From: Actinosynnema sp. ALI-1.44
Lineage (GTDB): Bacteria > Actinomycetota > Actinomycetes > Mycobacteriales > Pseudonocardiaceae
DNA length: 64,000 nt
Direction of reading: 5' to 3'
Assembly (NCBI RefSeq): GCF_001984155.1
Contig: NZ_MTQO01000043.1
Coordinates: 1 to 64,000, forward strand
Below are positions 1 to 64,000 of the stretch, in pieces (position 1 is the first letter of the stretch; each line of letters starts with the position of its first letter). The notes under the pieces were generated by a model. The model searched no databases. It was given only the letters and a program-made list of their open reading frames with translations, and was not told the DNA's origin. The position numbers were made by a program, and so were the translations under genes.

Positions 1-149
1 TGTCTGATTGCTTTGCGCTGTTGGTTGCGTTGGAGTGCGGTTTCCGGCCAGGGGTTCGGTTTCCGGCGCTGGGTGCACTGTGTTGGTTACCTACCAGCCC
101 GTTGTGTGCTGGTTCAAAGTCCCTGTCAGAAGGTGGTGACGTGCCGGTT

Positions 150-290
150 GGGGTTGGGGCCCATGTTCCGTTTCACGCTCGGCGATCTGTGGGTCGATTC
201 CCATACCGCTCAACTCAGCACGGTGGCGGGCAGAGTCATAGGCGCGGTCGGCATAGCTTGGGCCTGGCCGGGACAACGCGTATTCCCAGC
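150..290 (-). pseudogene. IS5-family transposase remnant
   Basis: On the minus strand the reading contains YADRAYDSARHRAEL followed shortly by IDPQIAERETEHG. This strongly resembles the late catalytic block of IS5-type DDE transposases, where a DRGYD-like motif is followed by an I-x-P-x-I-A-x-R-x-x-x-H-G stretch. The usual continuation (a VVERTF-type motif) is not readable because the frame breaks after the HG and reaches a stop near position 90. Neither an intact N-terminal half nor terminal inverted repeats are visible, so this is a scrap of an element and not a mobile one. The family call rests on motif recall. Confidence 0.5.
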
Positions 291-380
291 GGACAGTCGG
301 GCAGCTTGAGCCAGGAATTCCCACTACCGCCCTGGAAGCGTCGGGATGAACAATCCTCTCACCTTCAGGTAGGGGAGCAG

Positions 381-1086
381 TCAAGTTAGGGCATAGGCGG
401 CCATGTCCGCGGCCTTCGTTCGGCGGTCGTATTCGGACACCAGTCCCGGCCAGTTGCTGACCACGCGTCCGGACGCGGTCCGGTACCAACTGCCGCGCGA
501 CGTCCAGACGGTGCCGTCGAGCCGTCGGCGCATCTCCTCGTCGAAACGTTCGGCGACGTCGGCGCGTACCTCCAGCGCCTGCCCCGGTGACAGGCGGCCG
601 ACCAGGTCGGCGATGTACCGGGCCTGACGTTCGATCATGTGGATGAAGGACCCGGCGCCGAGGTTCGTGTTCGGGCCGTACATCAGGAACAGGTTCGGGA
701 ACCCGGGTACCGCGATGCCCAGGTACGCCCGCGCGCCGCCTGCCCACGGCCCCGAGCGCAGGAACAGCAAGGAAACCCGTTGGATCAGACCGGCGATGGC
801 CGCGTTGCCGACCAGGCCCGTGGTCAGCAGTTCGCCCAGCGCCCAGATCCCGGCGCGACCGGCCAACTGGATCTGCGGGACCGCGCGGAACAGCCCGTGG
901 TGCCACTGGCGGTACTGCCGGTCGGGCTTCGGCAACAGGTACGGCGCGGTGCGCTGGAACACCGTCAGCTAATCCACCTGTGGCTGAATGCGTGGCACGA
1001 ACTGGATCGCGCTGGCCCCGGTGCCGATCACCGCGACCCGTTCCCGATCCCGGCGAACCCGACCCGATGATGCCGACCGTGGTCAT
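381..1086 (-). pseudogene. Flavin-containing / Baeyer-Villiger monooxygenase pseudogene
   Basis: The last 193 codons (962 to 381) read as the C-terminal half of a class B flavoprotein monooxygenase: VFQRTAPYLLPKPDR, then FLMYGPNTNLGAGSFIHMIE. Upstream in the same frame comes VAVIGTGASAIQFVPRI, the second (NADPH) Rossmann motif, ending at an in-frame TAG near 968-970. Further upstream an ATG at 1086 begins MTTVGIIGSG, the first (FAD) Rossmann motif, but in another frame; restoring one T after GGGTCGGG would give GSGFAGIG. The two GxGxxG motifs, normally about 170 residues apart, are almost adjacent. The gene therefore has a frameshift, a large internal deletion and a nonsense codon. It lies 9 bp downstream of the DUF2993-like gene. 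Confidence 0.85.
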
Positions 1087-1095
1087 CCAGTGACG

Positions 1096-1872
1096 TTAAC
1101 CCGCGTTGTCCCGTCCGGGGAATTGCGGCAGCGTGAGTGTCGCGGCGGTGGTGGCCAGCCACGTCAGCAGGTCGGTCAACGGGATCTTCTCGTGCCACCG
1201 TTCGGCCTGCCCGCGCAGCACGAGTTCGCCCGCGCCGAGGTCGATCCCGGTCAGCCGCAGGCCGCGGGGCAGGTCGGGGATCTCGACGAGCGCCGGCCGC
1301 AGCCGTTCGACGCCGCGCACCCGCATCGACCCCAGCTGCAGGGCCTTCGGGCGCAGGTGCACGCCCTGCTCGACGACGACGGGTTCGACTTCGAGGTGGC
1401 CCCAGGTCCGTCGGCGCGCCCAGCGCACCCGCATGACGCTGTCGTGGTCGATGTCGACGACGAGATCCGGCTGCACCTCGGCGACTTTGGCCCGCACGAC
1501 GTCGGCCGTCAGGGTGATCGCCACGTCGACGTCACCGGCCATCACGCTCGGCGACGGCAGGGACTGGAACCGCAGGTCGCTCGCGGTGATCGCGAGCCGG
1601 TGCACCGGCGTGCCCGGCCAGGCCACGTCCCGGGCGAGAAACCAGACCCCGGGCACCTGGCCGAGCGCGAGCCCGACCGGGTCGACCTCGGCGTCGATCT
1701 CGACCGGGGTGAGCGTGACGTCCGCGTCGCCGACGCGCACGGTCAGCTCACGGCCGACGACGCGGTCACCCGCGGCGCGGACGGCGGCCTGCAGCACCGC
1801 CGCCGGACTGCCCGACACGAGGGCTTTCCCCGCGGCGAGCAGTCCTTCCAGCTCGCGCCACGGCCATGTCAC
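1096..1872 (-). CDS. DUF2993 (LmeA-like) family protein
   Basis: 258 aa, GTG start. The C-terminal half carries the repetitive beta-rich pattern of DUF2993 proteins (LRLTGIDLGAGELVLRGQAE), a family that includes mycobacterial LmeA, a phospholipid-binding cell-envelope protein involved in mannan lipid maturation. Unlike typical LmeA I see no N-terminal signal peptide or membrane helix; the protein begins MTWPWRELEG and looks soluble, so a cytoplasmic or peripheral lipid-binding role is more likely here. The start overlaps the stop of the upstream 55-codon gene by 4 bp (GTGA), implying translational coupling. Family assignment is moderately secure; the substrate is unknown. Confidence 0.65.
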   Translation of the reverse strand: MTWPWRELEGLLAAGKALVSGSPAAVLQAAVRAAGDRVVGRELTVRVGDADVTLTPVEIDAEVDPVGLALGQVPGVWFLARDVAWPGTPVHRLAITASDLRFQSLPSPSVMAGDVDVAITLTADVVRAKVAEVQPDLVVDIDHDSVMRVRWARRRTWGHLEVEPVVVEQGVHLRPKALQLGSMRVRGVERLRPALVEIPDLPRGLRLTGIDLGAGELVLRGQAERWHEKIPLTDLLTWLATTAATLTLPQFPGRDNAG

Positions 1873-2036
1873 TCGGCCGGTTCCTCGGACTTCTCGCGCC
1901 GGGCGACCGGGCGGATCCTGACCACACCGGAGTCCAGGTCCAGCGGGCCGTGCTCGAACCGCTCGCCGTCGCCCTGGTCGTCCGAGCTCTCCTTGCGGAT
2001 CTTCGGGGCGCCGAAGAGCTCTCCGAACTGTGCCAT
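1869..2036 (-). CDS. Small acidic hypothetical protein
   Basis: 55 aa starting MAQFGELFGAPKI and ending in a charged tail (RREKSEEPAE). The open frame extends further upstream, but the extension overlaps the divergent gene at 2095 and has low-complexity, shadow-like composition, so the ATG at 2036 is preferred. A purine run (GTAGGGGA) lies directly upstream, with unusually short spacing. The stop overlaps the start of the DUF2993-like gene by 4 bp, so the two form an operon. I do not recognise a domain; the protein is hydrophilic, with no signal peptide or membrane helix. Confidence 0.6.
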   Translation of the reverse strand: MAQFGELFGAPKIRKESSDDQGDGERFEHGPLDLDSGVVRIRPVARREKSEEPAE

Positions 2037-2094
2037 TCCCCTACGGTAGCCGCACTCGCGGTTGTCGGGCAGCTCGCCGGGGTACCCGCGCTGG

Positions 2095-2595
2095 ATGGAC
2101 GACTTCGAGTTACTCCACCAGGCCAGGGCAGGTGCCCGCGAACTGGTCACGGTGGCCAGGCAGGGGGACACCACCGGAGTCTTCGACGTTCTGCGCAAAC
2201 TCACCGGCAGCGACGACATCGCCGGCGCGGACACGCGCCTGGTCGTCGGCCAGCTCGTGTCCGCGTCGGCGCAGATGATGCTGCTGCGCGTCGGTGCTCA
2301 GCCGCAGGACGTCACGTACGCCGTCGACCTGCGCGACGACGACGAGTTCGCGGTGCCGATCGACGAGCTCGAACCGCCGCTGCGCGCCACGGTCCGGGCT
2401 CTGCTCGCCCAGCTCAACGGGCGGCCGGACGAAGCGGACTTCCAGCTCGACCTGGCCTTGTGCGAGCAGACGGTGCCGACCACGCTGGACGTGGTCGTGC
2501 ACTCGCTGCTGTGGACCATCGGGTTGCTGGAGTGGTGCGAAGCCGAAGCCCAGTCGCCGCCCGAATGGCTGTCCGCCAACAGTTCACTCAACTGA
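2095..2595 (+). CDS. Hypothetical helical protein
   Basis: 166 aa from ATG 2095 (MDDFELLHQARAG); an in-frame TTG at 2062 would add 11 residues but is less likely. The sequence is acidic and predicted mainly helical, with an even spread of leucines, no signal peptide, no membrane segment and no recognised catalytic motif. It is divergent from the small acidic protein/DUF2993-like operon, with about 58 bp between start codons, so both promoters must share that gap. No function is assigned. Confidence 0.7.
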   Translation: MDDFELLHQARAGARELVTVARQGDTTGVFDVLRKLTGSDDIAGADTRLVVGQLVSASAQMMLLRVGAQPQDVTYAVDLRDDDEFAVPIDELEPPLRATVRALLAQLNGRPDEADFQLDLALCEQTVPTTLDVVVHSLLWTIGLLEWCEAEAQSPPEWLSANSSLN

Positions 2596-2601
2596 CAGCT
2601 C

Positions 2602-3768
2602 TCACCTGACGGCCCTGACGATCTCCGCGTAGGTCCTGGTGGACGGCAGGTGGGCGAGCAGGTGCCGGACCGAGCGGTCGGCGAAGCGCCGATCCTCCGC
2701 GCCGACCGCGTCGAGCGCCGACTGGATCTGATCGAACACGTAGTTCAACGAGCCCATCGCGGTGCCGCGAAAATCCGCGAGTCCCACCCTCGGCAGCTCA
2801 CCCCCGTTCGCCCGGTAGCCCGCCACCAGCGCCCGAGCGCCGGTCGCGTTGATCCCGCCGTCGGGATTGACCACCCAGCTCGCGAGCGCCTGCGCCACTT
2901 CCCACTCCGGCGGCAACCCGCTGGCGTGCTCCCAGCCCGTCACGACCAGCTGGTCGCCTTCTCCGACACGGACATTGCCCGGGGTGATGTTGTTGTGGCA
3001 CAGCACAGGCGCCGATGTCGACGTGCCGTGCCCGACGGACTCCAACTCGACCAGTGTGGGAATCGCCGCGGCGAGTGCCGCGGACCAGTCCGCGCCCTTG
3101 CTTTCCGCGATCCGGACCACGTCCGGCCAGCTCGTGGTGGTCAGCCGCTCGGCGTTCCACGGGCAGATGTCGGCCGCGGGGAACCGCAGCGCGTGCAGGG
3201 CCGCCAGGATCTGGCCGACCTGGTGGGTGACAGTGGCCCGGACCGGGGCGGCCAGGGTCGGGCCCGAGTGCATCCAGTGGTAGACGCGCCACAGGTTGCC
3301 GCCGAGTGGTTCCTGCGCGGCACCACCGGTACTCCGGACCGGGTGCGGCAGCAGCACGCCTGCCCGTGCCGCGGCTTCCTGGAACCGGGTGTTGTCCTCG
3401 CCGTCGGTGACCGGATACACGTGGTCGACGGTGGACGGCACGAACCGGCCGCGTTCGGTGTCCACCACCCAGCGCCTGCCGACCTCGGTGGGCCGGGACA
3501 GCGACCGCATCGGCCCGGCCACGTCACCGAGGCCGAACCGGGTGGCGATCAGCTGGGCGAGTTCGGGGGCCGCGACGTCAGCGTGGCCCTGTCCGCGGTC
3601 GACCTCGGCTTTCAGCTCGGTCCACGTGCGGAACCCGTACTGGCGCGCGAGCGACGCCTGCGCGTCGGACAGCGACGTGGCGGGGTCGATGTCCCGCAGA
3701 CCGGCGAGCAGGTCCTTGGCCTGGCGGCGCAGGTGGTCGAGATGGGGGTTGTCGGGCAATGTCCTCAT
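2602..3768 (-). CDS. Aminoglycoside phosphotransferase-fold protein with altered catalytic motif
   Basis: 388 aa. Residues 1-65 (LPDNPHLDHLRRQAKDLL, then ARQYGFRTWTELKAEV) match the ankyrin-associated helical segment often fused to small actinobacterial enzymes. The rest follows an APH/choline-kinase fold: a nucleotide-lobe region with TVDHVYPVTDGEDNTRFQEAA, a hinge WMHSGPTL, and LCHNNITPGNVRVG where active members have HxDxxxxN. The catalytic Asp is Asn here, and the metal-binding D of the following VxDW motif reads VTGWEHA. The fold is well supported but phosphotransfer activity is doubtful; it may be a pseudokinase or act through a different residue. It converges on the 2095 gene with 6 bp between stops. 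Confidence 0.7.
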   Translation of the reverse strand: MRTLPDNPHLDHLRRQAKDLLAGLRDIDPATSLSDAQASLARQYGFRTWTELKAEVDRGQGHADVAAPELAQLIATRFGLGDVAGPMRSLSRPTEVGRRWVVDTERGRFVPSTVDHVYPVTDGEDNTRFQEAAARAGVLLPHPVRSTGGAAQEPLGGNLWRVYHWMHSGPTLAAPVRATVTHQVGQILAALHALRFPAADICPWNAERLTTTSWPDVVRIAESKGADWSAALAAAIPTLVELESVGHGTSTSAPVLCHNNITPGNVRVGEGDQLVVTGWEHASGLPPEWEVAQALASWVVNPDGGINATGARALVAGYRANGGELPRVGLADFRGTAMGSLNYVFDQIQSALDAVGAEDRRFADRSVRHLLAHLPSTRTYAEIVRAVR

Positions 3769-3974
3769 CGGGTGTTCGCACCTCGTTCGACGCCCGGACT
3801 CGCACGGGCGGAGCGGGGCACGGGCGACTCGGTCCGTCGCCTGCCGACCTGGGACAACGGGGTGGCTTCGAGCCTTCCGGCGAGTCGCGGCGCGTACCCC
3901 ACGCGCTGCGTGCAGGCTAACCGCACCCGCCGGAAGGCTGTCAAGCCGTGTCGTCGGCTACCAGGACTGGAGCA

Positions 3975-4190
3975 TCAGTAGGCGCGGTGATCGGGAGCGC
4001 CCGGGCGGCCCTTGACCTTGGTGACCGCGTTCTGGATCTGGGCGTGGTACTTGCCCTTGGTCTGCTTGTCGACGAACTGGCCTGCCTTGTCGGCCATCCT
4101 CGCGACCTTCTCCGGGTTCTTGCGCGCGTACCGGCGTGCGGCCTCCGCCGCGCCGGCCAGCACGGTCAGCTTTCGGAACAGTCGGGCCAT
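3975..4190 (-). CDS. Rv0909/MT0933-like antitoxin-family small protein
   Basis: 71 aa, basic, helical. The segment DKAGQFVDKQTKGKYHAQI matches the DKxTGGKYxDQI-type core of the MT0933 antitoxin family (Rv0909 in mycobacteria), and an upstream KNPEKVARMADKAG repeat is typical. ATG at 4190 is preceded by GAAAGG at good spacing. In mycobacteria the partner is a separate toxin gene; none is evident next to this gene (the neighbours are the APH-fold protein and an NlpC/P60 hydrolase), so it may be an orphan member doing something other than toxin neutralisation. Confidence 0.65.
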   Translation of the reverse strand: MARLFRKLTVLAGAAEAARRYARKNPEKVARMADKAGQFVDKQTKGKYHAQIQNAVTKVKGRPGAPDHRAY

Positions 4191-4466
4191 GGTGAACCTT
4201 TCGCAAGCGGGTGCTTCCGTCCTGACAACGTCCGGGATACCCACTCCGGTTCCGGTCAAATCGCCCGTTCGGCCGTCATGATCAGGCCGGTTGGTGCAGC
4301 ACAATCGGGTGCGAAGAGTAGTCGCCCGACACACAGAGTCAGTGAGATCGACTTCACACGGTCCGCAGACCGGATCTGGCACTCTGATCTCCGGTGGCCG
4401 GTGTCCTTCGCCGGCGAGATCCGGAACAATGACGCGGGCGACGTCGGTGAGACGAGGGGGAGACCT

Positions 4467-5534
4467 GTGGGCGTGCTGGTTCGGTCGGGTGGCTGGAGAG
4501 GTGCCTTGGTGCGCAGGGTTGTCCTCGCCGCGCTCGGGACCCTGATCGCCGGTCTGCTGAGCGCGGTTCCCGCTTCCGGAGACGAGGAAGCCGAGCAGCC
4601 GACCACGGTGGCCGGGCTCCTCGGCTACTACAAGGACCTGAGCAACAAGGCCGAACGCGTCAACGAGGACCTGCTGCGCATCCAGGGGGAACTGGAGGCC
4701 AAGCGCCAGGAGTCCAAGGACGCGGGCGGTCGCGCGGACTCCGCCCGCAAGCAGGCCGACGACTTCCGTGCCAAGGTCAACCAGGCCCACCAGGACAAGT
4801 CACGGGTGGACTCGCTGCTCTCGCCGTCGGGCGACCTGAACGCGATGAACGCCTTCCTGACCGGCAGCAGCCGTGACGACGTGGTGAGCAGGATGCGAGC
4901 CGCGAGCATGGCCTCGCAGCTCAGCGGAACCGCGGCGGAGCAGGGCCGCAAGGCCGTCATCGACATGGAACGCGCAGCCAAGGACGCCGCGGCGGCGCAG
5001 AACGAAGTCCGCCGGACCGAAGCGGTGCTGGAAGCGGGCGCGGCCCAGGTGCAGCGCCGCCGCGACGAGCTGGTCAAGCAGATCGAGCAGGTCAAGGGCG
5101 TGATCGATCGGCTGACGCCCGAGCAGAAGGCGATGCTGGCCGACAACGGCGACAGCCCGAGCAGCGTGCAGATCCCGCACGGTGACGTCGGTGCCGTACT
5201 CCGGTACGCCCTCGGGAAGATCGGCAGCCCCTACGTGTGGGGCGCGGTGGGACCGGACACGTTCGACTGCTCCGGCCTGATGATGACCGCCTACCGGGTC
5301 GCCGGGGTGAACCTGCCGCGCGTCTCGATCCAGCAGTCGGCCGTCGGCCAGGCGATCCCGCGCTACCAGGTCCGCGCGGGCGACATGATCTTCTACTTCA
5401 GCCCGGTGCACCACGTGGCCATGGCGATCGACGGCAACCGCGCCGTGCACGCCCCGAGCTCGGGGCAGAACGTCAAGATCGCCCCGATCGACTCGATCGG
5501 CCCGGTCACGGTCATCCGCCGGGTGATGAACTAA
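4467..5534 (+). CDS. Secreted NlpC/P60 peptidoglycan endopeptidase with coiled-coil
   Basis: 355 aa. GTG at 4467 follows GGGGGAG, giving an N-terminal region with positive charges, a hydrophobic core (LAALGTLIAGLLSAVPAS) and a likely signal peptidase site. Residues about 45-235 form a long charged coiled coil. Residues about 245-355 are an NlpC/P60 domain: Cys268 in TFDCSGLM, the His pair at about 315-316 in SPVHHVAMAID, and a third polar residue at the NRAVHAPSSG turn. The architecture is that of RipA/RipC-type D,L-endopeptidases that cleave stem peptides at the septum; the coiled coil usually inhibits or localises the enzyme. A strong hairpin follows the stop. Confidence 0.92.
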   Translation: MGVLVRSGGWRGALVRRVVLAALGTLIAGLLSAVPASGDEEAEQPTTVAGLLGYYKDLSNKAERVNEDLLRIQGELEAKRQESKDAGGRADSARKQADDFRAKVNQAHQDKSRVDSLLSPSGDLNAMNAFLTGSSRDDVVSRMRAASMASQLSGTAAEQGRKAVIDMERAAKDAAAAQNEVRRTEAVLEAGAAQVQRRRDELVKQIEQVKGVIDRLTPEQKAMLADNGDSPSSVQIPHGDVGAVLRYALGKIGSPYVWGAVGPDTFDCSGLMMTAYRVAGVNLPRVSIQQSAVGQAIPRYQVRAGDMIFYFSPVHHVAMAIDGNRAVHAPSSGQNVKIAPIDSIGPVTVIRRVMN

Positions 5535-5542
5535 GTCGTGGC

Positions 5543-5578
5543 CCCATGTCCGGCCGGTGAGGTGCGGGCGGACATGGG
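5543..5578. terminator. Bidirectional hairpin terminator
   Basis: Perfect 10-bp arms CCCATGTCCG / CGGACATGGG with a 16-nt loop lie between the convergent NlpC/P60 and ROK genes, 8 bp after one stop and 9 bp before the other. No U-tract is present, as is usual for GC-rich actinobacterial terminators. Confidence 0.75.
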
Positions 5579-5587
5579 AAGCAGTGG

Positions 5588-6784
5588 CTAGACGGCGACG
5601 GTCGCGGTGATGAACGGGTCCGGGTCGGCGACGATGGCCCGGACGGCGGACGCCGCGGCGCCGCGGACGGCTGCCTCCGTGCCCAGTGTGGACGGCAGGA
5701 TTCGTAACTGTGACCAGGTCGCGCTGACCACACGTGTGGTCAGCTCGTCCAGCAGCAGGTCGTGCAGCCATGGCTCGATCCGGGCGTAGGTGCCGCCCAG
5801 CACGATCGTCGGCACGTCCAGCAGGTTGACCACAGTGGACAACGCGGTGCCCAGCCACCTGGCCACCGAGCGGGTCGCGGCCAGTGCCTTGCGGTCGTTG
5901 CCCCGCAACCGGTCCACCAGCGCGTCCACGTCCGGTGCGCCTGCTTGGCGCAGGATCGTGTCCTGGCCCGCCATGGCCTCCAGGCAGCCCCTCGCGCCGC
6001 AGGAACACTGCGGGCCCTTTGAGTCCACCGGCAGGTGGCCGACCTCGCCGCCGAATCCGCGGACGCCCTCGAACAGCACGCCGTCCATCACGATGCCCGC
6101 GCCGATCCCGATCTCCCCGGACACGTGCACGAAGTCGCGCAGTTCGCCGGGGTCACCGTGGTCGCCGCCCCACATCTCGCCGAGCGCGGCGAAGTTGGCC
6201 TCGTTGCCGACCATGATGGCCGTGTCGCCCAGGTCGACCCGGTCACGCAGTTCCGCCTGGACGTCCACGTCCCGCCACCCGAGATTCGGTGCTGTGCGCA
6301 GGAAACCCGTTGCCGACTCGACCAGCCCCGGCACGGCGACGCCCACGCCGCCCACCTGCGCGGGCAGTTCCGTGACGGTGGTGCGAATGGCTCGGGCCAC
6401 TTTGGCCAGCACCCGGTTGGCCGGTTGGGCGCGGTTGTCGACCGGTTTGATCCGCTGACTGGCGACCGAACCGGTCAAATCGACCAAACAGGTCGCGATG
6501 TAGTCGACGCCGATTTCCACGCCCAGTCCGTGCGGACCTGCGGGGGACAACGACAACGTGGTGCCGCGCCTGCCTGGCCCGTCGCGTCGTGCGGGTTCGC
6601 CGTCGACGACGAGGTCCGCGGCGATGGCCCGGTCGACGAGGCTGGACACGGTGGCCTTGGTCAAGCCGGTCCGAGCGGCGACACCCGCGCGGGAAATACC
6701 AGGGGAATCGGCGATCGCGCCGAGCACGAGCGCTGAGTTGTGCCGTCGGACAGTGTGCTGTCCGGCTGGCTTCGGCTGTGTCAC
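5588..6784 (-). CDS. ROK-family transcriptional repressor (XylR-like)
   Basis: 398 aa. The N-terminal winged helix (VRRHNSALVLGAIADSPGISR, then TGLTKATVSSLVDRAI) is followed by a ROK sugar-kinase fold beginning LGVEIGVDYIATCLVDL. The zinc-binding block reads CSCGARGCLE, the classic ROK CxCGxxGCxE motif. It is divergent from the xylose isomerase gene with about 106 bp between starts, the arrangement of actinobacterial xylose regulons, so it probably represses xylA and is released by xylose. The effector is inferred from context only. Confidence 0.88.
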   Translation of the reverse strand: MTQPKPAGQHTVRRHNSALVLGAIADSPGISRAGVAARTGLTKATVSSLVDRAIAADLVVDGEPARRDGPGRRGTTLSLSPAGPHGLGVEIGVDYIATCLVDLTGSVASQRIKPVDNRAQPANRVLAKVARAIRTTVTELPAQVGGVGVAVPGLVESATGFLRTAPNLGWRDVDVQAELRDRVDLGDTAIMVGNEANFAALGEMWGGDHGDPGELRDFVHVSGEIGIGAGIVMDGVLFEGVRGFGGEVGHLPVDSKGPQCSCGARGCLEAMAGQDTILRQAGAPDVDALVDRLRGNDRKALAATRSVARWLGTALSTVVNLLDVPTIVLGGTYARIEPWLHDLLLDELTTRVVSATWSQLRILPSTLGTEAAVRGAAASAVRAIVADPDPFITATVAV

Positions 6785-6845
6785 GCCGCCATGCTAGTGG
6801 CTGGTCCGCGAACGGGTGGGTTGCTTCGCCAGTGTGCCGCAGATA

Positions 6846-6862
6846 AGTTCAGGCATCGAACT
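6846..6862. promoter_or_regulatory. Candidate ROK operator
   Basis: An inverted repeat AGTTC-N7-GAACT sits between the divergent ROK regulator and xylA, 29 bp before the xylA GTG. It is the only clear dyad in the gap. Arms are only 5 bp, so this is a candidate. Confidence 0.4.
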
Positions 6863-6890
6863 ATTGATGGCTCGAGCCCGGGGAGACGCC

Positions 6891-8060
6891 GTGAACGAAC
6901 AACCCACACGCGCGGACAAGTTCAGCTTCGGCTTGTGGACCGTGGGGTGGCGGGCGGTCGACCCGTTCGGCGAGGCGACGAGGCCCGCGCTCGACCCGGT
7001 CGAAGCCGTGCGCCGGTTGGCCGAACTGGGCGCGTACGGCGTCACGTTCCACGACGACGACCTGATCCCGTTCGGCGCGGACGACACCGAGCGTGACCGT
7101 CAGATCCGCAGGTTCAAACAGGCACTGGCGGACACCGGCATGGTGGTGCCGATGGCCACCACGAACCTGTTCACCCACCCCGTGTTCCGCGACGGCGGCC
7201 TGACGAGCAACGACCGTTCGGTCCGCCGGTACGCGCTGCGCAAAGTCATGCGCAACATGGATCTCGCCGCGGAACTCGGCGCGGAGACCTATGTGCTGTG
7301 GGGTGGCCGTGAGGGGTCGGAGACCGACGCGGCCAAGGACGTCGCGGCGGCGATGGACCGCTACCGCGAAGGCATCGACACGCTCGCCCAGTACTCGATC
7401 GACCAGGGCCACGGCCTGAAACTGGCGCTCGAACCCAAGCCGAACGAGCCGCGTGGTGACATCTTCCTGCCGACGATCGGGCACGCGCTGGCGTTCATCT
7501 CGACGCTGCACCACCACGAGATGGTCGGCCTCAACCCGGAGGTCGGCCACGAGCAGATGGCCGGGCTGAACTTCGTGCACGGGATCGGTCAGGCGTTGTG
7601 GCAGGGCAAGCTGTTCCACATCGACCTCAACGGCCAGAAAGGCCCGCGCTACGACCAGGACCTGATCTTCGGCCACGGCGACCTGCTGTCCGCGTTCTTC
7701 CTCGTCGACCTCCTGGAGAACGGCGGTTACGAAGGCCCGCGCCACTTCGACTACAAGCCGTTGCGCACCGAGGACAGCGACGGTGTCTGGGCGAGCGCCG
7801 CCGCGAACATGCGCAGCTACCTGTTGCTGCGTGAGCGGGCTCGTGCCTTCCGTGCGGACCCGGCGGTGCAGGACGCGCTGGCGGCGTCCCGTGTCCCGGA
7901 ACTGTCGGTGCCGACGCTGTCGCCGGGGGAGACGCCCGCGGACCTGCGCGCGGACACCTCGGCGTACGAGGACTTCGACCCGGACAAGGCGGCCGAGCGC
8001 GGTTACGGTTTCGTGCGCTTGTCGCAACTCGCCGTGGAACACGCGCTCGGCGCCCGCTGA
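6891..8060 (+). CDS. xylA: Xylose isomerase
   Basis: 389 aa from GTG 6891, preceded by GGGGAG at good spacing; the more upstream in-frame start gives a non-homologous extension. It matches the length and sequence of the short actinobacterial class of D-xylose isomerases (about 387 aa): [10 protein letters not shown] at the N-terminus, [13 protein letters not shown] with the catalytic His, [19 protein letters not shown] with the metal-binding Glu, [17 protein letters not shown], and FHIDLNGQ with further metal ligands. It converts D-xylose to D-xylulose in the cytoplasm using Mg/Mn/Co. No xylulokinase gene is adjacent. A divergent ROK gene is the probable regulator. Confidence 0.97.
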
Positions 8061-8102
8061 GAACAATCACCCGGCCGCGCGTGGGGAACTTTGGGCGCCC
8101 GA

Positions 8103-8126
8103 TGCCGGTAAGTGGCCTTCACGGCA
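8103..8126. terminator. Imperfect palindrome after xylA
   Basis: TGCCG...CGGCA arms with a partly matched interior (TGCCGGTAAG / CTTCACGGCA) occupy the 76-bp gap between the convergent xylA and desulfurase-like genes. It is plausible as a shared terminator, though weaker than the other hairpins in the window. Confidence 0.4.
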
Positions 8127-8136
8127 CATCCAGGGC

Positions 8137-9336
8137 TTAGCGAGGGGCGATGTCGGACACGGCTTCCAGTAGTCTGTCTACATCGGACTCGTTGGTGTAC
8201 GGGGCGATTCCGGCGCGGACCGCGCCGGAATCGCCGAGGCCGAGCCACCGGGCGCATTCCAGTGCGTAGAACGTCCCAGCCGGGGCGTTCACGCCGCGTG
8301 CGGCGAGTTCGCGGTAGACGCCCACGGGCGCCACACCGTCCACTGTGAACAGTGTGGTCGGCGTCCGGTCGCGGTGCGGTGACCCGTGCAGCCTCGCCAC
8401 TCCTGTCAAGCCAGCTTCCAGCCGCTTGCGCATGGCGCTCTCGTGCTGTTCCAACGCCTGCATCGACTGGGCGAGGCGCGTTCGGCGCGGCCCGCTGCCG
8501 GGCGTGAGGTCGGCAAGGAAGTCGATCGCCGCGGTGGTCCCGGCCAGCAACTCGTACGGCAGGGTGCCGTACTCGAACCGTTCGGGCACCACGTTCGTGG
8601 CCGGCAGCAGCTTGTCCGGCCGCAGCGACTCCAGCAAAGCCGGTCGCGCCGCGACCATGCCCATATGCGGACCTAGGAACTTGTACGGCGAGCACGCGTA
8701 GAAATCCGCGCCCATCGACTCGACGTCCACCCACGCGTGCGGCGTGAGGTGCACGCCATCCACGTACACCAGCGCGCCCGCCTCGTGGGCCTGCGGCGTG
8801 ATCCGGGCGATGGACGGCCGTGTTCCCAACAGGTTCGACGCCGCGGTCACCGCGACGACACGGGTTCGTTCGGTGAGCAGGCCGGTGATCGCCGAGACGG
8901 GTAATTCGCCGGTCGACCGGTCGAACTCCGCCCAGCGGACACGGACGTCGTTGGCCTCGGCGGCCTGCACCCACGGCCGAATGTTCGCGTCGTGGTCCAG
9001 TTTGGTGACGATCACCTCGTCGCCCGGCTTCCACTTCTTGGCCAGCGTGCGGGACAGGTCGTAGGTCAGCTGGGTCATGCTGCGGCCGAAGACCACCCCC
9101 GACGGCTGCGCGCCCAGCAGGTCGGCGGCGGCCTGCCTGGCCGACTTGACGACGTACTCGGCTCTCAGTTCGGACGCGGTGATCGAGCCCCGGTTGGAGA
9201 TCCCCGACCGCATGGTCGCCGCCACGGCGTCGGCGACCACGTCGGGGACCTGCGACCCACCGGGACCGTCGAAGTAGGCGACACCTTCCCGCAACGCCGG
9301 GAAATGGGCACGTACGGCCGCTACGTCGATTGGCAT
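8137..9336 (-). CDS. Cysteine desulfurase-like aminotransferase class V
   Basis: 399 aa from ATG 9336 (MPIDVAAVRAHFPAL). It is a fold-type I PLP enzyme: YFDGPGGSQVP at the N-terminus, LDHDANIRPW, AASNLLGTRPS, the PLP-binding Asp and His in YVDGVHLTPHAWVD, and the Schiff-base lysine in ACSPYKFLGPHMG. The GPGGSQVP start and N-terminal length match the actinobacterial 'cysteine desulfurase-like' subfamily, related to SufS and isopenicillin-N epimerase, and not housekeeping IscS/SufS; no Fe-S assembly genes are nearby. The exact substrate is unknown. It lies 70 bp downstream of the lipid-modification operon on the same strand. Confidence 0.85.
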   Translation of the reverse strand: MPIDVAAVRAHFPALREGVAYFDGPGGSQVPDVVADAVAATMRSGISNRGSITASELRAEYVVKSARQAAADLLGAQPSGVVFGRSMTQLTYDLSRTLAKKWKPGDEVIVTKLDHDANIRPWVQAAEANDVRVRWAEFDRSTGELPVSAITGLLTERTRVVAVTAASNLLGTRPSIARITPQAHEAGALVYVDGVHLTPHAWVDVESMGADFYACSPYKFLGPHMGMVAARPALLESLRPDKLLPATNVVPERFEYGTLPYELLAGTTAAIDFLADLTPGSGPRRTRLAQSMQALEQHESAMRKRLEAGLTGVARLHGSPHRDRTPTTLFTVDGVAPVGVYRELAARGVNAPAGTFYALECARWLGLGDSGAVRAGIAPYTNESDVDRLLEAVSDIAPR

Positions 9337-9406
9337 GCCGCCGACACTACCCGCGCGGGAGCGGTGATCACCGGTGAATGGGAGTGGTCGGGTCCACGCG
9401 GCCGGG

Positions 9407-10612
9407 TCAGTGGGGTTTGACCATGCCGACCTGCCAGGCGTCGAGGTAGCGCGAGCGGAACCCGGCCTCGCAGTAGGCGAGGTAGAACTCCCACATCCGG
9501 CGGAACACCGGGTCGAACCCGGCCGCCGACACCTTGTCCCACCCGGCGAGGAACCTCGTGCGCCACTCGTGCAGCGTCCGCGCGTAGTGCGGGCCGAGGT
9601 GGCGCTGCGACGTGATCCGCAGGCCGACACTGTCCACATTGTCCTGGATGGCGGGGACGGAGAGCAGTTGACCGCCGGGGAAGACGTACTTGTGGATCCA
9701 CGTGTACGAGCGCCGCGTGGCCAGCATCCGGTCGTGCGGCATGGTGATCGCCTGCAACCCGACGCGCCCGCCCGGCCGCAGTGCCCGGTTGATCGTCTGG
9801 AAGTAGGTCGGCCAGTACTCCTCGCCGACCGCCTCGATCATCTCGACCGACACCACCGCGTCGTAGCTGCCCCGCGCTTCGCGGTAGTCCCGCAGCAGCA
9901 CCTCGACCCGGTCGGTCAGCCCGGCCTCGGCGATCCGCCGCTCGGCCAGTTCCTTCTGCTCACCGGAGATCGTCATCGTCGTCACCCGTGCGCCGCGCCG
10001 TGCCGCGCGGATCGCCAACGCGCCCCAGCCGGTGCCGATCTCGAGCAGGTGCGTGCCCTGCCGGACGTCCGCGAGGTCCAGTATCCCGTCGATCTTGCGC
10101 AGTTGCGCGGCGTGCAGGTCGTCGCCGGGCTGGAACCACGCCGACGAGTACGTCATCGACGGGTCGAGGAACACCTCGAACATGTCGTTGGACAGGTCGT
10201 AGTGCCGGTGGATGTTGCCGCGCGCGCCGTCCACGGTGTTGCGTTCGTCGTCCGGCCTGGTCGCGTCCACGCAGCGCCGCAACACCTGCAGCGGTTTCGG
10301 GATCAGCACCGCCATCCGGCGGGCGAACGGCGTGAGCAACCCGGCCGGGTCGTTGCTCGTCCAGTCGCCCGCCATGTAGGCCTCGCCGAAGCCGATCTTG
10401 GCGTCGACGCCGAGCCGGTGGAAGAAGTCGTCCGGCCTGATCAGCCGCATCACCGGTCCGCCCATGCCGATCCGTTCCCCACCGGGGAACACGACCTGTA
10501 CGGGCAGGCGGCGCACCGCTTGGCGGAACAGCCGTTCGGCGACCCACGCACGGACGGCGGACCGGGACGGCGTGGTCAACCCGGGCGAGATCTCGATGGC
10601 GGTCGCGGTCAC
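9407..10612 (-). CDS. Cyclopropane-fatty-acyl-phospholipid synthase-type methyltransferase (1)
   Basis: 401 aa, GTG start overlapping the DUF1365 stop by 4 bp. It has an N-terminal CFA-synthase lobe (FGEAYMAGDW) and a SAM-dependent methyltransferase core (IHRHYDLSNDMFEVFLD, LLEIGTGWGALAI, VVSVEMIEAVGEEYW). The family adds a methylene or methyl group across a cis double bond of a phospholipid acyl chain using S-adenosylmethionine. The HYDLSNDF-type motif and a conserved Glu in the VEMIEAVGEEY loop are intact. It is the third gene of an operon with the FAD oxidoreductase and DUF1365, a conserved association in bacteria making unusual (methyl-branched or furan) fatty acids. Confidence 0.93.
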   Translation of the reverse strand: MTATAIEISPGLTTPSRSAVRAWVAERLFRQAVRRLPVQVVFPGGERIGMGGPVMRLIRPDDFFHRLGVDAKIGFGEAYMAGDWTSNDPAGLLTPFARRMAVLIPKPLQVLRRCVDATRPDDERNTVDGARGNIHRHYDLSNDMFEVFLDPSMTYSSAWFQPGDDLHAAQLRKIDGILDLADVRQGTHLLEIGTGWGALAIRAARRGARVTTMTISGEQKELAERRIAEAGLTDRVEVLLRDYREARGSYDAVVSVEMIEAVGEEYWPTYFQTINRALRPGGRVGLQAITMPHDRMLATRRSYTWIHKYVFPGGQLLSVPAIQDNVDSVGLRITSQRHLGPHYARTLHEWRTRFLAGWDKVSAAGFDPVFRRMWEFYLAYCEAGFRSRYLDAWQVGMVKPH

Positions 10613-11334
10613 TGGACACCTTCCTGGGGAACGTGCGGCGGTCGACGGACGATCGGTACGCGGCGCAGCCACAGTGCGATGCCGTGCCGACGGATCGATG
10701 CGCTGACCAGCCGCGTGATCAGCGGGCGGGTGGTGACCGCGCGGACGATCTCGCGTGCGGTCGCAGGCCTGCGCACGCCGCGCAAGGTGGCGACCAGCGG
10801 CGTCTGCCCGTGCTGGGTCAGCCGGATGGTCAACGCCAGCCGCTCGTCCGGTTCGGGCAGCCGCATCCGGTAGTCGCCGCCCATCTGCTGGAACGGCGAC
10901 ACGTAGAACTCCTTGGCAGTGGTGGCATTGCCGTGCTCGTCGGGGTCGAGGAGGTAGCAGTGCCGTTCGCCGTACGTGTTGTGGACCTCGGCCACGACAC
11001 AAGCCAGCGACCCGTCGGGCCGATGGCACCAGAACACGCTGATCGGGTTGAAGACGTGCCCGAGCACACGGGCGTTGGCCAGCATCAGCACCTGGCCGCC
11101 GTCGAGGTCGACGCCGTGGCGGCGGCGCAGCCAGGCGTCGAGGTTCGCCCTGATGGACGCGTGCGGGTCGCCGAGGTGGTCCCGGCTGTCGAACCGGGCG
11201 AACGGCCGCAGCCACCACGGCAGCCGGGGCAGGTCGTCCAGGTCGACCAGCCACATGTAGACGCGGTGCCGGAACGCCCTCCTCGGCGGCACCTGCCGCA
11301 CGTGTTCGACCTCGGCGTCGAAGAGCGCAGTCAC
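10609..11334 (-). CDS. DUF1365 family protein
   Basis: 241 aa from GTG 11334. Hallmarks of DUF1365 include HRVYMWLVDLDDLP at the N-terminus, VFNPISVFWCHRPDG, VVAEVHNTYGERHCYLL, and KEFYVSPFQQMGGDYRM. These proteins are almost always encoded between a COG2907 FAD oxidoreductase and a cyclopropane synthase, as here, with 4-bp overlaps on both sides. The biochemical role is not established; the context implies a step in membrane fatty-acid modification. Confidence 0.9.
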   Translation of the reverse strand: MTALFDAEVEHVRQVPPRRAFRHRVYMWLVDLDDLPRLPWWLRPFARFDSRDHLGDPHASIRANLDAWLRRRHGVDLDGGQVLMLANARVLGHVFNPISVFWCHRPDGSLACVVAEVHNTYGERHCYLLDPDEHGNATTAKEFYVSPFQQMGGDYRMRLPEPDERLALTIRLTQHGQTPLVATLRGVRRPATAREIVRAVTTRPLITRLVSASIRRHGIALWLRRVPIVRRPPHVPQEGVQ

Positions 11335-12596
11335 CAGGTCACTCCTAGTGCGGCCGCCGCGCGTACCCCGGAAGCGCAGCCGTCCTCGTGGAAGCCCCAA
11401 CCGTGGTACGCACCGGCGAACGCGACCCGGCTTGTGTTGAGCTCCGGCAGACGGCGTTGTGCGGCAACGGAAGCGGGCGTGTACACCGGGTGCTCGTAGA
11501 CCATTTTGGCCAGTACGGTGTCCTCGCGGATCCGGCCGCTCGCGTTCAGCGTGACCACGTAGTCCAGTGGTTCGGACATCCGCATGAGCCGGTTCATGTG
11601 GTAGCTGACGAGCACCGGCCCGTCGTCGGTGCAGGCCGTCTTCAGGTAGTTCCACGACGCGGCCGCTCCGGTCGTGACCGGCAGCAGCGACGTGTCGGTG
11701 TGCAGCCACGTCTCGTTGCGCGAGTAGGTGAACGCCCCCAGCACGTCACGTTGCTCCTGGGTCGGCTGTGTGAGCATGGCCAGCGCCTGATCGGGGTGGG
11801 TGGCGATCACGACGTGGTCGACGCGATGGGCCTGCCCGCTGTCGTCGCGGATCTCCACGCCGTCGTCGAGGACGGAGACCACGCGGACCGGTGTGCTCAC
11901 ATGCACTGCGGACAGGTTCTTGGCCGCGCGCTCCACGTAGTTACGAGACCCGCCGACGACGGACCGCCATTGCGGCGACCCGGTCACCGACAGCATCCCG
12001 TGGTTGGCGAGGAACGCGAACAAGTACCGCGCCGGGTATTCACGCGAGACCCGCGGCCCGGCCGACCACACCGCGGAGACCACGGGCAGCACGAAATGCC
12101 GCACGAAGTACTCCGAGTAGCCGCCGATGGTCAGGAACGCCCCCAGCGTGACGTCGTCCAGCGTCTCGTCGGCGAGTATCCGCCTCGCATGCCGGTGAAA
12201 CCGCGTGACCTCGGCCAACATGCCGAGATACCGGGGCCTGAGGTTGTCCGGCCGGGGGAACAGGCCGGGCACGCCCTTGGCGCCCGCGTACTCGAGCCCG
12301 CACCCAGCACATCGGACACTCATGGACATCTCGGTCGGCTGCGTGGTGACGCCGAGCTCGCCGAACAACCGCAGCAGATTCGGGTACGTCCGGTCGTTGT
12401 GCACGATGAAGCCGGTGTCCACAGCGACCACACCACCGTCCGGCGTGGACACGTCGTGCGTGTGCGCGTGTCCGCCCAGCCGTGGCTCGGACTCGAACAA
12501 GATCACGTCGTAACGGCGTTGCAGCAGGTAGGCGGCGGTCAACCCGGCGACACCCGCGCCGATGACAGCCACTCGGTTCGGTAGCACGCCCGTCAT
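11331..12596 (-). CDS. NAD(P)/FAD-dependent oxidoreductase (COG2907)
   Basis: 421 aa from ATG 12596. An N-terminal FAD Rossmann motif VAVIGAGVAGLTAAYLL is followed by ESEPRLGGHAHTHDV, with VDTGFIVHNDRTYPNL downstream as in the COG2907 amine-oxidase-like family. A CAGCGLEY cysteine cluster is visible. The C-terminus has VAFAGAYHGWGFHEDGCASG, the second FAD-contact region. Members act on fatty acyl chains or carotenoid-like substrates and are linked genetically to CFA-type methyltransferases. It is first in the three-gene minus-strand operon and divergent from the second CFA gene 88 bp away. Confidence 0.9.
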   Translation of the reverse strand: MTGVLPNRVAVIGAGVAGLTAAYLLQRRYDVILFESEPRLGGHAHTHDVSTPDGGVVAVDTGFIVHNDRTYPNLLRLFGELGVTTQPTEMSMSVRCAGCGLEYAGAKGVPGLFPRPDNLRPRYLGMLAEVTRFHRHARRILADETLDDVTLGAFLTIGGYSEYFVRHFVLPVVSAVWSAGPRVSREYPARYLFAFLANHGMLSVTGSPQWRSVVGGSRNYVERAAKNLSAVHVSTPVRVVSVLDDGVEIRDDSGQAHRVDHVVIATHPDQALAMLTQPTQEQRDVLGAFTYSRNETWLHTDTSLLPVTTGAAASWNYLKTACTDDGPVLVSYHMNRLMRMSEPLDYVVTLNASGRIREDTVLAKMVYEHPVYTPASVAAQRRLPELNTSRVAFAGAYHGWGFHEDGCASGVRAAAALGVTW

Positions 12597-12683
12597 TCGG
12601 AGCCGGGCGCGCACCGGTTTGCCCCCGCTCGCCAATCCGATCCGGGCGCGGTGCCGAACCACAAGCGACGGAAAGGGGTAGCT

Positions 12684-13919
12684 GTGCGTGTGGCACCTGA
12701 GCTGGTTGGACTGGTCGAGCGGCTGCTGGGGGCGAGGATCCCGGTGGGTGTGCTGGCGTGGGACGGCAGCAGGGCGGGCAACCCGGACGGGCCGTGTGTC
12801 GTGCTCAACTCCCGACGGGCACTGCGGCACGTGCTGTGGCAGCCGGGCGAGCTGGGCCTGGCCAGGGCCTATGTCACCGGTGACCTGGACGTCGACGGTG
12901 ACCTCGCCGAAGGGCTGAGCCGGTTCTGGCGACTGGGCCGCACGATCAGACCGGCGCCGAAGGACTGGGCCGAGATCGTCAAGGTGGCCGTCCGGCTCGG
13001 CGTGATCGGGCCACGGCCGAAGCCCCCGACCGCCGAGGCGCGCCTCGGTGGCAAGGTGCACACCCGGAGCAGGGACCGAGCGGCGATCGCACACCACTAC
13101 GACCTGTCGAACGACTTCTACCAGCTGTTGCTCGACGAGAGCATGGCCTACTCGAGCGGGTACTGGACCTCCGGCGAGGCCTCGCTGGCCGACGCGCAGG
13201 CGGCGAAGCTGGACCTGGTCTGCCGGAAGCTGGACCTGCGCCCGGGCATGCGGCTGCTGGACGTCGGCTGCGGCTGGGGATCACTGGTGGTCCACGCGGC
13301 CAAGCACTACGGCGTGCACGTCACGGGCATCACGTTGTCCGCGCAGCAACGTGAGCACGTGCTGAAGCGCGCCGAGGGCCTGACGGTGGATGTCCGGCTG
13401 CAGGACTACCGGGAACTGGCCGACGAGCCGTTCGACGCGGTCGCGTCCATCGAGATGGGCGAGCACGTCGGCGAGGAGAACTACCCCGTCTACGCGGCCA
13501 CGCTGTACCGGATGCTGAAGCCGCGAGGGCGGCTGGTGCTGCAGCAGATGTCCCGCGGCGCGGTGGCGCCGGGAGGTGGCGCGTTCATTGAGACCTACAT
13601 CGTGCCGGACATGACCATGCGCCCGATCGGGGCGACGCTGAACCACTTGGCGGGAGCGGGTTTCGAGATCCGGGACGTGCAGGCGATGCGCGAGCACTAC
13701 GTGACGACGTGCCACGCGTGGGCGGAGACCCTGGAGAAGCGCTGGACCGAAGTGGTCGATCTGGTCGGCCAGGAGCAGGCGAGGATCTGGCGGCTGTACC
13801 TGGCGGGTGGTGCGTTGGCGTTCGCGGAGAACAGGATGGGTGTCGACCAGATCGTCGCGACCAGGACGACGACGGACGGGAAGAGTGGGATGCCCCTGGC
13901 GGGGCGGCCGGGCAGTTGA
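12684..13919 (+). CDS. Cyclopropane-fatty-acyl-phospholipid synthase-type methyltransferase (2)
   Basis: 411 aa from GTG 12684, preceded by GAAAGGGG. It has the same architecture as the first CFA-type enzyme but is clearly divergent from it: ARAYVTGDLDVDGDLAEG in the N-lobe, IAHHYDLSNDFYQLLLDESM, LLDVGCGWGSLVVHAA, VASIEMGEHVGEENY. It starts divergently from the FAD oxidoreductase operon, so a shared regulatory gap probably co-controls both sides. Together the two methyltransferases suggest sequential or alternative methylations of one lipid class. Confidence 0.93.
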   Translation: MRVAPELVGLVERLLGARIPVGVLAWDGSRAGNPDGPCVVLNSRRALRHVLWQPGELGLARAYVTGDLDVDGDLAEGLSRFWRLGRTIRPAPKDWAEIVKVAVRLGVIGPRPKPPTAEARLGGKVHTRSRDRAAIAHHYDLSNDFYQLLLDESMAYSSGYWTSGEASLADAQAAKLDLVCRKLDLRPGMRLLDVGCGWGSLVVHAAKHYGVHVTGITLSAQQREHVLKRAEGLTVDVRLQDYRELADEPFDAVASIEMGEHVGEENYPVYAATLYRMLKPRGRLVLQQMSRGAVAPGGGAFIETYIVPDMTMRPIGATLNHLAGAGFEIRDVQAMREHYVTTCHAWAETLEKRWTEVVDLVGQEQARIWRLYLAGGALAFAENRMGVDQIVATRTTTDGKSGMPLAGRPGS

Positions 13920-13971
13920 GCTGTGCGTCCCGGTGCTCGGTACGGCTGTGCTTTTTGTCGGTGTGCAGTGG

Positions 13972-14013
13972 GCGGTGTGAGATAGGCGGGGTGAGATGGG
14001 CGGGGTGAACTCG
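13972..14013 (+). repeat. 14-bp tandem repeat carrying ribosome-binding motif
   Basis: Three imperfect 14-bp units (GCGGTGTGAGATAG, GCGGGGTGAGATGG, GCGGGGTGAACTCG) run directly into the GTG start of the DUF1295 gene. Two of the units contain GGGGTGA, an SD-like core. Confidence 0.7.
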
Positions 14014-14795
14014 TGTTCCTGGTGAACTTGGTGGTCAGCGCGGGCGCGGTGGTCGTGCTGCTCGGGGCGGTGTTCGCCATCTCGGTGCACCGCGACCGGC
14101 ACGACCTGATCGACGTCGCGTGGGGGTTGGGCTTCGCGGTGGTCGCCGCGGTGTCGTGGGCACTCGCGTCCCAGCCGAACTGGGTGATCGCCGTGCTGAC
14201 GATCGTGTGGGGCGGCAGGCTCGCGGTCCACATCGGACTGCGCAACCGCGGCAAACCGGAGGACCCGCGCTACGTGGCGATTCGCAAGCGGGCGAAGGGA
14301 AATCCGAACCTGCACCTGGCGTTGAAGGTCTACCTGTTGCAGGGCGTGATCCTGCTGTTCGTGTCGCTGCCGGTGCAGGTCGCCCAGTACACCCCGGCGC
14401 CGCCGGTGTGGCTCGTGGTCGTCGGTGTTCTGGTGTGGCTGGTCGGGTTCGGCTTCGAGACGGTCGGCGACTGGCAGCTGAACAGGTTCAAGTCCGACCC
14501 GGCCAACAAGGGGAAGCTGATGACGACCGGGTTGTGGAGGTACACCCGGCACCCGAACTACTTCGGTGACGCCGCCGTCTGGTGTGGACTGTACTTGTCG
14601 GCGTGTGGGAGCTGGGCTGGTGCGGCAACGGTGTTGTCCCCGGTGCTGATGACGTGGCTGCTGACCAACGGCTCGGGAAAACCGTTGACTGAGAAGCACA
14701 TGCGCAAGTCCAGGCCGGAATACGCGGCGTACGCGGACCGGACGAGCGGCTTCTTCCCGTTGCCGCCGAAGAGGGCTCAACGTCGGGCCAGGTAG
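14013..14795 (+). CDS. DUF1295 membrane protein (steroid 5-alpha-reductase-like)
   Basis: 260 aa, about six membrane helices. The C-terminal part has the family signature GLWRYTRHPNYFGD, followed by WLLTNGSGKPLTEKHM and a late SRPEYAAYADRTSGFFPLPP. DUF1295 belongs with steroid 5-alpha-reductases and isoprenylcysteine methyltransferases. Next to CFA-type enzymes it is a candidate NADPH-dependent reductase of an unsaturated or methylene-bearing acyl chain. It lies 93 bp after the second CFA gene on the same strand, and its last 19 bp overlap the 3' end of the NACHT gene on the opposite strand. Confidence 0.88.
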   Translation: MFLVNLVVSAGAVVVLLGAVFAISVHRDRHDLIDVAWGLGFAVVAAVSWALASQPNWVIAVLTIVWGGRLAVHIGLRNRGKPEDPRYVAIRKRAKGNPNLHLALKVYLLQGVILLFVSLPVQVAQYTPAPPVWLVVVGVLVWLVGFGFETVGDWQLNRFKSDPANKGKLMTTGLWRYTRHPNYFGDAAVWCGLYLSACGSWAGAATVLSPVLMTWLLTNGSGKPLTEKHMRKSRPEYAAYADRTSGFFPLPPKRAQRRAR

Positions 14796-17700
14796 GCGTC
14801 GGCTCGTCTGATCAGGTCGGGCCGACGGCTGCCGAGTCGCGCGCGGGTTTGCTCGAGCACGAGATCAAAGGTCGGCACTGGTGGCGGGATGGGGAAGTCG
14901 CTTTCCACCATGCGCAGCCAGGCGTCGAGTATCGCTTCGGGGATCGCGGCGTAGGCGGTGTTCAGTTCCCAGTGTTCGGCGAGAAGGGCGAGTAGGGCGT
15001 CGTCGTCATCGCGCCCGATGCGCAGCTGTGCGCATACGGCACGCCAGAACAGCGGGTCCTTGGCGATCCAGTCGTACTTGGCCAGCGCATCGAGGTCGAA
15101 AGCCTGGGGTTGTGACTGGATGAGGCGGAACACCCCGCGGCTGTACTGGTGGCCGTGTGGTTGGGCCTGCCTGAACTGGTTGATCGCCCACAGGTACTCG
15201 TGATGATGTCGGCCACCGGATTGGAGCAGGCCGAGCAGGGCTTCCGGGTAGTTCATCGCCTGCCCGGATCGCGTGACGACGGTCATGATGCCGTCGTCCC
15301 TGATGATCGGGTTCAGGGCGTTCAGCTTGAAGTCCTCGTACTTGTCGCAGAGGAAGTGCGCTTCTCGTGGGAGGTCCCACATGTCGACGATGAAGACCTC
15401 GGTAGTCAGCTGGCCGCTGTTCCACCACTCGACATCGAGATCAGGCGCGTCCGTGTAGCTGCCTCGGCCCAGACGCAGCTCGATGTCACGGTCAGCACCA
15501 CTCCACACTCGCTCCAGGATGAAGGTGTTGACCAAGGCGTACCAGTCGTCGGGCGCCAACAGCGCCTTCCATAGCCGCGTGTACTTGTTCCATGCCGGAA
15601 CGACATTGTCCGGCTGCCCGCACAGTTCGCTCACTCGAACGGACCCGCCAACGGCAGCCGTGAGGATCAGCAGATTGGCGCTGTAGACGGCGAAACGCTC
15701 CGGCATCGAGCGCACCGCCGGTACGTACTCCGTGAATCGCGACCTTGGGGGAGCGTGCTCGGCTGCCCGGAACAGCTCGGCACAGACCATACCGAGTGAG
15801 GAGCCACTGGAGATTCCTACAAGAAACTCAATGATCGATGTGCGATTCGACAGCGGTACGTAAGATAGTAGGGAGTACAGCTCGCTGTCGTCGATCGCCG
15901 AGGACCGGCGGCCCACGGCTCGGTTCGGCAGGTCGGACAGCACATTCCAGATATGCCGGGCAACCAGGTACTCGCCGAAGGTCGCGTGCAGGAACTCGTA
16001 GGTGTGCAACGCTCGCGAGTCGCGTGTCGCCCGCGAGCGCTGCACGAAGAAGAACCGGCCCAAGGCGATCGCGCCCGCGCTGAGCGGCGAGCGGATGCCG
16101 CCGACCTGTGCCGGGGCGCCGTGGAACACCGCGAAATCCTTGTCCAGGTCGGCTTCGGCCACCCACTGGCTGCCGCGGTTGAACATCGCGAACGCCACAA
16201 TGGACAGGCGCTCGAACTCGTCCTCGATCGCCTGCGCCAGTTCGGCTTCCGTTCGGTGACTGCCTTCTTTGGTCACCTCGCGCCTGGCGAACCGGGTCAG
16301 CAGCTGCTCGTAGAGTTCCGCCGCGTCGATGTCGCTGCCGGTTCGCTGCAGCGGATTGCCCTCAGCGTCGTACAAGGCGAGCATCAGCAACAACAACGGG
16401 TGCGCCGACAGCTCCGCGTACCGCTGCACCGTCGCGAGGTCGAGCGGTCGCAGGCCGTTCGCGACGAAGTGTTCGCTGTTGTTGTCGCGCCAGATGTCCA
16501 GCCACTGATGCTTCTGGTCGTCGGTGAACTCCGTCAGCCGGACGACCACCCCCTCGGACGGCAGGGTCGCGCGGTTGGCCACGCTGATCCTGCTGGTCAC
16601 CACGAACGCCATAGGGCTTCCGACGTCGGCGCGTTCCCGCTGGAAACGGGCGATCCTGGTCAGGTAGTCGGTCTGCGTGACGCCCGTGGCCTGCAACAAC
16701 TCGTCGAACCCGTCCAGCAGGACCACCGGCTGCGCTCGCGGGGCCGAGCGGACCAGCGACGGCCAGCTGACGTCCTCCTTCAGGGCGCGTTTGATCGCGT
16801 GCTCGATCTGGCCGAGGACGTCGGCGTCGGCGGGCGCGTCGCGCAGCTCGACCCGGACGACGAGGAAGTCGCTGGCGGGCAGGCGGGCCGCGAGCACCTT
16901 GGTGAGCAGCGACTTGCCGGACCCGGGGTCGCCCAGCACCAGCAGCGGCGCCGACCAGGCGTCGGGGGAGGTCAGGTAGCCCGTGATGAAGCGGTACATG
17001 TCCGTGCGGACCTGTCGGGAGTCCCACCACGACTTCTGTGCCACGAACGCGGTCGAGCCGCCGTCGTTGACCTGGAAGAACGGGTCTATGTAGCTGTCCT
17101 TCAACAGGGGGATCGTCAGGCCGCCCGGTGCGTCCCGGGAATCGAGGATCGGGTGGTTGAGCGCCGCCTGGTAGCCGAGGGCGAGCTCCTGGCGTTGCGC
17201 GGTCGGCGTGTCACCGACAGACAGGGCCGCCAGGGAGTCGGTGAGGCGTCGGAGGGCGACGCCGAGGGTTTCCCTGGTTGCGGCGGCGTCGATCCTGCTG
17301 ATCCAGAAGGCGACTTCCGGGCAGTCCACGGCCAGCCGCCGCAGCAGTTCCTCATATCGGCGGACCGCCCGTTCCGGGAGCTCTTCTCGCAGCCTTTCCC
17401 CGAGGGGCGCTCGTTGCGTCTCGGACAATTCGTCCCAGATCGCCAGCCCTTCGACGAATGTGGCCAGCCCGAGTCCCATGGTGCGATACCAGGCGGTGAG
17501 TGTGCTCAGGAACGACTCGTACGGCTGATCCGCTGTCAGCAACGGCACGGCGGCGTCGTGAATTGTCGCGACCGGGTTCCCCAGCAACGTCAGTTGGCGC
17601 TGCCTGGTCAGGTCGAGCGACTTGGCTGTGAACGGGACGTCCAGCTCGTCGAGTGCTTCGAAGAACGCGACGAGCACCGTCACCGAATGAGCGGCGTGCA

Positions 17701-17935
17701 GGCGGTGGGTCCGGTCGATCCGGGAATCGCCGCGTTCTCCGGAGACCTTGCCGACCAGTTCGCGCGACAGCCGGATGAATTCGCCCTTGGCGTCGAACCA
17801 GCTCAGCAGGTCCGCGACCGACAGCGCCGACCCGCCGAGCAACGCCGCGCCCAGCACGCTGTCGAGCGCTCGGACAATTGTGGAATCGTTGCCGCCCAGC
17901 AGTTTCACGGCGTCCGCGTAGGTGAACGTGGCCAC
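14777..17935 (-). CDS. NACHT-domain STAND NTPase (NLR-like), NNH-type N-terminus
   Basis: 1,052 aa, GTG start. Residues 1-280 are all-helical (FTYADAVKLLGGNDSTIVRAL at the start), matching the NACHT N-terminal helical (NNH) domains of actinobacterial proteins. Residues about 300-330 hold a PLLKDSYIDPFF-type linker. The NACHT core follows: Walker A GDPGSGKS at about 335-342, Walker B VVLLDGFDEL at about 401-410, sensor-like FVVTSRISVANRA, and HPLLLLMLALY plus FLHATFGEYLVARHIW typical of NACHT ends. The last 350 residues are a helical region without recognisable LRR, TPR or WD repeats. No nuclease, TIR or protease effector is visible. Bacterial NACHT proteins include proven anti-phage NLR homologues; it stands alone, insulated by a 14-bp hairpin. 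Confidence 0.88.
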   Translation of the reverse strand: MATFTYADAVKLLGGNDSTIVRALDSVLGAALLGGSALSVADLLSWFDAKGEFIRLSRELVGKVSGERGDSRIDRTHRLHAAHSVTVLVAFFEALDELDVPFTAKSLDLTRQRQLTLLGNPVATIHDAAVPLLTADQPYESFLSTLTAWYRTMGLGLATFVEGLAIWDELSETQRAPLGERLREELPERAVRRYEELLRRLAVDCPEVAFWISRIDAAATRETLGVALRRLTDSLAALSVGDTPTAQRQELALGYQAALNHPILDSRDAPGGLTIPLLKDSYIDPFFQVNDGGSTAFVAQKSWWDSRQVRTDMYRFITGYLTSPDAWSAPLLVLGDPGSGKSLLTKVLAARLPASDFLVVRVELRDAPADADVLGQIEHAIKRALKEDVSWPSLVRSAPRAQPVVLLDGFDELLQATGVTQTDYLTRIARFQRERADVGSPMAFVVTSRISVANRATLPSEGVVVRLTEFTDDQKHQWLDIWRDNNSEHFVANGLRPLDLATVQRYAELSAHPLLLLMLALYDAEGNPLQRTGSDIDAAELYEQLLTRFARREVTKEGSHRTEAELAQAIEDEFERLSIVAFAMFNRGSQWVAEADLDKDFAVFHGAPAQVGGIRSPLSAGAIALGRFFFVQRSRATRDSRALHTYEFLHATFGEYLVARHIWNVLSDLPNRAVGRRSSAIDDSELYSLLSYVPLSNRTSIIEFLVGISSGSSLGMVCAELFRAAEHAPPRSRFTEYVPAVRSMPERFAVYSANLLILTAAVGGSVRVSELCGQPDNVVPAWNKYTRLWKALLAPDDWYALVNTFILERVWSGADRDIELRLGRGSYTDAPDLDVEWWNSGQLTTEVFIVDMWDLPREAHFLCDKYEDFKLNALNPIIRDDGIMTVVTRSGQAMNYPEALLGLLQSGGRHHHEYLWAINQFRQAQPHGHQYSRGVFRLIQSQPQAFDLDALAKYDWIAKDPLFWRAVCAQLRIGRDDDDALLALLAEHWELNTAYAAIPEAILDAWLRMVESDFPIPPPVPTFDLVLEQTRARLGSRRPDLIRRADAYLARR

Positions 17936-17950
17936 CGGGTCATCATGCCG

Positions 17951-17985
17951 AACAGACCCCCGGGAACCAGGCCCGGGGGTCTGTT
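17951..17985. terminator. Perfect hairpin upstream of the NACHT gene
   Basis: Perfect 14-bp arms AACAGACCCCCGGG / CCCGGGGGTCTGTT with a 7-nt loop lie between the small basic protein gene (upstream on the minus strand) and the NACHT start 16 bp away. It probably terminates the former. Being so close to the NACHT start, it could also structure that gene's leader. Confidence 0.8.
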
Positions 17986-17998
17986 CGTCGACGGGGTG

Positions 17999-18238
17999 TC
18001 AGCCGCCGCTGCGGCGGTTGGTGAAGTTGCGGTGGCTCGGCACCGACTGGCTACGCAGGGTGTTGTTCATCGCGCCATGCGTCTTGGCCTGCGGTTTCGC
18101 TGCCCGGCGCTCAGCGCGGCTGAGCTTCGGCTCGTTCTCCTCCGCCTCACGCGGCTCGATCGGCTTCATGAACGACAGGCCTTCGCCAGCCGGCTTGTCC
18201 GCGGTCTTCTTGCCGTTCTTCTTCGAGTTCGCAGCCAT
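17999..18238 (-). CDS. Small basic hypothetical protein
   Basis: 79 aa, very rich in Lys/Arg/Asn/Ser: MAANSKKNGKKTADKPAG, GLSFMKPIEPREAEE, LSRAERRAAKPQ, and a C-terminus SVPSHRNFTNRRSGG. ATG at 18238 follows an AGGAGGTT-type site, close to ideal, so it is surely translated. The low-complexity charged sequence with short fixed motifs suggests a disordered nucleic-acid- or ribosome-associated protein. No family is recognised. A strong hairpin follows the stop. Confidence 0.75.
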   Translation of the reverse strand: MAANSKKNGKKTADKPAGEGLSFMKPIEPREAEENEPKLSRAERRAAKPQAKTHGAMNNTLRSQSVPSHRNFTNRRSGG

Positions 18239-18380
18239 GCGGAACCTCCTGGAAGGGTGAATGGGGGACGGCCACGCGGCGAGACGACAGCCTGCGTCGA
18301 CCTGGATTACTCAACCTGAATGCGCCCAGCGTGAGCACTGCGCGCGGAGGTTCTCAGATGCCCATGGCACGACCATAGCA

Positions 18381-18398
18381 GCGCCCCTCGCGGGGCGC
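18381..18398. terminator. GC-rich hairpin after phosphopantetheinyl transferase
   Basis: GCGCCCC-TCGC-GGGGCGC, 36 bp beyond the stop of the minus-strand transferase gene. It is a compact 7-bp all-GC stem with a tetraloop. Confidence 0.65.
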
Positions 18399-18433
18399 AC
18401 CATGATTTGAGTCGTGTCCCAGCGGACCTCGAG

Positions 18434-19087
18434 CTAGGCCGGGATGGCGATCGCCGTGATCACCAGGCCGTCGCCGACGATCCACCGGCCGGTGAACCCG
18501 TCGACCTGCTCACCCGCGATGATCGGCCCCGGCACCAGCAACTTGGCCTCGAACGTGCCGTCCTGCGCCAGGGTGATCGACGCCTCTTCGAAGCCGAGCC
18601 ACTTGTGCGTCAGCGGGTACCAGGCCTTGTAGACGGTCTCCTTGGCGCAGAACAGCATCCGGTCCCAGTGCACCGAGTCGTCCGCCGCCGTGAGCTCGGC
18701 GAGCCTGACCTTCTCCTCGTCGCGGGAGATCACGCTGAGCACGCCGTCGGGCAGCGGCCCGTGCGGCTCGGCGTCGATCCCGACCGTGTGGATGTCGGTC
18801 TTGCGGGCCACCACGGCCGCCCGGTACCCGGCGCAGTGCGTCATGCTGCCCACCACACCGTCCGGCCAGCGCGGCGCACCGCGTTCCCCGTTCAGCAGCG
18901 GTGCGGGCGGGATGCCCAGTTCGGCGAACGCCTGCCGGGCGCAGTGCCGGACCGTGGCGTATTCGCGCCGCCGCTTGTCCACCGCCTTGGCGACGTGCTG
19001 CGCCTCCTCGGGGAACATCGTCGACTCCGACGCGTCGGTGACAGTGTCCCGGCTGGCCACACCAGCGGGCATCAGTTTCTCGATCAC
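18434..19087 (-). CDS. 4'-phosphopantetheinyl transferase (Sfp/EntD type)
   Basis: 217 aa from GTG 19087. The conserved Sfp-family blocks are intact: GSMTHCAGYRAAVVA, the Mg-binding VGIDAEPHGPLPDGVL, and FCAKETVYKAWYPLTHKWL (the W/F-xxKE-xxxK signature). It transfers phosphopantetheine from CoA to carrier-protein serines, activating PKS, NRPS or fatty-acid carriers in the cytoplasm. The start overlaps the stop of the metallophosphoesterase by 4 bp, a pairing common in actinobacteria for the broad-range PPTase. No carrier-protein gene is nearby, so it probably serves the whole genome. Confidence 0.94.
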   Translation of the reverse strand: MIEKLMPAGVASRDTVTDASESTMFPEEAQHVAKAVDKRRREYATVRHCARQAFAELGIPPAPLLNGERGAPRWPDGVVGSMTHCAGYRAAVVARKTDIHTVGIDAEPHGPLPDGVLSVISRDEEKVRLAELTAADDSVHWDRMLFCAKETVYKAWYPLTHKWLGFEEASITLAQDGTFEAKLLVPGPIIAGEQVDGFTGRWIVGDGLVITAIAIPA

Positions 19088-19929
19088 GGCGCCACCCGCA
19101 CCGGCAGAACGGGCTTGAGCAGCTTGTCGGGCAGGCCACGCGGCTTCCACTCGCGGGGGTAGCCCAGCGAGACCTCCTCGAACGGCACACCGTCGTACAC
19201 CGTGTGCCGGGGGATGTGCAGATGGCCGTACACCACGGTCGCCGTGTTGAAGCGGGTGTGCCAGTCGCCTGACAACTCCGTGCCGCACCACTGCGCGAAG
19301 TCGGGGTAACGCAGGATGCGGGTTGGCTGCCGGACCAGCGGCCAGTGGTTGACCAGCACCAACGGCACATCCGGGTCGCACGCCGCGAGCCTGCGCTCGG
19401 TCTCCGCCACCCGGGCGCGGCACCAGTCGTCGATCGCCGGGTACGGGTCGGGGTGCAGGAAGTACTCGTCGGTGCAGACGATCCCGGCGTCGTGCGCCTT
19501 GGCCAGCGACTCTTGCTTGGTGTGCACGCCGTCGACCCGGAAGGTGTAGTCGTACAGCGCGAACAGCGGCGCGATCCGCACCGGCCCGCCGTCACCCGTC
19601 CACACCGGGTACTCGTCCTCGGGGGTGAGCACGCCGAGCCTGCGGCACATCGCGACGAGGTACTCGTAGCGCTGCACGCCACGCAGCTGCACCGGGTCCT
19701 TGGCCGTGGTCCACAGCTCGTGGTTGCCGGGCACCCAGATCACGGTGTCGAAACGGGATTTCAACAGGCCGAGCGCCCACTCGATGTCCGGGGTCGTCTC
19801 CGCGACGTCGCCGGCCACGATCAACCAGTCGCCGGGGTCGTCCGGTCGCAGGCCCTCGACGATCGGCCGGTTCTCCGCATGCCCGACATGCAGGTCGCTG
19901 ATGGCCAGCAGTTGTGGTGTCGTGCTCAC
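19084..19929 (-). CDS. Metallophosphoesterase
   Basis: 281 aa from GTG 19929 (longer in-frame starts give shadow-like sequence). Calcineurin-type motifs are complete: LLAISDLHVGH, VAGDVAET, WVPGNHELW, LVLVNHWPL, and VVYGHLHIPRH. It is a cytoplasmic dinuclear-metal phosphohydrolase. The coupling to the PPTase gene (4-bp overlap) has led to suggestions that such enzymes act on phosphopantetheine or CoA-derived products; that is inference. Confidence 0.93.
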   Translation of the reverse strand: MSTTPQLLAISDLHVGHAENRPIVEGLRPDDPGDWLIVAGDVAETTPDIEWALGLLKSRFDTVIWVPGNHELWTTAKDPVQLRGVQRYEYLVAMCRRLGVLTPEDEYPVWTGDGGPVRIAPLFALYDYTFRVDGVHTKQESLAKAHDAGIVCTDEYFLHPDPYPAIDDWCRARVAETERRLAACDPDVPLVLVNHWPLVRQPTRILRYPDFAQWCGTELSGDWHTRFNTATVVYGHLHIPRHTVYDGVPFEEVSLGYPREWKPRGLPDKLLKPVLPVRVAP

Positions 19930-20044
19930 GCGTTCGAGCTTAGCCTGGTCGCGCGGACGGTTCTTTCGCTGTGACACCCACCTCTGGTACACCGTTGACG
20001 ACGTCCAACGCCGCCGCCACCGACACGGATGTGAGGCACGGTCG

Positions 20045-21703
20045 ATGGCGCTCGAACGGCGGAAGTTCCTGGTAGGAGGCACGGCGGCGGCATATCTCGC
20101 CGCGGCGGGCACTGGGGCGGACATGGCGGCCGCGAGCACGCCCGGACTCTGGGACGAGTTCGTTGTCAACCCCTACGACCACCCCCAGATCCCGAACGTC
20201 GCGTACGCGGGCTACCGGATGGGCGAGCGGCCGCCGACCAGGCCCGTGCGTACCAACGTCCTGCGGTACGGCGCCAAGCCCGACGGGTCGGCGGACTCCT
20301 CGGCGGCCATCAACCGCGCGATCGCGGACGTCGGGCGCGCGGGTGGCGGCGTCGTGTACGTGCCGGAGGGCACGTTCCGGATCGACGACATCATCGAGGT
20401 CGGCTACGACAACGTCGTCCTGCGCGGCGCGGGCAGCGGGCGCACCACGCTGTTGGCCACCCGGTCGCTCGAGCAGATCGTCGGTATCAACCGCAGCCGC
20501 TACGGCAGCGAGAACTCGGCGTGGAGCTGGTGCGGCGGGCTGGTCTGGGTGTGCCACCGCGACCGGCGCCGCCCGCTGGTCGACGCGATCAAGGCACGCC
20601 GGTGGCCGTTGGAGGGCTGGGTCGGCAACGAAGGCGCCGACTCCAGGGTGATCACCACGTGCACCGCGGCCGCGCCGCGCGGCTCGTTCACGATCACCGT
20701 GGCCGACGCCGGGGGACTCACACCGGGGCAGCGGGTGTTGTTGCAGGTCGACGACGACCCGGCGCACGGCCTGCTCAAGCACATGTGCGGGGACATCCCG
20801 GGCACGTCGTCCTACGTCTGGGCGGACAAGACGAAGCTGCTGTCGTACAAGCCGTTCCAATGGCCCGTCCGTGTCGCCGCCGTGGACGGTGCCAGGGTCA
20901 CGCTGGCCCAGCCGTTGCCGATCGAGCTGCGGCCGGAATGGAACGCCCGGCTGACCACAAGCGCTCCCGCGATCACCGGGGCGGGTGTCGAAGGGCTCAC
21001 CATCCGGATGGTCAAGACCGTGCGCCCGGCTCACCTCCAGGACAAGGGCTACAACGGGCTGGTGTTCCAGTGCGCGTGGGACTGCTGGGCCGACGATGTG
21101 TCCGTTGTGGACAGCGACAACGGGTTCCTGCTGGTCGCCGCCAAAGGCGTGACCCTGTCGCGGACCCGGGTCGGCGGCCGTGGACAGCATCACTCTTATG
21201 CATGTCGTGAGCAGTCACACGACAACCTGGTCGAGGACTTCGCGATCGGGAAGTTCACCGAGCCGCCGACGCCGGGCTCCGGCCACCACGGCATCAACGT
21301 GGAAGGCCTGTCGTGCGGGAACGTCTGGTCGCGCGGCCGGATGGACGCGGGGACGTTCGACACCCACCGGGGGTTGCCCTTCGGCAACGTACGAACCGAG
21401 GTGACGATCGTCAACGACGGCGCGCACGGCGGCAGCGCCGACGCGGGTCCGTTGTACGGCGCGCGATTCGCGCACTGGAACATCACCGTGCTCAACGAGC
21501 GCGCCGGGTGCGTCAAGATCGACAACGTCGCCCCGTGCAGCGCGACCGTTGGCGTATCTACGGTTCGCGAGTTCGGTCAGGTCGACCGGCCGGACTTCAC
21601 CGGACCGCTGCGGTCCAAGCTGGAGAGCTACGGCAGCACGGCTGTGACGCCCGTCAACCTGCACCGGGCTCAGCGCGCTGTGCGGGGTTTCGTCCCCAGG
21701 TAG
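20045..21703 (+). CDS. Tat-exported pectate-lyase-like beta-helix protein
   Basis: 552 aa from ATG 20045. A twin-arginine-type leader (LERRKFLVGGTAAAYLAAAG) precedes a mature protein with the pectate_lyase_3 entry motif VLRYGAKPDGSADSSAAINRAI and YVPEGTFRIDDII, the N-terminal cap of right-handed parallel beta-helices. Later coils include GVEGLTIRMV and GVTLSRTRVGG, with a Tyr/Cys/Gln/His-rich strip and a GHHGINVEG turn. It is a secreted polysaccharide lyase, hydrolase or epimerase candidate; I cannot assign the substrate. The leader has RR but lacks a perfect SRRxFLK consensus. It is divergent from the metallophosphoesterase/PPTase operon. Confidence 0.8.
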   Translation: MALERRKFLVGGTAAAYLAAAGTGADMAAASTPGLWDEFVVNPYDHPQIPNVAYAGYRMGERPPTRPVRTNVLRYGAKPDGSADSSAAINRAIADVGRAGGGVVYVPEGTFRIDDIIEVGYDNVVLRGAGSGRTTLLATRSLEQIVGINRSRYGSENSAWSWCGGLVWVCHRDRRRPLVDAIKARRWPLEGWVGNEGADSRVITTCTAAAPRGSFTITVADAGGLTPGQRVLLQVDDDPAHGLLKHMCGDIPGTSSYVWADKTKLLSYKPFQWPVRVAAVDGARVTLAQPLPIELRPEWNARLTTSAPAITGAGVEGLTIRMVKTVRPAHLQDKGYNGLVFQCAWDCWADDVSVVDSDNGFLLVAAKGVTLSRTRVGGRGQHHSYACREQSHDNLVEDFAIGKFTEPPTPGSGHHGINVEGLSCGNVWSRGRMDAGTFDTHRGLPFGNVRTEVTIVNDGAHGGSADAGPLYGARFAHWNITVLNERAGCVKIDNVAPCSATVGVSTVREFGQVDRPDFTGPLRSKLESYGSTAVTPVNLHRAQRAVRGFVPR

Positions 21704-21805
21704 CGAAAAATCGGTCTGAAAAGATCAATGCACCGGTTGCCCCGGACACCGGGATGCGGGTACCTCTTAGGGTAGATGTTTGTTGCTACAGCTGGGAGAT
21801 CCGGC

Positions 21806-23842
21806 ATGATCACCGGTCCGGACCGCCAACCATGGCGGTTGATCAGCGTGCCCGTACTCGTCGCGGCCGTCCTGCTCACCTTCCTGGCCGGTCTGCTGTG
21901 GTTACTCGGCTTGCCCGACGCGTCTCTACTGTGGACGGTCGCGGCCGTGGCGGGTCTTGCCCCGCTGACCGTGTGGGCGATCGAGGACCTGGTGACCGCC
22001 CGCCGGGTGGGCGGGCCGCTGACGACCATCCCGGTCGTCGTCGGCGCGCTGCTGGTCGGGGCGCACGAAGTCGGCGCGGCGGCGGGGATGCTGGCGTGCG
22101 TGCTGCACGGCGTCGAAGCGCTGGTGCGGGGGCGCGCCCGCCGTGAGATCGCGGCGCTGGCCCGTGCCGCGGGAGAGACCAGGATCCACACGGGTGACCG
22201 TGTCACGGCCGCGACCGGCGAGGTCGTCCCGGTCGACGGCAGGTTGCTGTCCGACGCGGTGCTCGACGAGTCGCGGCTGTCCGGCGATCCGATCAGGGTG
22301 CGCCGCGGAGAAGGGGAACCGGTCCGCAGCGGCGCGGTCAACGTCGGTGACCCGGTCGAGCTGGTGGCGACCGTGCCGGACACCGAGGGAACGTGGGCGG
22401 CGATGTCACGCCTCGCGCACCGCGCGGTCACCGACGGCGCGCATCCCCTGCGTCGGGCCAACCGCGCCGCGTTCGTCTACACGCCGCTGGCGATCGTGGC
22501 CGGGGCCGTGGTGTGGCTGGTGACGGGTCATCCGCTGGCCGGGTTCGGTGTGCTCGCGGTCGCGGCGTCCGCCCCGGTGCTGCTCGCCGTGCCGTTGTCG
22601 CTGGCAGCGGGCCTGACGAGGGCCGCTCGGCATGGTGTGGTCGTCGGCGACGCCGGTGTGCTCGAACGGATGGCGCGTACCCGGATCGGCGTGGTCGACG
22701 CCGCGGGCGTGGTGTATTCCGGGTCCTTGTCGGTGACCGAGGTCGTGGCCGCGCCGGGCTGGCTGACCAACGATGTGCTCGCGTGTGCGTCGTCGGTGCA
22801 CCGCATGCGCCCGGACCCGTTCGCCGGTGCCGTGGCGCGCGCCGCGAAAGCCGCGGGCATCAGCGGCGGCACGCCCAGGGGCAAGGTGTCCTTCGCCGAC
22901 GCGCAACCCGACGGATCGCTCGACTGGGTCAAGATCGCGCTGGCACGTGCCAGCCTGGACAACGCGAGTGTCGCGTGGGTAGCCGTCGACGGTCAGCCCG
23001 TCGGCGCGCTGGTCGTGCGGGACGAGGTCAGGCCGGACGCCGCCACATCGCTGCGTGCCCTGCGGCGCGCCGGGATGCGCAGGCTCGTGCTGGTGACCCG
23101 CGAGAACCTCAGCGACCCCGAGGACGTCGGCGTCGTGCTGGGCGTGGACGAGTTGTGGACCCGGTGCGGCACGGCGGACAAGGTCGAGCGTGTCCGTGAG
23201 GAACGCCGTCGAGGCCTCACCCTCATGGTCGGTGATGATCCCGCTGTCGGCGCGGCCGACGTCGGTGTCGCGTTGAGTGGTCGCGGCGCGTGCGTCGCGG
23301 ACGTGGTCATCGCGGACGGCCAGGCAGCGCGTCTTGCCGACGCTGTGCGGACCGCTCGCCGAGCGAGGTGGATCGGCCTGCTGGCGGGCGTCGGCGGGCT
23401 GGCGATCGTCGCGGCTGGGGTGACCGCGGTCACGCTGGGCTGGCTGACGCCGATGCTCGCGGTGCTGCTCAGGGCAGGTGTCGACGGCCTGGTCATGGGT
23501 TGCGCGTTGCAGGCGTTGAAGCCCGGACGAGCCGAACTGGGCCCGTACCTGCCCGAGCCCGACCACCTCAGCCAGGTCCGCAACGCCGTGCGCCAGGCCG
23601 CCGACGAACTGTCCACCGGCCTCACACCGCAGGCGCAGCAGTCCGTGCTGCGGGCGTACCACCTGATGGCCGACCACGTGGTGCCCGCGCAGCACACCGG
23701 CGAGATCGAGCGCCAGGTCCGCAGGCTCGGCACGCACCTGACAGCGCCGAATGCCCAGGTGGAGGACATGCGGGCGACCTTGTACGGGCTCAACGCGGTG
23801 CTGAACGAACGGCTCATCACGGCCAAGCGTCAACGCGTCTAG
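21806..23842 (+). CDS. Catalytically degenerate P-type ATPase-like membrane protein
   Basis: 678 aa; ATG 21806 is chosen for the GGGAGAT site 5 bp upstream, though ATG 21776 is also open. The overall order is P1B-like: N-terminal helices, an actuator domain (TGEVVPVDGRLLSDAVLDES), two helices, HAD phosphorylation/nucleotide domains and two final helices. However, the actuator TGES is SGDP, the ion-binding CPC-type helix is APVLLAVPLSL, the phosphorylation loop DKTGT is DAAGV, the MLTGDN loop is LVTREN, and GDGxND is GDDPAV. Only the Asp itself survives. A helical C-terminal tail of about 90 residues is added. It probably does not pump; a regulatory or scaffolding role is inferred. Confidence 0.8.
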   Translation: MITGPDRQPWRLISVPVLVAAVLLTFLAGLLWLLGLPDASLLWTVAAVAGLAPLTVWAIEDLVTARRVGGPLTTIPVVVGALLVGAHEVGAAAGMLACVLHGVEALVRGRARREIAALARAAGETRIHTGDRVTAATGEVVPVDGRLLSDAVLDESRLSGDPIRVRRGEGEPVRSGAVNVGDPVELVATVPDTEGTWAAMSRLAHRAVTDGAHPLRRANRAAFVYTPLAIVAGAVVWLVTGHPLAGFGVLAVAASAPVLLAVPLSLAAGLTRAARHGVVVGDAGVLERMARTRIGVVDAAGVVYSGSLSVTEVVAAPGWLTNDVLACASSVHRMRPDPFAGAVARAAKAAGISGGTPRGKVSFADAQPDGSLDWVKIALARASLDNASVAWVAVDGQPVGALVVRDEVRPDAATSLRALRRAGMRRLVLVTRENLSDPEDVGVVLGVDELWTRCGTADKVERVREERRRGLTLMVGDDPAVGAADVGVALSGRGACVADVVIADGQAARLADAVRTARRARWIGLLAGVGGLAIVAAGVTAVTLGWLTPMLAVLLRAGVDGLVMGCALQALKPGRAELGPYLPEPDHLSQVRNAVRQAADELSTGLTPQAQQSVLRAYHLMADHVVPAQHTGEIERQVRRLGTHLTAPNAQVEDMRATLYGLNAVLNERLITAKRQRV

Positions 23843-23872
23843 GGGCAGATTGCGGAGCGACTCACTTCACAC

Positions 23873-23900
23873 TCTGAAAATTTGCAGCGTCTGAAACTTT
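23873..23900. promoter_or_regulatory. Direct repeat before TetR gene, candidate operator
   Basis: TCTGAAAATTT and TCTGAAACTTT occur 17 bp apart just upstream of the TetR start at 23919, in an unusually AT-rich patch. They probably overlap the promoter and could bind the TetR protein itself. Confidence 0.4.
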
Positions 23901-23918
23901 CTCGGTACCGTGGTGGCC

Positions 23919-24563
23919 ATGACCGAGGAAGAGCAGCCGCTGGGTCTGCGCGAGCGCAAGAAGCTCGAGACGCGGGCCAAGCTGGTGAAGATCGCCATCA
24001 GGCTGGCGGCCGAACGCGGTCTGGACAACGTCACCGTCGACGACATCGCGGGCGAGGCGGGCGTGTCCGCACGGACGTTCTTCAACTACTTCGCCAGCAA
24101 GGAAGACGCGATCCTGCTGCCCGACCAGGACCCGGTCGGGCAGACGCACGCGATCGCGGAGAAGATGCTGGCCGCACCGGCCGAGCTGAACCCGCTGCGG
24201 GCCTCGGCCATGGCGATGCGGCCGTTCGTGGCGAGGTTCGACGAGGAGCGCGAGGAGTGGCTCACCCGCATCTCGATCATCGAGCGCGATCCGGGCCTGA
24301 TGGTGAAGCTGTTCGCCTCCCAGAAGGAAACCGAGGCCATCCTCGTCGAGGCACTGGTCAAGCGGACCGGTCTCGCGCCGACTGACCTGTATCCCCGGTT
24401 GCTCTACCGGGTCATCGGTGGGGTCATGCAGGCATCCACCCAACGCTGGTACGAGCTGGGGGGCTCGGTCCGGCTGACCGAGTTGTTCGACGCGGCGATC
24501 GACTCGATCGACGCGGGTATGCCCGTGCCCTCGGGCACGGCCGTCATTGAGGGGAAATCATGA
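23919..24563 (+). CDS. TetR-family transcriptional regulator
   Basis: 214 aa from ATG 23919. The N-terminal helix-turn-helix is classic: RAKLVKIAIRLAAERGLDN, VTVDDIAGEAGVSARTFFNY, FASKEDAILLP. The C-terminal ligand domain resembles the mycofactocin/MftR-like subgroup with RERKKLETR at the start. Its stop overlaps the start of an EmrB/QacA-type exporter by 4 bp, so it almost certainly controls that exporter and itself. Confidence 0.93.
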   Translation: MTEEEQPLGLRERKKLETRAKLVKIAIRLAAERGLDNVTVDDIAGEAGVSARTFFNYFASKEDAILLPDQDPVGQTHAIAEKMLAAPAELNPLRASAMAMRPFVARFDEEREEWLTRISIIERDPGLMVKLFASQKETEAILVEALVKRTGLAPTDLYPRLLYRVIGGVMQASTQRWYELGGSVRLTELFDAAIDSIDAGMPVPSGTAVIEGKS

Positions 24564-26128
24564 CAGTCACGGCAGATCCGCCTGCCGACGGCGTGAAACT
24601 CAGTCGGGGGCAAGTCGTCCAGGCGCTGTCCGGCCTGATGATGGGACTGTTCGTCGCCATCCTCGCGGGGACCGTCGTGGCCAACGCGCTGCCACGGATC
24701 GTCGCGGACCTCGGCGGTTCGCAGTCGTCCTACACCTGGGTGGTCACCACCGAGCTGCTCGCGATGACCGCGACGGTGCCGTTGTGGGGCAAGCTGTCCG
24801 ACCTGTACAACAAGAAGCTGCTGATCCAGCTGTCCCTGCTGATGTTCGTGATCGGCTCGCTCGTCGCCGGGTTCTCCCAGGACATCGGCACGCTGATCGC
24901 CAGCCGCGTCGTGCAGGGCATCGGCGCCGGTGGTCTGACCGCGTTGGTCTCGGTCGTGATGGCCGCCATGGTCTCGCCTCGTGAACTCGGTCGCTACATG
25001 GGCATCTTCGGTGCCGTGTTCGCGGTCGGCACGGTCGCGGGCCCGCTGATCGGTGGCGTCATGGTCGACACGTCGTGGCTGGGCTGGCGCTGGTGCTTCT
25101 TCCTGGGCGTGCCGTTCGCCGCGCTGGCGATCCTGCTGCTGCAGCGCACGCTGAAGCTCCCGACGGTCAAACGGGAAGGCGTGAAGGTCGACTACCTCGG
25201 CGCGTTCCTGATCATGCTGGGCGTGTCGACCCTGCTGGTGTGGACGTCGCTGGCCGGTCACCAGTTCGACTGGCTGTCCGGGTGGTCGTTCTTCCTGGTC
25301 GGTGCGGGTGTCGTCGTGCTCGCGCTGGCCGTGTGGGTGGAGTCGCGGGTGGCCGAGCCGATCGTGCCGCTGAGCATCTTCCGCAACCGCACGGTCACGC
25401 TCACCACGATCGTCAGCTTCCTCGTCGGTGTCGCGATGTTCGGCGGCACGGTGTTCCTGTCCCAGTACTTCCAGCTCTCACTGGGCAAGTCGCCGACCGT
25501 CGCGGGCCTGATGGGCCTGCCGATGATCTTCGGCCTGCTGGTCTCGTCGACCGTGTCCGGCCAGCTGATCAGCAAGACCGGCAAGTGGAAGGTGTACCTG
25601 GTCCTCGGCGGGATCCTGATGGTCGTCGGGTTCGCCCTGCTGGCCACGATCGACCGGAACACCAGCATCGTGCTGCTCAGCGCGTACATGGTGGTGCTCG
25701 GCATCGGCGTGGGCATGCTGATGCAGAACCTCGTGCTGGTCGCGCAGAACGACGTGGCCGCCCAGGATCTGGGTGCGTCCACGTCGGTGCTGACGTTCTT
25801 CCGCAGCCTCGGCGGCACGGTCGGCGTCAGCGTGCTGGGCGCGGTCCTGGCCAACCGGCTGACCAGCGAGGTCACCGCGCACCTCGGACCGTTGCCGGAC
25901 GGCGGCGGCACGTCGGCGGTGCCCGACCTCAACCTGCTGCCGCCGGAGATCGCGAACGTGTTCCGTGACGCCTACGGCGTGGCGACCAGCTCGATCTTCC
26001 TCTACTGCCTGCCGTTCGCGGCCCTGGCCGTCCTGGTGGTCTTCTTCATCAAGCAGATCCCGCTCAAGACCCAGACCGGTGCCGAACGACTGGCCCAGGA
26101 GTCCGCGGACGCGGTAGCAGTCGACTGA
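24560..26128 (+). CDS. MFS drug exporter, DHA2 (EmrB/QacA) family
   Basis: 522 aa with 14 predicted membrane helices. Motifs: LDxxIV-type helix 1 region (VVANALPRIVADLGGS), VTTELLAMTATVPLWGKLSDLYNKK (motif A), SRVVQGIGAGGLTALV (motif C-like), and GSLVAGFSQDI. It is a proton-driven exporter of lipophilic compounds in the plasma membrane. It is translated with the TetR regulator (ATGA overlap) and followed by a long hairpin. Confidence 0.93.
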   Translation: MTVTADPPADGVKLSRGQVVQALSGLMMGLFVAILAGTVVANALPRIVADLGGSQSSYTWVVTTELLAMTATVPLWGKLSDLYNKKLLIQLSLLMFVIGSLVAGFSQDIGTLIASRVVQGIGAGGLTALVSVVMAAMVSPRELGRYMGIFGAVFAVGTVAGPLIGGVMVDTSWLGWRWCFFLGVPFAALAILLLQRTLKLPTVKREGVKVDYLGAFLIMLGVSTLLVWTSLAGHQFDWLSGWSFFLVGAGVVVLALAVWVESRVAEPIVPLSIFRNRTVTLTTIVSFLVGVAMFGGTVFLSQYFQLSLGKSPTVAGLMGLPMIFGLLVSSTVSGQLISKTGKWKVYLVLGGILMVVGFALLATIDRNTSIVLLSAYMVVLGIGVGMLMQNLVLVAQNDVAAQDLGASTSVLTFFRSLGGTVGVSVLGAVLANRLTSEVTAHLGPLPDGGGTSAVPDLNLLPPEIANVFRDAYGVATSSIFLYCLPFAALAVLVVFFIKQIPLKTQTGAERLAQESADAVAVD

Positions 26129-26132
26129 CCGG

Positions 26133-26178
26133 CTCGTGAGTGTTTGGTCCGGTTCCAACCGGATCAAACACTCACGAG
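26133..26178. terminator. 22-bp-stem palindrome, terminator or dispersed REP-like element
   Basis: Arms starting CTCGTGAGTGTTTG and ending CAAACACTCACGAG form a 22-bp stem with one G-T wobble and only a 2-nt loop (CC). It begins 5 bp after the exporter stop and is followed by CTTTTC, so it can act as a terminator. Its length exceeds ordinary terminators and its sequence looks like a palindromic repeat that I believe recurs in Pseudonocardiales genomes. Confidence 0.8.
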
Positions 26179-26199
26179 GCTTTTCAGTAGGGTGGGGGT

Positions 26200-27231
26200 G
26201 TGATCCCGGTTGTCCTCCTCACCGGCTTTCTCGGCTCCGGCAAGACGACACTGCTCAACCACCTGCTGAGCTCCGCGCGCGGTACCAGGATCGGCGTGAT
26301 CGTCAACGACTTCGGCCAGATCAACGTCGACGCGATGGCGGTCGCCGGTCAGGTCGACTCGATGGTCTCGCTCGACAACGGCTGCCTGTGCTGCGTGGCC
26401 GACACGTCCGACATCGACGAGATGCTCGGCAAGCTCGCGGGCGCCAAGCTGGACGTGATCGTCATCGAGGCCAGCGGGCTGGCCGATCCGCAGTCCATGG
26501 TCCGCAAACTGCTGGCCAGCACCGACACCCGTGTCCGGTACGGCGGTCTGGTCACGGTGCTCGACGCCGTCGAGTTCGCCGGGACGCACGACCAGCACCC
26601 CGAACTGGCCAAGGCGCTCAAGATCGCCGACCTGCTCGTGCTGAACAAGACCGACCGGGTCGAATCGGTCACCGAGCTGGTCGACCTCGTGCGAACGCAC
26701 AACGGCGACGTCCCGATCGTGCCGGTGACGCACGGCCGCGTCGACCCCGAGCTGCTGTTCGACCGCGCGCCCGAGCGGCCGGTCGCCCGTCAGCTGACGT
26801 TCGACGACCTGACCGACCACTCGGATCACGCACACGCGGTGTACGACTCGGTGACGTTCACGTCCACCGAGCCGATGCACCCGGTCCTGCTGATGGACTT
26901 CCTGGACAACCGGCCCGCCGGGCTCTACCGGATGAAGGGCTTCGTCCACTTCGGGGTGCCCGGCCACACCGACCGGTTCGGCATCCAGACCGTCGGCAAC
27001 TACCTGCGCTTCCACCGTTCACCGTGGCCGCGCGGCACCAAGCCGGAGACCCAGCTCGTGCTGATCGGCAAGGACATCGACGCGGCCACGGTCGACTGGC
27101 TGGAAGCCTGTGGACAGACCGGGCCGGTCGAGGTCGACGACATGCTCTGGGTCACGCGCTACCTGGACTCAGTCGACGCCGCGCATGAGCTTCTTGAGCA
27201 GCGGTCGCAGTCCGATGAGGATGAGGCCTAG
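26200..27231 (+). CDS. CobW/COG0523 metallochaperone GTPase
   Basis: 343 aa, GTG start. Walker A GFLGSGKTTLLNHLL, the metal-binding GCLCC motif (DNGCLCCVADTSD), Walker B-like VIEASGLADP, and NKTD guanine-recognition motif are all present. A His/Asp cluster DHSDHAHAVYDS before the CobW C-terminal domain may add a metal site. COG0523 GTPases deliver Zn, Co or Fe to client enzymes. The gene has no zur box or metalloenzyme neighbour, so the metal is unknown. The last 63 bp overlap the convergent POT transporter. Confidence 0.92.
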   Translation: MIPVVLLTGFLGSGKTTLLNHLLSSARGTRIGVIVNDFGQINVDAMAVAGQVDSMVSLDNGCLCCVADTSDIDEMLGKLAGAKLDVIVIEASGLADPQSMVRKLLASTDTRVRYGGLVTVLDAVEFAGTHDQHPELAKALKIADLLVLNKTDRVESVTELVDLVRTHNGDVPIVPVTHGRVDPELLFDRAPERPVARQLTFDDLTDHSDHAHAVYDSVTFTSTEPMHPVLLMDFLDNRPAGLYRMKGFVHFGVPGHTDRFGIQTVGNYLRFHRSPWPRGTKPETQLVLIGKDIDAATVDWLEACGQTGPVEVDDMLWVTRYLDSVDAAHELLEQRSQSDEDEA

Positions 27232-28629
27232 CACGATCGCCGCGCCGCCGAGGATGCCGAAGTACGCGGGTTCGTTGTCGGCCGAGTAATAGGACGCCAG
27301 TTCACCCGCCGTCGACGACCCGGCCGCGAGGGAAAGGAAGAACAGCGCCACCATCTGCGCCTGGAACGCCTTCGGCGCGAGTTTCGTGCTCACCGAAAGC
27401 CCGACCGGTGACAGGCACATTTCCGCGAGCGCGAACACGATCAGGACCAGAATCAGGAAAAGCGGATTGACCACTTTCCCGGAACCGGCCTGAACGACCG
27501 CGACCATGAGCAGGAACGCGATTCCCATCCCGATCACACCGAGGGCGAATTTCACCGGCGTGCCCGGCTGGCGTTCGCGGAGTTTCGTCCAGAGCAGCGC
27601 GAACAACGGTGCCAGCACGATCACCGCCGCCGGTTCGACCGAGTTGAACGCCTCCGGGGTGATGTGGAATCCGAGCCCGTCCAGATCCACCCGGGTGTCG
27701 GCGAAGATCGGCAGCACGGTGAACTGCTGCTGGAACAGCGACCAGAAACCGAAGCTGATGATGAACAGCGGAATGAAGGCGTAAACCCGGCTGCGCTCCA
27801 CCGGTGTGATCTTCTTGCTGGTCAGGATGACCACGAAATAGGCGACCGACACCGCGAGCACGGTCCACGTGACGATCTTCGCCAGGTTGTCCGGCCGGAT
27901 CACGCCGAGGACCACGAGCAGCACGAGCACGACCACAACGGCCGCGATGATCGAGAAGGACCGGACCCTGGCCGCGCCGGTGAGCGGGTTGGGCACCACA
28001 CTCGCCTGGTCGCCGAGGTTGCGGCGGTTGATCCAGTACTGGGCCAGACCGAGCGCCATACCGACGGCCGCCGCGCCGAAGCCGACGTGGAAGCCCCACT
28101 CGTCGCGCAGGTAGCCGGTGACGATCGGGCCGAGCGTCCCGCCGATGTTGATGCCCATGTAGAACAGCGAGAACCCGGCGTCTCTGCGGGCGTCGCCCTC
28201 CTCGTACAGCGTGCCGACCAACGCCGTCACGTTCGACTTCAGCCCGCCCGTGCCGAGGATCACCAGCACCAGGCCGATCGCGACACCGGTGAGGCCGGGA
28301 ACCACGGCCAGCACGACGTGGCCGAGCATGATGAACAGGGCACCGAAGAACACGGTGCGTTCCGCGCCGAGCAACCGGTCCGCGACCCACGCCCCGCCGA
28401 CCGAGGCCAGGTAGGCCAGGCCGCCGTACGCGCCGACGATGCCTGCCGCGGTGGCCTTCGGCAGGCCGAGGCCGCCGTCGGTGACGCTGTAGTACAGGTA
28501 GAACGCAAGGATCGCCTGCATTCCGTAGAAGGAGAACCGTTCCCACAACTCGGTGCCGAACAGGTTCGCCAGCGCGCGGGGGTGTCCGAAGAATCCGCGC
28601 TGGGGTGCTTTCGAAAACGCCGTTGTCAC
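27169..28629 (-). CDS. POT/PTR-family proton-coupled oligopeptide transporter
   Basis: 486 aa, GTG start, about 12-14 membrane helices. The POT signature is clear: FGTELWERFSFYGMQAIL with the ExxER proton-coupling motif, FSLFYMGINIGGTLGPIVTGYL (the PTR2 signature), and ALAEMCLSPVGLSVSTKLAP late in the protein. It imports di- and tripeptides with protons across the plasma membrane. Its 3' end overlaps the CobW-type GTPase gene by 63 bp in convergent orientation. Confidence 0.94.
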   Translation of the reverse strand: MTTAFSKAPQRGFFGHPRALANLFGTELWERFSFYGMQAILAFYLYYSVTDGGLGLPKATAAGIVGAYGGLAYLASVGGAWVADRLLGAERTVFFGALFIMLGHVVLAVVPGLTGVAIGLVLVILGTGGLKSNVTALVGTLYEEGDARRDAGFSLFYMGINIGGTLGPIVTGYLRDEWGFHVGFGAAAVGMALGLAQYWINRRNLGDQASVVPNPLTGAARVRSFSIIAAVVVVLVLLVVLGVIRPDNLAKIVTWTVLAVSVAYFVVILTSKKITPVERSRVYAFIPLFIISFGFWSLFQQQFTVLPIFADTRVDLDGLGFHITPEAFNSVEPAAVIVLAPLFALLWTKLRERQPGTPVKFALGVIGMGIAFLLMVAVVQAGSGKVVNPLFLILVLIVFALAEMCLSPVGLSVSTKLAPKAFQAQMVALFFLSLAAGSSTAGELASYYSADNEPAYFGILGGAAIVLGLILIGLRPLLKKLMRGVD

Positions 28630-28702
28630 GTTTCGTCACCTTACGCCGGACGGCTCATACCTGCTCAACCCCCGTCGGTAGGGAATGTGATAACCCTTTC
28701 GG

Positions 28703-30916
28703 GTGGGCACGAGTGAGCCGTTCCGGGGCGCGGTGCTCGAGGCTGTCCTCGAGCGGATCACGTACGCCAACGAGGACACCGGGTACACGGTGGCCCGCGC
28801 CGACACCGGGCGCGGCGGGGACCTCGTCACCGTGGTGGGTGCGCTGCTCGGCGCCCAGCCCGGGGAATCGATCCGGATGCGCGGCCGGTGGGGCTCGCAC
28901 CCGCAGTACGGCAAGCAGTTCCACGTCGAGGACTACACCACCGTGCTGCCCGCGACCGTGCAGGGCATCCGCCGGTACCTCGGATCCGGGTTGATCAAGG
29001 GCATCGGGCCCGTGCTGGCCGACCGGATCGTCGAGCACTTCGGCGTCGACGCGCTCGACGTGATCGAGCGGCAGCCGGAGCGGCTGATCGAGGTGCCCAA
29101 GCTGGGGCCCAAGCGCACCAAGCTGATCGCGGCGGCGTGGGAGGAGCAGAAGGCCATCAAGGAGGTGATGGTCTTCCTGCAGGGCGTCGGCGTCTCGACC
29201 TCGCTCGCGGTGCGGATCTACAAGCAGTACAACGACAAGTCGATCGACGTGGTGCGCACCGAGCCGTACCGGTTGGCCTCGGACGTGTGGGGGATCGGGT
29301 TCCGCACCGCCGACACCATCGCCAAGGCGGTCGGCATCCCGCACGACAGTCCACAGCGGATCAAAGCGGGCCTGCAGTTCACGCTCTCGGAGTCGACCGG
29401 TGACGGGCACTGCTACCTGCCGGAGCAGCGGCTGATCGCCGACGCGGTCAAGATCCTCCAGGTGGACACCGGTGCGGTGATCGACTGCCTGGCCGAACTG
29501 GTCGACGAGGAAGGTGTGGTGCGCGAACTCGTGCCCGGTGAGGACGCCGAGCTCGACGAGGTGGCGATCTACCTCGTGCCGTTCCACCGTGCCGAGATCT
29601 CACTGGCGGGCCAGCTGGTCCGGCTGTTGCGGTCCGACGCGGACAGGATGGCCGCGTTCGCCGGGGTCGACTGGGACCGTGCGCTCGCCTGGCTGCACAA
29701 ACGCACCGGGGCGCAGCTGGCGCCCGAGCAGGAGCAGGCCGTCCGGCTGGCGCTGACGAGCAAGGTCGCCGTGATGACCGGTGGGCCCGGCTGCGGCAAG
29801 AGCTTCACCGTCCGGTCCATAGTGGAGCTGGCCACGGCGAAAGGCGCACGGGTCGTGCTCGCCGCGCCGACCGGGCGCGCTGCCAAGCGGTTGAGCGAGC
29901 TGACCGGGCACGAGGCGAGCACCGTGCACAGGTTGCTGGAGCTCAGGCCTGGCGGCGACGCCGCGTACGACAAGGACCGGCCGCTGGACGCCGACCTCGT
30001 GGTCGTCGACGAGGCGTCCATGGTGGACCTGTTGCTGGCCAACAAACTGGTCAAGGCGCTCGCACCGGGAGCGCACCTGCTGCTGGTCGGCGACGTCGAC
30101 CAGTTGCCGTCGGTCGGCGCGGGCGAGGTGCTGCGCGACCTGCTGGCCCCGGGGACACCCGTCCCGCACGTCCGGCTGACGCACATCTTCCGGCAGGCCC
30201 AGCAGTCCGGTGTGGTCACCAACGCGCACCGGATCAACGCGGGGGAGCACCCGCACACCAGGGGACTCGACGACTTCTTCCTCTTCTCCGTCGACGACGT
30301 CGAGCAGACCGGACTGCTCACAGTGGACATCGTCGCGAACAGGATCCCGCGCAAGTTCGGGATCGACCCGCGCCGCGACATCCAGGTGCTCGTGCCGACC
30401 CACCGCGGCCCGGCGGGCGCGGCCGCGTTGAACTCCCTGCTGCAGGAGGCACTGACACCGTCCAAACCGAACCTTCCGGAACGCAGGTTCGGTGGTCGCG
30501 TGTTCCGGATCGGCGACAAGGTGACGCAGGTCCGCAACAACTACGACAAGGGTGCCAATGGTGTCTTCAACGGCACCATGGGCGTGGTGACCGGCCTCGC
30601 CGTCGAGGAACAGACACTGACCGTGCGTACCGACGAGGACGAGGAAGTCGGCTACGAGTTCAGCGAGCTGGACGAGCTGACCCACGCGTACGCTGTGACT
30701 ATTCACCGCTCGCAAGGCAGCGAATACCCGTGTGTGGTCGTCCCTGTCACCACCAGTGCGTGGATGATGTTGCAGCGGAACCTGCTGTACACGGCCGTGA
30801 CCAGGGCTAAGAAACTCGTCGTGCTGGTCGGCTCGGCCAAGGCGATCGGCCAGGCCGTGCGCACCGCGAGCACCGGTCGCAGGTATACAGCCCTTGACCA
30901 TCGGCTTCGCGCGTGA
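28703..30916 (+). CDS. recD2: RecD2-type SF1B DNA helicase
   Basis: 737 aa, GTG start. The long N-terminal region has OB-like and tandem HhH segments (LIKGIGPVLADRIVEHFG, GIGFRTADTIAKAVGIP) as in RecD2. Walker A TGGPGCGKSFTV is at about residue 360, followed by AAPTGRAAKRLSELTG, VVVDEASMVDLLLA, LLVGDVDQLPSVGAGEVL, and the C-terminal UvrD-like motifs TIHRSQGSEYPCVVVP and LLYTAVTRAKKLVVLVG. It is a 5'-3' helicase in DNA repair that works without RecBC; no recB or recC is adjacent. Confidence 0.95.
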   Translation: MGTSEPFRGAVLEAVLERITYANEDTGYTVARADTGRGGDLVTVVGALLGAQPGESIRMRGRWGSHPQYGKQFHVEDYTTVLPATVQGIRRYLGSGLIKGIGPVLADRIVEHFGVDALDVIERQPERLIEVPKLGPKRTKLIAAAWEEQKAIKEVMVFLQGVGVSTSLAVRIYKQYNDKSIDVVRTEPYRLASDVWGIGFRTADTIAKAVGIPHDSPQRIKAGLQFTLSESTGDGHCYLPEQRLIADAVKILQVDTGAVIDCLAELVDEEGVVRELVPGEDAELDEVAIYLVPFHRAEISLAGQLVRLLRSDADRMAAFAGVDWDRALAWLHKRTGAQLAPEQEQAVRLALTSKVAVMTGGPGCGKSFTVRSIVELATAKGARVVLAAPTGRAAKRLSELTGHEASTVHRLLELRPGGDAAYDKDRPLDADLVVVDEASMVDLLLANKLVKALAPGAHLLLVGDVDQLPSVGAGEVLRDLLAPGTPVPHVRLTHIFRQAQQSGVVTNAHRINAGEHPHTRGLDDFFLFSVDDVEQTGLLTVDIVANRIPRKFGIDPRRDIQVLVPTHRGPAGAAALNSLLQEALTPSKPNLPERRFGGRVFRIGDKVTQVRNNYDKGANGVFNGTMGVVTGLAVEEQTLTVRTDEDEEVGYEFSELDELTHAYAVTIHRSQGSEYPCVVVPVTTSAWMMLQRNLLYTAVTRAKKLVVLVGSAKAIGQAVRTASTGRRYTALDHRLRA

Positions 30917-30964
30917 TGTTGTAGCCTGCACTTACGTAGGTTTGTTTGGTTGGTGAGGTGTGTT

Positions 30965-31357
30965 GTGATCTCTGGCAAAGTGTTGCGGTTCGATGATGTT
31001 CGCGGTTACGGGTTCATCGCCCCGGACGACGGCGGCGAAGACGTGTTCATGCACGCGAACGACTTGCGTGACGAGAAGTTCCTGTTCACGCCGGGAACGG
31101 CGGTGGAGTTCGACGTCGTCGAAGGCGACAGGGGGCTGAAGGCGTCGTCGGTCAAGATCGTCGACCGGGGCCAGGCCAGGACCAACGCCAACGCGGACGA
31201 AGAGGTGATGTGCGACGTGCTGTCACCGCGTGAACTGATGCAGGAGTTGACGGAGGCGCTGCTGGAGGCGGCGCCGACCCTCACCGCGGCGCAGATCGTC
31301 CAGGTGCGCCAGCGCATCGCCAAACTCGCGCACGCCCACGGCTGGCTGGAAAGCTAG
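30965..31357 (+). CDS. Cold-shock domain protein with C-terminal helical extension
   Basis: 130 aa from GTG 30965, preceded by GGTGAGGTG. Residues 1-68 are a cold-shock domain: GKVLRFDDVRGYGFIAPDDG with RNP1-like RGYGFI, and EDVFMHAND as RNP2. The final 60 residues (PRELMQELTEALLEAAPTL) are a helical extension found in longer actinobacterial CspB-type proteins. It binds single-stranded RNA or DNA and acts as an RNA chaperone. It is 48 bp after recD2. Confidence 0.9.
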   Translation: MISGKVLRFDDVRGYGFIAPDDGGEDVFMHANDLRDEKFLFTPGTAVEFDVVEGDRGLKASSVKIVDRGQARTNANADEEVMCDVLSPRELMQELTEALLEAAPTLTAAQIVQVRQRIAKLAHAHGWLES

Positions 31358-31360
31358 GTC

Positions 31361-31395
31361 GCACAGCACAGCACAGCACGGCACAGCACGCGGCA
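31361..31395. repeat. Short tandem repeat (CACAG/GCACA)
   Basis: GCACA/CACAG pentamers repeat with slight degeneration in the gap between the convergent cold-shock and acetyltransferase genes. It is simple sequence likely made by polymerase slippage. Confidence 0.7.
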
Positions 31396-31403
31396 CAGAG
31401 GGG

Positions 31404-31853
31404 CTAGAGCCGCAGTTCGCCGACGACCTGACCACCGATCTGTTCCCCGGTGGGCCGAAATCCCATGCGTAAGTAGAACTCCTCGGGCCCATGCTCATGG
31501 GGGACCCACAACACGGTGATGCGGTCGGCGCCTCGGTCACGCGCCTCGGCGGCGACCGCGTCCACCGCGAACCGGCCGTATCCCTTTCCCTGGTGGTCGG
31601 CCGCGATGTTCAGCCGCCAGATCCCGCAGCGGAACGCGGTGACCGGGTTGCCGGGGTCGAACGCTGCCATGACGAAGCCGACGAGGTCCTCCCCGTCGTA
31701 CACCAGGCGTGGCCAAGCTGTGTCACGGTTGGCGTAGGCCTCGGCCAATGACAGCACCACGGGGGCCACCACGGCTTCCTGCTCGGGCAGCACCTTCAGG
31801 TCGCACGCCGCGTGCACGTTCGCGGGCGTGACCAGTTCCAGCCGGATGCTCAT
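31404..31853 (-). CDS. GNAT-family N-acetyltransferase
   Basis: 149 aa. GNAT motif A reads LNIAADHQGKGYGRFAVDAV (Q/RxxGxG/A for acetyl-CoA pyrophosphate), with AAFDPGNPVTAFRCGIWRL as the preceding strand and FYLRMGFRPTGEQIGGQVV as motif B. It resembles spermidine/spermine-type or small-molecule acetyltransferases of the BltD-like group. ATG 31853 (MSIRLELVTPANV) fits the family start. Substrate unknown. Confidence 0.9.
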   Translation of the reverse strand: MSIRLELVTPANVHAACDLKVLPEQEAVVAPVVLSLAEAYANRDTAWPRLVYDGEDLVGFVMAAFDPGNPVTAFRCGIWRLNIAADHQGKGYGRFAVDAVAAEARDRGADRITVLWVPHEHGPEEFYLRMGFRPTGEQIGGQVVGELRL

Positions 31854-31888
31854 GGTGGCACCGTATCAACGCCCACCGACATCTTTCC

Positions 31889-32251
31889 TCAGTTCGCGAG
31901 CAGTACGAGGACCAACCCGATCGTGGCCGGAACCGTCTGCACGAAAAGGATGCGCCTGCTCGCGGTGGCGGCGCCGTACAGGCCCGCGATCATCACGCAG
32001 ATCAGGAAGAAGACCGCGAAATGGAAGCCGGTCGTGCCACCCGCGATCAGCGCCCATACCAGCCCGGCGGCGAGAAAACCGTTGTACAGCCCCTGATTGG
32101 CGCCGAGGACAGCGGTCTGCTTGGTGAACTCCGCCGTCAGCCCGAACGCCTTCCGGCCGCGCGGAGTCGTCCACAGGAACATCTCGAGGACGAGGATGTA
32201 GGCGTGGATCGCGGCGACGAGCCCGATCACGATGTTCGCGGCCAGGTGCAT
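31889..32251 (-). CDS. DUF1304 membrane protein
   Basis: 120 aa with four predicted membrane helices. DUF1304 motifs are evident: AAIHAYILVLEMFLWTTPRG, NQGLYNGFLAAGLVW, and a C-terminal helix VQTVPATIGLVLVLL. Function is unknown in the family. It is transcribed in the same direction as the acetyltransferase, with 35 bp between them. Confidence 0.88.
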   Translation of the reverse strand: MHLAANIVIGLVAAIHAYILVLEMFLWTTPRGRKAFGLTAEFTKQTAVLGANQGLYNGFLAAGLVWALIAGGTTGFHFAVFFLICVMIAGLYGAATASRRILFVQTVPATIGLVLVLLAN

Positions 32252-32570
32252 CTCCAGGCCCTCCCGGATGCCGAACCAGCGGAGACGACCTCCGATTCGC
32301 GCGGAATCCTACCCGCTGTCACCGAAACCCGGCCCGGCGAAACACCTGCAACAACATGCGCGACTACGAACACAGTAAACATTACCTGTGACGAAATGCA
32401 CGAGTCGCAAGGGCGGGAAGGGTCTCATGTGGACTTGACCCGTTCGCCACGCCGCCACCGGGGGCACTTGGGCACCCGGTTCTGTCGGTACTGCGGGGAG
32501 CGTCCTCGGCTGCGAGTGCATCTGATCCGGGGCTTGACTTCAAGTTCACTTCAAGGTGCACGGTCAGGGC
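32252..32570. other. 319-bp intergenic region
   Basis: The gap between divergent DUF1304 and transketolase genes holds an AT-richer patch near 32370-32400 and the MerR-type promoter at 32533-32560. Short open frames in between (one encoding a lone CRYCG) lack start-site support. I see no RNA gene. Confidence 0.6.
32533..32560 (+). promoter_or_regulatory. MerR-type promoter/operator before transketolase genes
   Basis: CTTGACTTCAAG is followed by a second ACTTCAAG at 11-bp phase. TTGACT resembles a -35 hexamer, and the dyad fills the long 19-bp-type spacer used by MerR/SoxR-family activators. The ATG at 32571 is very close, so the transcript would be nearly leaderless. Confidence 0.5.
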
Positions 32571-33239
32571 ATGGAAACCAGACTCGCCGGGCTGTTCCGG
32601 CGGATGACAGGCGACGAGAAACACGAGTGGGCGGCGGCCTCCACACTCGATGTGCTGTGGGTGCTCTACGACCGGGTCCTCGACGTGTCGCCCGAACGGC
32701 CGGACGACCCGGACCGCGACCGGTTTCTGCTGTCCAAAGGGCACGGTCCGATGGCCTTCTACGCCGTGCTCGCCGCCAAGGGGTTCATCGACGCCGACGT
32801 GCTGGACCGGTGGACCGAGTTCGGCTCGCCGCTCGGGCAGCACCCCGACCGGACGCTGGTCCCCGGTGCCGAGATCGGCAGCGGCTCGCTCGGGCACGGC
32901 ATGGCGCTCGGCGTCGGCACGGCGTTCGGCCTTCGCGCGCAAGGGAGAACCGCACGCGTGGTGGTCCTCGTCGGCGACGGGGAACTGGACGAGGGCAGCA
33001 ACCACGAGGCGATCGCGGTGGCCGGTCGGCACAACCTCGACCGGCTGACCGTGGTCGTGATCGACAACCGCTCGTCGAGCCACGGGTGGCCCGGTGGGAT
33101 CGCCGACCGGTTCGCCGTCGAGGGCTGGCGCGCGGTCACCGTCGACGGGCGTGATCACGAAGCCCTGTACGAGGCACTGACCATCGAACCGGACGGGCGG
33201 CCGACGGTCGTCGTCGCGGAAGTGGGGAGCGGGGAATGA
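32571..33239 (+). CDS. Transketolase-like protein, N-terminal subunit
   Basis: 222 aa from ATG 32571. It carries the thiamine-diphosphate-binding half of transketolase: FLLSKGHGPMAFYAVLA, GSPLGQHPDRTLVPGAEIGS, SGSLGHGMALGVGTAFGL, and the GDG-x26-N motif from VLVGDGELDEGSNHEA to VVIDNRSSS. It overlaps the C-terminal subunit gene by 4 bp (ATGA). Split two-subunit transketolases occur in actinobacteria, often in pathways for unusual sugars or amino sugars instead of the central pentose pathway. Which substrate applies is not visible here. Confidence 0.9.
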   Translation: METRLAGLFRRMTGDEKHEWAAASTLDVLWVLYDRVLDVSPERPDDPDRDRFLLSKGHGPMAFYAVLAAKGFIDADVLDRWTEFGSPLGQHPDRTLVPGAEIGSGSLGHGMALGVGTAFGLRAQGRTARVVVLVGDGELDEGSNHEAIAVAGRHNLDRLTVVVIDNRSSSHGWPGGIADRFAVEGWRAVTVDGRDHEALYEALTIEPDGRPTVVVAEVGSGE

Positions 33240-34153
33240 AACAGGGGGACACAGGTCAGGACGCGGCGATGCGCGTCGTGTTCGTGCAGGCGCTCAACAA
33301 GGCGTTGGCGCAGGATGCCAGGCTGGCGGTGGTCACGGCCGACATCTCGGCGGCCGCGTTCGACGAGTCGCGTGAGCGGTTCCCCGACCGCGTGGTGAAC
33401 GTCGGCATCCGGGAGCAGGCGATGATCGGGGTCGCAGGCGGGCTGGCGTTGACGGGGATGCGGCCGGTGGTGCACAGCTACGCGCCGTTCCTCGTCGAAC
33501 GGCCGTACGAGCAGATCAAGCTCGACCTCGGCCATCAGGATGTCGGCGCGGTCCTTGTGAGCATCGGCGGCTCGTACGACGACCCGGCGTGGGGAAGGAC
33601 CCACCAGTCACCGGCCGACGTCACCTTGATCGACTCGCTGCCGGGCTGGACCGTGCACGTCCCCGGGCATCCGGCTGAGGTGGAACCGCTGCTGGAACAA
33701 GCACTCTCCGGCGACGGCCTTGTCTACCTGCGACTGTCCACACGGGTCAACCGGACTCCGTTCGGTCCGTCGGACGGGTTCACGGTCGTGCGGAGCGGCT
33801 CCCGGGGAGTCGTCCTCGCTGTCGGGCCGATCCTCGACCAGGTGCTGGCCGCGGTGTCCGGAGTGGACGTCACAGTGCTGTACGCGAGCACGATCCGTCC
33901 GTTCGACCACGCGGGGCTGCTCGCCGCGGCCCGGTCGGCCGTGCCGAACATCGTGCTCGTCGAGCCATACCTGCGCGGCACGTCGGCGCATGAGGTCTCG
34001 CTCGCGCTCGCCGACGTGCCGCATCGGCTGTTGGCGTTGGGTGTGGACCGTGACGAGGAGAAACGCGCGTACGGGACCGCGCCGGATCACGACCGGTTGC
34101 ACGGGCTCGACCCAGCGGGCATAGCCCGTGCGGTCAACGCGTTCCTGGGTTGA
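33236..34153 (+). CDS. Transketolase-like protein, C-terminal subunit
   Basis: 305 aa. It carries the pyrimidine-binding half: RFPDRVVNVGIREQAMIGVA with the catalytic Glu, FLVERPYEQIKLDLGHQ, SYDDPAWGRTHQSPADVTLI, then a transketolase C-terminal domain (VVLAVGPILDQVLAAV, TIRPFDHAGLLAAA). It forms the active enzyme with the preceding subunit; the two active-site halves meet at the dimer interface. The stop overlaps the AraC-type gene by 20 bp tail to tail. Confidence 0.9.
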   Translation: MKQGDTGQDAAMRVVFVQALNKALAQDARLAVVTADISAAAFDESRERFPDRVVNVGIREQAMIGVAGGLALTGMRPVVHSYAPFLVERPYEQIKLDLGHQDVGAVLVSIGGSYDDPAWGRTHQSPADVTLIDSLPGWTVHVPGHPAEVEPLLEQALSGDGLVYLRLSTRVNRTPFGPSDGFTVVRSGSRGVVLAVGPILDQVLAAVSGVDVTVLYASTIRPFDHAGLLAAARSAVPNIVLVEPYLRGTSAHEVSLALADVPHRLLALGVDRDEEKRAYGTAPDHDRLHGLDPAGIARAVNAFLG

Positions 34154-34829
34154 CGTGCGTGCCCGTTCGCAGGGTCTGCACGGGGGAGCGCCCGTAGGTC
34201 CTGCGGTACAGGCCCGCGAACCGGCCGAGGTGGGTGAATCCCCACCGGCCCGCGACGTCGGCGACGGTGCCTTTGGCGCGTCCGGCGGCGATCGCGAGCA
34301 GGTCGTGGTGCGCGCGCCTGAGCCGTACCCGTTGCAGGTATTCAAGTGGGCTCATACCCAGGCAGGTGCGGAACAGGCGTTGCAGCGAGCGGACGCTCGT
34401 GCGGGCCGCGGCCGCGATGTCCGCGATGGTCACCGGGTCAGTCGCGTGGTCGGCGCAGTAGGCGACCGCTTGGCGAACCGGCTCGGGGAGCACCTCCGGT
34501 TGCGCGGCGAGGCTGCCGGGGTCGCTGTCGAGCAGTCCGTGGATGAGGACCTGTTCGAAGTGCGCGGCGGCCAGCGGTGATCGCTGGAACAGGCTGGCCG
34601 CCGCGTCGTCGCCGAGCGCGAGCGCGGCGGTCAGCCAGGTCCTGTCGATGACGGGCGCGGGTGCCGGGCCGACCCGTCTGCCGACGGCTTCGGTCACGGC
34701 GGCCCGGCTGACCCGCAGCGCCATGGTCCGGTCCTGCGGATCCACCTGGATGGCGAACCGGGCACCTGGGCTCGTCTCGCCGGTCACGGTGACGTGCACG
34801 TCGAAGTCGTCCTGCCGTTCCCCAGTCAT
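34134..34829 (-). CDS. AraC-family transcriptional regulator (short)
   Basis: 231 aa from ATG 34829, preceded by GGGGGG. The C-terminal 100 residues are an AraC double helix-turn-helix: DPVTIADIAAAARTSVRSLQ, RLFRTCLGMSPLEYLQRVRL, and VADVAGRWGFTHLGRFAGLY with RRTYGRSPV. The N-terminal sensor domain is much shorter than the about 200 residues common in this group, so the sensor may be truncated; ATG 34871 would add only 14 residues. It converges on the transketolase pair and may or may not regulate it. Confidence 0.88.
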   Translation of the reverse strand: MTGERQDDFDVHVTVTGETSPGARFAIQVDPQDRTMALRVSRAAVTEAVGRRVGPAPAPVIDRTWLTAALALGDDAAASLFQRSPLAAAHFEQVLIHGLLDSDPGSLAAQPEVLPEPVRQAVAYCADHATDPVTIADIAAAARTSVRSLQRLFRTCLGMSPLEYLQRVRLRRAHHDLLAIAAGRAKGTVADVAGRWGFTHLGRFAGLYRRTYGRSPVQTLRTGTHVNPGTR

Positions 34830-34972
34830 GCGCGCCCCCCGAGACAGCCGGAACAGTCGGGACTGAATCATCCCATCGTGGGTTGACACCTGTTTCTCGT
34901 CGCTCTCCGCGCTGATAGTGGCCAATCGCGTTTTCACGTCGGCAACAGTTCGGTTTCAGCAGCGGGGTGCGA

Positions 34973-35004
34973 CCGGGTGGGTGGGCGGTGCCGCACCCAC
35001 CCGG
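34973..35004. terminator. Hairpin terminator after dacB
   Basis: Perfect 11-bp arms CCGGGTGGGTG / CACCCACCCGG with a 10-nt loop, 20 bp beyond the dacB stop on the minus strand. Confidence 0.75.
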
Positions 35005-35023
35005 CTCCGGGTCCCGATGGCCC

Positions 35024-36577
35024 TCAACAGGCGGTTTTCAGCCAGCTGCACTCCACCCGGTCGACCGGGCCCGGGGTGGGCGGCAGGCCGGTGATCCGGC
35101 TGCTCGTCTCGTCGGCCCGGTACTCGGCGAGCCGGACGGCGACGGCGTCCTCGACCCGGCGTGCGGAGGTGAGGAGGTTGTTGCTGATCATCGAGAAGGC
35201 CAGCTGCTGGCCGTCCGCGGACGTCACGTACCCGGACAACGCGCTGACGCCGGTCAGGCTGCCGGTCTTGGCGTGCACGTTCCCGGCCGCGGCCGTGCCC
35301 GCCATCCGGCTGCGCAGCGTCCCGCCGACCATCCGGTCGGCCACCCCGGCGATCGGCAGCGAGTCGTACCAGGCCGTGAACCACGGCTTCGCGCGGACGG
35401 CCCGCAGCAACGCGGCCACCTGCTCGGGGGAGATCTGGTTCATCCGGGACAGGCCCGAACCGTCGGCGAGGTACGTCTTGCCCGCGGGGACGCCGAGGCC
35501 GGTCAGGCGCTGGCCGACGGCGGCAAGACCCGCGTCCCACGTTCCGGTCCCGGACACCGCGCGGCCGATGCTCTTCACCAGTATCTCGGCGTGCATGTTG
35601 TTGCTCAGCTTCATGAACGGCACGAGCAACTGCGACAACGGCATCGACGTGCGTTCGGTGACGAGCTGCGCCCCAACCGGTGTCTCCACGCGGGTCTTCG
35701 TCGTGTCGGTGACCCTGACGCCGTGCCTCGCGAGCGCGTCGCGGAACAGGGCCGCCGACAGCCCGGCCGGGTCCTTGACCGTGGTGAACAGGGTGCTGGT
35801 CTGCGTGCCGTACGGGATGATCCCGTGCGCCCTGATCACGTTCGTGCCGTGCTTGCGCTCGACGTCGATGGTGTTCTTCGTTCCGGGCGCGCCGGTGATG
35901 GTCGCGTTCTCGACGGTCACGTGGTTGGTTGGTGGCTCGGTCGTCACGCCCGCCCATTTACCCGGGGCGCCGGGCCGTACCTTGACGAGGATCGTCCCGG
36001 CGTCGTAGTCGGTGTCCGGTGCCACGGTGAGCGCTGACGTCTCCGCGTTGTAGTAGTAGGGTTCGTCGTCCCACGCCCAGCCTGTGCCGTAGGGGACCGC
36101 GTCGAACCACGTGTCGTCGGCGAACAGCTTGCCGCGCACGATCTTCAGGCCGGTGGCCGCGACCTTGGCGGCCAGTGCGTCGTAGTCGGCCGGGAGCAGG
36201 GTCGGGTCGCCCGTGCCGCGCAGGTACAGGTCGCCGTCCAGCACGGGGCCTCGTCGCTTGCCCTGGGTGAGCACCGACGTGGTGAAGCGGTGGTCCGCGC
36301 CGAGGATCTCCATGGCCGCGGCCGAGGTGAGCAGCTTGAGGTTCGACGCGGGCTGCCTGCGCGCGCCCGCGTCCTTGCTGTACAGGACTTCGCCTGTGTC
36401 CGCCTTGCTGACCACCAGTCCGACGTGTGCGCCCCCGAGACCGGGGTCGTTGACCAACGCGGTCAGGTCGGCGGTGAGTCTGTTGTCCGCCTGGGCGGAT
36501 CCCGATGCCGGTAGACCGGCGAGCAGTGCGGCGGCCATGGCCACTCCGCAGCCCGCGAGCACTCGGTTGCGCGTCAT
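35024..36577 (-). CDS. dacB: D-alanyl-D-alanine carboxypeptidase/endopeptidase (PBP4, S13 family)
   Basis: 517 aa from ATG 36577, with a signal peptide (LAGCGVAMAAALLAGLPASG). All three penicillin-binding motifs are present: SxxK as Ser78-Lys81 in PASNLKLL, SxN in MKLSNNMHAE, and KTG in VHAKTGSLTG. A large insertion between the first two motifs, including LYLRGTGDPTLLP and GWAWDDEPYYYNAE, is diagnostic of DacB/PBP4. It trims and cleaves peptidoglycan cross-links outside the membrane. The C-terminus has a single Cys pair. Confidence 0.96.
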   Translation of the reverse strand: MTRNRVLAGCGVAMAAALLAGLPASGSAQADNRLTADLTALVNDPGLGGAHVGLVVSKADTGEVLYSKDAGARRQPASNLKLLTSAAAMEILGADHRFTTSVLTQGKRRGPVLDGDLYLRGTGDPTLLPADYDALAAKVAATGLKIVRGKLFADDTWFDAVPYGTGWAWDDEPYYYNAETSALTVAPDTDYDAGTILVKVRPGAPGKWAGVTTEPPTNHVTVENATITGAPGTKNTIDVERKHGTNVIRAHGIIPYGTQTSTLFTTVKDPAGLSAALFRDALARHGVRVTDTTKTRVETPVGAQLVTERTSMPLSQLLVPFMKLSNNMHAEILVKSIGRAVSGTGTWDAGLAAVGQRLTGLGVPAGKTYLADGSGLSRMNQISPEQVAALLRAVRAKPWFTAWYDSLPIAGVADRMVGGTLRSRMAGTAAAGNVHAKTGSLTGVSALSGYVTSADGQQLAFSMISNNLLTSARRVEDAVAVRLAEYRADETSSRITGLPPTPGPVDRVECSWLKTAC

Positions 36578-36760
36578 CGCCACTCCCCGTGGAAGCAGGT
36601 GCCGGGTCGGTGGAAGCCTAGCGGTCAACCAGGTCGTCGCCGCGAATTCCCTGCCTCGTGGCCTCGCGTTCTTGACGACGAAGTAGGACGCCAGGTCAGC
36701 AGGGTGACCTTGCGGTCGGCGGGTTGACGTGTGTCCCGGTTCGTGGTTAACCTCCAACTG

Positions 36761-36781
36761 TTAGGAAAGTTCCTTTACTAA
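36761..36781. promoter_or_regulatory. TTAGGAAAG-type palindromic operator
   Basis: TTAGGAAAG-TTC-CTTTACTAA is a 9-bp dyad with one mismatch, 85 bp before the secreted phosphatase gene. A TTGACG-N17-GTTAAC promoter-like pair lies just upstream (36724-36752), so a bound protein would sit over the transcription start. Similar TTAGGAAAGTTTCCTAA dyads precede many secreted actinobacterial enzyme genes as I recall them. Confidence 0.5.
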
Positions 36782-36865
36782 TTCAGTGACGTCCCGGCCA
36801 CCACATCCGTCACCGCCGCCGCTTGCGCCGGTTCTCGTCGACACCTGCCAGTCGAGGAGTGCTTT

Positions 36866-38434
36866 GTGAACCGACCTGTCCTACCCCGGGCGATCGCACT
36901 GGGTGCGGCGCTCGTGCTGTTGCTGCAGCCTGTCGTCGCCGCGAACGCGGCGGAAAACCTGCTGTCGCACAACAAGCCGACCACCACTTCATCGGTCGAG
37001 AACGCCAGTTTCGCCGGCAACTACGCAGTGGACGGTGACGCCACCACCCGCTGGGCCAGCGAGGAGGGCAGCGATCCGCAGTGGATCGCGGTGGACCTTG
37101 GTGGTGCCGCCACCGTCACCAAGGTGAACTTGGTGTGGGAAGCGGCTTACGCGACCGAGTACAAGATCCAGACGTCCACCGACGGGGCCGCCTGGAAGGA
37201 CGCGAAGTCCGTCAAGGGTGCCGACGGCGGCTCCGACGAGGTCACCGGGCTGAGCGCGAGTGGGCGTTATGTCCGTGTGTACGGCACCAAACGCGCCACC
37301 GCCTACGGCTATTCACTGTTCGAGTTCGAGGTGTACGGCACGAGGTCCGGCGGCGGCGACGTCGACCCGCCCTCCACGCCGGGCAACCTCCGCGCCACCT
37401 CGTCCACAGCGGATTCCGTCAGCCTCGCCTGGGATCCTGCCAGCGACAACGTGGCTGTAACCGGTTACGAGATCCTGCGCAACGGCAACGTGGTCGGCAC
37501 GTCGGCGACCACCACCTTCACCGACACGAGCCTCGCGTCCGGGACCAGCTTCACCTACACCGTCCGGGCACGCGACGCGGCGGGCAACCTGTCCGCGGCG
37601 AGCGCACCGGTGCAGGGCACCACCCAGCCGGGCAGTTCGACCGGCACCGTGCTGGTGATCGCGGGTGACATCGCCAAGCCGGAGATCCCGTCCGAGCACA
37701 CCAAGACCGCGAAACTCGTCGAGGGCATCAAACCCAGCTATGTCCTGACCGTCGGCGACAACCAGTACGACAAGGGCACCCTGTCCGAGTACAAGGCGTA
37801 CTACGACAAGACGTGGGGCAAGTTCAAGAGCATCACCAAGCCGACGCCCGGCAACCACGAGTGGGACGACAACCTCAAGGGCTACAAGTCGTACTTCGGC
37901 AGTATCGCCACCCCGCAGGGCAAGCCGTACTACAGCTACGACATCGGTGACTTCCACTTCGTGGCGCTGGACTCCGACCCGGTGGCCAACAGCTCGAGCT
38001 CGACGACCGAGCAGGTCAACTGGCTGCGCAACGACCTGACGGCCAACAAGAAAGCCTGTGTGGTCGGCTACTGGCACCACCCGAGGTGGAACTCCGGCCA
38101 GTACGGCGACGACAAGACCATCGCCCCGCTGTGGAACGAGTTCGTCAAGGCCCGTGCCGACATCGTCTTCAACGGGCACGACCACCACTACGAGCGGATG
38201 AAGCCGTTGAACTCGAGCGGCAAGGTCGACGAGGCCAACGGGGTGCGCGAGGCGATCGTCGGGATCGGCGGCGACAGCCTCTACACGCAGATCGACAACC
38301 GTGAAGGCGTGGAGAAGTCCTTCGCCAAGCACGGCGTGATGAAGTTCGTCATCAACGGCAAGTCCTACTCCTGGGAGATCATCGGCACGGACGGCAAGAT
38401 CCTCGACAAGGCCGGCCCGTACACCTGCCGCTAG
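36866..38434 (+). CDS. Secreted metallophosphatase with CBM32 and FN3 domains
   Basis: 522 aa, GTG start, signal peptide ending near AANAAEN. Residues about 30-155: F5/8 type C (CBM32-like) domain with NYAVDGDATTRWASEEG and QWIAVDLGG. Residues 167-250: fibronectin type III (PSTPGNLRATSSTADSVSLAWD). Residues 260-522: calcineurin-type phosphoesterase with VIAGDI, TVGDNQYDKG, PTPGNHEWDDN, VVGYWHHPRW, and FNGHDHHYER. It is an alkaline or purple-acid-type phosphatase anchored to carbohydrate, likely scavenging phosphate or acting on teichoic or sugar phosphates outside the cell. It heads an operon with an MFS transporter (27 bp) and a propeller-like protein. Confidence 0.93.
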   Translation: MNRPVLPRAIALGAALVLLLQPVVAANAAENLLSHNKPTTTSSVENASFAGNYAVDGDATTRWASEEGSDPQWIAVDLGGAATVTKVNLVWEAAYATEYKIQTSTDGAAWKDAKSVKGADGGSDEVTGLSASGRYVRVYGTKRATAYGYSLFEFEVYGTRSGGGDVDPPSTPGNLRATSSTADSVSLAWDPASDNVAVTGYEILRNGNVVGTSATTTFTDTSLASGTSFTYTVRARDAAGNLSAASAPVQGTTQPGSSTGTVLVIAGDIAKPEIPSEHTKTAKLVEGIKPSYVLTVGDNQYDKGTLSEYKAYYDKTWGKFKSITKPTPGNHEWDDNLKGYKSYFGSIATPQGKPYYSYDIGDFHFVALDSDPVANSSSSTTEQVNWLRNDLTANKKACVVGYWHHPRWNSGQYGDDKTIAPLWNEFVKARADIVFNGHDHHYERMKPLNSSGKVDEANGVREAIVGIGGDSLYTQIDNREGVEKSFAKHGVMKFVINGKSYSWEIIGTDGKILDKAGPYTCR

Positions 38435-38460
38435 CCGCGTCCAGCCAGAAGGGAACAGGC

Positions 38461-39687
38461 GTGTACATCGCCACTGCCAGGCAATCGGGGCCCCGGCAGG
38501 CCGGTTCCAGCGGCAGGATCGTCTCGGCCAACGTGATCGCGCTCGGCGCGGTCAGCCTGGTCACCGACATCTCCTCGGAGATGGTCACCGCGATCCTGCC
38601 GCTGTACCTGGTGCTCGGTCTGGGTTTCTCGCCGCTCCAGTTCGGCATCCTCGACGGCCTCTACTCCGGGGTGACCGCGTTCGTCCGGGTCATCGGCGGC
38701 AACGTGGCCGACCGGTGGCAGCGCCGCAAGCTCGTCGCCGGGATCGGCTACGGCGTGTCGGCGTTGGCCAAGCTCGGCCTCATCGGTGCGGGTGGCTCGG
38801 CGTCCACTTTGGGCGCTGTGCTCGCCGCGGACCGGACGGGCAAGGGGCTGCGGACGGCGCCACGGGACGCGTTGATCTCGTTGAGCAGTGCGCCGGACAC
38901 CGTCGGCCGCGCGTTCGGCGTGCACCGGGCGATGGACACCGTCGGCGCGCTGCTCGGCCCGCTGGTCGCGTTCGTTCTGCTGTGGACGGTCGCGGGCGGC
39001 TACGACGTGGTGTTCGTCGTCAGCTTCTGCTTCGCTGTGCTCGGTGTGCTGTTGCTGGTGCTGTTCGTCAGCGACCACAGTGGACCGGTGAAGCAGGCGA
39101 AGGACGGGGTCTCGCTCAAGGCGGCGTTCGGGCTGCTGCGGGACGCCGGCTTCCGGCGAGTGTGCTCGTGGGCCGTGCTGCTGGGCCTCGTCACGGTCGG
39201 TGACTCGTTCGTCTACCTGTTGCTGCAAAGCAGGCTGGACATCGAGCCGGCGTACTTCGCGGTCCTCCCGCTCGGCACGGCGGCGGTCTACCTGACGCTC
39301 GCGGTGCCCGCCGGGCGGGTGGCGGACAAGGTCGGCAGGTGGAAGATGTTCCTCCTCGGCCATGTTGCCTTGTTCGTCGCGTACATCGCCCTGCTCGGTG
39401 CTGTCGACGGTGTGCTCATGTTGTGCCTGGTTCTGCTGGCACACGGTGCTTTCTACGCGCTCACCGACGGGGTGCTGATGGCCGCGGCGACACCGCTGCT
39501 GCCGGAGAAGCTGCGCACGAGCGGCATGGCGCTGCTGCAGACCGGGCAGGCGGTGGCGAAGATGATCTCCGCGGTCTTCTTCGGCATGGCGTGGACGGTC
39601 TGGGGCATGCAGACCGCCGTGATCGTCTCGACCGTGGCGTTCGGGCTCGTCGTCGCGGTGGCGTGGGTGCGGAGGGCGCAACGGTGA
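38461..39687 (+). CDS. MFS transporter
   Basis: 408 aa, GTG start after GAAGGGA; 11-12 membrane helices. NVADRWQRRKLVAGIGYG is MFS motif A, and DRTGKGLRTAPRDALIS and VHRAMDTVGALLGP match a subgroup annotated as MFS efflux/sugar-type permeases with the GKGLR-xPRDA signature. Substrate unknown. It sits between the phosphatase and a propeller-like protein, overlapping the latter by 4 bp, so it could move the product of the phosphatase. Confidence 0.88.
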   Translation: MYIATARQSGPRQAGSSGRIVSANVIALGAVSLVTDISSEMVTAILPLYLVLGLGFSPLQFGILDGLYSGVTAFVRVIGGNVADRWQRRKLVAGIGYGVSALAKLGLIGAGGSASTLGAVLAADRTGKGLRTAPRDALISLSSAPDTVGRAFGVHRAMDTVGALLGPLVAFVLLWTVAGGYDVVFVVSFCFAVLGVLLLVLFVSDHSGPVKQAKDGVSLKAAFGLLRDAGFRRVCSWAVLLGLVTVGDSFVYLLLQSRLDIEPAYFAVLPLGTAAVYLTLAVPAGRVADKVGRWKMFLLGHVALFVAYIALLGAVDGVLMLCLVLLAHGAFYALTDGVLMAAATPLLPEKLRTSGMALLQTGQAVAKMISAVFFGMAWTVWGMQTAVIVSTVAFGLVVAVAWVRRAQR

Positions 39688-40727
39688 AGACCAAACTGTC
39701 GATCACGGCGATCGCTGTCGTGCTGCTCGCCGCCGTCGCCTTCGTGTACATCAAGCAGGCCAAGGCGAACGATCCACGCGACATGCCCGCGGACGTCTCG
39801 GTCGCGGTCGAGCCGGGGCCGGTCACGCTGACCGACCCCGGCCGGTTGGTGTTCCGCAACGAGGCACCAGGCCCTGACCACGGCAAGGTCGCCTCGGTGT
39901 CGCTGGCCGATCCGCAAGGACCTCGCCGGGTCGGCCAACTGCGGTGCGACCGGTTCTACACCGCGGCCGGTCGCGGGCTGTGCCTGGCCGACGCGCCCGG
40001 ACCGCTGCCCAGCGCGACGGTCGCGTTCACCGACGCGGGCCTCGTCAGCCAGAAGAGCGTGGACATCGCCGGGATCCCCAACCGCGCCAAGCTGTCCGCG
40101 GACGGGACGGTGGCGTCGTGGACCACGTTCGTGACCGGCGACTCCTACGCGCGCACCGGTACGTTCTCCACCCGTACGGGGATCATGACCGCCGACGAGG
40201 TGGACACCAACATCGAGGACATGCCGTTGCGGGTCGGCGGGCGCCAGCACCGGGCCGACGACGTCAACTTCTGGGGCGTCACGGTCGCCGCGGACGACCG
40301 CACGTTCTACGCGACGGTGGCCACCGGCGGCCAGACCCACCTGGTCAAGGCCGACCAGCAGGCGTGGCAGGCCGAAACACTCAGGGAGAACGTGGAATGC
40401 CCGTCGCTGTCGCCCGACGGCACCCGGATCGCGTTCAAGAAACGCGTCGCGCAGGACGGCGCGCGGCCGTGGCGGGAACACGTCCTCGACCTGCGAACCA
40501 TGGTCGAAACACCGTTGGCGGAGACGCGCAGTGTGGACGATCAGGTGGTGTGGCTGGACGACCGGACGATCGCGTACACCCTGCCCGGGCCGGAGATCTG
40601 GGCGGTCCCGGCGGACGGGTCAGGTGCCGCGCGGCTGCTGGTCCGGCACGCTTCCTCACCGTCGGCCGGTTACGCGAGCGGGCCCAGCAGCCAACTGCCC
40701 ACCCCGTCCGGGTCTTCGTCGAAGTAG
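39684..40727 (+). CDS. Membrane-anchored TolB/WD40-like beta-propeller protein
   Basis: 347 aa from GTG 39684 (4-bp overlap with the MFS gene). One N-terminal hydrophobic helix (LSITAIAVVLLAAVAFVYI) is followed by an extracellular region with TolB-like propeller blades: NRAKLSADGTVASWTTFVTG, ECPSLSPDGTRIAFKKRV, VVWLDDRTIAYTLPGPEIW. No catalytic motif is seen. It is the last gene of the phosphatase operon, and its final 58 bp overlap the EF-hand gene on the other strand. Confidence 0.85.
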   Translation: MKTKLSITAIAVVLLAAVAFVYIKQAKANDPRDMPADVSVAVEPGPVTLTDPGRLVFRNEAPGPDHGKVASVSLADPQGPRRVGQLRCDRFYTAAGRGLCLADAPGPLPSATVAFTDAGLVSQKSVDIAGIPNRAKLSADGTVASWTTFVTGDSYARTGTFSTRTGIMTADEVDTNIEDMPLRVGGRQHRADDVNFWGVTVAADDRTFYATVATGGQTHLVKADQQAWQAETLRENVECPSLSPDGTRIAFKKRVAQDGARPWREHVLDLRTMVETPLAETRSVDDQVVWLDDRTIAYTLPGPEIWAVPADGSGAARLLVRHASSPSAGYASGPSSQLPTPSGSSSK

Positions 40728-41227
40728 AAGTCGTGGATCGCCGACAGGAGGTCTCCGGTCGTGATGTACCCGTCCTCGTCGGTGTCCAGTCTGCGGTGGA
40801 TCTCGCGGGCGTCCGTCTCGGACAGGTTCATCAACGCACCGGTCCACCGGATGTGTTCGCTGATGGACAGCTTCCCGTCGTCGTCGGTGTCGCAGACGGA
40901 CATCAGCGCTTCGAGGAACGGCCGGTAGCCCGCTTCGAACGACTCCTCGGTGACAAGGAGGCCTTCGGCGAAGGCCTTCTTGTACTCGTCGACGCTGATC
41001 GAGCCGTCGTTGCTCACGTTCGCGGCGGCGGCGAGGTGTTCCCACAGGCCAAGGCTGCACTCGACCAGGCGGGTGCGAGCCGGTGACCCGGCCGGGTGCC
41101 GGAACTCGTCGGCCACGGCGGCCGCGGCCCGCATGAAGTCGGACCGGTCGATGCCACCGTCACCGTCGTAGTCGAAGGTGTGGAACCGACGCGCCAACTT
41201 GCGGTCGAGGAATTCGGAGAACGCCAC
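40670..41227 (-). CDS. EF-hand calcium-binding protein (calerythrin-like)
   Basis: 185 aa from GTG 41227. Four EF-hand loops are visible: DYDGDGGIDRSD, NVSNDGSISVDE, DTDDDGKLSISE and DTDEDGYITTGD. The protein has the size and helix pattern of calerythrin from Saccharopolyspora erythraea, a sarcoplasmic-type calcium buffer. Loops 1 and 4 end with Asp instead of Glu at position 12, which weakens Ca coordination or favours Mg; loops 2 and 3 are canonical. Cytosolic Ca buffer or sensor. The 3' end overlaps the propeller gene by 58 bp. Confidence 0.92.
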   Translation of the reverse strand: MAFSEFLDRKLARRFHTFDYDGDGGIDRSDFMRAAAAVADEFRHPAGSPARTRLVECSLGLWEHLAAAANVSNDGSISVDEYKKAFAEGLLVTEESFEAGYRPFLEALMSVCDTDDDGKLSISEHIRWTGALMNLSETDAREIHRRLDTDEDGYITTGDLLSAIHDFYFDEDPDGVGSWLLGPLA

Positions 41228-41630
41228 GCCTGAGGATGGTGCCCTGACCGCACGGCCGCGACAAGCCCCGCTATGGATCCGTTGCACAACCGGTGATCAG
41301 TGTCGCCGTTACCGATTACACGACGCTGCTGGTGGCTTGTCGCACGTGACGCCCAGGACCGCTGGATGTGTTGCGCATCAAGCAACACCTGCTGGTCTGC
41401 CCCTGCTCCGCGCGCGGTGCTGGTGAGTGCTGCGGGCCGTGTCGACGTCAGCGGTTCCCGTGCCGGGCAACCCGCTGCTCTCCGGCGACCGTGGAGTCAC
41501 GGTCACGGCCTCAGCGTTGCTGTGTTCCGATGTGGACAGACCAGGGTCTTCGGGCCGGGCGCGATGCTGCCTTCGTCTAGTGTGGACACTCTGTACGCGC
41601 TGCGGGAGAGCGAGCGAGGGACGGCACATG
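41228..41630. other. 403-bp intergenic region
   Basis: This is upstream of the EF-hand gene on the minus strand and downstream of the AraC-type gene. It holds a small perfect dyad GTGTTGC-N7-GCAACAC at 41368-41388 and a TAGTGT -10-like hexamer at 41578 on the plus strand that points at no supported gene. I see no coding region. Confidence 0.6.
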
Positions 41631-42422
41631 TCAGGATGGTGACGGGTCCGGCCGGACACGGCCGGGAGTGCACCCGAACTCCTTGGCGAACGCGGCGACG
41701 AACGCCGACGGGCTGTCGTAGCCCACCTGGTGGGCCACCTGGCCGACCGGGTGCAACTGCAGCAACGCCTTCGCGGCGCGCAGCCGGGTGACCGTGCGCC
41801 AGCGGCTGTAGGACATCCCGAACTCGCGCTCGAAGTCGCGCTGCACCGTCTTCACGCTCGTGTGCAGGCGACTGGCCCACTCGTCCAACTGGGTGCGGTC
41901 GGCGGGGTCGCGGGTGAGTACGCGCGCGATCGTCATCGCGAACCCCGATCCCGCCGCGTGGTGGCCGACGAACGCGGACGTCGACACCCCCAGCCCGGCC
42001 ATGATCCGTTCACGAGCGGCCAGCGCTTGGGTGAGCGGCACGCCGTCCCGGCCCAGCGATTCCATCAGCCGGATCGCCTCGGGGGAGACTGAGACCCCGC
42101 CTGCGCGGACGTCGCGCAACGCGGGCGGCACCTCCCGCAGGCACACCCGGTACACCGTCTGCGCGCCCGCCGCCGTCACCTCGTGGGTCACGGCACGCCG
42201 TGCCCAGAAGCCCTCACGGCCGGTGACGAACCCGCCTACCGTGGCCAGCACGCCGTCCGGTGTCCAGTACAGCTGGTGCAGGAAGTCCTCCCTGCTCTCG
42301 CCGAAGTCGACGCGGCCGTCGCAGCGGTAGACCAGCACGAGGATCCCGTCGTGTGTGCCGAGGCCGTAGCCGTACTCCTCGCACACAACGGGGTCCGATC
42401 CGATATGACCTCCCGAAAGCAT
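41631..42422 (-). CDS. AraC-family regulator, probable siderophore-uptake regulator
   Basis: 263 aa from ATG 42422, chosen because GAGAGG precedes it at ideal spacing; ATG 42443 would add seven residues. The N-terminal 150 residues are a cupin-like sensor. The C-terminus has an AraC double HTH: DEWASRLHTSVKTVQRDFERE, FGMSYSRWRTVTRLRAAKALL, and VGYDSPSAFVAAFAKEFG with CTPGRVR. It is divergent from the siderophore-binding protein gene across the iron-box region, like PchR/YbtA-type regulators that sense ferric siderophore. Confidence 0.88.
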   Translation of the reverse strand: MLSGGHIGSDPVVCEEYGYGLGTHDGILVLVYRCDGRVDFGESREDFLHQLYWTPDGVLATVGGFVTGREGFWARRAVTHEVTAAGAQTVYRVCLREVPPALRDVRAGGVSVSPEAIRLMESLGRDGVPLTQALAARERIMAGLGVSTSAFVGHHAAGSGFAMTIARVLTRDPADRTQLDEWASRLHTSVKTVQRDFEREFGMSYSRWRTVTRLRAAKALLQLHPVGQVAHQVGYDSPSAFVAAFAKEFGCTPGRVRPDPSPS

Positions 42423-42452
42423 CAGGTGACCTCTCAGCGACATCCAACCGTG

Positions 42453-42472
42453 CTTAGTAAGGCTAACCTAAG
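42453..42472. promoter_or_regulatory. IdeR/DmdR-type iron box
   Basis: CTTAGTAAGGCTAACCTAAG matches the actinobacterial iron-box consensus closely on its right half (GGCTAACCTAA identical) and less well on the left. It lies 50 bp before the siderophore-binding protein start and 31 bp upstream of the divergent AraC-type gene, consistent with Fe-dependent repression of both. Confidence 0.75.
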
Positions 42473-42521
42473 TCGTCGTCCGCCCCTGCAGACCCCCTAT
42501 GACCTGGAGGAACAGGTTTTC

Positions 42522-43517
42522 ATGACGGTCAGCCGTCCACAGCGCCTCATCGCCGCACTGGCCGTCGCGCTCACCATGGCGTCGGGATGCGCCGCCGAGA
42601 CGAACGCGTCCGGTCAGGGCTCCGCACCCACCCGTGTGGTCAAAGCCGACAACGGCGACATCACCATCCCGGCGGACCCCAAGCGCGTGATCGCGACCGG
42701 ATACGCGGTGCCCGTGCTGATCGAGAGCGATGCCGCGCTCGTCGGCATCTCCACGTGGAAACGCGGCCTCGAGATGATGACCCCCGAGCACCGCGCCAAG
42801 TACGACAAGGTCCCGAAGGTCGCCGGTGAGCTCGCCGCGGAGACCAACTACGAGGCGATCGCCGCGGCCAAGCCCGACCTGATCGTGATCGGCGTGCCCA
42901 AGCCGGTGCTCGCCGACATCGACCTCAACCGGCTCAAGTCCGTCGCACCGGTCGTCGCGATCGGGCCGAACGTTCCGTACCAGTGGCGGGAACTGTCCCG
43001 GCGTCAGGCCGACGCCGCGGGCCGGGCAGGCAACTTCGACGCGGCCAAGGCGGCGTACGACAAGAAGGCGGGCGAGCTGAAGGCCAAGTACGCGGGCGTC
43101 TTGAAAGGACTGAAGTTCGGCCACGTCGGTGGCTACGGCGACGTGTCGGCGGGCAACTTCCAGCGCGAGTTCGCCGGGTCGTGGGGCACGAACGTGGGCG
43201 CCGACATCGGCATGGAGTACTACGGCGAGGTCAAGAAGAAGGGCCCGGGTTCGCAGAGCGTCTCCGAGACGCCGTCGATCGAGGAACTGCCCCAGAGCTT
43301 CGGCCAGGCCGACGCGGTCACGTACACGCTCGAGCCGAACGGCCAGGTCGGCGCGTCCGTGAAGTACGTGCTGGACTCCCCGCTGTGGAAGGACCTCCCC
43401 GCGGTCAAGGCGGGCAGGACGTTCGCGGTGCGCTACACCCAGGCGTCCACCTATCCGTCCGCGATGTTCACCCTGGACTCGCTCGACAAGGCGCTTGCGC
43501 CGATGCTGACCCGATGA
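42522..43517 (+). CDS. Iron-siderophore ABC transporter substrate-binding lipoprotein
   Basis: 331 aa from ATG 42522, after GGAGGAACAGG. The signal peptide ends in lipobox MASGC with Cys23 as the lipidated residue. The FecB/BtuF-type periplasmic-binding fold is shown by RVIATGYAVPVLIESDAALVG, YEAIAAAKPDLIVIG, and a late DSPLWKDLPAVKAGRTFAV. It is the surface receptor for a ferric siderophore. It overlaps the siderophore-interacting protein gene by 4 bp; an iron box precedes it. Confidence 0.94.
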   Translation: MTVSRPQRLIAALAVALTMASGCAAETNASGQGSAPTRVVKADNGDITIPADPKRVIATGYAVPVLIESDAALVGISTWKRGLEMMTPEHRAKYDKVPKVAGELAAETNYEAIAAAKPDLIVIGVPKPVLADIDLNRLKSVAPVVAIGPNVPYQWRELSRRQADAAGRAGNFDAAKAAYDKKAGELKAKYAGVLKGLKFGHVGGYGDVSAGNFQREFAGSWGTNVGADIGMEYYGEVKKKGPGSQSVSETPSIEELPQSFGQADAVTYTLEPNGQVGASVKYVLDSPLWKDLPAVKAGRTFAVRYTQASTYPSAMFTLDSLDKALAPMLTR

Positions 43518-44320
43518 CCAGGACGATCCACCCCGACTTCGCCGACCGGGTCGCCGCGCACCAGCGCACCGGCCGCGGCGCGCTCCGGATCCCGTACCCG
43601 ATCGGGGTCTGCACGGTCCCGGTCGTGGCCCGTACGGACCTCACGCCGTTCATGGTGCGGCTGGAGCTCAACGGCCCCGACCTGGCCAGGTTCCACTCCT
43701 ACCAGGCGGACGACCACGTCAAGATCGTCTTCCCGGACGAGGACGGCACCTGGCGCCGCCCGGTCCGCAACGGCAACCAGATGCTCGACTGGCCGCACCC
43801 GATGCCGCTCACCCGCGACTACACCGTCCGCCGGTACACCGGCGAGACGCTGGTGCTCGACATCGTCCTGCACGAAGGCGGGATCGCCGCGGAATGGGCG
43901 CGGACCGCGCAGGTCGGCGAAGAGGTCACCGTCGCGGGGCCGCCCGGCGGCAAGGCGTTCCCGTACACGCACGACCACTACGTCCTCGCCGTGGACTCCA
44001 CCGGCCTGCCCGCGGCGGCGCGGTGGCTCGAGGAGGCCCCGGCCGGTCCAGGCGTCCACCTCGTGGTCGAAGTGGACGACCCGGTCGAGCACGACTACCC
44101 GTTGCCGTCGCGTGACGGCGTGGAGATCGTCCGCCTGGTCAGGGACGGGACCGGATCGGCGCTCGCCGCCACGGTGTCCGGACTGGCCGTACCGGACGAC
44201 ACGTTCCTGTTCGCGGCCGGTGAGGCGGGCGACATCAAGCCGCTGCGCACGTGGCCGAAGGACATGGCCTCGATCACCGGCTACTGGAAACGCGGAGTTG
44301 CCGGGCTTGAACGCGAGTAG
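43514..44320 (+). CDS. Siderophore-interacting protein (FAD-dependent ferric-siderophore reductase)
   Basis: 268 aa. FAD-binding motif RDYTVRRYTGETLVLDIVLH, then WARTAQVGEEVTVAGPPGG, and a NAD(P)H-binding C-terminal half ending in WPKDMASITGYWKRG, the ViuB/SIP family signature. It reduces ferric siderophore in the cytoplasm so that iron is released. Its stop overlaps the start of the first permease by about 14 bp. Confidence 0.94.
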   Translation: MTRTIHPDFADRVAAHQRTGRGALRIPYPIGVCTVPVVARTDLTPFMVRLELNGPDLARFHSYQADDHVKIVFPDEDGTWRRPVRNGNQMLDWPHPMPLTRDYTVRRYTGETLVLDIVLHEGGIAAEWARTAQVGEEVTVAGPPGGKAFPYTHDHYVLAVDSTGLPAAARWLEEAPAGPGVHLVVEVDDPVEHDYPLPSRDGVEIVRLVRDGTGSALAATVSGLAVPDDTFLFAAGEAGDIKPLRTWPKDMASITGYWKRGVAGLERE

Positions 44321-45287
44321 GACAGCGGTTCTCGCCGGTTGCGCAGTCGTCCTGGGCGCCGTCGCTGTGGTGAGTATGGGGGTCGGCGCCCAGGCATTGG
44401 CCCCTGCCCAGGTGTGGCAGGCGTTGGTGTCGCCGGGGATGAGCGACGCCGACACGATCGTGCGGGACATCCGGCTCCCGCGCATGGTCCTCGCGCTCGC
44501 GGTCGGCGCCGCTCTCGCCGCCGCGGGCGCGCTCCTGCAGACCGCGACCCGCAACGACCTCGCCGACCCCGGCATCCTCGGCGTGACGGCGGGCGCGGGG
44601 TTCGCGATCACCCTCGGCACCGTGCTCGGGCTGACCGGTACGCAGTACGGCCAGCTGGTCGTCGCGGTCGTCGGTGCGGGGATCGCCGCCGTGGTCGTCT
44701 ACTCGGTCGGCCGCTCGTCCCCGCTGCGGCTGCTGCTTGCCGGGTTCGCGCTGAGCATGGTGCTCGCCGGGCTGTCGCTCGGGCTGCGGCTGATCGTGCC
44801 CGACGCGTTCGACCGGTTCCGGTTCTGGTCGGTGGGTTCGCTCGCCGGGCGTGAGCAGATCCCGTTGACCGTGCCGATCGTGGTCATCGTGATCGCGCTG
44901 GTCGGCTCGCTCATGGTGGCGCGGCAGCTGGAGGCGTTGCTGCTCGGCGAGGAAGTCGCGCAGTCGCTCGGGGTGAACGTGACCCGGACCCGGTTCGCCG
45001 TGCTCGTGCTGGTGACGCTGCTGGCCGGTGCGGCGACCGCGGTGGCGGGACCGATGGTGTTCGTCGGGCTGATCGTGCCGCACCTGGTGCGCCCGCTGGC
45101 CCGCAACTCGGTGCCGTGGCTGGTGGCGTTCACGATCGTGCTCGGTCCGGTGCTGATGCTCATCGCGGACATCGCCTCCCGGATACTGCTCAGGACCGGT
45201 GAGGTCCCGGCGTCGATCGTGCTCGCGGTCCTCGGCGGGCCCGTGCTGATCTGGGTGGTCCGCGACCGCAGGACGGCGCCGCTGTGA
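44307..45287 (+). CDS. FecCD-family siderophore permease (1)
   Basis: 326 aa from TTG 44307 (TTG 44298 is an alternative; no ATG or GTG fits). About nine membrane helices, with the FecCD signatures VRDIRLPRMVLALAVGAALA, GALLQTATRNDLADPGILGV and MVFVGLIVPHLVRPL. It forms a heterodimer with the next permease for import of ferric siderophore. Confidence 0.93.
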   Translation: MNASRTAVLAGCAVVLGAVAVVSMGVGAQALAPAQVWQALVSPGMSDADTIVRDIRLPRMVLALAVGAALAAAGALLQTATRNDLADPGILGVTAGAGFAITLGTVLGLTGTQYGQLVVAVVGAGIAAVVVYSVGRSSPLRLLLAGFALSMVLAGLSLGLRLIVPDAFDRFRFWSVGSLAGREQIPLTVPIVVIVIALVGSLMVARQLEALLLGEEVAQSLGVNVTRTRFAVLVLVTLLAGAATAVAGPMVFVGLIVPHLVRPLARNSVPWLVAFTIVLGPVLMLIADIASRILLRTGEVPASIVLAVLGGPVLIWVVRDRRTAPL

Positions 45288-46312
45288 TCGTGCTCCGAAG
45301 TGGACCGGTCTCGGTCCGGTTCGAACAGCGGACCGTCCGCATGACAGTCGTGCTGGTCGTGCTCGCGGCCGCGCTTGCGGTGCTCGGGCTGTGCCAGGGC
45401 GCGGTGTGGGTGACGCCAGGCGAGGTGCTCGCGGCGCTGGCCGGGCAAGGCGACTCGTCGGTCATCGTGGTGCAGTGGCGTCTGCCCAGAGTCGTCGGCG
45501 CACTCGTGTTCGGCGCCGCGCTCGCGCTGGCCGGGGCCGTGATCCAGGACCAGACCCGCAACCCGCTCGGCAGCCCCGACATGCTCGGCATCGACGCGGG
45601 CGCGTACACCGGTGCACTGCTGGTGATCACCGGGTTCGGATCCGCGGCGGCCGCGATGCCCGGACTGCTCAGCGTGGCCGCGATGGCGGGCGGCCTGCTG
45701 ACCGCGCTGCTGGTCTACGGCCTGTCGCTGCGGTCGCGCAACCGCGGCAAGCTGATCGTCGTCGGGATCGCGGTGAACGCGACGCTCACCGCGATCAACG
45801 CGTGGATCGTGCTGCGCGCGGAACTCGAGGTGGCCATCGCCGCGACCGGCTGGAGCGCGGGCTCGCTCAACGGCCTCGGCTGGGACGACCTGGGCATCCC
45901 GTTGGTCGTGCTCGGCGTGCTCGCAGGCACGTTGGTGGTGCTGTCGCGGTCGATGAACCAGGCCACCATCGGCGACGAGGTCGCCGTCGCCACGGGCGTC
46001 CGGCTTGGCCCGTTGCGACTGGTCACGGTGCTCGCGGCGGTCGGCTGCACGACCACGGTCACCGCTGTCACCGGCCCGATCGCGTTCATCGCACTCGCCG
46101 CGCCGCAGATCGGCAAACGCTTGTTCGGCACGTCCGGTGTCGGGTTGCTGCCCGCCGCGCTGACCGGCGGTGTCCTGCTGTTGACCGCGGATGTCACATC
46201 GCAGCTGGTGCTCGCGCCGATCGGGTTGCCGGTCGGTGTGATGACCACCGCGATCGGCGGCACCTACCTGCTCTGGTTGTTGATCGTGCAGGTTCGCCGC
46301 CGGACCCACTAG
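45284..46312 (+). CDS. FecCD-family siderophore permease (2)
   Basis: 342 aa, GTG start overlapping the previous stop by 4 bp. Same fold as permease 1: WRLPRVVGALVFGAALALAG, DQTRNPLGSPDMLGIDAG, and FIALAAPQIGKRLF in the place of the coupling helix. The family normally pairs with a FecE ATPase, but the next gene is a methyltransferase and no FecE-type gene is in this window, so the ATPase must come from elsewhere in the genome. Confidence 0.93.
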   Translation: MIVLRSGPVSVRFEQRTVRMTVVLVVLAAALAVLGLCQGAVWVTPGEVLAALAGQGDSSVIVVQWRLPRVVGALVFGAALALAGAVIQDQTRNPLGSPDMLGIDAGAYTGALLVITGFGSAAAAMPGLLSVAAMAGGLLTALLVYGLSLRSRNRGKLIVVGIAVNATLTAINAWIVLRAELEVAIAATGWSAGSLNGLGWDDLGIPLVVLGVLAGTLVVLSRSMNQATIGDEVAVATGVRLGPLRLVTVLAAVGCTTTVTAVTGPIAFIALAAPQIGKRLFGTSGVGLLPAALTGGVLLLTADVTSQLVLAPIGLPVGVMTTAIGGTYLLWLLIVQVRRRTH

Positions 46313-46347
46313 CGTTGGGGTGCGACGACGAGAAGGGGAAGCGGCGG

Positions 46348-47124
46348 ATGCCCGAGCAGACCCACAACGAAGCCGTTCGTGCCCAGTTCCGGATCCAGGC
46401 GCAGTCCTTCGGCACGTCGGGTTTCGCCGTGGCGGGCCTGGACTGGATCGTCGCGGCACTGGAGCCGTCGTCCAAGGACAACGTGCTCGACGTCGCCGCG
46501 GGCGCGGCACACGTCGGCCGCGCGCTGGCGCCGCACGTCACGCACGTCAGCGCGTTGGACCTCACGCCGGAGATGCTGCACCAGGGGCAACGCCTGGCCA
46601 CCGAGGCCGGGCTGCGCAACATCACGTTCCAACAGGGCGACGCGGTGGCGTTGCCGTGGCTCGACGGCCAGTTCGACCTGACCGTGTGCCGGTTGACGCT
46701 GCACCAGGTCGCCGATCCCGCGGCGGTGGTGCGCGAGATGGTCCGGGTCACCCGCAGGGGAGGCCGGATCGGCGTGGTCGACCTGACGGCCTCCGACGAC
46801 CCGGTGACCACGGCGGAAGCCGACCGGATCGAACGCCTCCGCGACCCCAGCCACGGCACGACGCTGACCGCGCACCAGATCCACGACCTGCTGACGGCCG
46901 CGGGCGCGCCGGTGGTGTCGGTGGAACGGCACGACCAGCCCGTCGACGTCGAGGACTGGATGGCACGCACCGGGACGAAACCGTTGATCCGCGACGTCAT
47001 CCGGGAACGGTTCGCGCACGAACTGAGCGGCGGGCAGCCGACCGGTTTGCGCCCGTACCTCGACAGCGAGGGGACGCTCTGGCTCACGCACACGTGGTCG
47101 ATGACCATCGCCCGCAAACCGTGA
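46348..47124 (+). CDS. SAM-dependent class I methyltransferase
   Basis: 258 aa from ATG 46348, after GAAGGGG. UbiE/COQ5-type core: NVLDVAAGAAHVGRALAPHV (motif I; GAGxGxxG is degenerate, with AAGAAHVG), VSALDLTPEMLHQGQ, and RLTLHQVADPAAVVREMVRV with VTRRGGRIGVVDLT. It follows the permease genes by 35 bp and probably shares their transcript. The substrate is unknown; siderophore modification or decoupling of uptake are only guesses. Confidence 0.88.
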   Translation: MPEQTHNEAVRAQFRIQAQSFGTSGFAVAGLDWIVAALEPSSKDNVLDVAAGAAHVGRALAPHVTHVSALDLTPEMLHQGQRLATEAGLRNITFQQGDAVALPWLDGQFDLTVCRLTLHQVADPAAVVREMVRVTRRGGRIGVVDLTASDDPVTTAEADRIERLRDPSHGTTLTAHQIHDLLTAAGAPVVSVERHDQPVDVEDWMARTGTKPLIRDVIRERFAHELSGGQPTGLRPYLDSEGTLWLTHTWSMTIARKP

Positions 47125-47127
47125 AGC

Positions 47128-47346
47128 TCATTGTTTCCCACGGCTGACTGCCCGAATCAGCGCCGTGGTGGCGAGCAGGCTCGTGGTGGTGGCCACGGCC
47201 GTGCCGCCGAATCGGAAAACCGCCAACACGGCTGCCGCCACAACTCCCAAGGCGACCACCAGTATCACGGTGTGCCAAGTCCTGCGCGTGTCCGCGAGGA
47301 CGTATCGCAGCAGTTCGCAGAACGATCTGGTCGACGGTCTTGACAT
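47128..47346 (-). CDS. Small membrane protein
   Basis: 72 aa from ATG 47346 (an upstream in-frame start adds a Cys-rich stretch that looks non-coding). The N-terminal 30 residues are hydrophilic and basic (RSFCELLRYVLADTRRTW), followed by two hydrophobic stretches (ILVVALGVVAAAVLAVF, AVATTTSLLATTALI). It is divergent from the XRE-deformylase gene with 131 bp between starts and may be a regulated partner. No family recognised. Confidence 0.7.
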   Translation of the reverse strand: MSRPSTRSFCELLRYVLADTRRTWHTVILVVALGVVAAAVLAVFRFGGTAVATTTSLLATTALIRAVSRGKQ

Positions 47347-47477
47347 TGTGCTACTTCCCTCTGCGCCGGTCGTGTCCCTTGACCTGGCCAGAACACCTGT
47401 GTAGTGCTGAGTGCAGCCACGGTGCACGGGCACTCACGGTTCGATCCCACACGCTCACGGATGGGCAAGGGGGCGCA

Positions 47478-48986
47478 ATGGCCGACGATCTTGGATCGCA
47501 GCCGGACGAAGGAGAAAGCACAGGTGCCTTCTCCCGTGCGTTCAGCGACATCCGGCAGCGGCGGGGTCTTTCCAGGAACGCGCTGGCCAAACTGATGAAC
47601 TACAGCAGATCGTACGTGTCGAAAGTCGAGTCAGGAGCCGAGCGCCCGTCGCGGAATTTCCTGAGCAGCGCCGAACGCGCGATGAATGACAACGGCACTC
47701 TCCGCCGCGCGTACGCCGAGTCCTTCGAAAACAGGACGGACGACCTGCACCTGCGTGAGGCGGCGGAAATGGTGACCGACGACGGCACCATCCAAGTTCT
47801 GCGGGAAGAGTCGGCGCTGCGCTACGACAACCGCGTCTATCGGCTCAACCAGCGGAGACTGTTGCTCAACAACGGTACACGCCCGATCGATCGCTACCTG
47901 ATCCGAATCGCCGTCGGGAAGTTCCCCGACGATCCGAAGTTGTGCGACCTGTTGTACAGCCAGAATCCCGTGACCTGGGACGAACTCGATCTCCGGGCGT
48001 GGCGGGGCACCGAGCGCACCAAACCGATGCGGTGGGCGGTGCACCACGACAAGCCGGACTTCAAGGAGGTGTGGCTCAGGTTCGGCGGGGACAACGGGCA
48101 CTTCCCGCTGTACCCGGGAGAATCGGGCTGGATCGAGTACGAGTACACGGTCGACGAACAGCACTGGGGAGACTGGTACCAGCGCACGATCCGGCTGCCC
48201 ACGCGGCACCTTTCGATCCGGCTGGACTTTCCTGCGGCATTCGACATGACCGCGTGGGGTTTGTACACGTCGATGTGGAACGACGCCATGCCCTTCGCGA
48301 CGCCCATCCAGAGTTTCACCGAGAACGGTCGTCAGATATTCCTGTGGGCCACCGACAACCCGCCGGTCGGCTCCCGCTACCGGGTCGAGTGGAAAGTCGT
48401 CTACTCGCCGCACCCCGTCGACGAACCCGGGCAGTCCGCGCGGCCGAGCCAGAACATGAAAGCACTGGGAATCAGGCAACGCGACGACGACATCCTGCGG
48501 CGCCGGGCCCGTGAGTTCGAGTTGCCGCTGGAGCGCAACGACGCGGAGCGGACGATATCGGAGCTGCGGTCGGCGCTGAACCGGGTGGCGCTCGCGCACG
48601 TTTTCGCCAAGGGGTCGAGCATCTCGGCCCAGCAGATCGGGATCGACCGGGCCGCGGCGATCGTGCGGTCGGTGGAGGGCGAGATGATCGAACTGCTGAA
48701 TCCTCGGATCATCCGCTTCAGCGACCAGATCGACGAGCAGTACGAGGGCTGCCTGAGCTTCTTCGACGTCCGCGGCGTCGTACCGCGCGCCCTGCACGTC
48801 GAGGTCGTCCACACGAACCTCGACGGGTCCCACCGGATCACCGTTTTCGAACGGGCCGTCGCCAGGCTGGTGGCGCACGAGGTCGATCACCTCAACGGTC
48901 TGCTCTACACCGACCGCATGGTCGAAGGCGCGCACCTCATCCCGGTCGAGCAGTACGACGGCGTCGGCAAGAAGTGGGAGATCTGA
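47478..48986 (+). CDS. XRE-family HTH regulator fused to a peptide-deformylase domain
   Basis: 502 aa from ATG 47478, after AAGGGGG. Residues about 18-70 are an XRE helix-turn-helix (RRGLSRNALAKLMNYSRSYV, then SKVESGAERPSRN). Residues about 100-340 are an uncharacterised beta-rich middle domain with PFATPIQSFTENGRQIFLWA and several Trp residues. Residues about 375-490 are a peptide deformylase: motif 1 GSSISAQQIG with Gln386, motif 2 YEGCLSF with Cys425, motif 3 AHEVDHLNG with His467, Glu468 and His471. Cys-to-His spacing is 42, the same as in E. coli Def (Cys90, His132). All metal ligands and the catalytic Glu are kept, so the domain could be active. A sensory role on N-formyl peptides is inferred. 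Confidence 0.88.
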   Translation: MADDLGSQPDEGESTGAFSRAFSDIRQRRGLSRNALAKLMNYSRSYVSKVESGAERPSRNFLSSAERAMNDNGTLRRAYAESFENRTDDLHLREAAEMVTDDGTIQVLREESALRYDNRVYRLNQRRLLLNNGTRPIDRYLIRIAVGKFPDDPKLCDLLYSQNPVTWDELDLRAWRGTERTKPMRWAVHHDKPDFKEVWLRFGGDNGHFPLYPGESGWIEYEYTVDEQHWGDWYQRTIRLPTRHLSIRLDFPAAFDMTAWGLYTSMWNDAMPFATPIQSFTENGRQIFLWATDNPPVGSRYRVEWKVVYSPHPVDEPGQSARPSQNMKALGIRQRDDDILRRRAREFELPLERNDAERTISELRSALNRVALAHVFAKGSSISAQQIGIDRAAAIVRSVEGEMIELLNPRIIRFSDQIDEQYEGCLSFFDVRGVVPRALHVEVVHTNLDGSHRITVFERAVARLVAHEVDHLNGLLYTDRMVEGAHLIPVEQYDGVGKKWEI

Positions 48987-49076
48987 CAGGCGGTGTCCTG
49001 TCCTCGTGCGACCAGTTCGGTCAGTGGTGGTGTCCATACATTCAGAGAGAGGAAGTTCAGCAGCGAAGGAGACACC

Positions 49077-49175
49077 ATGCCACCGGCCGGGACGCTTCCA
49101 CTTCACGGCCATGGCGGGCCTGGAAACCGCGCTGGGAGAACTCAGGGGGCGGTGAACGTGGGAAGCGTCCCGTAG
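49077..49175 (+). CDS. Possible 32-residue small ORF with strong ribosome-binding site
   Basis: ATG 49077 follows GAAGGAG at optimal spacing and gives a Gly/Pro/His-rich 32-residue peptide (MPPAGTLPLHGHGGPG at the start) ending at a TAG at 49173. It is 90 bp after the XRE-deformylase gene and overlaps the 3' end of the ECF S-component gene on the other strand. It could be a small peptide product or chance; no family is recognised. Confidence 0.3.
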   Translation: MPPAGTLPLHGHGGPGNRAGRTQGAVNVGSVP

Positions 49176-49978
49176 GAGGCCTTGCGGGACGCTCGTCGCA
49201 GCGTGGCCAGCACAGCGGGGCCGATCACCAGGATCGCGACGGTGTTGGTGATCGCCCGGCCGGTGTCCCAGCCCGCCGTCGACGTCAACAGGGTGAACAC
49301 CGCGAAGCGGTGCAGGTTCTCCCAGACCGAGTCGCCGGGGACGTAGGAGATGTGGCCGTCGTGGTACGGCACCTCCGCGGTGGTGATGAACGGCCAGAAC
49401 CACAGGTTCATCAGGAACCCGAACACGTACGCCACGACGATCCCGTAGCCGACGAGCATGGCGATCTCCGCCTTGCCGGTCACCCTGCGCGGCAACAGCC
49501 CCGCGCCCATCCCGATCCACGCCGAGCACAGCATCTGGAACGGCAGCCACGGGCCGACGCCCGCCGTCAGCAGCGCGGAAGCGAACAGCGAAGTGCACCC
49601 GAGGACGAACCCGAATCCCGCGCCGAACGCCCGTCCGGCGAGCACGAGCATGAAGAACACCGTTTCGATGCCCGCCGTGCCCGCGCCGAGTGGCCGCAGT
49701 GCCGCGTTCACCGCGGACAGCACACCGAGCATCGCCAGGGCTTTCGAGTCCATGCCGCCCTCGGACAGTTCGGCGAGCACGATCACGATCAGGATCGGCA
49801 GGATGCCGATGAAGATGAACGGTGCGTCCGGCCCGTGCTGCATGCTCTGCGGCTCCACCCGCACCAGCAGCGGCCAGACGAACATCATCAGCCCGGCCAG
49901 CGAAGCCAGGCCCAGCACGATCGCCGAGCGCGGTCCGAGGCGGACAGCCTGGTCCGCGCGCCCCCAGGTCTTCTTCAC
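49142..49978 (-). CDS. ECF transporter substrate-binding S component (probable cobalamin)
   Basis: 278 aa, GTG start overlapping the EcfA stop by 4 bp. About six to seven membrane helices with the ECF S-component pattern: SAIVLGLASLAGLMMFVWPLL, AGIETVFFMLVLAGRAFGAGFG, LGCTSLFASALLTAGVGPWLP, FQMLCSAWIGMGAGLLPRR, and a C-terminal amphipathic end. It is the vitamin-binding subunit. Cobalamin is inferred from the riboswitch at the head of the operon; the sequence does not obviously match the CbrT-type cobalamin S component. Confidence 0.85.
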   Translation of the reverse strand: MKKTWGRADQAVRLGPRSAIVLGLASLAGLMMFVWPLLVRVEPQSMQHGPDAPFIFIGILPILIVIVLAELSEGGMDSKALAMLGVLSAVNAALRPLGAGTAGIETVFFMLVLAGRAFGAGFGFVLGCTSLFASALLTAGVGPWLPFQMLCSAWIGMGAGLLPRRVTGKAEIAMLVGYGIVVAYVFGFLMNLWFWPFITTAEVPYHDGHISYVPGDSVWENLHRFAVFTLLTSTAGWDTGRAITNTVAILVIGPAVLATLRRASRKASYGTLPTFTAP

Positions 49979-51579
49979 GACACTCCTTGGCGGATAGCGG
50001 TTTCCACGTCCGCCACGGTCAGCCAGTCCGGGCCGAGGACCTTGGTCACCTGGGGCGCGAAGGCGGGGGACGAGCCGAGCACCTCCACCGCCGGGCCGTC
50101 CGAGACGATCTCGCCTTCGGCCATCACGATCACGCGATCAGCCACCGTGGCAACGAATTCGACGTCGTGGGTGGCGACGACGACCGCCCGTCCCTCCTCG
50201 GCGAGACCCGCGATCATCCGGCCCAGCGCGGTCTTCGCCGTGTAGTCCAGGCCGCGGGTCGGTTCGTCGAGCAGCATGATCCGTGGCGCCGCGGACAGTT
50301 GCACCGCCAGGACCAGGGCGAGGCGTTGCCCTTCCGACAGGTCCCGTGGGTGTTTCTCCGCGTCGACACCGGGAGCGAGCCGGTCGAGCAACGCGCGGCA
50401 GTGCCCGGGTTCGGCGTCGGACTCGATGTCGGCTGCCGCGCACTCGGCCGCGACCGTTTCCAGGTAGAGCAGGTCACTCGCGGTCTGCGGGACGAGGCCG
50501 ACGAGTTTGCGCGCCTTGGCGCTGGACAACTCGTGTGGATCGGCGCCGTCGACCCGCACCGTGCCTGCCTGCCGCGGTCCTGATCCCTGCAACGCCCACA
50601 ACAGCGAGGACTTCCCCGACCCGTTGCGACCCATGATCGCCATCACCTTGCCGCCGTGCAGATCCAGGTCGACGCCGCGGACGGCGACCGTCGGGCCGTA
50701 GCGCACGACCACGCCCGAACTCGTCAGCACGGGTGGTCCGGCCACCGGTTCCGTCCGCTGTGGACTTGCGGCCAGCCTCGGCCGCAGCGCTCCGGCGCGG
50801 CGGCGGGCGTCGCGCACCGACATCGGCAGCGGCTGCCAGCCCGCCAGTCGCCCGAGCTGGACGATCGGCGGCGCGATCGGGGTCAGCTCCAGCACCTCGG
50901 CCGGGGTGCCGTCGATGACCGACCCGTCGCCGGGGACGTAGATCATCCGGTCGGCGAACGGGATCACCCGTTCCATCCGGTGCTCGGCCATGACCACCGT
51001 CGTGCCGAGGTCCTGCACCAGCCGCGCCAGCGTGGCCAGCACGTCCTCCGCCGCCGTCGGGTCCAATGCCGACGTCGGCTCGTCCAGGACGAGGATTCTG
51101 GGGTGCGTGGTGAGCACCGAGCCGATCGCCACCCGTTGCTGCTGGCCGCCGGACAACGCGCGCAACGCGCGTCGGCGCAGGTCCGCGATGCCCAGCAGGT
51201 CAAGGGTTTCCTCCACCCGGCGGCGCATCACCTGTGGCGCGAGGCCGAGCTGCTCCATGCCGTACGCGAGTTCTTCCTCGACCGTGTCGGTCACGAAACC
51301 GGCGAGCGGATCCTGCCCGACCATGCCGACCAGGTGCGCGAACTCCCTCGGGGGCCGGGAACTCGTCGCGACACCGTCCACTGTGACCGAACCGGCCAGG
51401 TGCCCGCCGGTGAAGTGCGGGACGAGACCGTTGATCGTGCCGAGCAACGTGGACTTGCCCGCGCCCGTGCGCCCGGCGAGCAGCACGAGCTCGCCCTCAC
51501 CGATGGACAGGGTGATGTCCTCGAGCACCGGGTCGGTCTGGCCGTGGTACCAGAACCCGACGTGGTCCAGTTCGATCAT
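49975..51579 (-). CDS. ECF transporter fused double ATPase (EcfA-EcfA')
   Basis: 534 aa from ATG 51579, overlapping the EcfT stop by 4 bp. Two complete ABC ATPase domains: Walker A GRTGAGKST and signature LSGGQQQR with LVLDEPTSALDP in the first; Walker A GRNGSGKSS, variant signature LSEGQRLALV and MLLDEPTRGLDY in the second. The fused A-A' arrangement is common in actinobacteria. It powers the ECF importer on the cytoplasmic face. The second signature has E in place of the second G. Confidence 0.95.
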   Translation of the reverse strand: MIELDHVGFWYHGQTDPVLEDITLSIGEGELVLLAGRTGAGKSTLLGTINGLVPHFTGGHLAGSVTVDGVATSSRPPREFAHLVGMVGQDPLAGFVTDTVEEELAYGMEQLGLAPQVMRRRVEETLDLLGIADLRRRALRALSGGQQQRVAIGSVLTTHPRILVLDEPTSALDPTAAEDVLATLARLVQDLGTTVVMAEHRMERVIPFADRMIYVPGDGSVIDGTPAEVLELTPIAPPIVQLGRLAGWQPLPMSVRDARRRAGALRPRLAASPQRTEPVAGPPVLTSSGVVVRYGPTVAVRGVDLDLHGGKVMAIMGRNGSGKSSLLWALQGSGPRQAGTVRVDGADPHELSSAKARKLVGLVPQTASDLLYLETVAAECAAADIESDAEPGHCRALLDRLAPGVDAEKHPRDLSEGQRLALVLAVQLSAAPRIMLLDEPTRGLDYTAKTALGRMIAGLAEEGRAVVVATHDVEFVATVADRVIVMAEGEIVSDGPAVEVLGSSPAFAPQVTKVLGPDWLTVADVETAIRQGVS

Positions 51580-52718
51580 GCCGCCACTCGCTCCGGTTCT
51601 GTGCTCTGGGTTTCCTGTTCCGCGAACGGCGGCAGGGGAGGTGGCGTCAGGAACGACGGGAGCACGCCGAACAGCACACCGGCCAACGGCACCCACGACA
51701 ACAACGGCCACGACAGGTCGATCAGCGACGGGTTCAGGTTCGTCGGGTCCACACTGGACGACGCGAACAGCACGACGGCGACCGCGATCCCGCTCAGGGC
51801 GACGACGACCTCGGCCAGCCGCCAGCGGTCCGGCCGGTAACGGGTGCGCTTGACCCGTTTGCCCGCCAGCCGGAACCCGACCAGCGCGATCGCCACACCG
51901 GTGAACAACACCGGCCCGGCGAGGAACCGCGGCGTGGAACCGTCCAGAGTGGCGTACACGCCGACACACACCCCGAGCAGCCCGACGATCATCAACGTTC
52001 CGGTGAACAGCCTGGCCCTGGCCTCGACCCTGCCGGCCCGGCCGTAACCCCGGGAATCCATCGACGCGGCCAGCCGGAGCGACCGGTCCAGCGCGTCCTC
52101 CAGCACCGGGATGATGATCGCGTGCAGCGCGCGGAAGCGTTTGCCGCTCGCGCCGCCGCGCAGTTTGCGGGCCTGCCGCACCCGCAACACGCTTTCGGCC
52201 AGCTGCGGGAAAACCGACAACGCCACGATCACAGCCGTCCCGACCTCGTACAGCGCCGGTGGCATGGCCTTGAGCAGCCGCTTCGGGTTGGCCAACGCGT
52301 TCGCCGCGCCGAGGCAGATGACCATGGTGGCCAGCCGGAGGCCGTCGTACAGGCCACCGAGCAACGACTCCGCCGACACGTCACCGAACAGCCGGATGCC
52401 CGCCGCCCACGCGGGCAGCGGGATCTCCGGCAGGCTCAGCACGATCGTCGACCCCTCCGCGCCGCCGAACACGATCCGGAAGAACACCCGGACGGCGATG
52501 ATGACCAGGCCGAGGTAGAGGTAGATCCGGAACGCCAGCGCCCACGGCGCGTCCGTCCGGCGTGAGACGACCACATAGCAGGCCACCGCGACGATCGTCA
52601 GCAGCAGCCACGGGTTGGTCGTCCGGCTCGCGGCCACCGCGAGGCCGAGCGCCCAAACCCACCACGCCGCCGGATGCAGGTCACGAGGCAGGAGGTACGT
52701 GGCGAACACACCACGCAT
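51576..52718 (-). CDS. ecfT: ECF transporter transmembrane T component
   Basis: 380 aa, ATG immediately after the upstream stop (no gap). Five or more membrane helices, with the two coupling motifs that contact the ATPases: RQARKLRGG and SMDSRGYGR, both A-R-G-type. A C-terminal soluble tail is Pro-rich. It links the ATPases to the S component. Confidence 0.94.
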   Translation of the reverse strand: MRGVFATYLLPRDLHPAAWWVWALGLAVAASRTTNPWLLLTIVAVACYVVVSRRTDAPWALAFRIYLYLGLVIIAVRVFFRIVFGGAEGSTIVLSLPEIPLPAWAAGIRLFGDVSAESLLGGLYDGLRLATMVICLGAANALANPKRLLKAMPPALYEVGTAVIVALSVFPQLAESVLRVRQARKLRGGASGKRFRALHAIIIPVLEDALDRSLRLAASMDSRGYGRAGRVEARARLFTGTLMIVGLLGVCVGVYATLDGSTPRFLAGPVLFTGVAIALVGFRLAGKRVKRTRYRPDRWRLAEVVVALSGIAVAVVLFASSSVDPTNLNPSLIDLSWPLLSWVPLAGVLFGVLPSFLTPPPLPPFAEQETQSTEPERVAA

Positions 52719-53768
52719 CTACGCCTCCCGTGCGCGTTTCCGGCGCCGTGCGGTCAACCACGCCGCTGCCGCGAGGATCACGACCGCTCCCGCGGCCACC
52801 CACGGCGCCCAGTCGCTGGCACCGGACTGGTCCTTGAGCACCTCGTTGACGTCGGGGGCGTTCTCGCCGCCGGTGAACGCGACGTTGCGGGACGGGTCGT
52901 CGGCGACGGAACTGGGCCGTGGCTTGGGCGGCGGCAACGCGCTGCCCGGCGGTGCGCCCGGACCGCCTGTGCCCGAAGTACCTGGTGTGCCGTTCGGAGC
53001 TGAGCCCTGACCACCGGCGTCACCGCCTGTCGAACCGCTTGTCGAACCGCCCGTGCCACCACCTTGGCCGCCGCCGGTACCGCCTGGGGAACCGCCGCCC
53101 TGGCCACCGGCGGGGTTCTGCCCGCCCTGGCCCGGGTTCTGGCCGCCTTGGCCCTGGTCGGGTGCTTTGGCGTTCGGGTCGTTGCTGGACGGCTTGGGCT
53201 CCTCCTTCGCCGTACACGCCTCGTTGGCGGTCCCTGGCCGGACCGCGGCGATCCGCGGTTTCGGGTTGGTGTCGGCCGTCGCGTTCAGCGAGAACGACCA
53301 GCCTTCGAAACCGCCCTGGATGAAGTCGCGGTTCTTCACGCCCCACTGGCTGTAGCGCCACGCGCAGTTGTTCCCCGCGTGCCAGTACGACCAGTACGCC
53401 GCCGCGGGCGGTGTGTTGACACACGCCTCGCGGTAGGGGCCTTGGCCGTTGATCGGAATCTGCTCCGCGGCGGACGGCCGGTTCTCGACCCGGCAGATGA
53501 ACGCCTCGCCCCACCGGGCGACACCCGCGATCTGGAAACCGGCGCCCTTCAACGCGTCGAGTCCGGTTCCCTGGGCGCCCTGGGGATTGCACCGCACGAT
53601 GGTCGTGCCGCCGAGCTGCTGGAAGTCGACGACCACCGTGACGCCGGTCCCGGACGTGCAGTAGCCCGGGTACCCCTTGCTCTGGTCGACCGCGCTGGCC
53701 GTGAACGGAATCGGCGCGAAGGCGGCCACCAGAGCGGTGACCGCCACCGCACGCGTCAGTTTCCTCAT
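52719..53768 (-). CDS. SCO2322-like secreted protein with Gly-rich linker and C-terminal membrane anchor
   Basis: 349 aa. A signal peptide (AVAVTALVAAFAPIPFTAS) is followed by a domain of about 150 residues also found in the next gene upstream: GVTVVVDFQQLGG, RCNPQGAQGTGLDALKGAGF, CRVENRPSA, NTPPAAAYWSYWHAG, WRYSQWGVKNRDFIQGGFEG, WSFSLNA. Then come a long Gly/Ser/Gln-rich linker and a C-terminal helix with RRRKR tail (about residues 320-345). The YWxYWHA and GGFEGW motifs are reminiscent of the small transcobalamin-like (DUF4430) beta domain, but the relation needs structural proof. It is coupled to the preceding paralogue by a 4-bp overlap. Confidence 0.88.
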   Translation of the reverse strand: MRKLTRAVAVTALVAAFAPIPFTASAVDQSKGYPGYCTSGTGVTVVVDFQQLGGTTIVRCNPQGAQGTGLDALKGAGFQIAGVARWGEAFICRVENRPSAAEQIPINGQGPYREACVNTPPAAAYWSYWHAGNNCAWRYSQWGVKNRDFIQGGFEGWSFSLNATADTNPKPRIAAVRPGTANEACTAKEEPKPSSNDPNAKAPDQGQGGQNPGQGGQNPAGGQGGGSPGGTGGGQGGGTGGSTSGSTGGDAGGQGSAPNGTPGTSGTGGPGAPPGSALPPPKPRPSSVADDPSRNVAFTGGENAPDVNEVLKDQSGASDWAPWVAAGAVVILAAAAWLTARRRKRAREA

Positions 53769-54628
53769 TGGACAGTCAACGCCGCTGTCGAGTACACCGT
53801 CCCACCCGTCCCGGTTGCTTTGATGGTGTACGTGTAAGTGCCGACCGCGGTCGGGGTGATCGGCTGCGTCCCGCCAGGGGCCGTGAGCGAACCGGACCAC
53901 GAGCCGCCGCCGGAAGCGGGCGACACCGCGTGCGCTGTCACCGTTGTCGCATTGGTCGACGACCACGTCAGGTTCGTGCTCTGGCCGAGCGTGATCTTGC
54001 GGTCCAGGTCGTCGACCGAGAGGCTCACGGTCGGGTTGTTCGGGCCGACCGCCGGGTTGGTCGGCGTCACGCCGGGCGGCGGGTTGGTCGTCGCGGTCTT
54101 GTTCAGCGAGAACGACCAGCCTTCGAAGCCTCCGGGGACCACGTTGCGGTTCAACGCTCCGAAGCTGCTGTAGGTCCATGTGCTGCCCGAGCCGTCCGCG
54201 TGCCAATAACCCCAGTACGCGTCCGCGGGCGGGGTGTTCAGACACCCCTCCTTGTACGTCGGGTTGGACGTACGCGGGATGGTCTCGGTCGACGACGGCC
54301 GGTTCTCCAGGCGGCACACGAAGCCCAGGCCCCAGCGGACGGTGCCCTGGACGGCGATCCCGGCGTCCTGCAGCGCCTTGATGCCGGTCCGGTCCGTGCC
54401 GGGGTTGGCGTTGGGCGAGCAGCGGGTGATGGTCGGCGCGGCCACACCGCCGTTGCCGTCCAGCTCCTGGAAGTCGACGACGACCGTGACACCGGTCAAC
54501 GCGTCCGCTCCGGTGCAGATCCCGGCGTAGCCCTTGGCCGGGTCGACGGCACTCGCCGGGGTGGCCGCCGCCACAGCGGTTCCCGCCAGCAAGGCCAGGC
54601 CTGACAGCAGGGTCAGTGTCCTTCTCAT
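53765..54628 (-). CDS. SCO2322-like secreted protein with Ig-like C-terminus
   Basis: 287 aa with a signal peptide (TLLSGLALLAGTAVAAATPAS). The same domain as the downstream paralogue occupies residues about 28-190 (GVTVVVDFQELDGN, NTPPADAYWGYWHADG, WTYSSFGALNRN, GGFEGWSFSLNK). Residues 195-287 are an Ig/PKD-like beta-sandwich (LSVDDLDRKITLGQSTNLTW). Unlike the paralogue it has no membrane anchor, so it is released or bound to the other proteins. Its ATG overlaps the toroid-gene stop by one base (TGATG). Confidence 0.88.
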   Translation of the reverse strand: MRRTLTLLSGLALLAGTAVAAATPASAVDPAKGYAGICTGADALTGVTVVVDFQELDGNGGVAAPTITRCSPNANPGTDRTGIKALQDAGIAVQGTVRWGLGFVCRLENRPSSTETIPRTSNPTYKEGCLNTPPADAYWGYWHADGSGSTWTYSSFGALNRNVVPGGFEGWSFSLNKTATTNPPPGVTPTNPAVGPNNPTVSLSVDDLDRKITLGQSTNLTWSSTNATTVTAHAVSPASGGGSWSGSLTAPGGTQPITPTAVGTYTYTIKATGTGGTVYSTAALTVQ

Positions 54629-57282
54629 CAGCTACGCGTCCCCTCGATCGGTGTTTTTCGGTTGATGTAGCGGTATGTGCCGTAACCGGCGGCGGCCAGC
54701 AACAGGATCCCCAGGCCGATCAGGCCGCCGATGGTCCAGTCGGGCAGCTTCCTGTGCGTGGCCGCGACGTTGGTCGCGGGTTTGACCTCGCCGATGGGCA
54801 GCCGGGCAGCGGGGGTGACGGGCGAGTCCGTCGCGTTCATCCACGACTTGCCCGCGACACCCTGCGCACTGGCCACACTGGCGACCAGGTCGCTCTGCTC
54901 CGCGCCGAGCCTCGGCAGGCCGCCGTCGGAGAGCAGTTTGGCCCGCAGCGCCTCGGCGGTGTCCCGCACGTCAAGGCCGACGGCATCCCGCGCGCCCGTG
55001 ACGGCGGAGGTGACCGCGATGTCCTCGGACGTGCCTGCCAGCGCATCGACCGCCTTGACCAGCGCGTTGGCCCGATCCGACGACCAGTCACGCGGCGCGC
55101 CCTCGCTCGGCGCGTCACCGCGCTTGCGGCCGTTGAGGGCCTCGACCGCAGCGGCGGTCGCGACCAGGTCACCGGTGTCGCACTGCTCGGTCTTCAAGCT
55201 GGCTGGGAACGTGCCGTCGGTGCACTGGCGCTTGATCAGCAGTGTCAGCCCCGCCGAGGACTGTTCGTCGTCGGCCGCGGTCGCCAGAACGGCCCACGCG
55301 TGCCTGCGCACGGAGTTGTCCGAGTCGGCGAACTCACCCCGATCGGCGAACTTGCCGTCCTCGGTTCGGGTGCTCGCCAGGTCGGTCCGCAACTGGTCCA
55401 CGGTCGCGTCGAGGTCGCTCGCCGAATCGTCACCGCGCCGCACGAAGCCCGCGACGACGCGGAGTTTCGCCAGCGGCTCGGCGTAGACGGCCGAGTCCTT
55501 CTCGTAGGCGGAGCCGTGGGCGTATGCCCTGACGGAATCCTGGCGCAGCAGGAACTTCGACACCCGCTCGGCCACCTCAGGCTGTTCGCCCAGCACGCGC
55601 AGGGCGAGGACGAGGTCGGCGGTGGCGTCGTAGTCCACGAACGTCTCGTTGTTCTCGGTGACTTCGACGTGGTCCCCGTTGACAAGTCGTTGGCTCAGGT
55701 ATTCGCCGAGCCGTCCTGCCGGTGACGTTGCGGGGCCGGGTTGCTGTGGGCTCGCCACCGGAGGCGGTGTCACCACAGTGGGGGTCGTGCTCGACGCGGT
55801 GCCCCTCGACGACAGGGCGGCGCGCCGGGGTTTCGGCTTCGGAATCGGCTTGGCGGTCTTCGGCTTGGCCTGCTGTGTCGCCGCAGGTGGGGGAGTCGCG
55901 GCAGGGGTGGGTGGCTGCTGAGTCGTCGTGCCGTCCACGGCCGGTCGTGACACGGAGGTCGTGGTGGTGGCGGCGCTGCTCGACGTCGTCGACGAGGTGG
56001 TCGTCGAGCTCGTGGTTGTCGGGCCACCTGTTGTTGTTGTTGTTGTTGTTGTGGGCGGCTCGGGGATCTTGCGTTTGGTCAGGTCGTGGAAGCCGACTCC
56101 GGACAGCGCCAGCGAGGCCTGTGCACCGGCCCGGACCCACTTGTCCAGCGCGCCGCGGCCCTCGGCCTTGGCTTTCTCGTACTGTTCCGGCGTGTAGTGG
56201 ATCGCGCCGATCTCCGCGCCGATCGCCGTGTTCGCGTCGGCCGGTTTCACCTGAGCCGACTTGATGAACGCCACGCCCTTGGCGACCTCGGTCTCCGCAC
56301 CGCCCACGTCGGTGAGAGCCTGCACGATCAGCCCTGTGCTGTTGGTGTTCGCGTCCTCGGTTCCGACGCCGCCACCCCAGCCGCCATCGGGCTTCTGGTT
56401 GGCCTTCAGCCAGCCGACTGCTCTGGCGATCGGCTCGTCCAATCCCGCTGCGCCTGCCTTGCGCGCGGCCAGCAGTGCCGACAGGCCCATCCCGGTCGAG
56501 TCCCCGTCCGTCGGCGACAGGCCGGAAGGCTTGCCCTCGTCGCACGTGGAGACCTTGTGCTTGGCGGAGTTGACGTGGTCGCCGGTCTCAGTGGTGGGGA
56601 TGTACTTGTAGAAGATCCGGAAGTACCCCTCCGAGCACTGCTGCGTCAGCAGCCTGCCCAGCGCCAGGTGGTCGACCTCGTCGACACCCGCCAGACCGAT
56701 GACTCCCAGCGCCTGGCCGAACGTGTTGGCCTCGTTGCTGATGAACTCCGCGAGCGCGGGGTCCTTGGAGTAGTCGCTGACCCGGCCCTTGTCCGGGCCG
56801 GACCGCATGATCGCCGCCTTGGTCTCGGCGACGAGGTCGTAACCGTCGAAGTCGCGGGGATTGCGGCCGGAAACCTGGGCCGCGACCAGCGTTTTCGCCA
56901 CGGCGCCACCGGTGATGACCTTCTCGAACCTCGGGCCGAGTTCCGGATCCTCCGGGTTCTCCATCAGCCCGCGCCAGGTGAAGTAGTCGGTGGCGTACCC
57001 GTCGTCGTCCAGGTACTTGACGATCGGTGCCGCGAGGTGGCCGTCGCCGGACGCGTACGTGGCCAGCAGCACGTCGATCATCAGTCCGTGGTCGGGCAGT
57101 TTGGCGCCCATCGGGTTGTCCAGCGTGCCGTCCGGCTTGAGCTGCTTGGCCAGCCACAGTGAGTTGGCGTGGGCCGCGGGGTGGTCCCGCTCGGCAGCGG
57201 CGGTTCCGACGACGACCCCGGCGAAGGCGACGGACAACAGCGCGGCGATGGCGGCGAACTGGCGGTGACGCGACCGGCGCAC
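54628..57282 (-). CDS. Secreted double alpha/alpha-toroid protein, transcobalamin-like, membrane-anchored
   Basis: 884 aa from GTG 57282, preceded by AAGGAG at ideal spacing. Signal peptide AAIAALLSVAFAGVVVG; first alpha/alpha-toroid (about 35-420) with NANT-like repeats, GGWGGGVGTEDANTNSTGLI and a Cys pair (QQCSEGYF, STCDEGK); a Thr/Ser/Pro linker (about 425-540, a TTTTTT tract); second toroid (about 545-815) with a matching Cys pair (KRQCTDGTF, EQCDTGD); a C-terminal helix GGLIGLGILLLAAAGYG and basic tail. Domain databases would call it prenyltransferase/squalene cyclase-like, but no DxDD or catalytic Asp is seen. The toroid is also the alpha domain of transcobalamin and intrinsic factor. 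It is the first gene after the cobalamin riboswitch. Confidence 0.9.
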   Translation of the reverse strand: MRRSRHRQFAAIAALLSVAFAGVVVGTAAAERDHPAAHANSLWLAKQLKPDGTLDNPMGAKLPDHGLMIDVLLATYASGDGHLAAPIVKYLDDDGYATDYFTWRGLMENPEDPELGPRFEKVITGGAVAKTLVAAQVSGRNPRDFDGYDLVAETKAAIMRSGPDKGRVSDYSKDPALAEFISNEANTFGQALGVIGLAGVDEVDHLALGRLLTQQCSEGYFRIFYKYIPTTETGDHVNSAKHKVSTCDEGKPSGLSPTDGDSTGMGLSALLAARKAGAAGLDEPIARAVGWLKANQKPDGGWGGGVGTEDANTNSTGLIVQALTDVGGAETEVAKGVAFIKSAQVKPADANTAIGAEIGAIHYTPEQYEKAKAEGRGALDKWVRAGAQASLALSGVGFHDLTKRKIPEPPTTTTTTTTGGPTTTSSTTTSSTTSSSAATTTTSVSRPAVDGTTTQQPPTPAATPPPAATQQAKPKTAKPIPKPKPRRAALSSRGTASSTTPTVVTPPPVASPQQPGPATSPAGRLGEYLSQRLVNGDHVEVTENNETFVDYDATADLVLALRVLGEQPEVAERVSKFLLRQDSVRAYAHGSAYEKDSAVYAEPLAKLRVVAGFVRRGDDSASDLDATVDQLRTDLASTRTEDGKFADRGEFADSDNSVRRHAWAVLATAADDEQSSAGLTLLIKRQCTDGTFPASLKTEQCDTGDLVATAAAVEALNGRKRGDAPSEGAPRDWSSDRANALVKAVDALAGTSEDIAVTSAVTGARDAVGLDVRDTAEALRAKLLSDGGLPRLGAEQSDLVASVASAQGVAGKSWMNATDSPVTPAARLPIGEVKPATNVAATHRKLPDWTIGGLIGLGILLLAAAGYGTYRYINRKTPIEGTRS

Positions 57283-57364
57283 TCTCTTCTCCTTCGGTAC
57301 GGGGAGGAGAGATCGACCTGGCATCGAGCGTCACCCCCTGCTTCACGCGACAGTGGTTGTGGAC

Positions 57365-57490
57365 GAACCGGCCCGGACGGCGACCCGACTTGTCACCTCA
57401 CGGCGACCCACGGTTGCGCGACAGTGCCGGACTTCGACCGGCTTCCCCGTCACAGGCGGTTGGCTATGGAGTTGTTGGGCACAAACGATT
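57365..57490 (-). promoter_or_regulatory. Cobalamin (adenosylcobalamin-class) riboswitch
   Basis: Read on the minus strand, the leader contains GGGGAAGCCGGTCGAAGTCC, then GGC-ACTGTCGCGCAACCGT, and the B12 box AAGTCGGGTCGCCGTCC, the three conserved blocks of the RF00174 aptamer in the right order and spacing. GCCGG/CCGGC forms the central hairpin. It ends about 85 bp before the toroid-protein start, leaving room for an expression platform. A TAGAGT -10-like hexamer lies at 57498-57493. It is expected to repress the six-gene operon when cobalamin is plentiful. Confidence 0.9.
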
Positions 57491-57522
57491 CGACTCTAAC
57501 ACCCGGTAGCCGCCCGGTGTAC

Positions 57523-57555
57523 CGCTTGAGGGTCGGCAGTACCGGCCCTCAAGCG
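57523..57555. terminator. Hairpin between the lectin-like gene and the riboswitch operon
   Basis: CGCTTGAGGGTCGG-CAGTA-CCGGCCCTCAAGCG: 14-bp arms with one mismatch, 34 bp beyond the stop of the ricin/LGFP gene and just upstream of the riboswitch promoter. A second dyad CTGATCCC-GTTC-GGGGTCAG (57573-57592) overlaps that stop codon. Confidence 0.75.
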
Positions 57556-57588
57556 ACCTTGATCACCCTCTCCTGATCCCGTTCGGGG

Positions 57589-60204
57589 TCAGTTGACGGG
57601 GATGACAGTCCACCGCATGTAGGGCAGGGCGACGTCCCACGCCATGATCACCTGCGTGCCGTTGGCCGTTGCGCTGCCCTTGGCTTCGATCACCAACCCT
57701 GTTCTGTCACGCAGGGCAAGGGTGTTGTCGGCAGCGGTGGTGAACTCCCACGTGTAGGTGCACAAGCCGTCCTGGCTGAGGATCGGCGGGGCCTCCGCGC
57801 TGCCGAGGTGGACAAGGCACTTCCCGGACTCGCGGTTCTTCAGCACGTACTTGTTGTCGCTCCGGCTGATCACGTCGAAGACCTGACTGGGCGCGGAGGA
57901 ACAGTCCCGCAGTTCGGCTGCCGCCCCGATCTGGGTGCCCGCCATCTGGACGCACCGCCCGGACTGGACGCCCTTGAACTGGATCGCGCGGTGCGGGATG
58001 GTGACGGTGCTGTAGGCGACGGTGAAAGCGCCGACGGTGTTCTTGTCGATTCGCCCCTTCTCGAAGGTCTGCCGCCAGACGTAGTCCAGTTTGGTTTCGT
58101 CGGTCAGCGGAACACCCATGCCCGCCTCGAAGCCCACAGCCGCGAACTTCTTGTGGATCTCGCCCGTGACCTGCCGGATCCCGCTGTTGGGCACGTAGTA
58201 GATGCTGCCGCTGACATAGCGCTGGTAGACGATCCCGGCGGTGCCGTAGGGGAGCGGATCGGCGAGCGGGTAGCCGTACGGACCGGTTTCCGCGCCGGAG
58301 GACGTCCAGAGGTCGCCGACAGTGCCGTAGATGATGTGCGCGCCCGTCGACGGACTCCACATGATGTAGAGGTTCTGCCCGCCGGAGGTGGGTTTCGCGA
58401 TCCGCACCACCTGGCCTTTGCCGTCCTTGGTCGGGACCTGGTCGGAGAAGACGCCACCGAGCGGGTTCGGACCGCCCAGCGAAAGGAGTTTGTCGAGGAT
58501 CGGGCCGTTGTAGACCACTTGGACCGCGACCCGTTTGTAGGTGCCGTAGTCTCCAGCGGTCAGGTAGAGCCTGCCCTTCTCGTACTCCTTGTAGCCGAGG
58601 TTGTTCGCGTCCAGTACCGCGTCGCCGATCGGTTTGCCGAGGTTGTCACGCAGGTTCTTGTCCGCGCTGTAGCGCCGGTCCATCGGCAACGGCGGATTCG
58701 GGGCCTCGACGTGCCAGGCGGGTCCCCTGACGAGGCTCGGGTCGTCGAGCGCACCAGTCACGTACAGGTAGGCGCTGGACCCCTTGAGCGGATGGATGGC
58801 GATCTGCTCGGCGCCGCCACTCACGCACCAAGTCGCGTCGGCTGCGAACTCAGGTGTGCCGTCGGTCGGGTCGACATGGGCGTACATGCGACGGTGAATC
58901 ACCGGCTCGGTTGCGGAGCGCCAGTGCAGGTAGTGGTTGGGGCGGCTGACGGACTGGAACGAGAAACACTCGGGTGCGCCGAGTCCTGGTTCGATCTTCC
59001 AGGACTGTTCTGGGTGGTTGCCGGGCTTCCACGGTGCCATGACCGCGTCGCCGTTCTGTTCGGTGAGGTAGAACTCGAAGCCTTGCCACGCGTCGACACG
59101 CAAAGACTGGGCCTGGCGCTGGTACTGGCCGACGCGCAGGAACCGCTCCCGGTCGATCGAGGTGCCCGCCAGTGCGACGTTGGCGGCGTCCACCAGATCC
59201 GGATGCATGAAGCTTCGCTTGGCCGCGTCTCGGATGGCGGTGATCTGTTTGACGCGTTCCTGGTCGCGTCGTCGTAGTTCGTTGTCGATGTCGCGCTGGC
59301 GGGCGTCGGCGGCGCCGGTTTCGATGAACTTGGTCCGGTCGGTGGGTTCGAGGCTCAGTACTGCGTCGCGTGCCGCGATGAACACTTCACTGTCTTTGGG
59401 TGCGAGTCTGTAGATGGTGCGGCAGAAGTCGTCGTCGTTGAGTTTGCGCATCTTGTCGTCGGCGACGATGCCGAGTGATTGGTACGCCGCTGTGGCCTTC
59501 TTCTCCTCAGCGATGATGCGATCTTTCTCGGCTTGGGTCTTCTCGGTGTCTTCTTGGGTGAGCCTCGCGACGTCGTCCTTGTGGGCGGTGAAGATCTCCA
59601 CGGCCAGGAACGACCACTGTTTCTCGGCGCTGCCTCGCAGAGCTGCTTGCGCGGCGGCGTGTACTGCGATGTCCTTGTGGTTGTCGGCGTTGAGGTCGAT
59701 GAAGACGATGAAGTCGTGTACCGTTCGGCCCAGTTCGGGGGCGTACTTGTCCTCGGTCAGGCCGATCGTCCTTGCCGCTTCGACTTTGGTCTTGCGTTCG
59801 GTCTCCTGCTGCTGACGCCTGCCGTTGACGATGGTGACGTCTTCCTGGTGTGCCGCCGCCATTCCGGTCTTGATGTAGGTGGTGCACGGGGCACAGGCCG
59901 GATCGTTCAGCACCGTCAACGCGTCGATCGCGGCCTGCTTGACTTTCTGGTGTTCCGGCTCGGTCGGGCGGGGTTTGTCCTGCTCGTCGGCGATGCGGTA
60001 CATCGCGGAGGTGAAGTCCCGATCGGACAGATCCAGGAGGTCTTGCCCCGCGGTGACTCCCAGCAGCGCCGCGGCGGTGCCTTTCTCGACCTCGGTGGAC
60101 GGCCCCGCGGCTACGGCCACATCGACATTCACCACGCCTATGGTCAAGGCTAAGACTGAACTCAGGACAACACCGCGAAGGACATGTCTCGGTCTTGGTC
60201 TCAT
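57589..60204 (-). CDS. Secreted ALF-repeat / LGFP / ricin-type beta-trefoil protein (copy A)
   Basis: 871 aa with a signal peptide (VVLSSVLALTIGVVNVDVAV). Residues about 35-370: ALF-type short repeats with a DPACAPC pair and AANVALAGTSIDRERFLRVG. Residues about 380-480: AbfB-like beta-trefoil (FSFQSVSRPNHYLHWRSATE). Residues about 500-720: LGFP repeats (YPLADPLPYGTAGIVYQRYV). Residues about 735-871: ricin-type beta-trefoil beginning VQSGRCVQMAG, but its QxW positions read QVF, YTW and MRW, so sugar sites are degenerate. No catalytic domain. A cell-wall or glycan-binding surface protein; ALF and LGFP repeats also occur in polymorphic-toxin delivery proteins. Confidence 0.9.
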   Translation of the reverse strand: MRPRPRHVLRGVVLSSVLALTIGVVNVDVAVAAGPSTEVEKGTAAALLGVTAGQDLLDLSDRDFTSAMYRIADEQDKPRPTEPEHQKVKQAAIDALTVLNDPACAPCTTYIKTGMAAAHQEDVTIVNGRRQQQETERKTKVEAARTIGLTEDKYAPELGRTVHDFIVFIDLNADNHKDIAVHAAAQAALRGSAEKQWSFLAVEIFTAHKDDVARLTQEDTEKTQAEKDRIIAEEKKATAAYQSLGIVADDKMRKLNDDDFCRTIYRLAPKDSEVFIAARDAVLSLEPTDRTKFIETGAADARQRDIDNELRRRDQERVKQITAIRDAAKRSFMHPDLVDAANVALAGTSIDRERFLRVGQYQRQAQSLRVDAWQGFEFYLTEQNGDAVMAPWKPGNHPEQSWKIEPGLGAPECFSFQSVSRPNHYLHWRSATEPVIHRRMYAHVDPTDGTPEFAADATWCVSGGAEQIAIHPLKGSSAYLYVTGALDDPSLVRGPAWHVEAPNPPLPMDRRYSADKNLRDNLGKPIGDAVLDANNLGYKEYEKGRLYLTAGDYGTYKRVAVQVVYNGPILDKLLSLGGPNPLGGVFSDQVPTKDGKGQVVRIAKPTSGGQNLYIMWSPSTGAHIIYGTVGDLWTSSGAETGPYGYPLADPLPYGTAGIVYQRYVSGSIYYVPNSGIRQVTGEIHKKFAAVGFEAGMGVPLTDETKLDYVWRQTFEKGRIDKNTVGAFTVAYSTVTIPHRAIQFKGVQSGRCVQMAGTQIGAAAELRDCSSAPSQVFDVISRSDNKYVLKNRESGKCLVHLGSAEAPPILSQDGLCTYTWEFTTAADNTLALRDRTGLVIEAKGSATANGTQVIMAWDVALPYMRWTVIPVN

Positions 60205-60224
60205 TCTTTCTGCTCCTACACTGA

Positions 60225-60258
60225 GACGCCGACCACTGAAACTCCAGCGGCCGGCGTC
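60225..60258. repeat. Conserved intergenic dyad (copy 1)
   Basis: GACGCCG...CGGCGTC with an interior shared almost base for base with 62966-62999. It sits between paralogue stop and next paralogue start, so the leader/terminator was duplicated along with the genes. Confidence 0.7.
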
Positions 60259-60279
60259 GATGTCGTGAGACTTCGGGTC

Positions 60280-62937
60280 CTACTGGGGGACGACGGTCCA
60301 GCGTTGGCTGTTGGTGCCGCTGTCGGCCCACTGCGCGACCGGCTTGCCGTTGAACGGGGCGCTTCCTCGTCCGTCAGCTGTCTTGGCGGAGTGCACAGCG
60401 CGGAGCGCGTAGTTGCCACCGGTGTTGTCGGTGGTCAGTTCCCATTGCTGGTTGAGACCGTTGTGACAGGAGTGCTGCATGATCAGGCCGTTGTTGTCGA
60501 GGTTGCTGTTGTAGACGTCCAGGCACTTGCCGGAGTTGCGGTTCTTGAGTTGGTACTTGTTGTCCCCGACCGGGATGACGTCCCAGATCTGTTTCGGTGC
60601 TCCGGGGACGCATTGCCACAGCTCTGCCCCCGCGCCGTCTCTGAGCGCGTCCTGGCCGACACCGGCGATCTGGATGCAGCTATGCGATTCGACGCCCTTG
60701 ATCGCGATGGCCCTCGGTGCGATGGGGACAGTCTTGTACTCTATGGTGCCGCCGCCGTCGTTGCTGAAGTCGATGCGACCGTTCTGGAAGGTGTTGCGGC
60801 GGCCCTTCGGCAGATCGAACTCGTCGCTCGTGGGGTAGCCGAGCCAGGACTTCTCCGCACCGAGCTGGTTCCACCTCCAGCGGATGTTCCCGTAGATGAC
60901 TTTCGCGCCGATACTTGGGTGGTGGTAGATCGCGCCGCCGTTGCCGGAGAAGGTGGTGGCCCAGCCGATCCCGTCCGGGAGCTGTTTGATGTCCGACGTG
61001 GGATACCCCAGGACCCCGTTCTCCGAACCGACCTCGACGTACTTCGCGTAGGTGTGCCCGACGACGCCATAGGTGCCGACGTGCGTGGCGTCGGCGGGAG
61101 TCACGACGTTGTACACCGCCCCTCCGAAGAACCGTTGCACTTGACCGATCTTGTTGCCGAAGTCGGTCTCAGGGCCCGTTGGATGAGCCAGCGTTCCGGT
61201 GGGGCCGCCCAGTGATCGGTACTTCTGGTAGACCTTTCCTGAAACAACGAACACGCGGGCGTCTTTTCTGGGGTTGTCGTGTCTGAGGTGCAGTACGCCC
61301 TGTTCGTATTCGCGGTACCCGTTGGCTTCCGCGTCGAACACCGCTTCGGCGACGGGCTTCCCGACCATCGCTCGTGTCGCGGAATTCTCGTTGTAGGCCC
61401 TGTCGATCGGCGATGGCGGCTGCGGGGCTTCGGCAGTCCATGTCGCCGCCGCACGCAGGCTGTTGTCGACCCGGACTCCCGGTACGTAGAGCCCCATGGC
61501 CACACCTCGCATGGTGGGGGACAACACGTTGTGCCTGTTGGTGCCGTTGAAGTTCGCGCACCAGGTCGCTGTCGTGCGGAACTCGTCGGTGCCGTCGACT
61601 GGGGCAACGTCGGCACGCGCCATGACGAACTGACTTTGCGCTCTGAGCCACCGGATGTAGTGGTTGGGCCGGGTCACCGACTGGAACGAAAGGCAGCTGG
61701 GGTCGGCGAGACCCGGCTCGACTTTCCAGGACAGCTTCGGGTTGGTGCCCGGCTTCCACTTCGTCAGTGCCAGTGCTCCGGAGCCTTCGTCGGCGAGGTA
61801 GACATCCATGTCCAGGGTCTCCGACGTGCCTCTGATGGTCTGGATGTCGTGCTGGTGCTGACCGGTTCGCAGGAACCTCTCCCGGCTGATCGGGCCGCCT
61901 GCCAGTGCGGCGTTGGCGGCGTTGACCAGTTCCGTGCGGAACACGGCCCGCACGGCCGCGTCTCGGATGGCGGTGATCTGTTTGACGCGTTCCTGGTCGC
62001 GTCGTCGTAGTTCGTTGTCGATGTCGCGCTGGCGGGCGTCGGCGGCGCCGGTTTCGATGAATTTGGTCCGGTCGGTGGGTTCGAGGCTCAGTACCGCGTC
62101 GCGTGCCGCGATGAACACTTCACTGTCTTTGGGTGCGAGTCTGTAGATGGTGCGGCAGAAGTCGTCGTCGTTGAGTTTGCGCATCTTGTCGTCGGCGATG
62201 ACCCCAAGAGCCTGATATGCCGCTGCGGCCTTCTTCTCCTCAGCGATGGCTGCGGCTTTCTCGGCTTCGGTCTTGGCGTTGTCCTCTTGGATCAACCGTG
62301 CGACGTCGTCCTTGTGCGCGGTGAAGATCTCCACGGCCAGGAAGGACCATTGCTTCTCGTCGCTGCCTTGCAGGGCTGCGCGTGCGGCGTTGCGTACTGC
62401 GATGTCCTTGTGGTTGTCGGCGTTGAGGTCGATGAAGACGATGAAGTCGTGGACCGAACGACCGAGTTCGGGGGTGTACCTGTCCTCGGTCAGGCCGATC
62501 GCCTTTGCCGCTTCGGCCTTGGTCTTGCGCTCCTTTTCCTGCTGCTGACGCCGGTCGTTGACGATGGTGACGTCTTCCTGGTGTGCCGCCGCCATTCCGG
62601 TTTTGATGTAGGTGGTGCACGGGGTGCAGGCCGGGTCGCTCTGCACTGTCAGCGCGTCGATCGCGGCCTGCTTGACTTTCTGGTGTTCCGGCTCGGTCGG
62701 GCGGGGTTTGTCCTGCTCGTCGGCGATGCGGTACATCGCGGAGGTGAAGTCCCGATCGGACAGATCCAGGAGGTCTTGCCCCGCGGTGACTCCCAGCAGT
62801 GCCGCGGCGGTGCCTTTCTCGACTTCGGTGGACGGTCCCGCCGCCAGGGCGACATCGACGTTCACCACGCCAAGCGACATGGCTAAGACGGAACTCAGGA
62901 CAACACCGCGAAGGACATGTCTCAGTCTTGGTCTCAT
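60280..62937 (-). CDS. Secreted ALF-repeat / LGFP / ricin-type beta-trefoil protein (copy B, mosaic)
   Basis: 885 aa with the same signal peptide type (VVLSSVLAMSLGVVNVDVAL). Residues 1 to about 330 are near-identical to copy A, including ALF repeats and the DPACTPC pair. From about 335 it departs from A. The AbfB-like part has SFQSVTRPNHYIRW. The LGFP repeats (YPTSDIKQLPDGIGWATTFS) and the ricin domain from about 750 are near-identical to copy C. This ricin domain keeps QxW-type motifs (KQIWDVI, NQQWELT, SQRWTVV), so it probably binds galactose-type sugars. No catalytic domain seen. Confidence 0.92.
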   Translation of the reverse strand: MRPRLRHVLRGVVLSSVLAMSLGVVNVDVALAAGPSTEVEKGTAAALLGVTAGQDLLDLSDRDFTSAMYRIADEQDKPRPTEPEHQKVKQAAIDALTVQSDPACTPCTTYIKTGMAAAHQEDVTIVNDRRQQQEKERKTKAEAAKAIGLTEDRYTPELGRSVHDFIVFIDLNADNHKDIAVRNAARAALQGSDEKQWSFLAVEIFTAHKDDVARLIQEDNAKTEAEKAAAIAEEKKAAAAYQALGVIADDKMRKLNDDDFCRTIYRLAPKDSEVFIAARDAVLSLEPTDRTKFIETGAADARQRDIDNELRRRDQERVKQITAIRDAAVRAVFRTELVNAANAALAGGPISRERFLRTGQHQHDIQTIRGTSETLDMDVYLADEGSGALALTKWKPGTNPKLSWKVEPGLADPSCLSFQSVTRPNHYIRWLRAQSQFVMARADVAPVDGTDEFRTTATWCANFNGTNRHNVLSPTMRGVAMGLYVPGVRVDNSLRAAATWTAEAPQPPSPIDRAYNENSATRAMVGKPVAEAVFDAEANGYREYEQGVLHLRHDNPRKDARVFVVSGKVYQKYRSLGGPTGTLAHPTGPETDFGNKIGQVQRFFGGAVYNVVTPADATHVGTYGVVGHTYAKYVEVGSENGVLGYPTSDIKQLPDGIGWATTFSGNGGAIYHHPSIGAKVIYGNIRWRWNQLGAEKSWLGYPTSDEFDLPKGRRNTFQNGRIDFSNDGGGTIEYKTVPIAPRAIAIKGVESHSCIQIAGVGQDALRDGAGAELWQCVPGAPKQIWDVIPVGDNKYQLKNRNSGKCLDVYNSNLDNNGLIMQHSCHNGLNQQWELTTDNTGGNYALRAVHSAKTADGRGSAPFNGKPVAQWADSGTNSQRWTVVPQ

Positions 62938-62965
62938 TGTCGTTCTACTTCTGCTTTCATACCGG

Positions 62966-62999
62966 GACGCCGACCACTGAAACTCCAGCGGCCGGCGTC
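62966..62999. repeat. Conserved intergenic dyad (copy 2)
   Basis: Same dyad and flanks as 60225-60258, located between copy C stop and copy B start. Confidence 0.7.
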
Positions 63000-63033
63000 G
63001 GTGTCGTCAGATCTCGGATCTACTGCTCGGGAT

Positions 63034-64000
63034 TTACTGGGGAATGATGGTCCAGCGTTGGCTGTTGGTGCCGCTGTCGGCCCATTGCCCGACCGGCTTG
63101 CCGTTGAACGGGGGGCGTCCCCTTCCGTCGGCTACCTTGGCGGAGTGCACAGCGCGGAGCGCGTAGTTCTCACCGGTGTTGTCGGTGGTCAGTTCCCATT
63201 GCTGGTTGAGACCGTTGTGACAGGAGTGCTGCATGATCAGGCCGTTGTTGTCGAGGTTGCTGTTGTAGACGTCCAGGCACTTACCGGAGTTGCGGTTCTT
63301 GAGGTTGTACTTGTTGTCTCCGAGCGGGACGACGTCCCAGATCTGCTTCACGGCCCCAGGCACGCATTGCCACAGCTCTGCCCCCGCGCCGTCCCTGAGT
63401 GCGTCCTGGCCGACACCGGCGATCTGGATGCAGCTCTGGGATCCGACGCCCTTGATCGCGATGGCCTTCGGCTCGATCGCGACAGTCTTGTAGTCGAAGG
63501 TGCCGCCGCCGTCGTTGCTGAAGTCGATGCGACCGTTCTGGAAGGTGTTGCGGCGCCCCTTCGGCAGATCGAACTCGTCGCTCGTGGGGTAGCCGAGCCA
63601 GGACTTCTCCGCACCGAGCTGGTTCCACCTGGCGCGGATGTTCCCGTAGATGATCTTCGCGCCGATACTCGGGTGGTGGTAGATCGCGCCGCCGTTGCCG
63701 GAGAAGGTGGTAGCCCAACCGGTCCCGTCCGGAAGACGAGTGGTGTCCGAGGTCGGGTAGCTCAGGAAACCGTTCTCGTAGTTGGTCGTGGCGTACTTCT
63801 TGTAGATCTCGCCGTGGACAGCGAACGTGCCGACGTTCGGCACGATGTACACCGCCCCGCTGGTGAACCGCTGGACACGACCACTTGTCTGGCTGAGGGG
63901 ACGCTCATCCTCGATCGGGTACCCCAGCACCCCGTTCTCGTAGCCCGATGAGGCGAACTTCGAGAGGATCTCGCCCGCTACGACCGACGTGGTGAGCTCA
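63034..64000 (-). CDS. ALF/LGFP/ricin-type protein (copy C, 5' part outside window)
   Basis: The last 322 codons of a third paralogue; the frame stays open to the window edge, where ILSKFASSGYENGVLGYP reads as an LGFP unit. Visible are four or more LGFP repeats (GNIRARWNQLGAEKSWLGYP) and a complete ricin-type beta-trefoil (CLDVYNSNLDNNGL, KQIWDVV, NQQWELT, SQRWTII). It is near-identical to copy B over about 300 residues. The start and N-terminal domains lie beyond 64000. Confidence 0.9.
   Translation of the reverse strand, partial: ELTTSVVAGEILSKFASSGYENGVLGYPIEDERPLSQTSGRVQRFTSGAVYIVPNVGTFAVHGEIYKKYATTNYENGFLSYPTSDTTRLPDGTGWATTFSGNGGAIYHHPSIGAKIIYGNIRARWNQLGAEKSWLGYPTSDEFDLPKGRRNTFQNGRIDFSNDGGGTFDYKTVAIEPKAIAIKGVGSQSCIQIAGVGQDALRDGAGAELWQCVPGAVKQIWDVVPLGDNKYNLKNRNSGKCLDVYNSNLDNNGLIMQHSCHNGLNQQWELTTDNTGENYALRAVHSAKVADGRGRPPFNGKPVGQWADSGTNSQRWTIIPQ

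Follow-up and report, generated by a model that had tools for sequence, protein, structure and literature searches.

A cobalamin-aptamer operon of Actinosynnema encoding a putative split transcobalamin-like corrinoid receptor together with its own ECF importer

The window analyzed here, a 64,000-nucleotide stretch from the 11.7 Mb genome of Actinosynnema sp. ALI-1.44, carries on its minus strand a cobalamin riboswitch aptamer and six genes (Table 1). Following the aptamer, these encode a toroid protein, two beta proteins (1 and 2), EcfT, a fused EcfA-A' and a candidate S component. The intergenic gaps are -1, -4, 0, -4 and -4 bases, in agreement with the original observation of genes joined by 1-4-bp overlaps or zero gaps. 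The toroid gene probably starts at the GTG at 57282, which stands behind an AAGGAG Shine-Dalgarno motif, rather than at the ATG at 57324.

Table 1. Coordinates of the leader aptamer, the six genes and the toroid domains in the window
Feature	Position	Strand	Basis
Cobalamin (AdoCbl) riboswitch aptamer, operon leader	57328..57473	-	RF01482, own model R1
Secreted, C-terminally anchored protein with two predicted alpha/alpha-toroid stretches, SCO2321-related	54628..57282	-	toroid profile, NF053823
First toroid domain	56026..57219	-	profile match
Divergent second toroid, recognisable part	55126..55644	-	profile match, E 3.2e-16
Beta protein 1 (beta domain about 54047-54553)	53765..54628	-	beta profile; N-terminal hydrophobic stretch
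Beta protein 2 (beta domain about 53226-53696)	52719..53768	-	beta profile; N-terminal hydrophobic stretch, C-terminal membrane helix
EcfT, CbiQ family	51576..52718	-	PF02361 2.7e-13, over cut-off
EcfA-A', single chain with two ABC ATPases	49975..51579	-	PF00005 (ABC_tran) 1e-52, two stretches
Candidate S component, membrane subunit of ECF importer	49142..49978	-	operon position, six hydrophobic stretches

The B12 riboswitch that had been predicted ahead of the operon is found at a marginal score, with 50.6 bits against RF01482 (E 2.5e-6) barely exceeding the gathering score of 50. Our own model R1, which has the window sequence among its 12 building sequences, scores 73.3 bits at positions 57374-57453. 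A search of the whole 11.7 Mb genome with RF00174 gave seven matches, six of them above the cut-off, and the window aptamer is absent from those at E <= 0.001. Because RF00174 matches are so rare in this genome, a chance aptamer directly before these genes is very unlikely, and we rejected this explanation in view of the aptamers found at most of the corresponding clusters in relatives. The same genome has a second, solo toroid gene, with a cobalamin aptamer of its own immediately before its start.

Relatives were surveyed in 73 named loci, some genomes giving two. These loci come from the 80 top-ranking members of a set of 350 confirmed stretches, so the survey is skewed to close relatives. 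They comprise 93 toroid/beta gene clusters, of which 85 are preceded by a cobalamin aptamer at a distance of 1 kb or less, as anticipated from the expected co-occurrence with B12 riboswitches. The riboswitch of a different vitamin in relatives, named beforehand as an observation that would count against a cobalamin system, was looked for in 34 loci and rejected, with the searches at Rfam cut-offs giving cobalamin riboswitches, two tRNAs and nothing else.

The importer genes were recognized to different degrees. EcfT and the fused EcfA-A' carry the Pfam domains expected from their predicted identities, while the S component is recognized weakly and below cut-off (22.1 bits against PF07155, cut-off 26.7; 15.9 against TIGR04518, cut-off 60), and its profile has no relative in the PDB at E <= 1. 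Its identity to counterparts in the operons of 10 relatives is 59-96%. The EcfA-A' chain scores 285.9 bits against TIGR04520, for which the cut-off is 315. The genes for EcfT and for the pair of EcfA ATPases overlap and lie together with that of the candidate S component, as expected of a module dedicated to it.

The toroid protein has a hydrophobic stretch at its N-terminal end and a helix at its C-terminal end. It matches the NCBIfam SCO2321 family (NF053823) at E 3.4e-20 and 72.3 bits, short of the cut-off of 300. Two toroids had been claimed for it, and our own toroid profile does recover two stretches, the second of them divergent and matched only over positions 62-226 of the 454-position profile. 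The alpha/alpha-toroid fold is the one obtained by modeling a fusion protein from a relative. In a Foldseek search, the toroid model had matches across the superfamily, led by squalene-hopene cyclases, with transcobalamin (4zrp) at rank 40. The best sequence neighbors are also squalene-hopene cyclases and other superfamily members, with no transcobalamin among the matches listed for the toroid sequence profiles.

The family of the two beta proteins has no Pfam entry and does not reach the Pfam cut-off of DUF4430, a transcobalamin-C-like domain; beta protein 1 has no Pfam match at E <= 1. Of 296 Actinomycetota genomes sampled, 49 encode members of the beta family, the host's among them. Comparing profiles with hhalign, a wide beta set matched DUF4430 at 95.0% with a score of 48.7, where the best of 100 shuffles reached 14.8, and a distant wide set matched at 93.7%, also with a shuffle control. 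Narrower beta sets gave weaker values of 84.6, 40.9 and 21.6%. Judged by these profile alignments, the beta family is homologous to the DUF4430 family. The earlier label 'SCO2322-like' holds only in the sense of permuted homology: the beta proteins of the window and the NF040672 family differ by a circular permutation, and the former score 27.7 and 30.0 bits against the latter with partial coverage, below the cut-off of 85. A C-terminal helix was looked for in beta protein 1 and not found, and beta protein 2 scores 15.0 bits against the LPXTG model TIGR01167, slightly under the cut-off of 15.9. AlphaFold2 modeled the domain of beta protein 2 with a pLDDT of 89.2 and a strand-strand-helix-strands order, which is compatible with a beta-grasp fold carrying a hairpin insert after the helix. 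Foldseek matches to this model were non-significant, with no PDB match at E <= 0.001 and no transcobalamin among the 50 matches listed. Against PDB sequences, one beta profile gave a single chance match to a Fab (E 0.25) and another gave none. The structure searches failed to single out transcobalamin for either half. Extra cysteines are conserved across the beta family. In the mixed beta/toroid alignment, a few residues of each toroid row leak into the beta columns.

In relatives, the two halves are found both fused and rearranged. Beta-toroid fusions occur in 6 of the 73 named loci, and the opposite order, which is that of transcobalamin, in L161 and L156; a single-chain beta-toroid protein is also encoded by Allokutzneria (L090). 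The toroid-beta frame of L036, which looks like two genes run together, was excluded from the fusions, and the fusion sequence of L102 includes unread bases. Toroid and beta copy numbers are equal in 47 of the 63 complete loci. Both proteins are circularly permuted jointly in eight SCO2321/SCO2322-type loci (8 of 8) and both are canonical elsewhere (90 of 90), with these counts leaving aside the undecided toroids of L036, L152 and L154, 13 sources having a canonical beta protein without a toroid, a single source in which the toroid stands alone, and L158 with a permuted beta protein and no toroid; L180, within the permuted eight, additionally has one undecided toroid-like frame. Among 20 distant loci, an aptamer was matched in 16, weakly so in one. 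The toroid profile detected no toroid in eight of the 20, three of which also have no aptamer, while five (L158, L160, L162, L167 and L169) keep the aptamer, beta and ECF genes. The predicted combination of aptamer, toroid, DUF4430-related beta protein and ECF genes is borne out in most of the loci read, the exceptions including these eight.

In animal transcobalamin and intrinsic factor, an alpha/alpha toroid and a beta domain enclose the ligand from two sides. The window proteins appear to follow the same two-part plan of alpha/alpha toroid and beta-grasp domain, and L161 and L156 share the domain order of the animal proteins in a single chain. Unlike these, the bacterial halves are usually two proteins, and the beta family has extra conserved cysteines and a model unmatched by Foldseek. 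Since the halves lie on separate genes in the window, in place of the toroid-first fusion, and are joined in that order only in relatives, we consider the system one that may work like transcobalamin and not a member of its family. Homologous toroid and beta proteins are found in similar operons with EcfT, EcfA and S genes as NCBIfam families SCO2321 and SCO2322, which are given no function; compared with the window proteins, which fall under both cut-offs, they show a circular permutation in either domain.

Burroughs et al. (2007) predicted that proteins with SLBB and toroid domains encoded beside CbiO/CbiQ genes are B12 scavengers, in a clade of low-GC Gram-positives, planctomycetes and some archaea (PMC1796856). 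As described in that paper, those systems share with the window a secreted and surface-anchored alpha/alpha toroid and transcobalamin-C-like beta domain, a CbiO-like ATPase and a CbiQ-like permease, and their operons likewise include a further beta paralogue. On this basis, the window system is a variant of the kind predicted there in other bacteria. It differs in belonging to Actinomycetota, in beta proteins that escape recognition as DUF4430 by Pfam, in halves that are mostly separate genes, and in the cobalamin aptamers in front. Fusions with either half first, and the circular permutation seen in one group, are further differences. ECF-CbrT of Lactobacillus, a proven importer of B12 and cobinamide (PMC5997447), resembles the candidate importer as an ECF module with an S component, which in CbrT carries corrinoids. 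According to the same source, CbrT uses one ECF module shared with other S components, whereas the window has the whole module in one operon with putative extracellular binding proteins; the S component profile, having no PDB match at E <= 1, has none to CbrT.

We estimate a probability of about 70% that the operon encodes a split transcobalamin-like corrinoid receptor that feeds its own ECF importer in Actinomycetota. Low adenosylcobalamin would allow the leader aptamer to permit expression of the operon. The toroid protein would be secreted, with its C-terminal helix holding it at the membrane. Both beta-grasp proteins would be secreted as well, one tethered and the other apparently free. 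Outside the membrane, toroid and beta proteins may then assemble into split transcobalamin-like units, with a corrinoid sandwiched between the alpha/alpha toroid and the beta domain. The ligand would be passed to the S component and imported by EcfT and EcfA-A'. Counting against this reading are the beta domain unmatched by Foldseek, the superfamily-wide matches of the toroid, the weaker DUF4430 values of the narrower beta sets, the eight distant loci in which no toroid was detected, the marginal aptamer and the S component without a PDB relative at E <= 1. In addition, the genome encodes CobN, CobO and CbiC/CobH, so the host probably makes its own corrinoids or B12, whereas the SLBB carriers are described as usually found without key B12 enzymes (PMC1796856).

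A probable corrinoid-making host would also suit a reading in which the same machine imports mainly cobinamide or another cobamide for remodeling, which overlaps with the preferred one, differs in the ligand, and seems to us unlikely. The likeness to transcobalamin, if right, favors complete cobalamins. The sequence offers nothing that separates cobinamide from cobalamin, and ECF-CbrT is reported to transport both (PMC5997447). Slightly less probable still is an importer in which the beta proteins join with the ECF module and the toroid is a co-regulated surface enzyme or adhesin that does not hold the ligand. The squalene-hopene cyclases and other superfamily members nearest to the toroid in sequence and structure, and the five distant loci without a profile-detected toroid, are consistent with such a role. 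Against it stand the fusions in both orders, the joint permutation, the mostly equal copy numbers and the solo toroid gene behind its own cobalamin aptamer. Cobalt uptake too is controlled by B12 riboswitches, and EcfT lies above the CbiQ cut-off and the ATPase above that of TIGR01166 cbiO (229 against 211.8 bits), but a cobalt importer under B12 control is highly improbable and its CbiM-type form was rejected, as Pfam and NCBIfam searches of the S component up to E 1 gave no match to CbiM, the operon has no CbiN gene, a large extracellular toroid and beta domain would be needless for a cobalt ion, and the CbtA cobalt-transporter gene of the genome sits behind a separate sub-threshold aptamer match.

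The preferred reading of a split corrinoid receptor would provide a testable function for the NCBIfam families SCO2321 and SCO2322 and for the beta family without a Pfam entry, as well as a candidate route of corrinoid uptake, in addition to BtuFCD, for a phylum that produces antibiotics. We judge a broader view about as likely as not, in which Actinomycetota use a two-part transcobalamin whose halves are independent, re-orderable modules: they lie on separate genes, are fused either way round, come as two sets or, in SCO2321/SCO2322-type loci, are permuted together. On that view, this B12-switched receptor and importer would be one of the main ways in which the phylum takes up corrinoids, and its living forms would still show how the two-domain B12 carrier of animals could have arisen. 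A 2007 proposal derives animal transcobalamin from a Gram-positive surface B12 receptor (PMC1796856), and this becomes testable with small soluble ectodomains.

The operon is best read as a split, transcobalamin-like receptor for corrinoids that has an ECF importer of its own, ligand binding being predicted. The six genes lie 3′ of a cobalamin aptamer (minus strand, 57473-57328) and are as closely packed as originally noted, with intergenic gaps of -1, -4, 0, -4 and -4 bases. RF01482 upholds the predicted B12 riboswitch with 50.6 bits (cut-off 50; E 2.5e-6). The match is marginal: the RF00174 whole-genome search gives seven other matches and omits this one. By eye, window positions 47340-48986 encode a helix-turn-helix protein with a peptide-deformylase-like C-terminal domain, convergent to the operon.

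Coordinates of the operon genes in the window
Gene	Position	Strand
Toroid protein	57282-54628	minus
Beta 1	54628-53765	minus
Beta 2	53768-52719	minus
EcfT	52718-51576	minus
EcfA-A'	51579-49975	minus
S component	49978-49142	minus

The toroid gene was given its GTG start at 57282 by a good Shine-Dalgarno site (AAGGAG). Its product agrees with the anchored double toroid proposed, having two stretches that match the toroid profile (the second divergent), a hydrophobic stretch at the N terminus and a membrane helix at the C terminus. Beta 2 shares both of these terminal features, beta 1 the N-terminal one only. For the ECF importer, EcfT matches CbiQ (PF02361, E 2.7e-13) and the ATPase matches ABC_tran in two stretches, but the S component has a weak PF07155 match under that family's cut-off. 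Pfam returned no match for either beta protein. Their description as SCO2322-like was partly sustained, as NCBIfam SCO2322_fam does match, but at 27.7 and 30.0 bits (cut-off 85) and over just the second half of the domain; the toroid protein scores 72.3 bits against SCO2321_fam (cut-off 300).

The beta protein occurs in 15 of 60 related genomes, and members of its profile in 49 of 296 Actinomycetota genomes, own genome counted in both. Scanning named GTDB genomes confirmed 350 stretches, and the survey uses the best 80, which fall in 73 loci bearing actinobacterial names. Our own aptamer model, built from 12 sequences with none out of these loci, found 179 matches at E <= 0.05 across 89 sources. 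The predicted co-occurrence with B12 riboswitches held well: among these 73 loci (best 80 of 350 stretches), an aptamer lies no more than 1 kb upstream of the first domain in 85 of 93 toroid-or-beta gene clusters. As for the other eight, L072 and L082 carry one within the cluster, L073, L082 and L101 start within 240 bases of a sequence end, and L080, L087, L107 and L112 have none within 1 kb upstream or inside the cluster and are not near an end. Two gene orders are commonest: aptamer-toroid-beta-EcfT-EcfA-S, to which a second aptamer-toroid-beta unit is often added, and aptamer-beta-EcfT-EcfA-S-toroid. Toroid and beta copies are equal in number in 47 of the 63 loci with all ECF genes (Spearman 0.60, uncorrected for kinship).

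Aptamer matches extend to 16 of 20 distant loci (E no higher than 1.2e-6 in 15 of them and 0.031 in the other), eight of the 20 exceeding Rfam's own cut-off, and a full Rfam scan of 34 loci gave nothing above cut-off except cobalamin riboswitches and two tRNAs, hence no riboswitch for a different vitamin. In distant locus L152 a toroid lies near the contig start with no aptamer visible. The toroid profile finds no toroid in 8 of the 20, which counts against the receptor model; three of these eight (L153, L166 and L168) also lack an aptamer match, and this type is possibly a relative with a different ligand. These three have beta and ECF genes, the beta proteins being lipoprotein-like by eye.

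The transcobalamin-like receptor was also assessed by fold. The model of a fusion of beta to toroid that occurs naturally in Allokutzneria (L090; pLDDT 91.1, pTM 0.71) gave 78 Foldseek matches at E <= 0.001, headed by squalene-hopene cyclases and including transcobalamin 4zrp at rank 40 (E 3.4e-4). This confirms the toroid fold, not the ligand, for a modeled relative's fusion rather than the window protein. For the beta domain Foldseek gave no sign of the predicted structural likeness to transcobalamin: the window's beta domain is modeled well by AlphaFold2 (pLDDT 89.2, pTM 0.86), but had no PDB match at E <= 0.001 and no transcobalamin among the 50 matches listed, several weak ones being beta-grasp folds (FERM, superantigens, Urm1). 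By profile, 31 varied beta domains aligned to DUF4430 at 95.0% probability in hhalign (E 3.9e-8, score 48.7, 101 columns), against a best score of 14.8 for 100 column-shuffled versions. A set of 13 distant betas reached 93.7%, two of them having DUF4430 as their sole Pfam match (best E 0.05); narrower sets gave 84.6, 40.9 and 21.6%, and an unrelated control profile 0.1%. DUF4430 is the transcobalamin-C-like family; its link to transcobalamin is weak in our own search (Transcobalamin-1, E 0.17) and is drawn, for the clade, from PMC1796856.

Fusions join the two halves in both orders. Beta-then-toroid fusions occur in 6 of the 73 named loci (best 80 of 350 stretches) and in L040, and toroid-then-beta fusions, the domain order of transcobalamin, in L161 and L156, each behind a cobalamin aptamer; that of L161 also has CWB2 cell-wall repeats. 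In eight SCO2321/SCO2322-type loci (L163, L175-L181), toroid and beta are both circularly permuted relative to the window proteins; L163, taken as representative of the type, scores 590 and 231 bits against the two NCBIfam families, both above cut-off. Their summed best-domain toroid scores climbed from 717 bits to 1095 once the toroid profile was rotated by 125 columns, which did best among 13 rotations. For beta, the rotated profile spans the whole domain in all eight. Among the sources classified, the permuted toroid occurs only beside a permuted beta (8/8) and the canonical toroid with a canonical beta (90/90). The eight loci are probably one lineage, so the joint permutation represents few events. 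Their aptamers range from E 4e-14 to 0.01, weakest in L163, where a remnant at 5314-5388 that retains one stem, the remainder seemingly lost, has no match in Rfam and looks decayed.

Elsewhere in the host genome, RF00174 matches precede a cobalamin-independent methionine synthase, CobN, a chelatase with CobO, a cluster with a FecCD-type permease and ATPase, CbtA (27.1 bits, under cut-off) and a solo secreted toroid, whose gene begins directly 3′ of its aptamer and which, with the window protein, makes up the only two toroid-profile matches in the genome. A ribonucleotide reductase behind a cobalamin aptamer (L009:9129-12656) contains an intein-like insertion that includes a LAGLIDADG domain. 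The presence of CbiC/CobH suggests that the host is probably a B12 producer. Between the solo toroid gene and the operon lies a block of ~15 kb with large secreted proteins (window about 57500-64000; L008 1-8000); two other genomes of the genus (L034, L035) have it immediately upstream of the operon, as a solo toroid gene.

Toroid and SLBB proteins adjoining CbiO/CbiQ genes were proposed as B12 scavengers in 2007 (PMC1796856), a paper that places the clade in low-GC Gram-positives, in planctomycetes and, less often, in euryarchaea. Other papers describe BtuFCD as the sole prokaryotic B12 transport system known at that time (PMC2667541), ECF-CbrT as proof of B12 and cobinamide import by ECF (PMC5997447), and B12 and precursor transport in numerous gut genomes as an open problem (PMC6593275); one paper naming SCO2321, among the matches listed, has a cell-penetrating peptide as its topic. 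No paper on these actinobacterial proteins was among the matches listed from the open-access literature, which leaves out most subscription journals and all preprints. The finding is real, conserved over many actinobacterial loci and functionally coherent. The general idea is already known; its split, re-ordered and permuted actinobacterial form does not appear in the literature searched.
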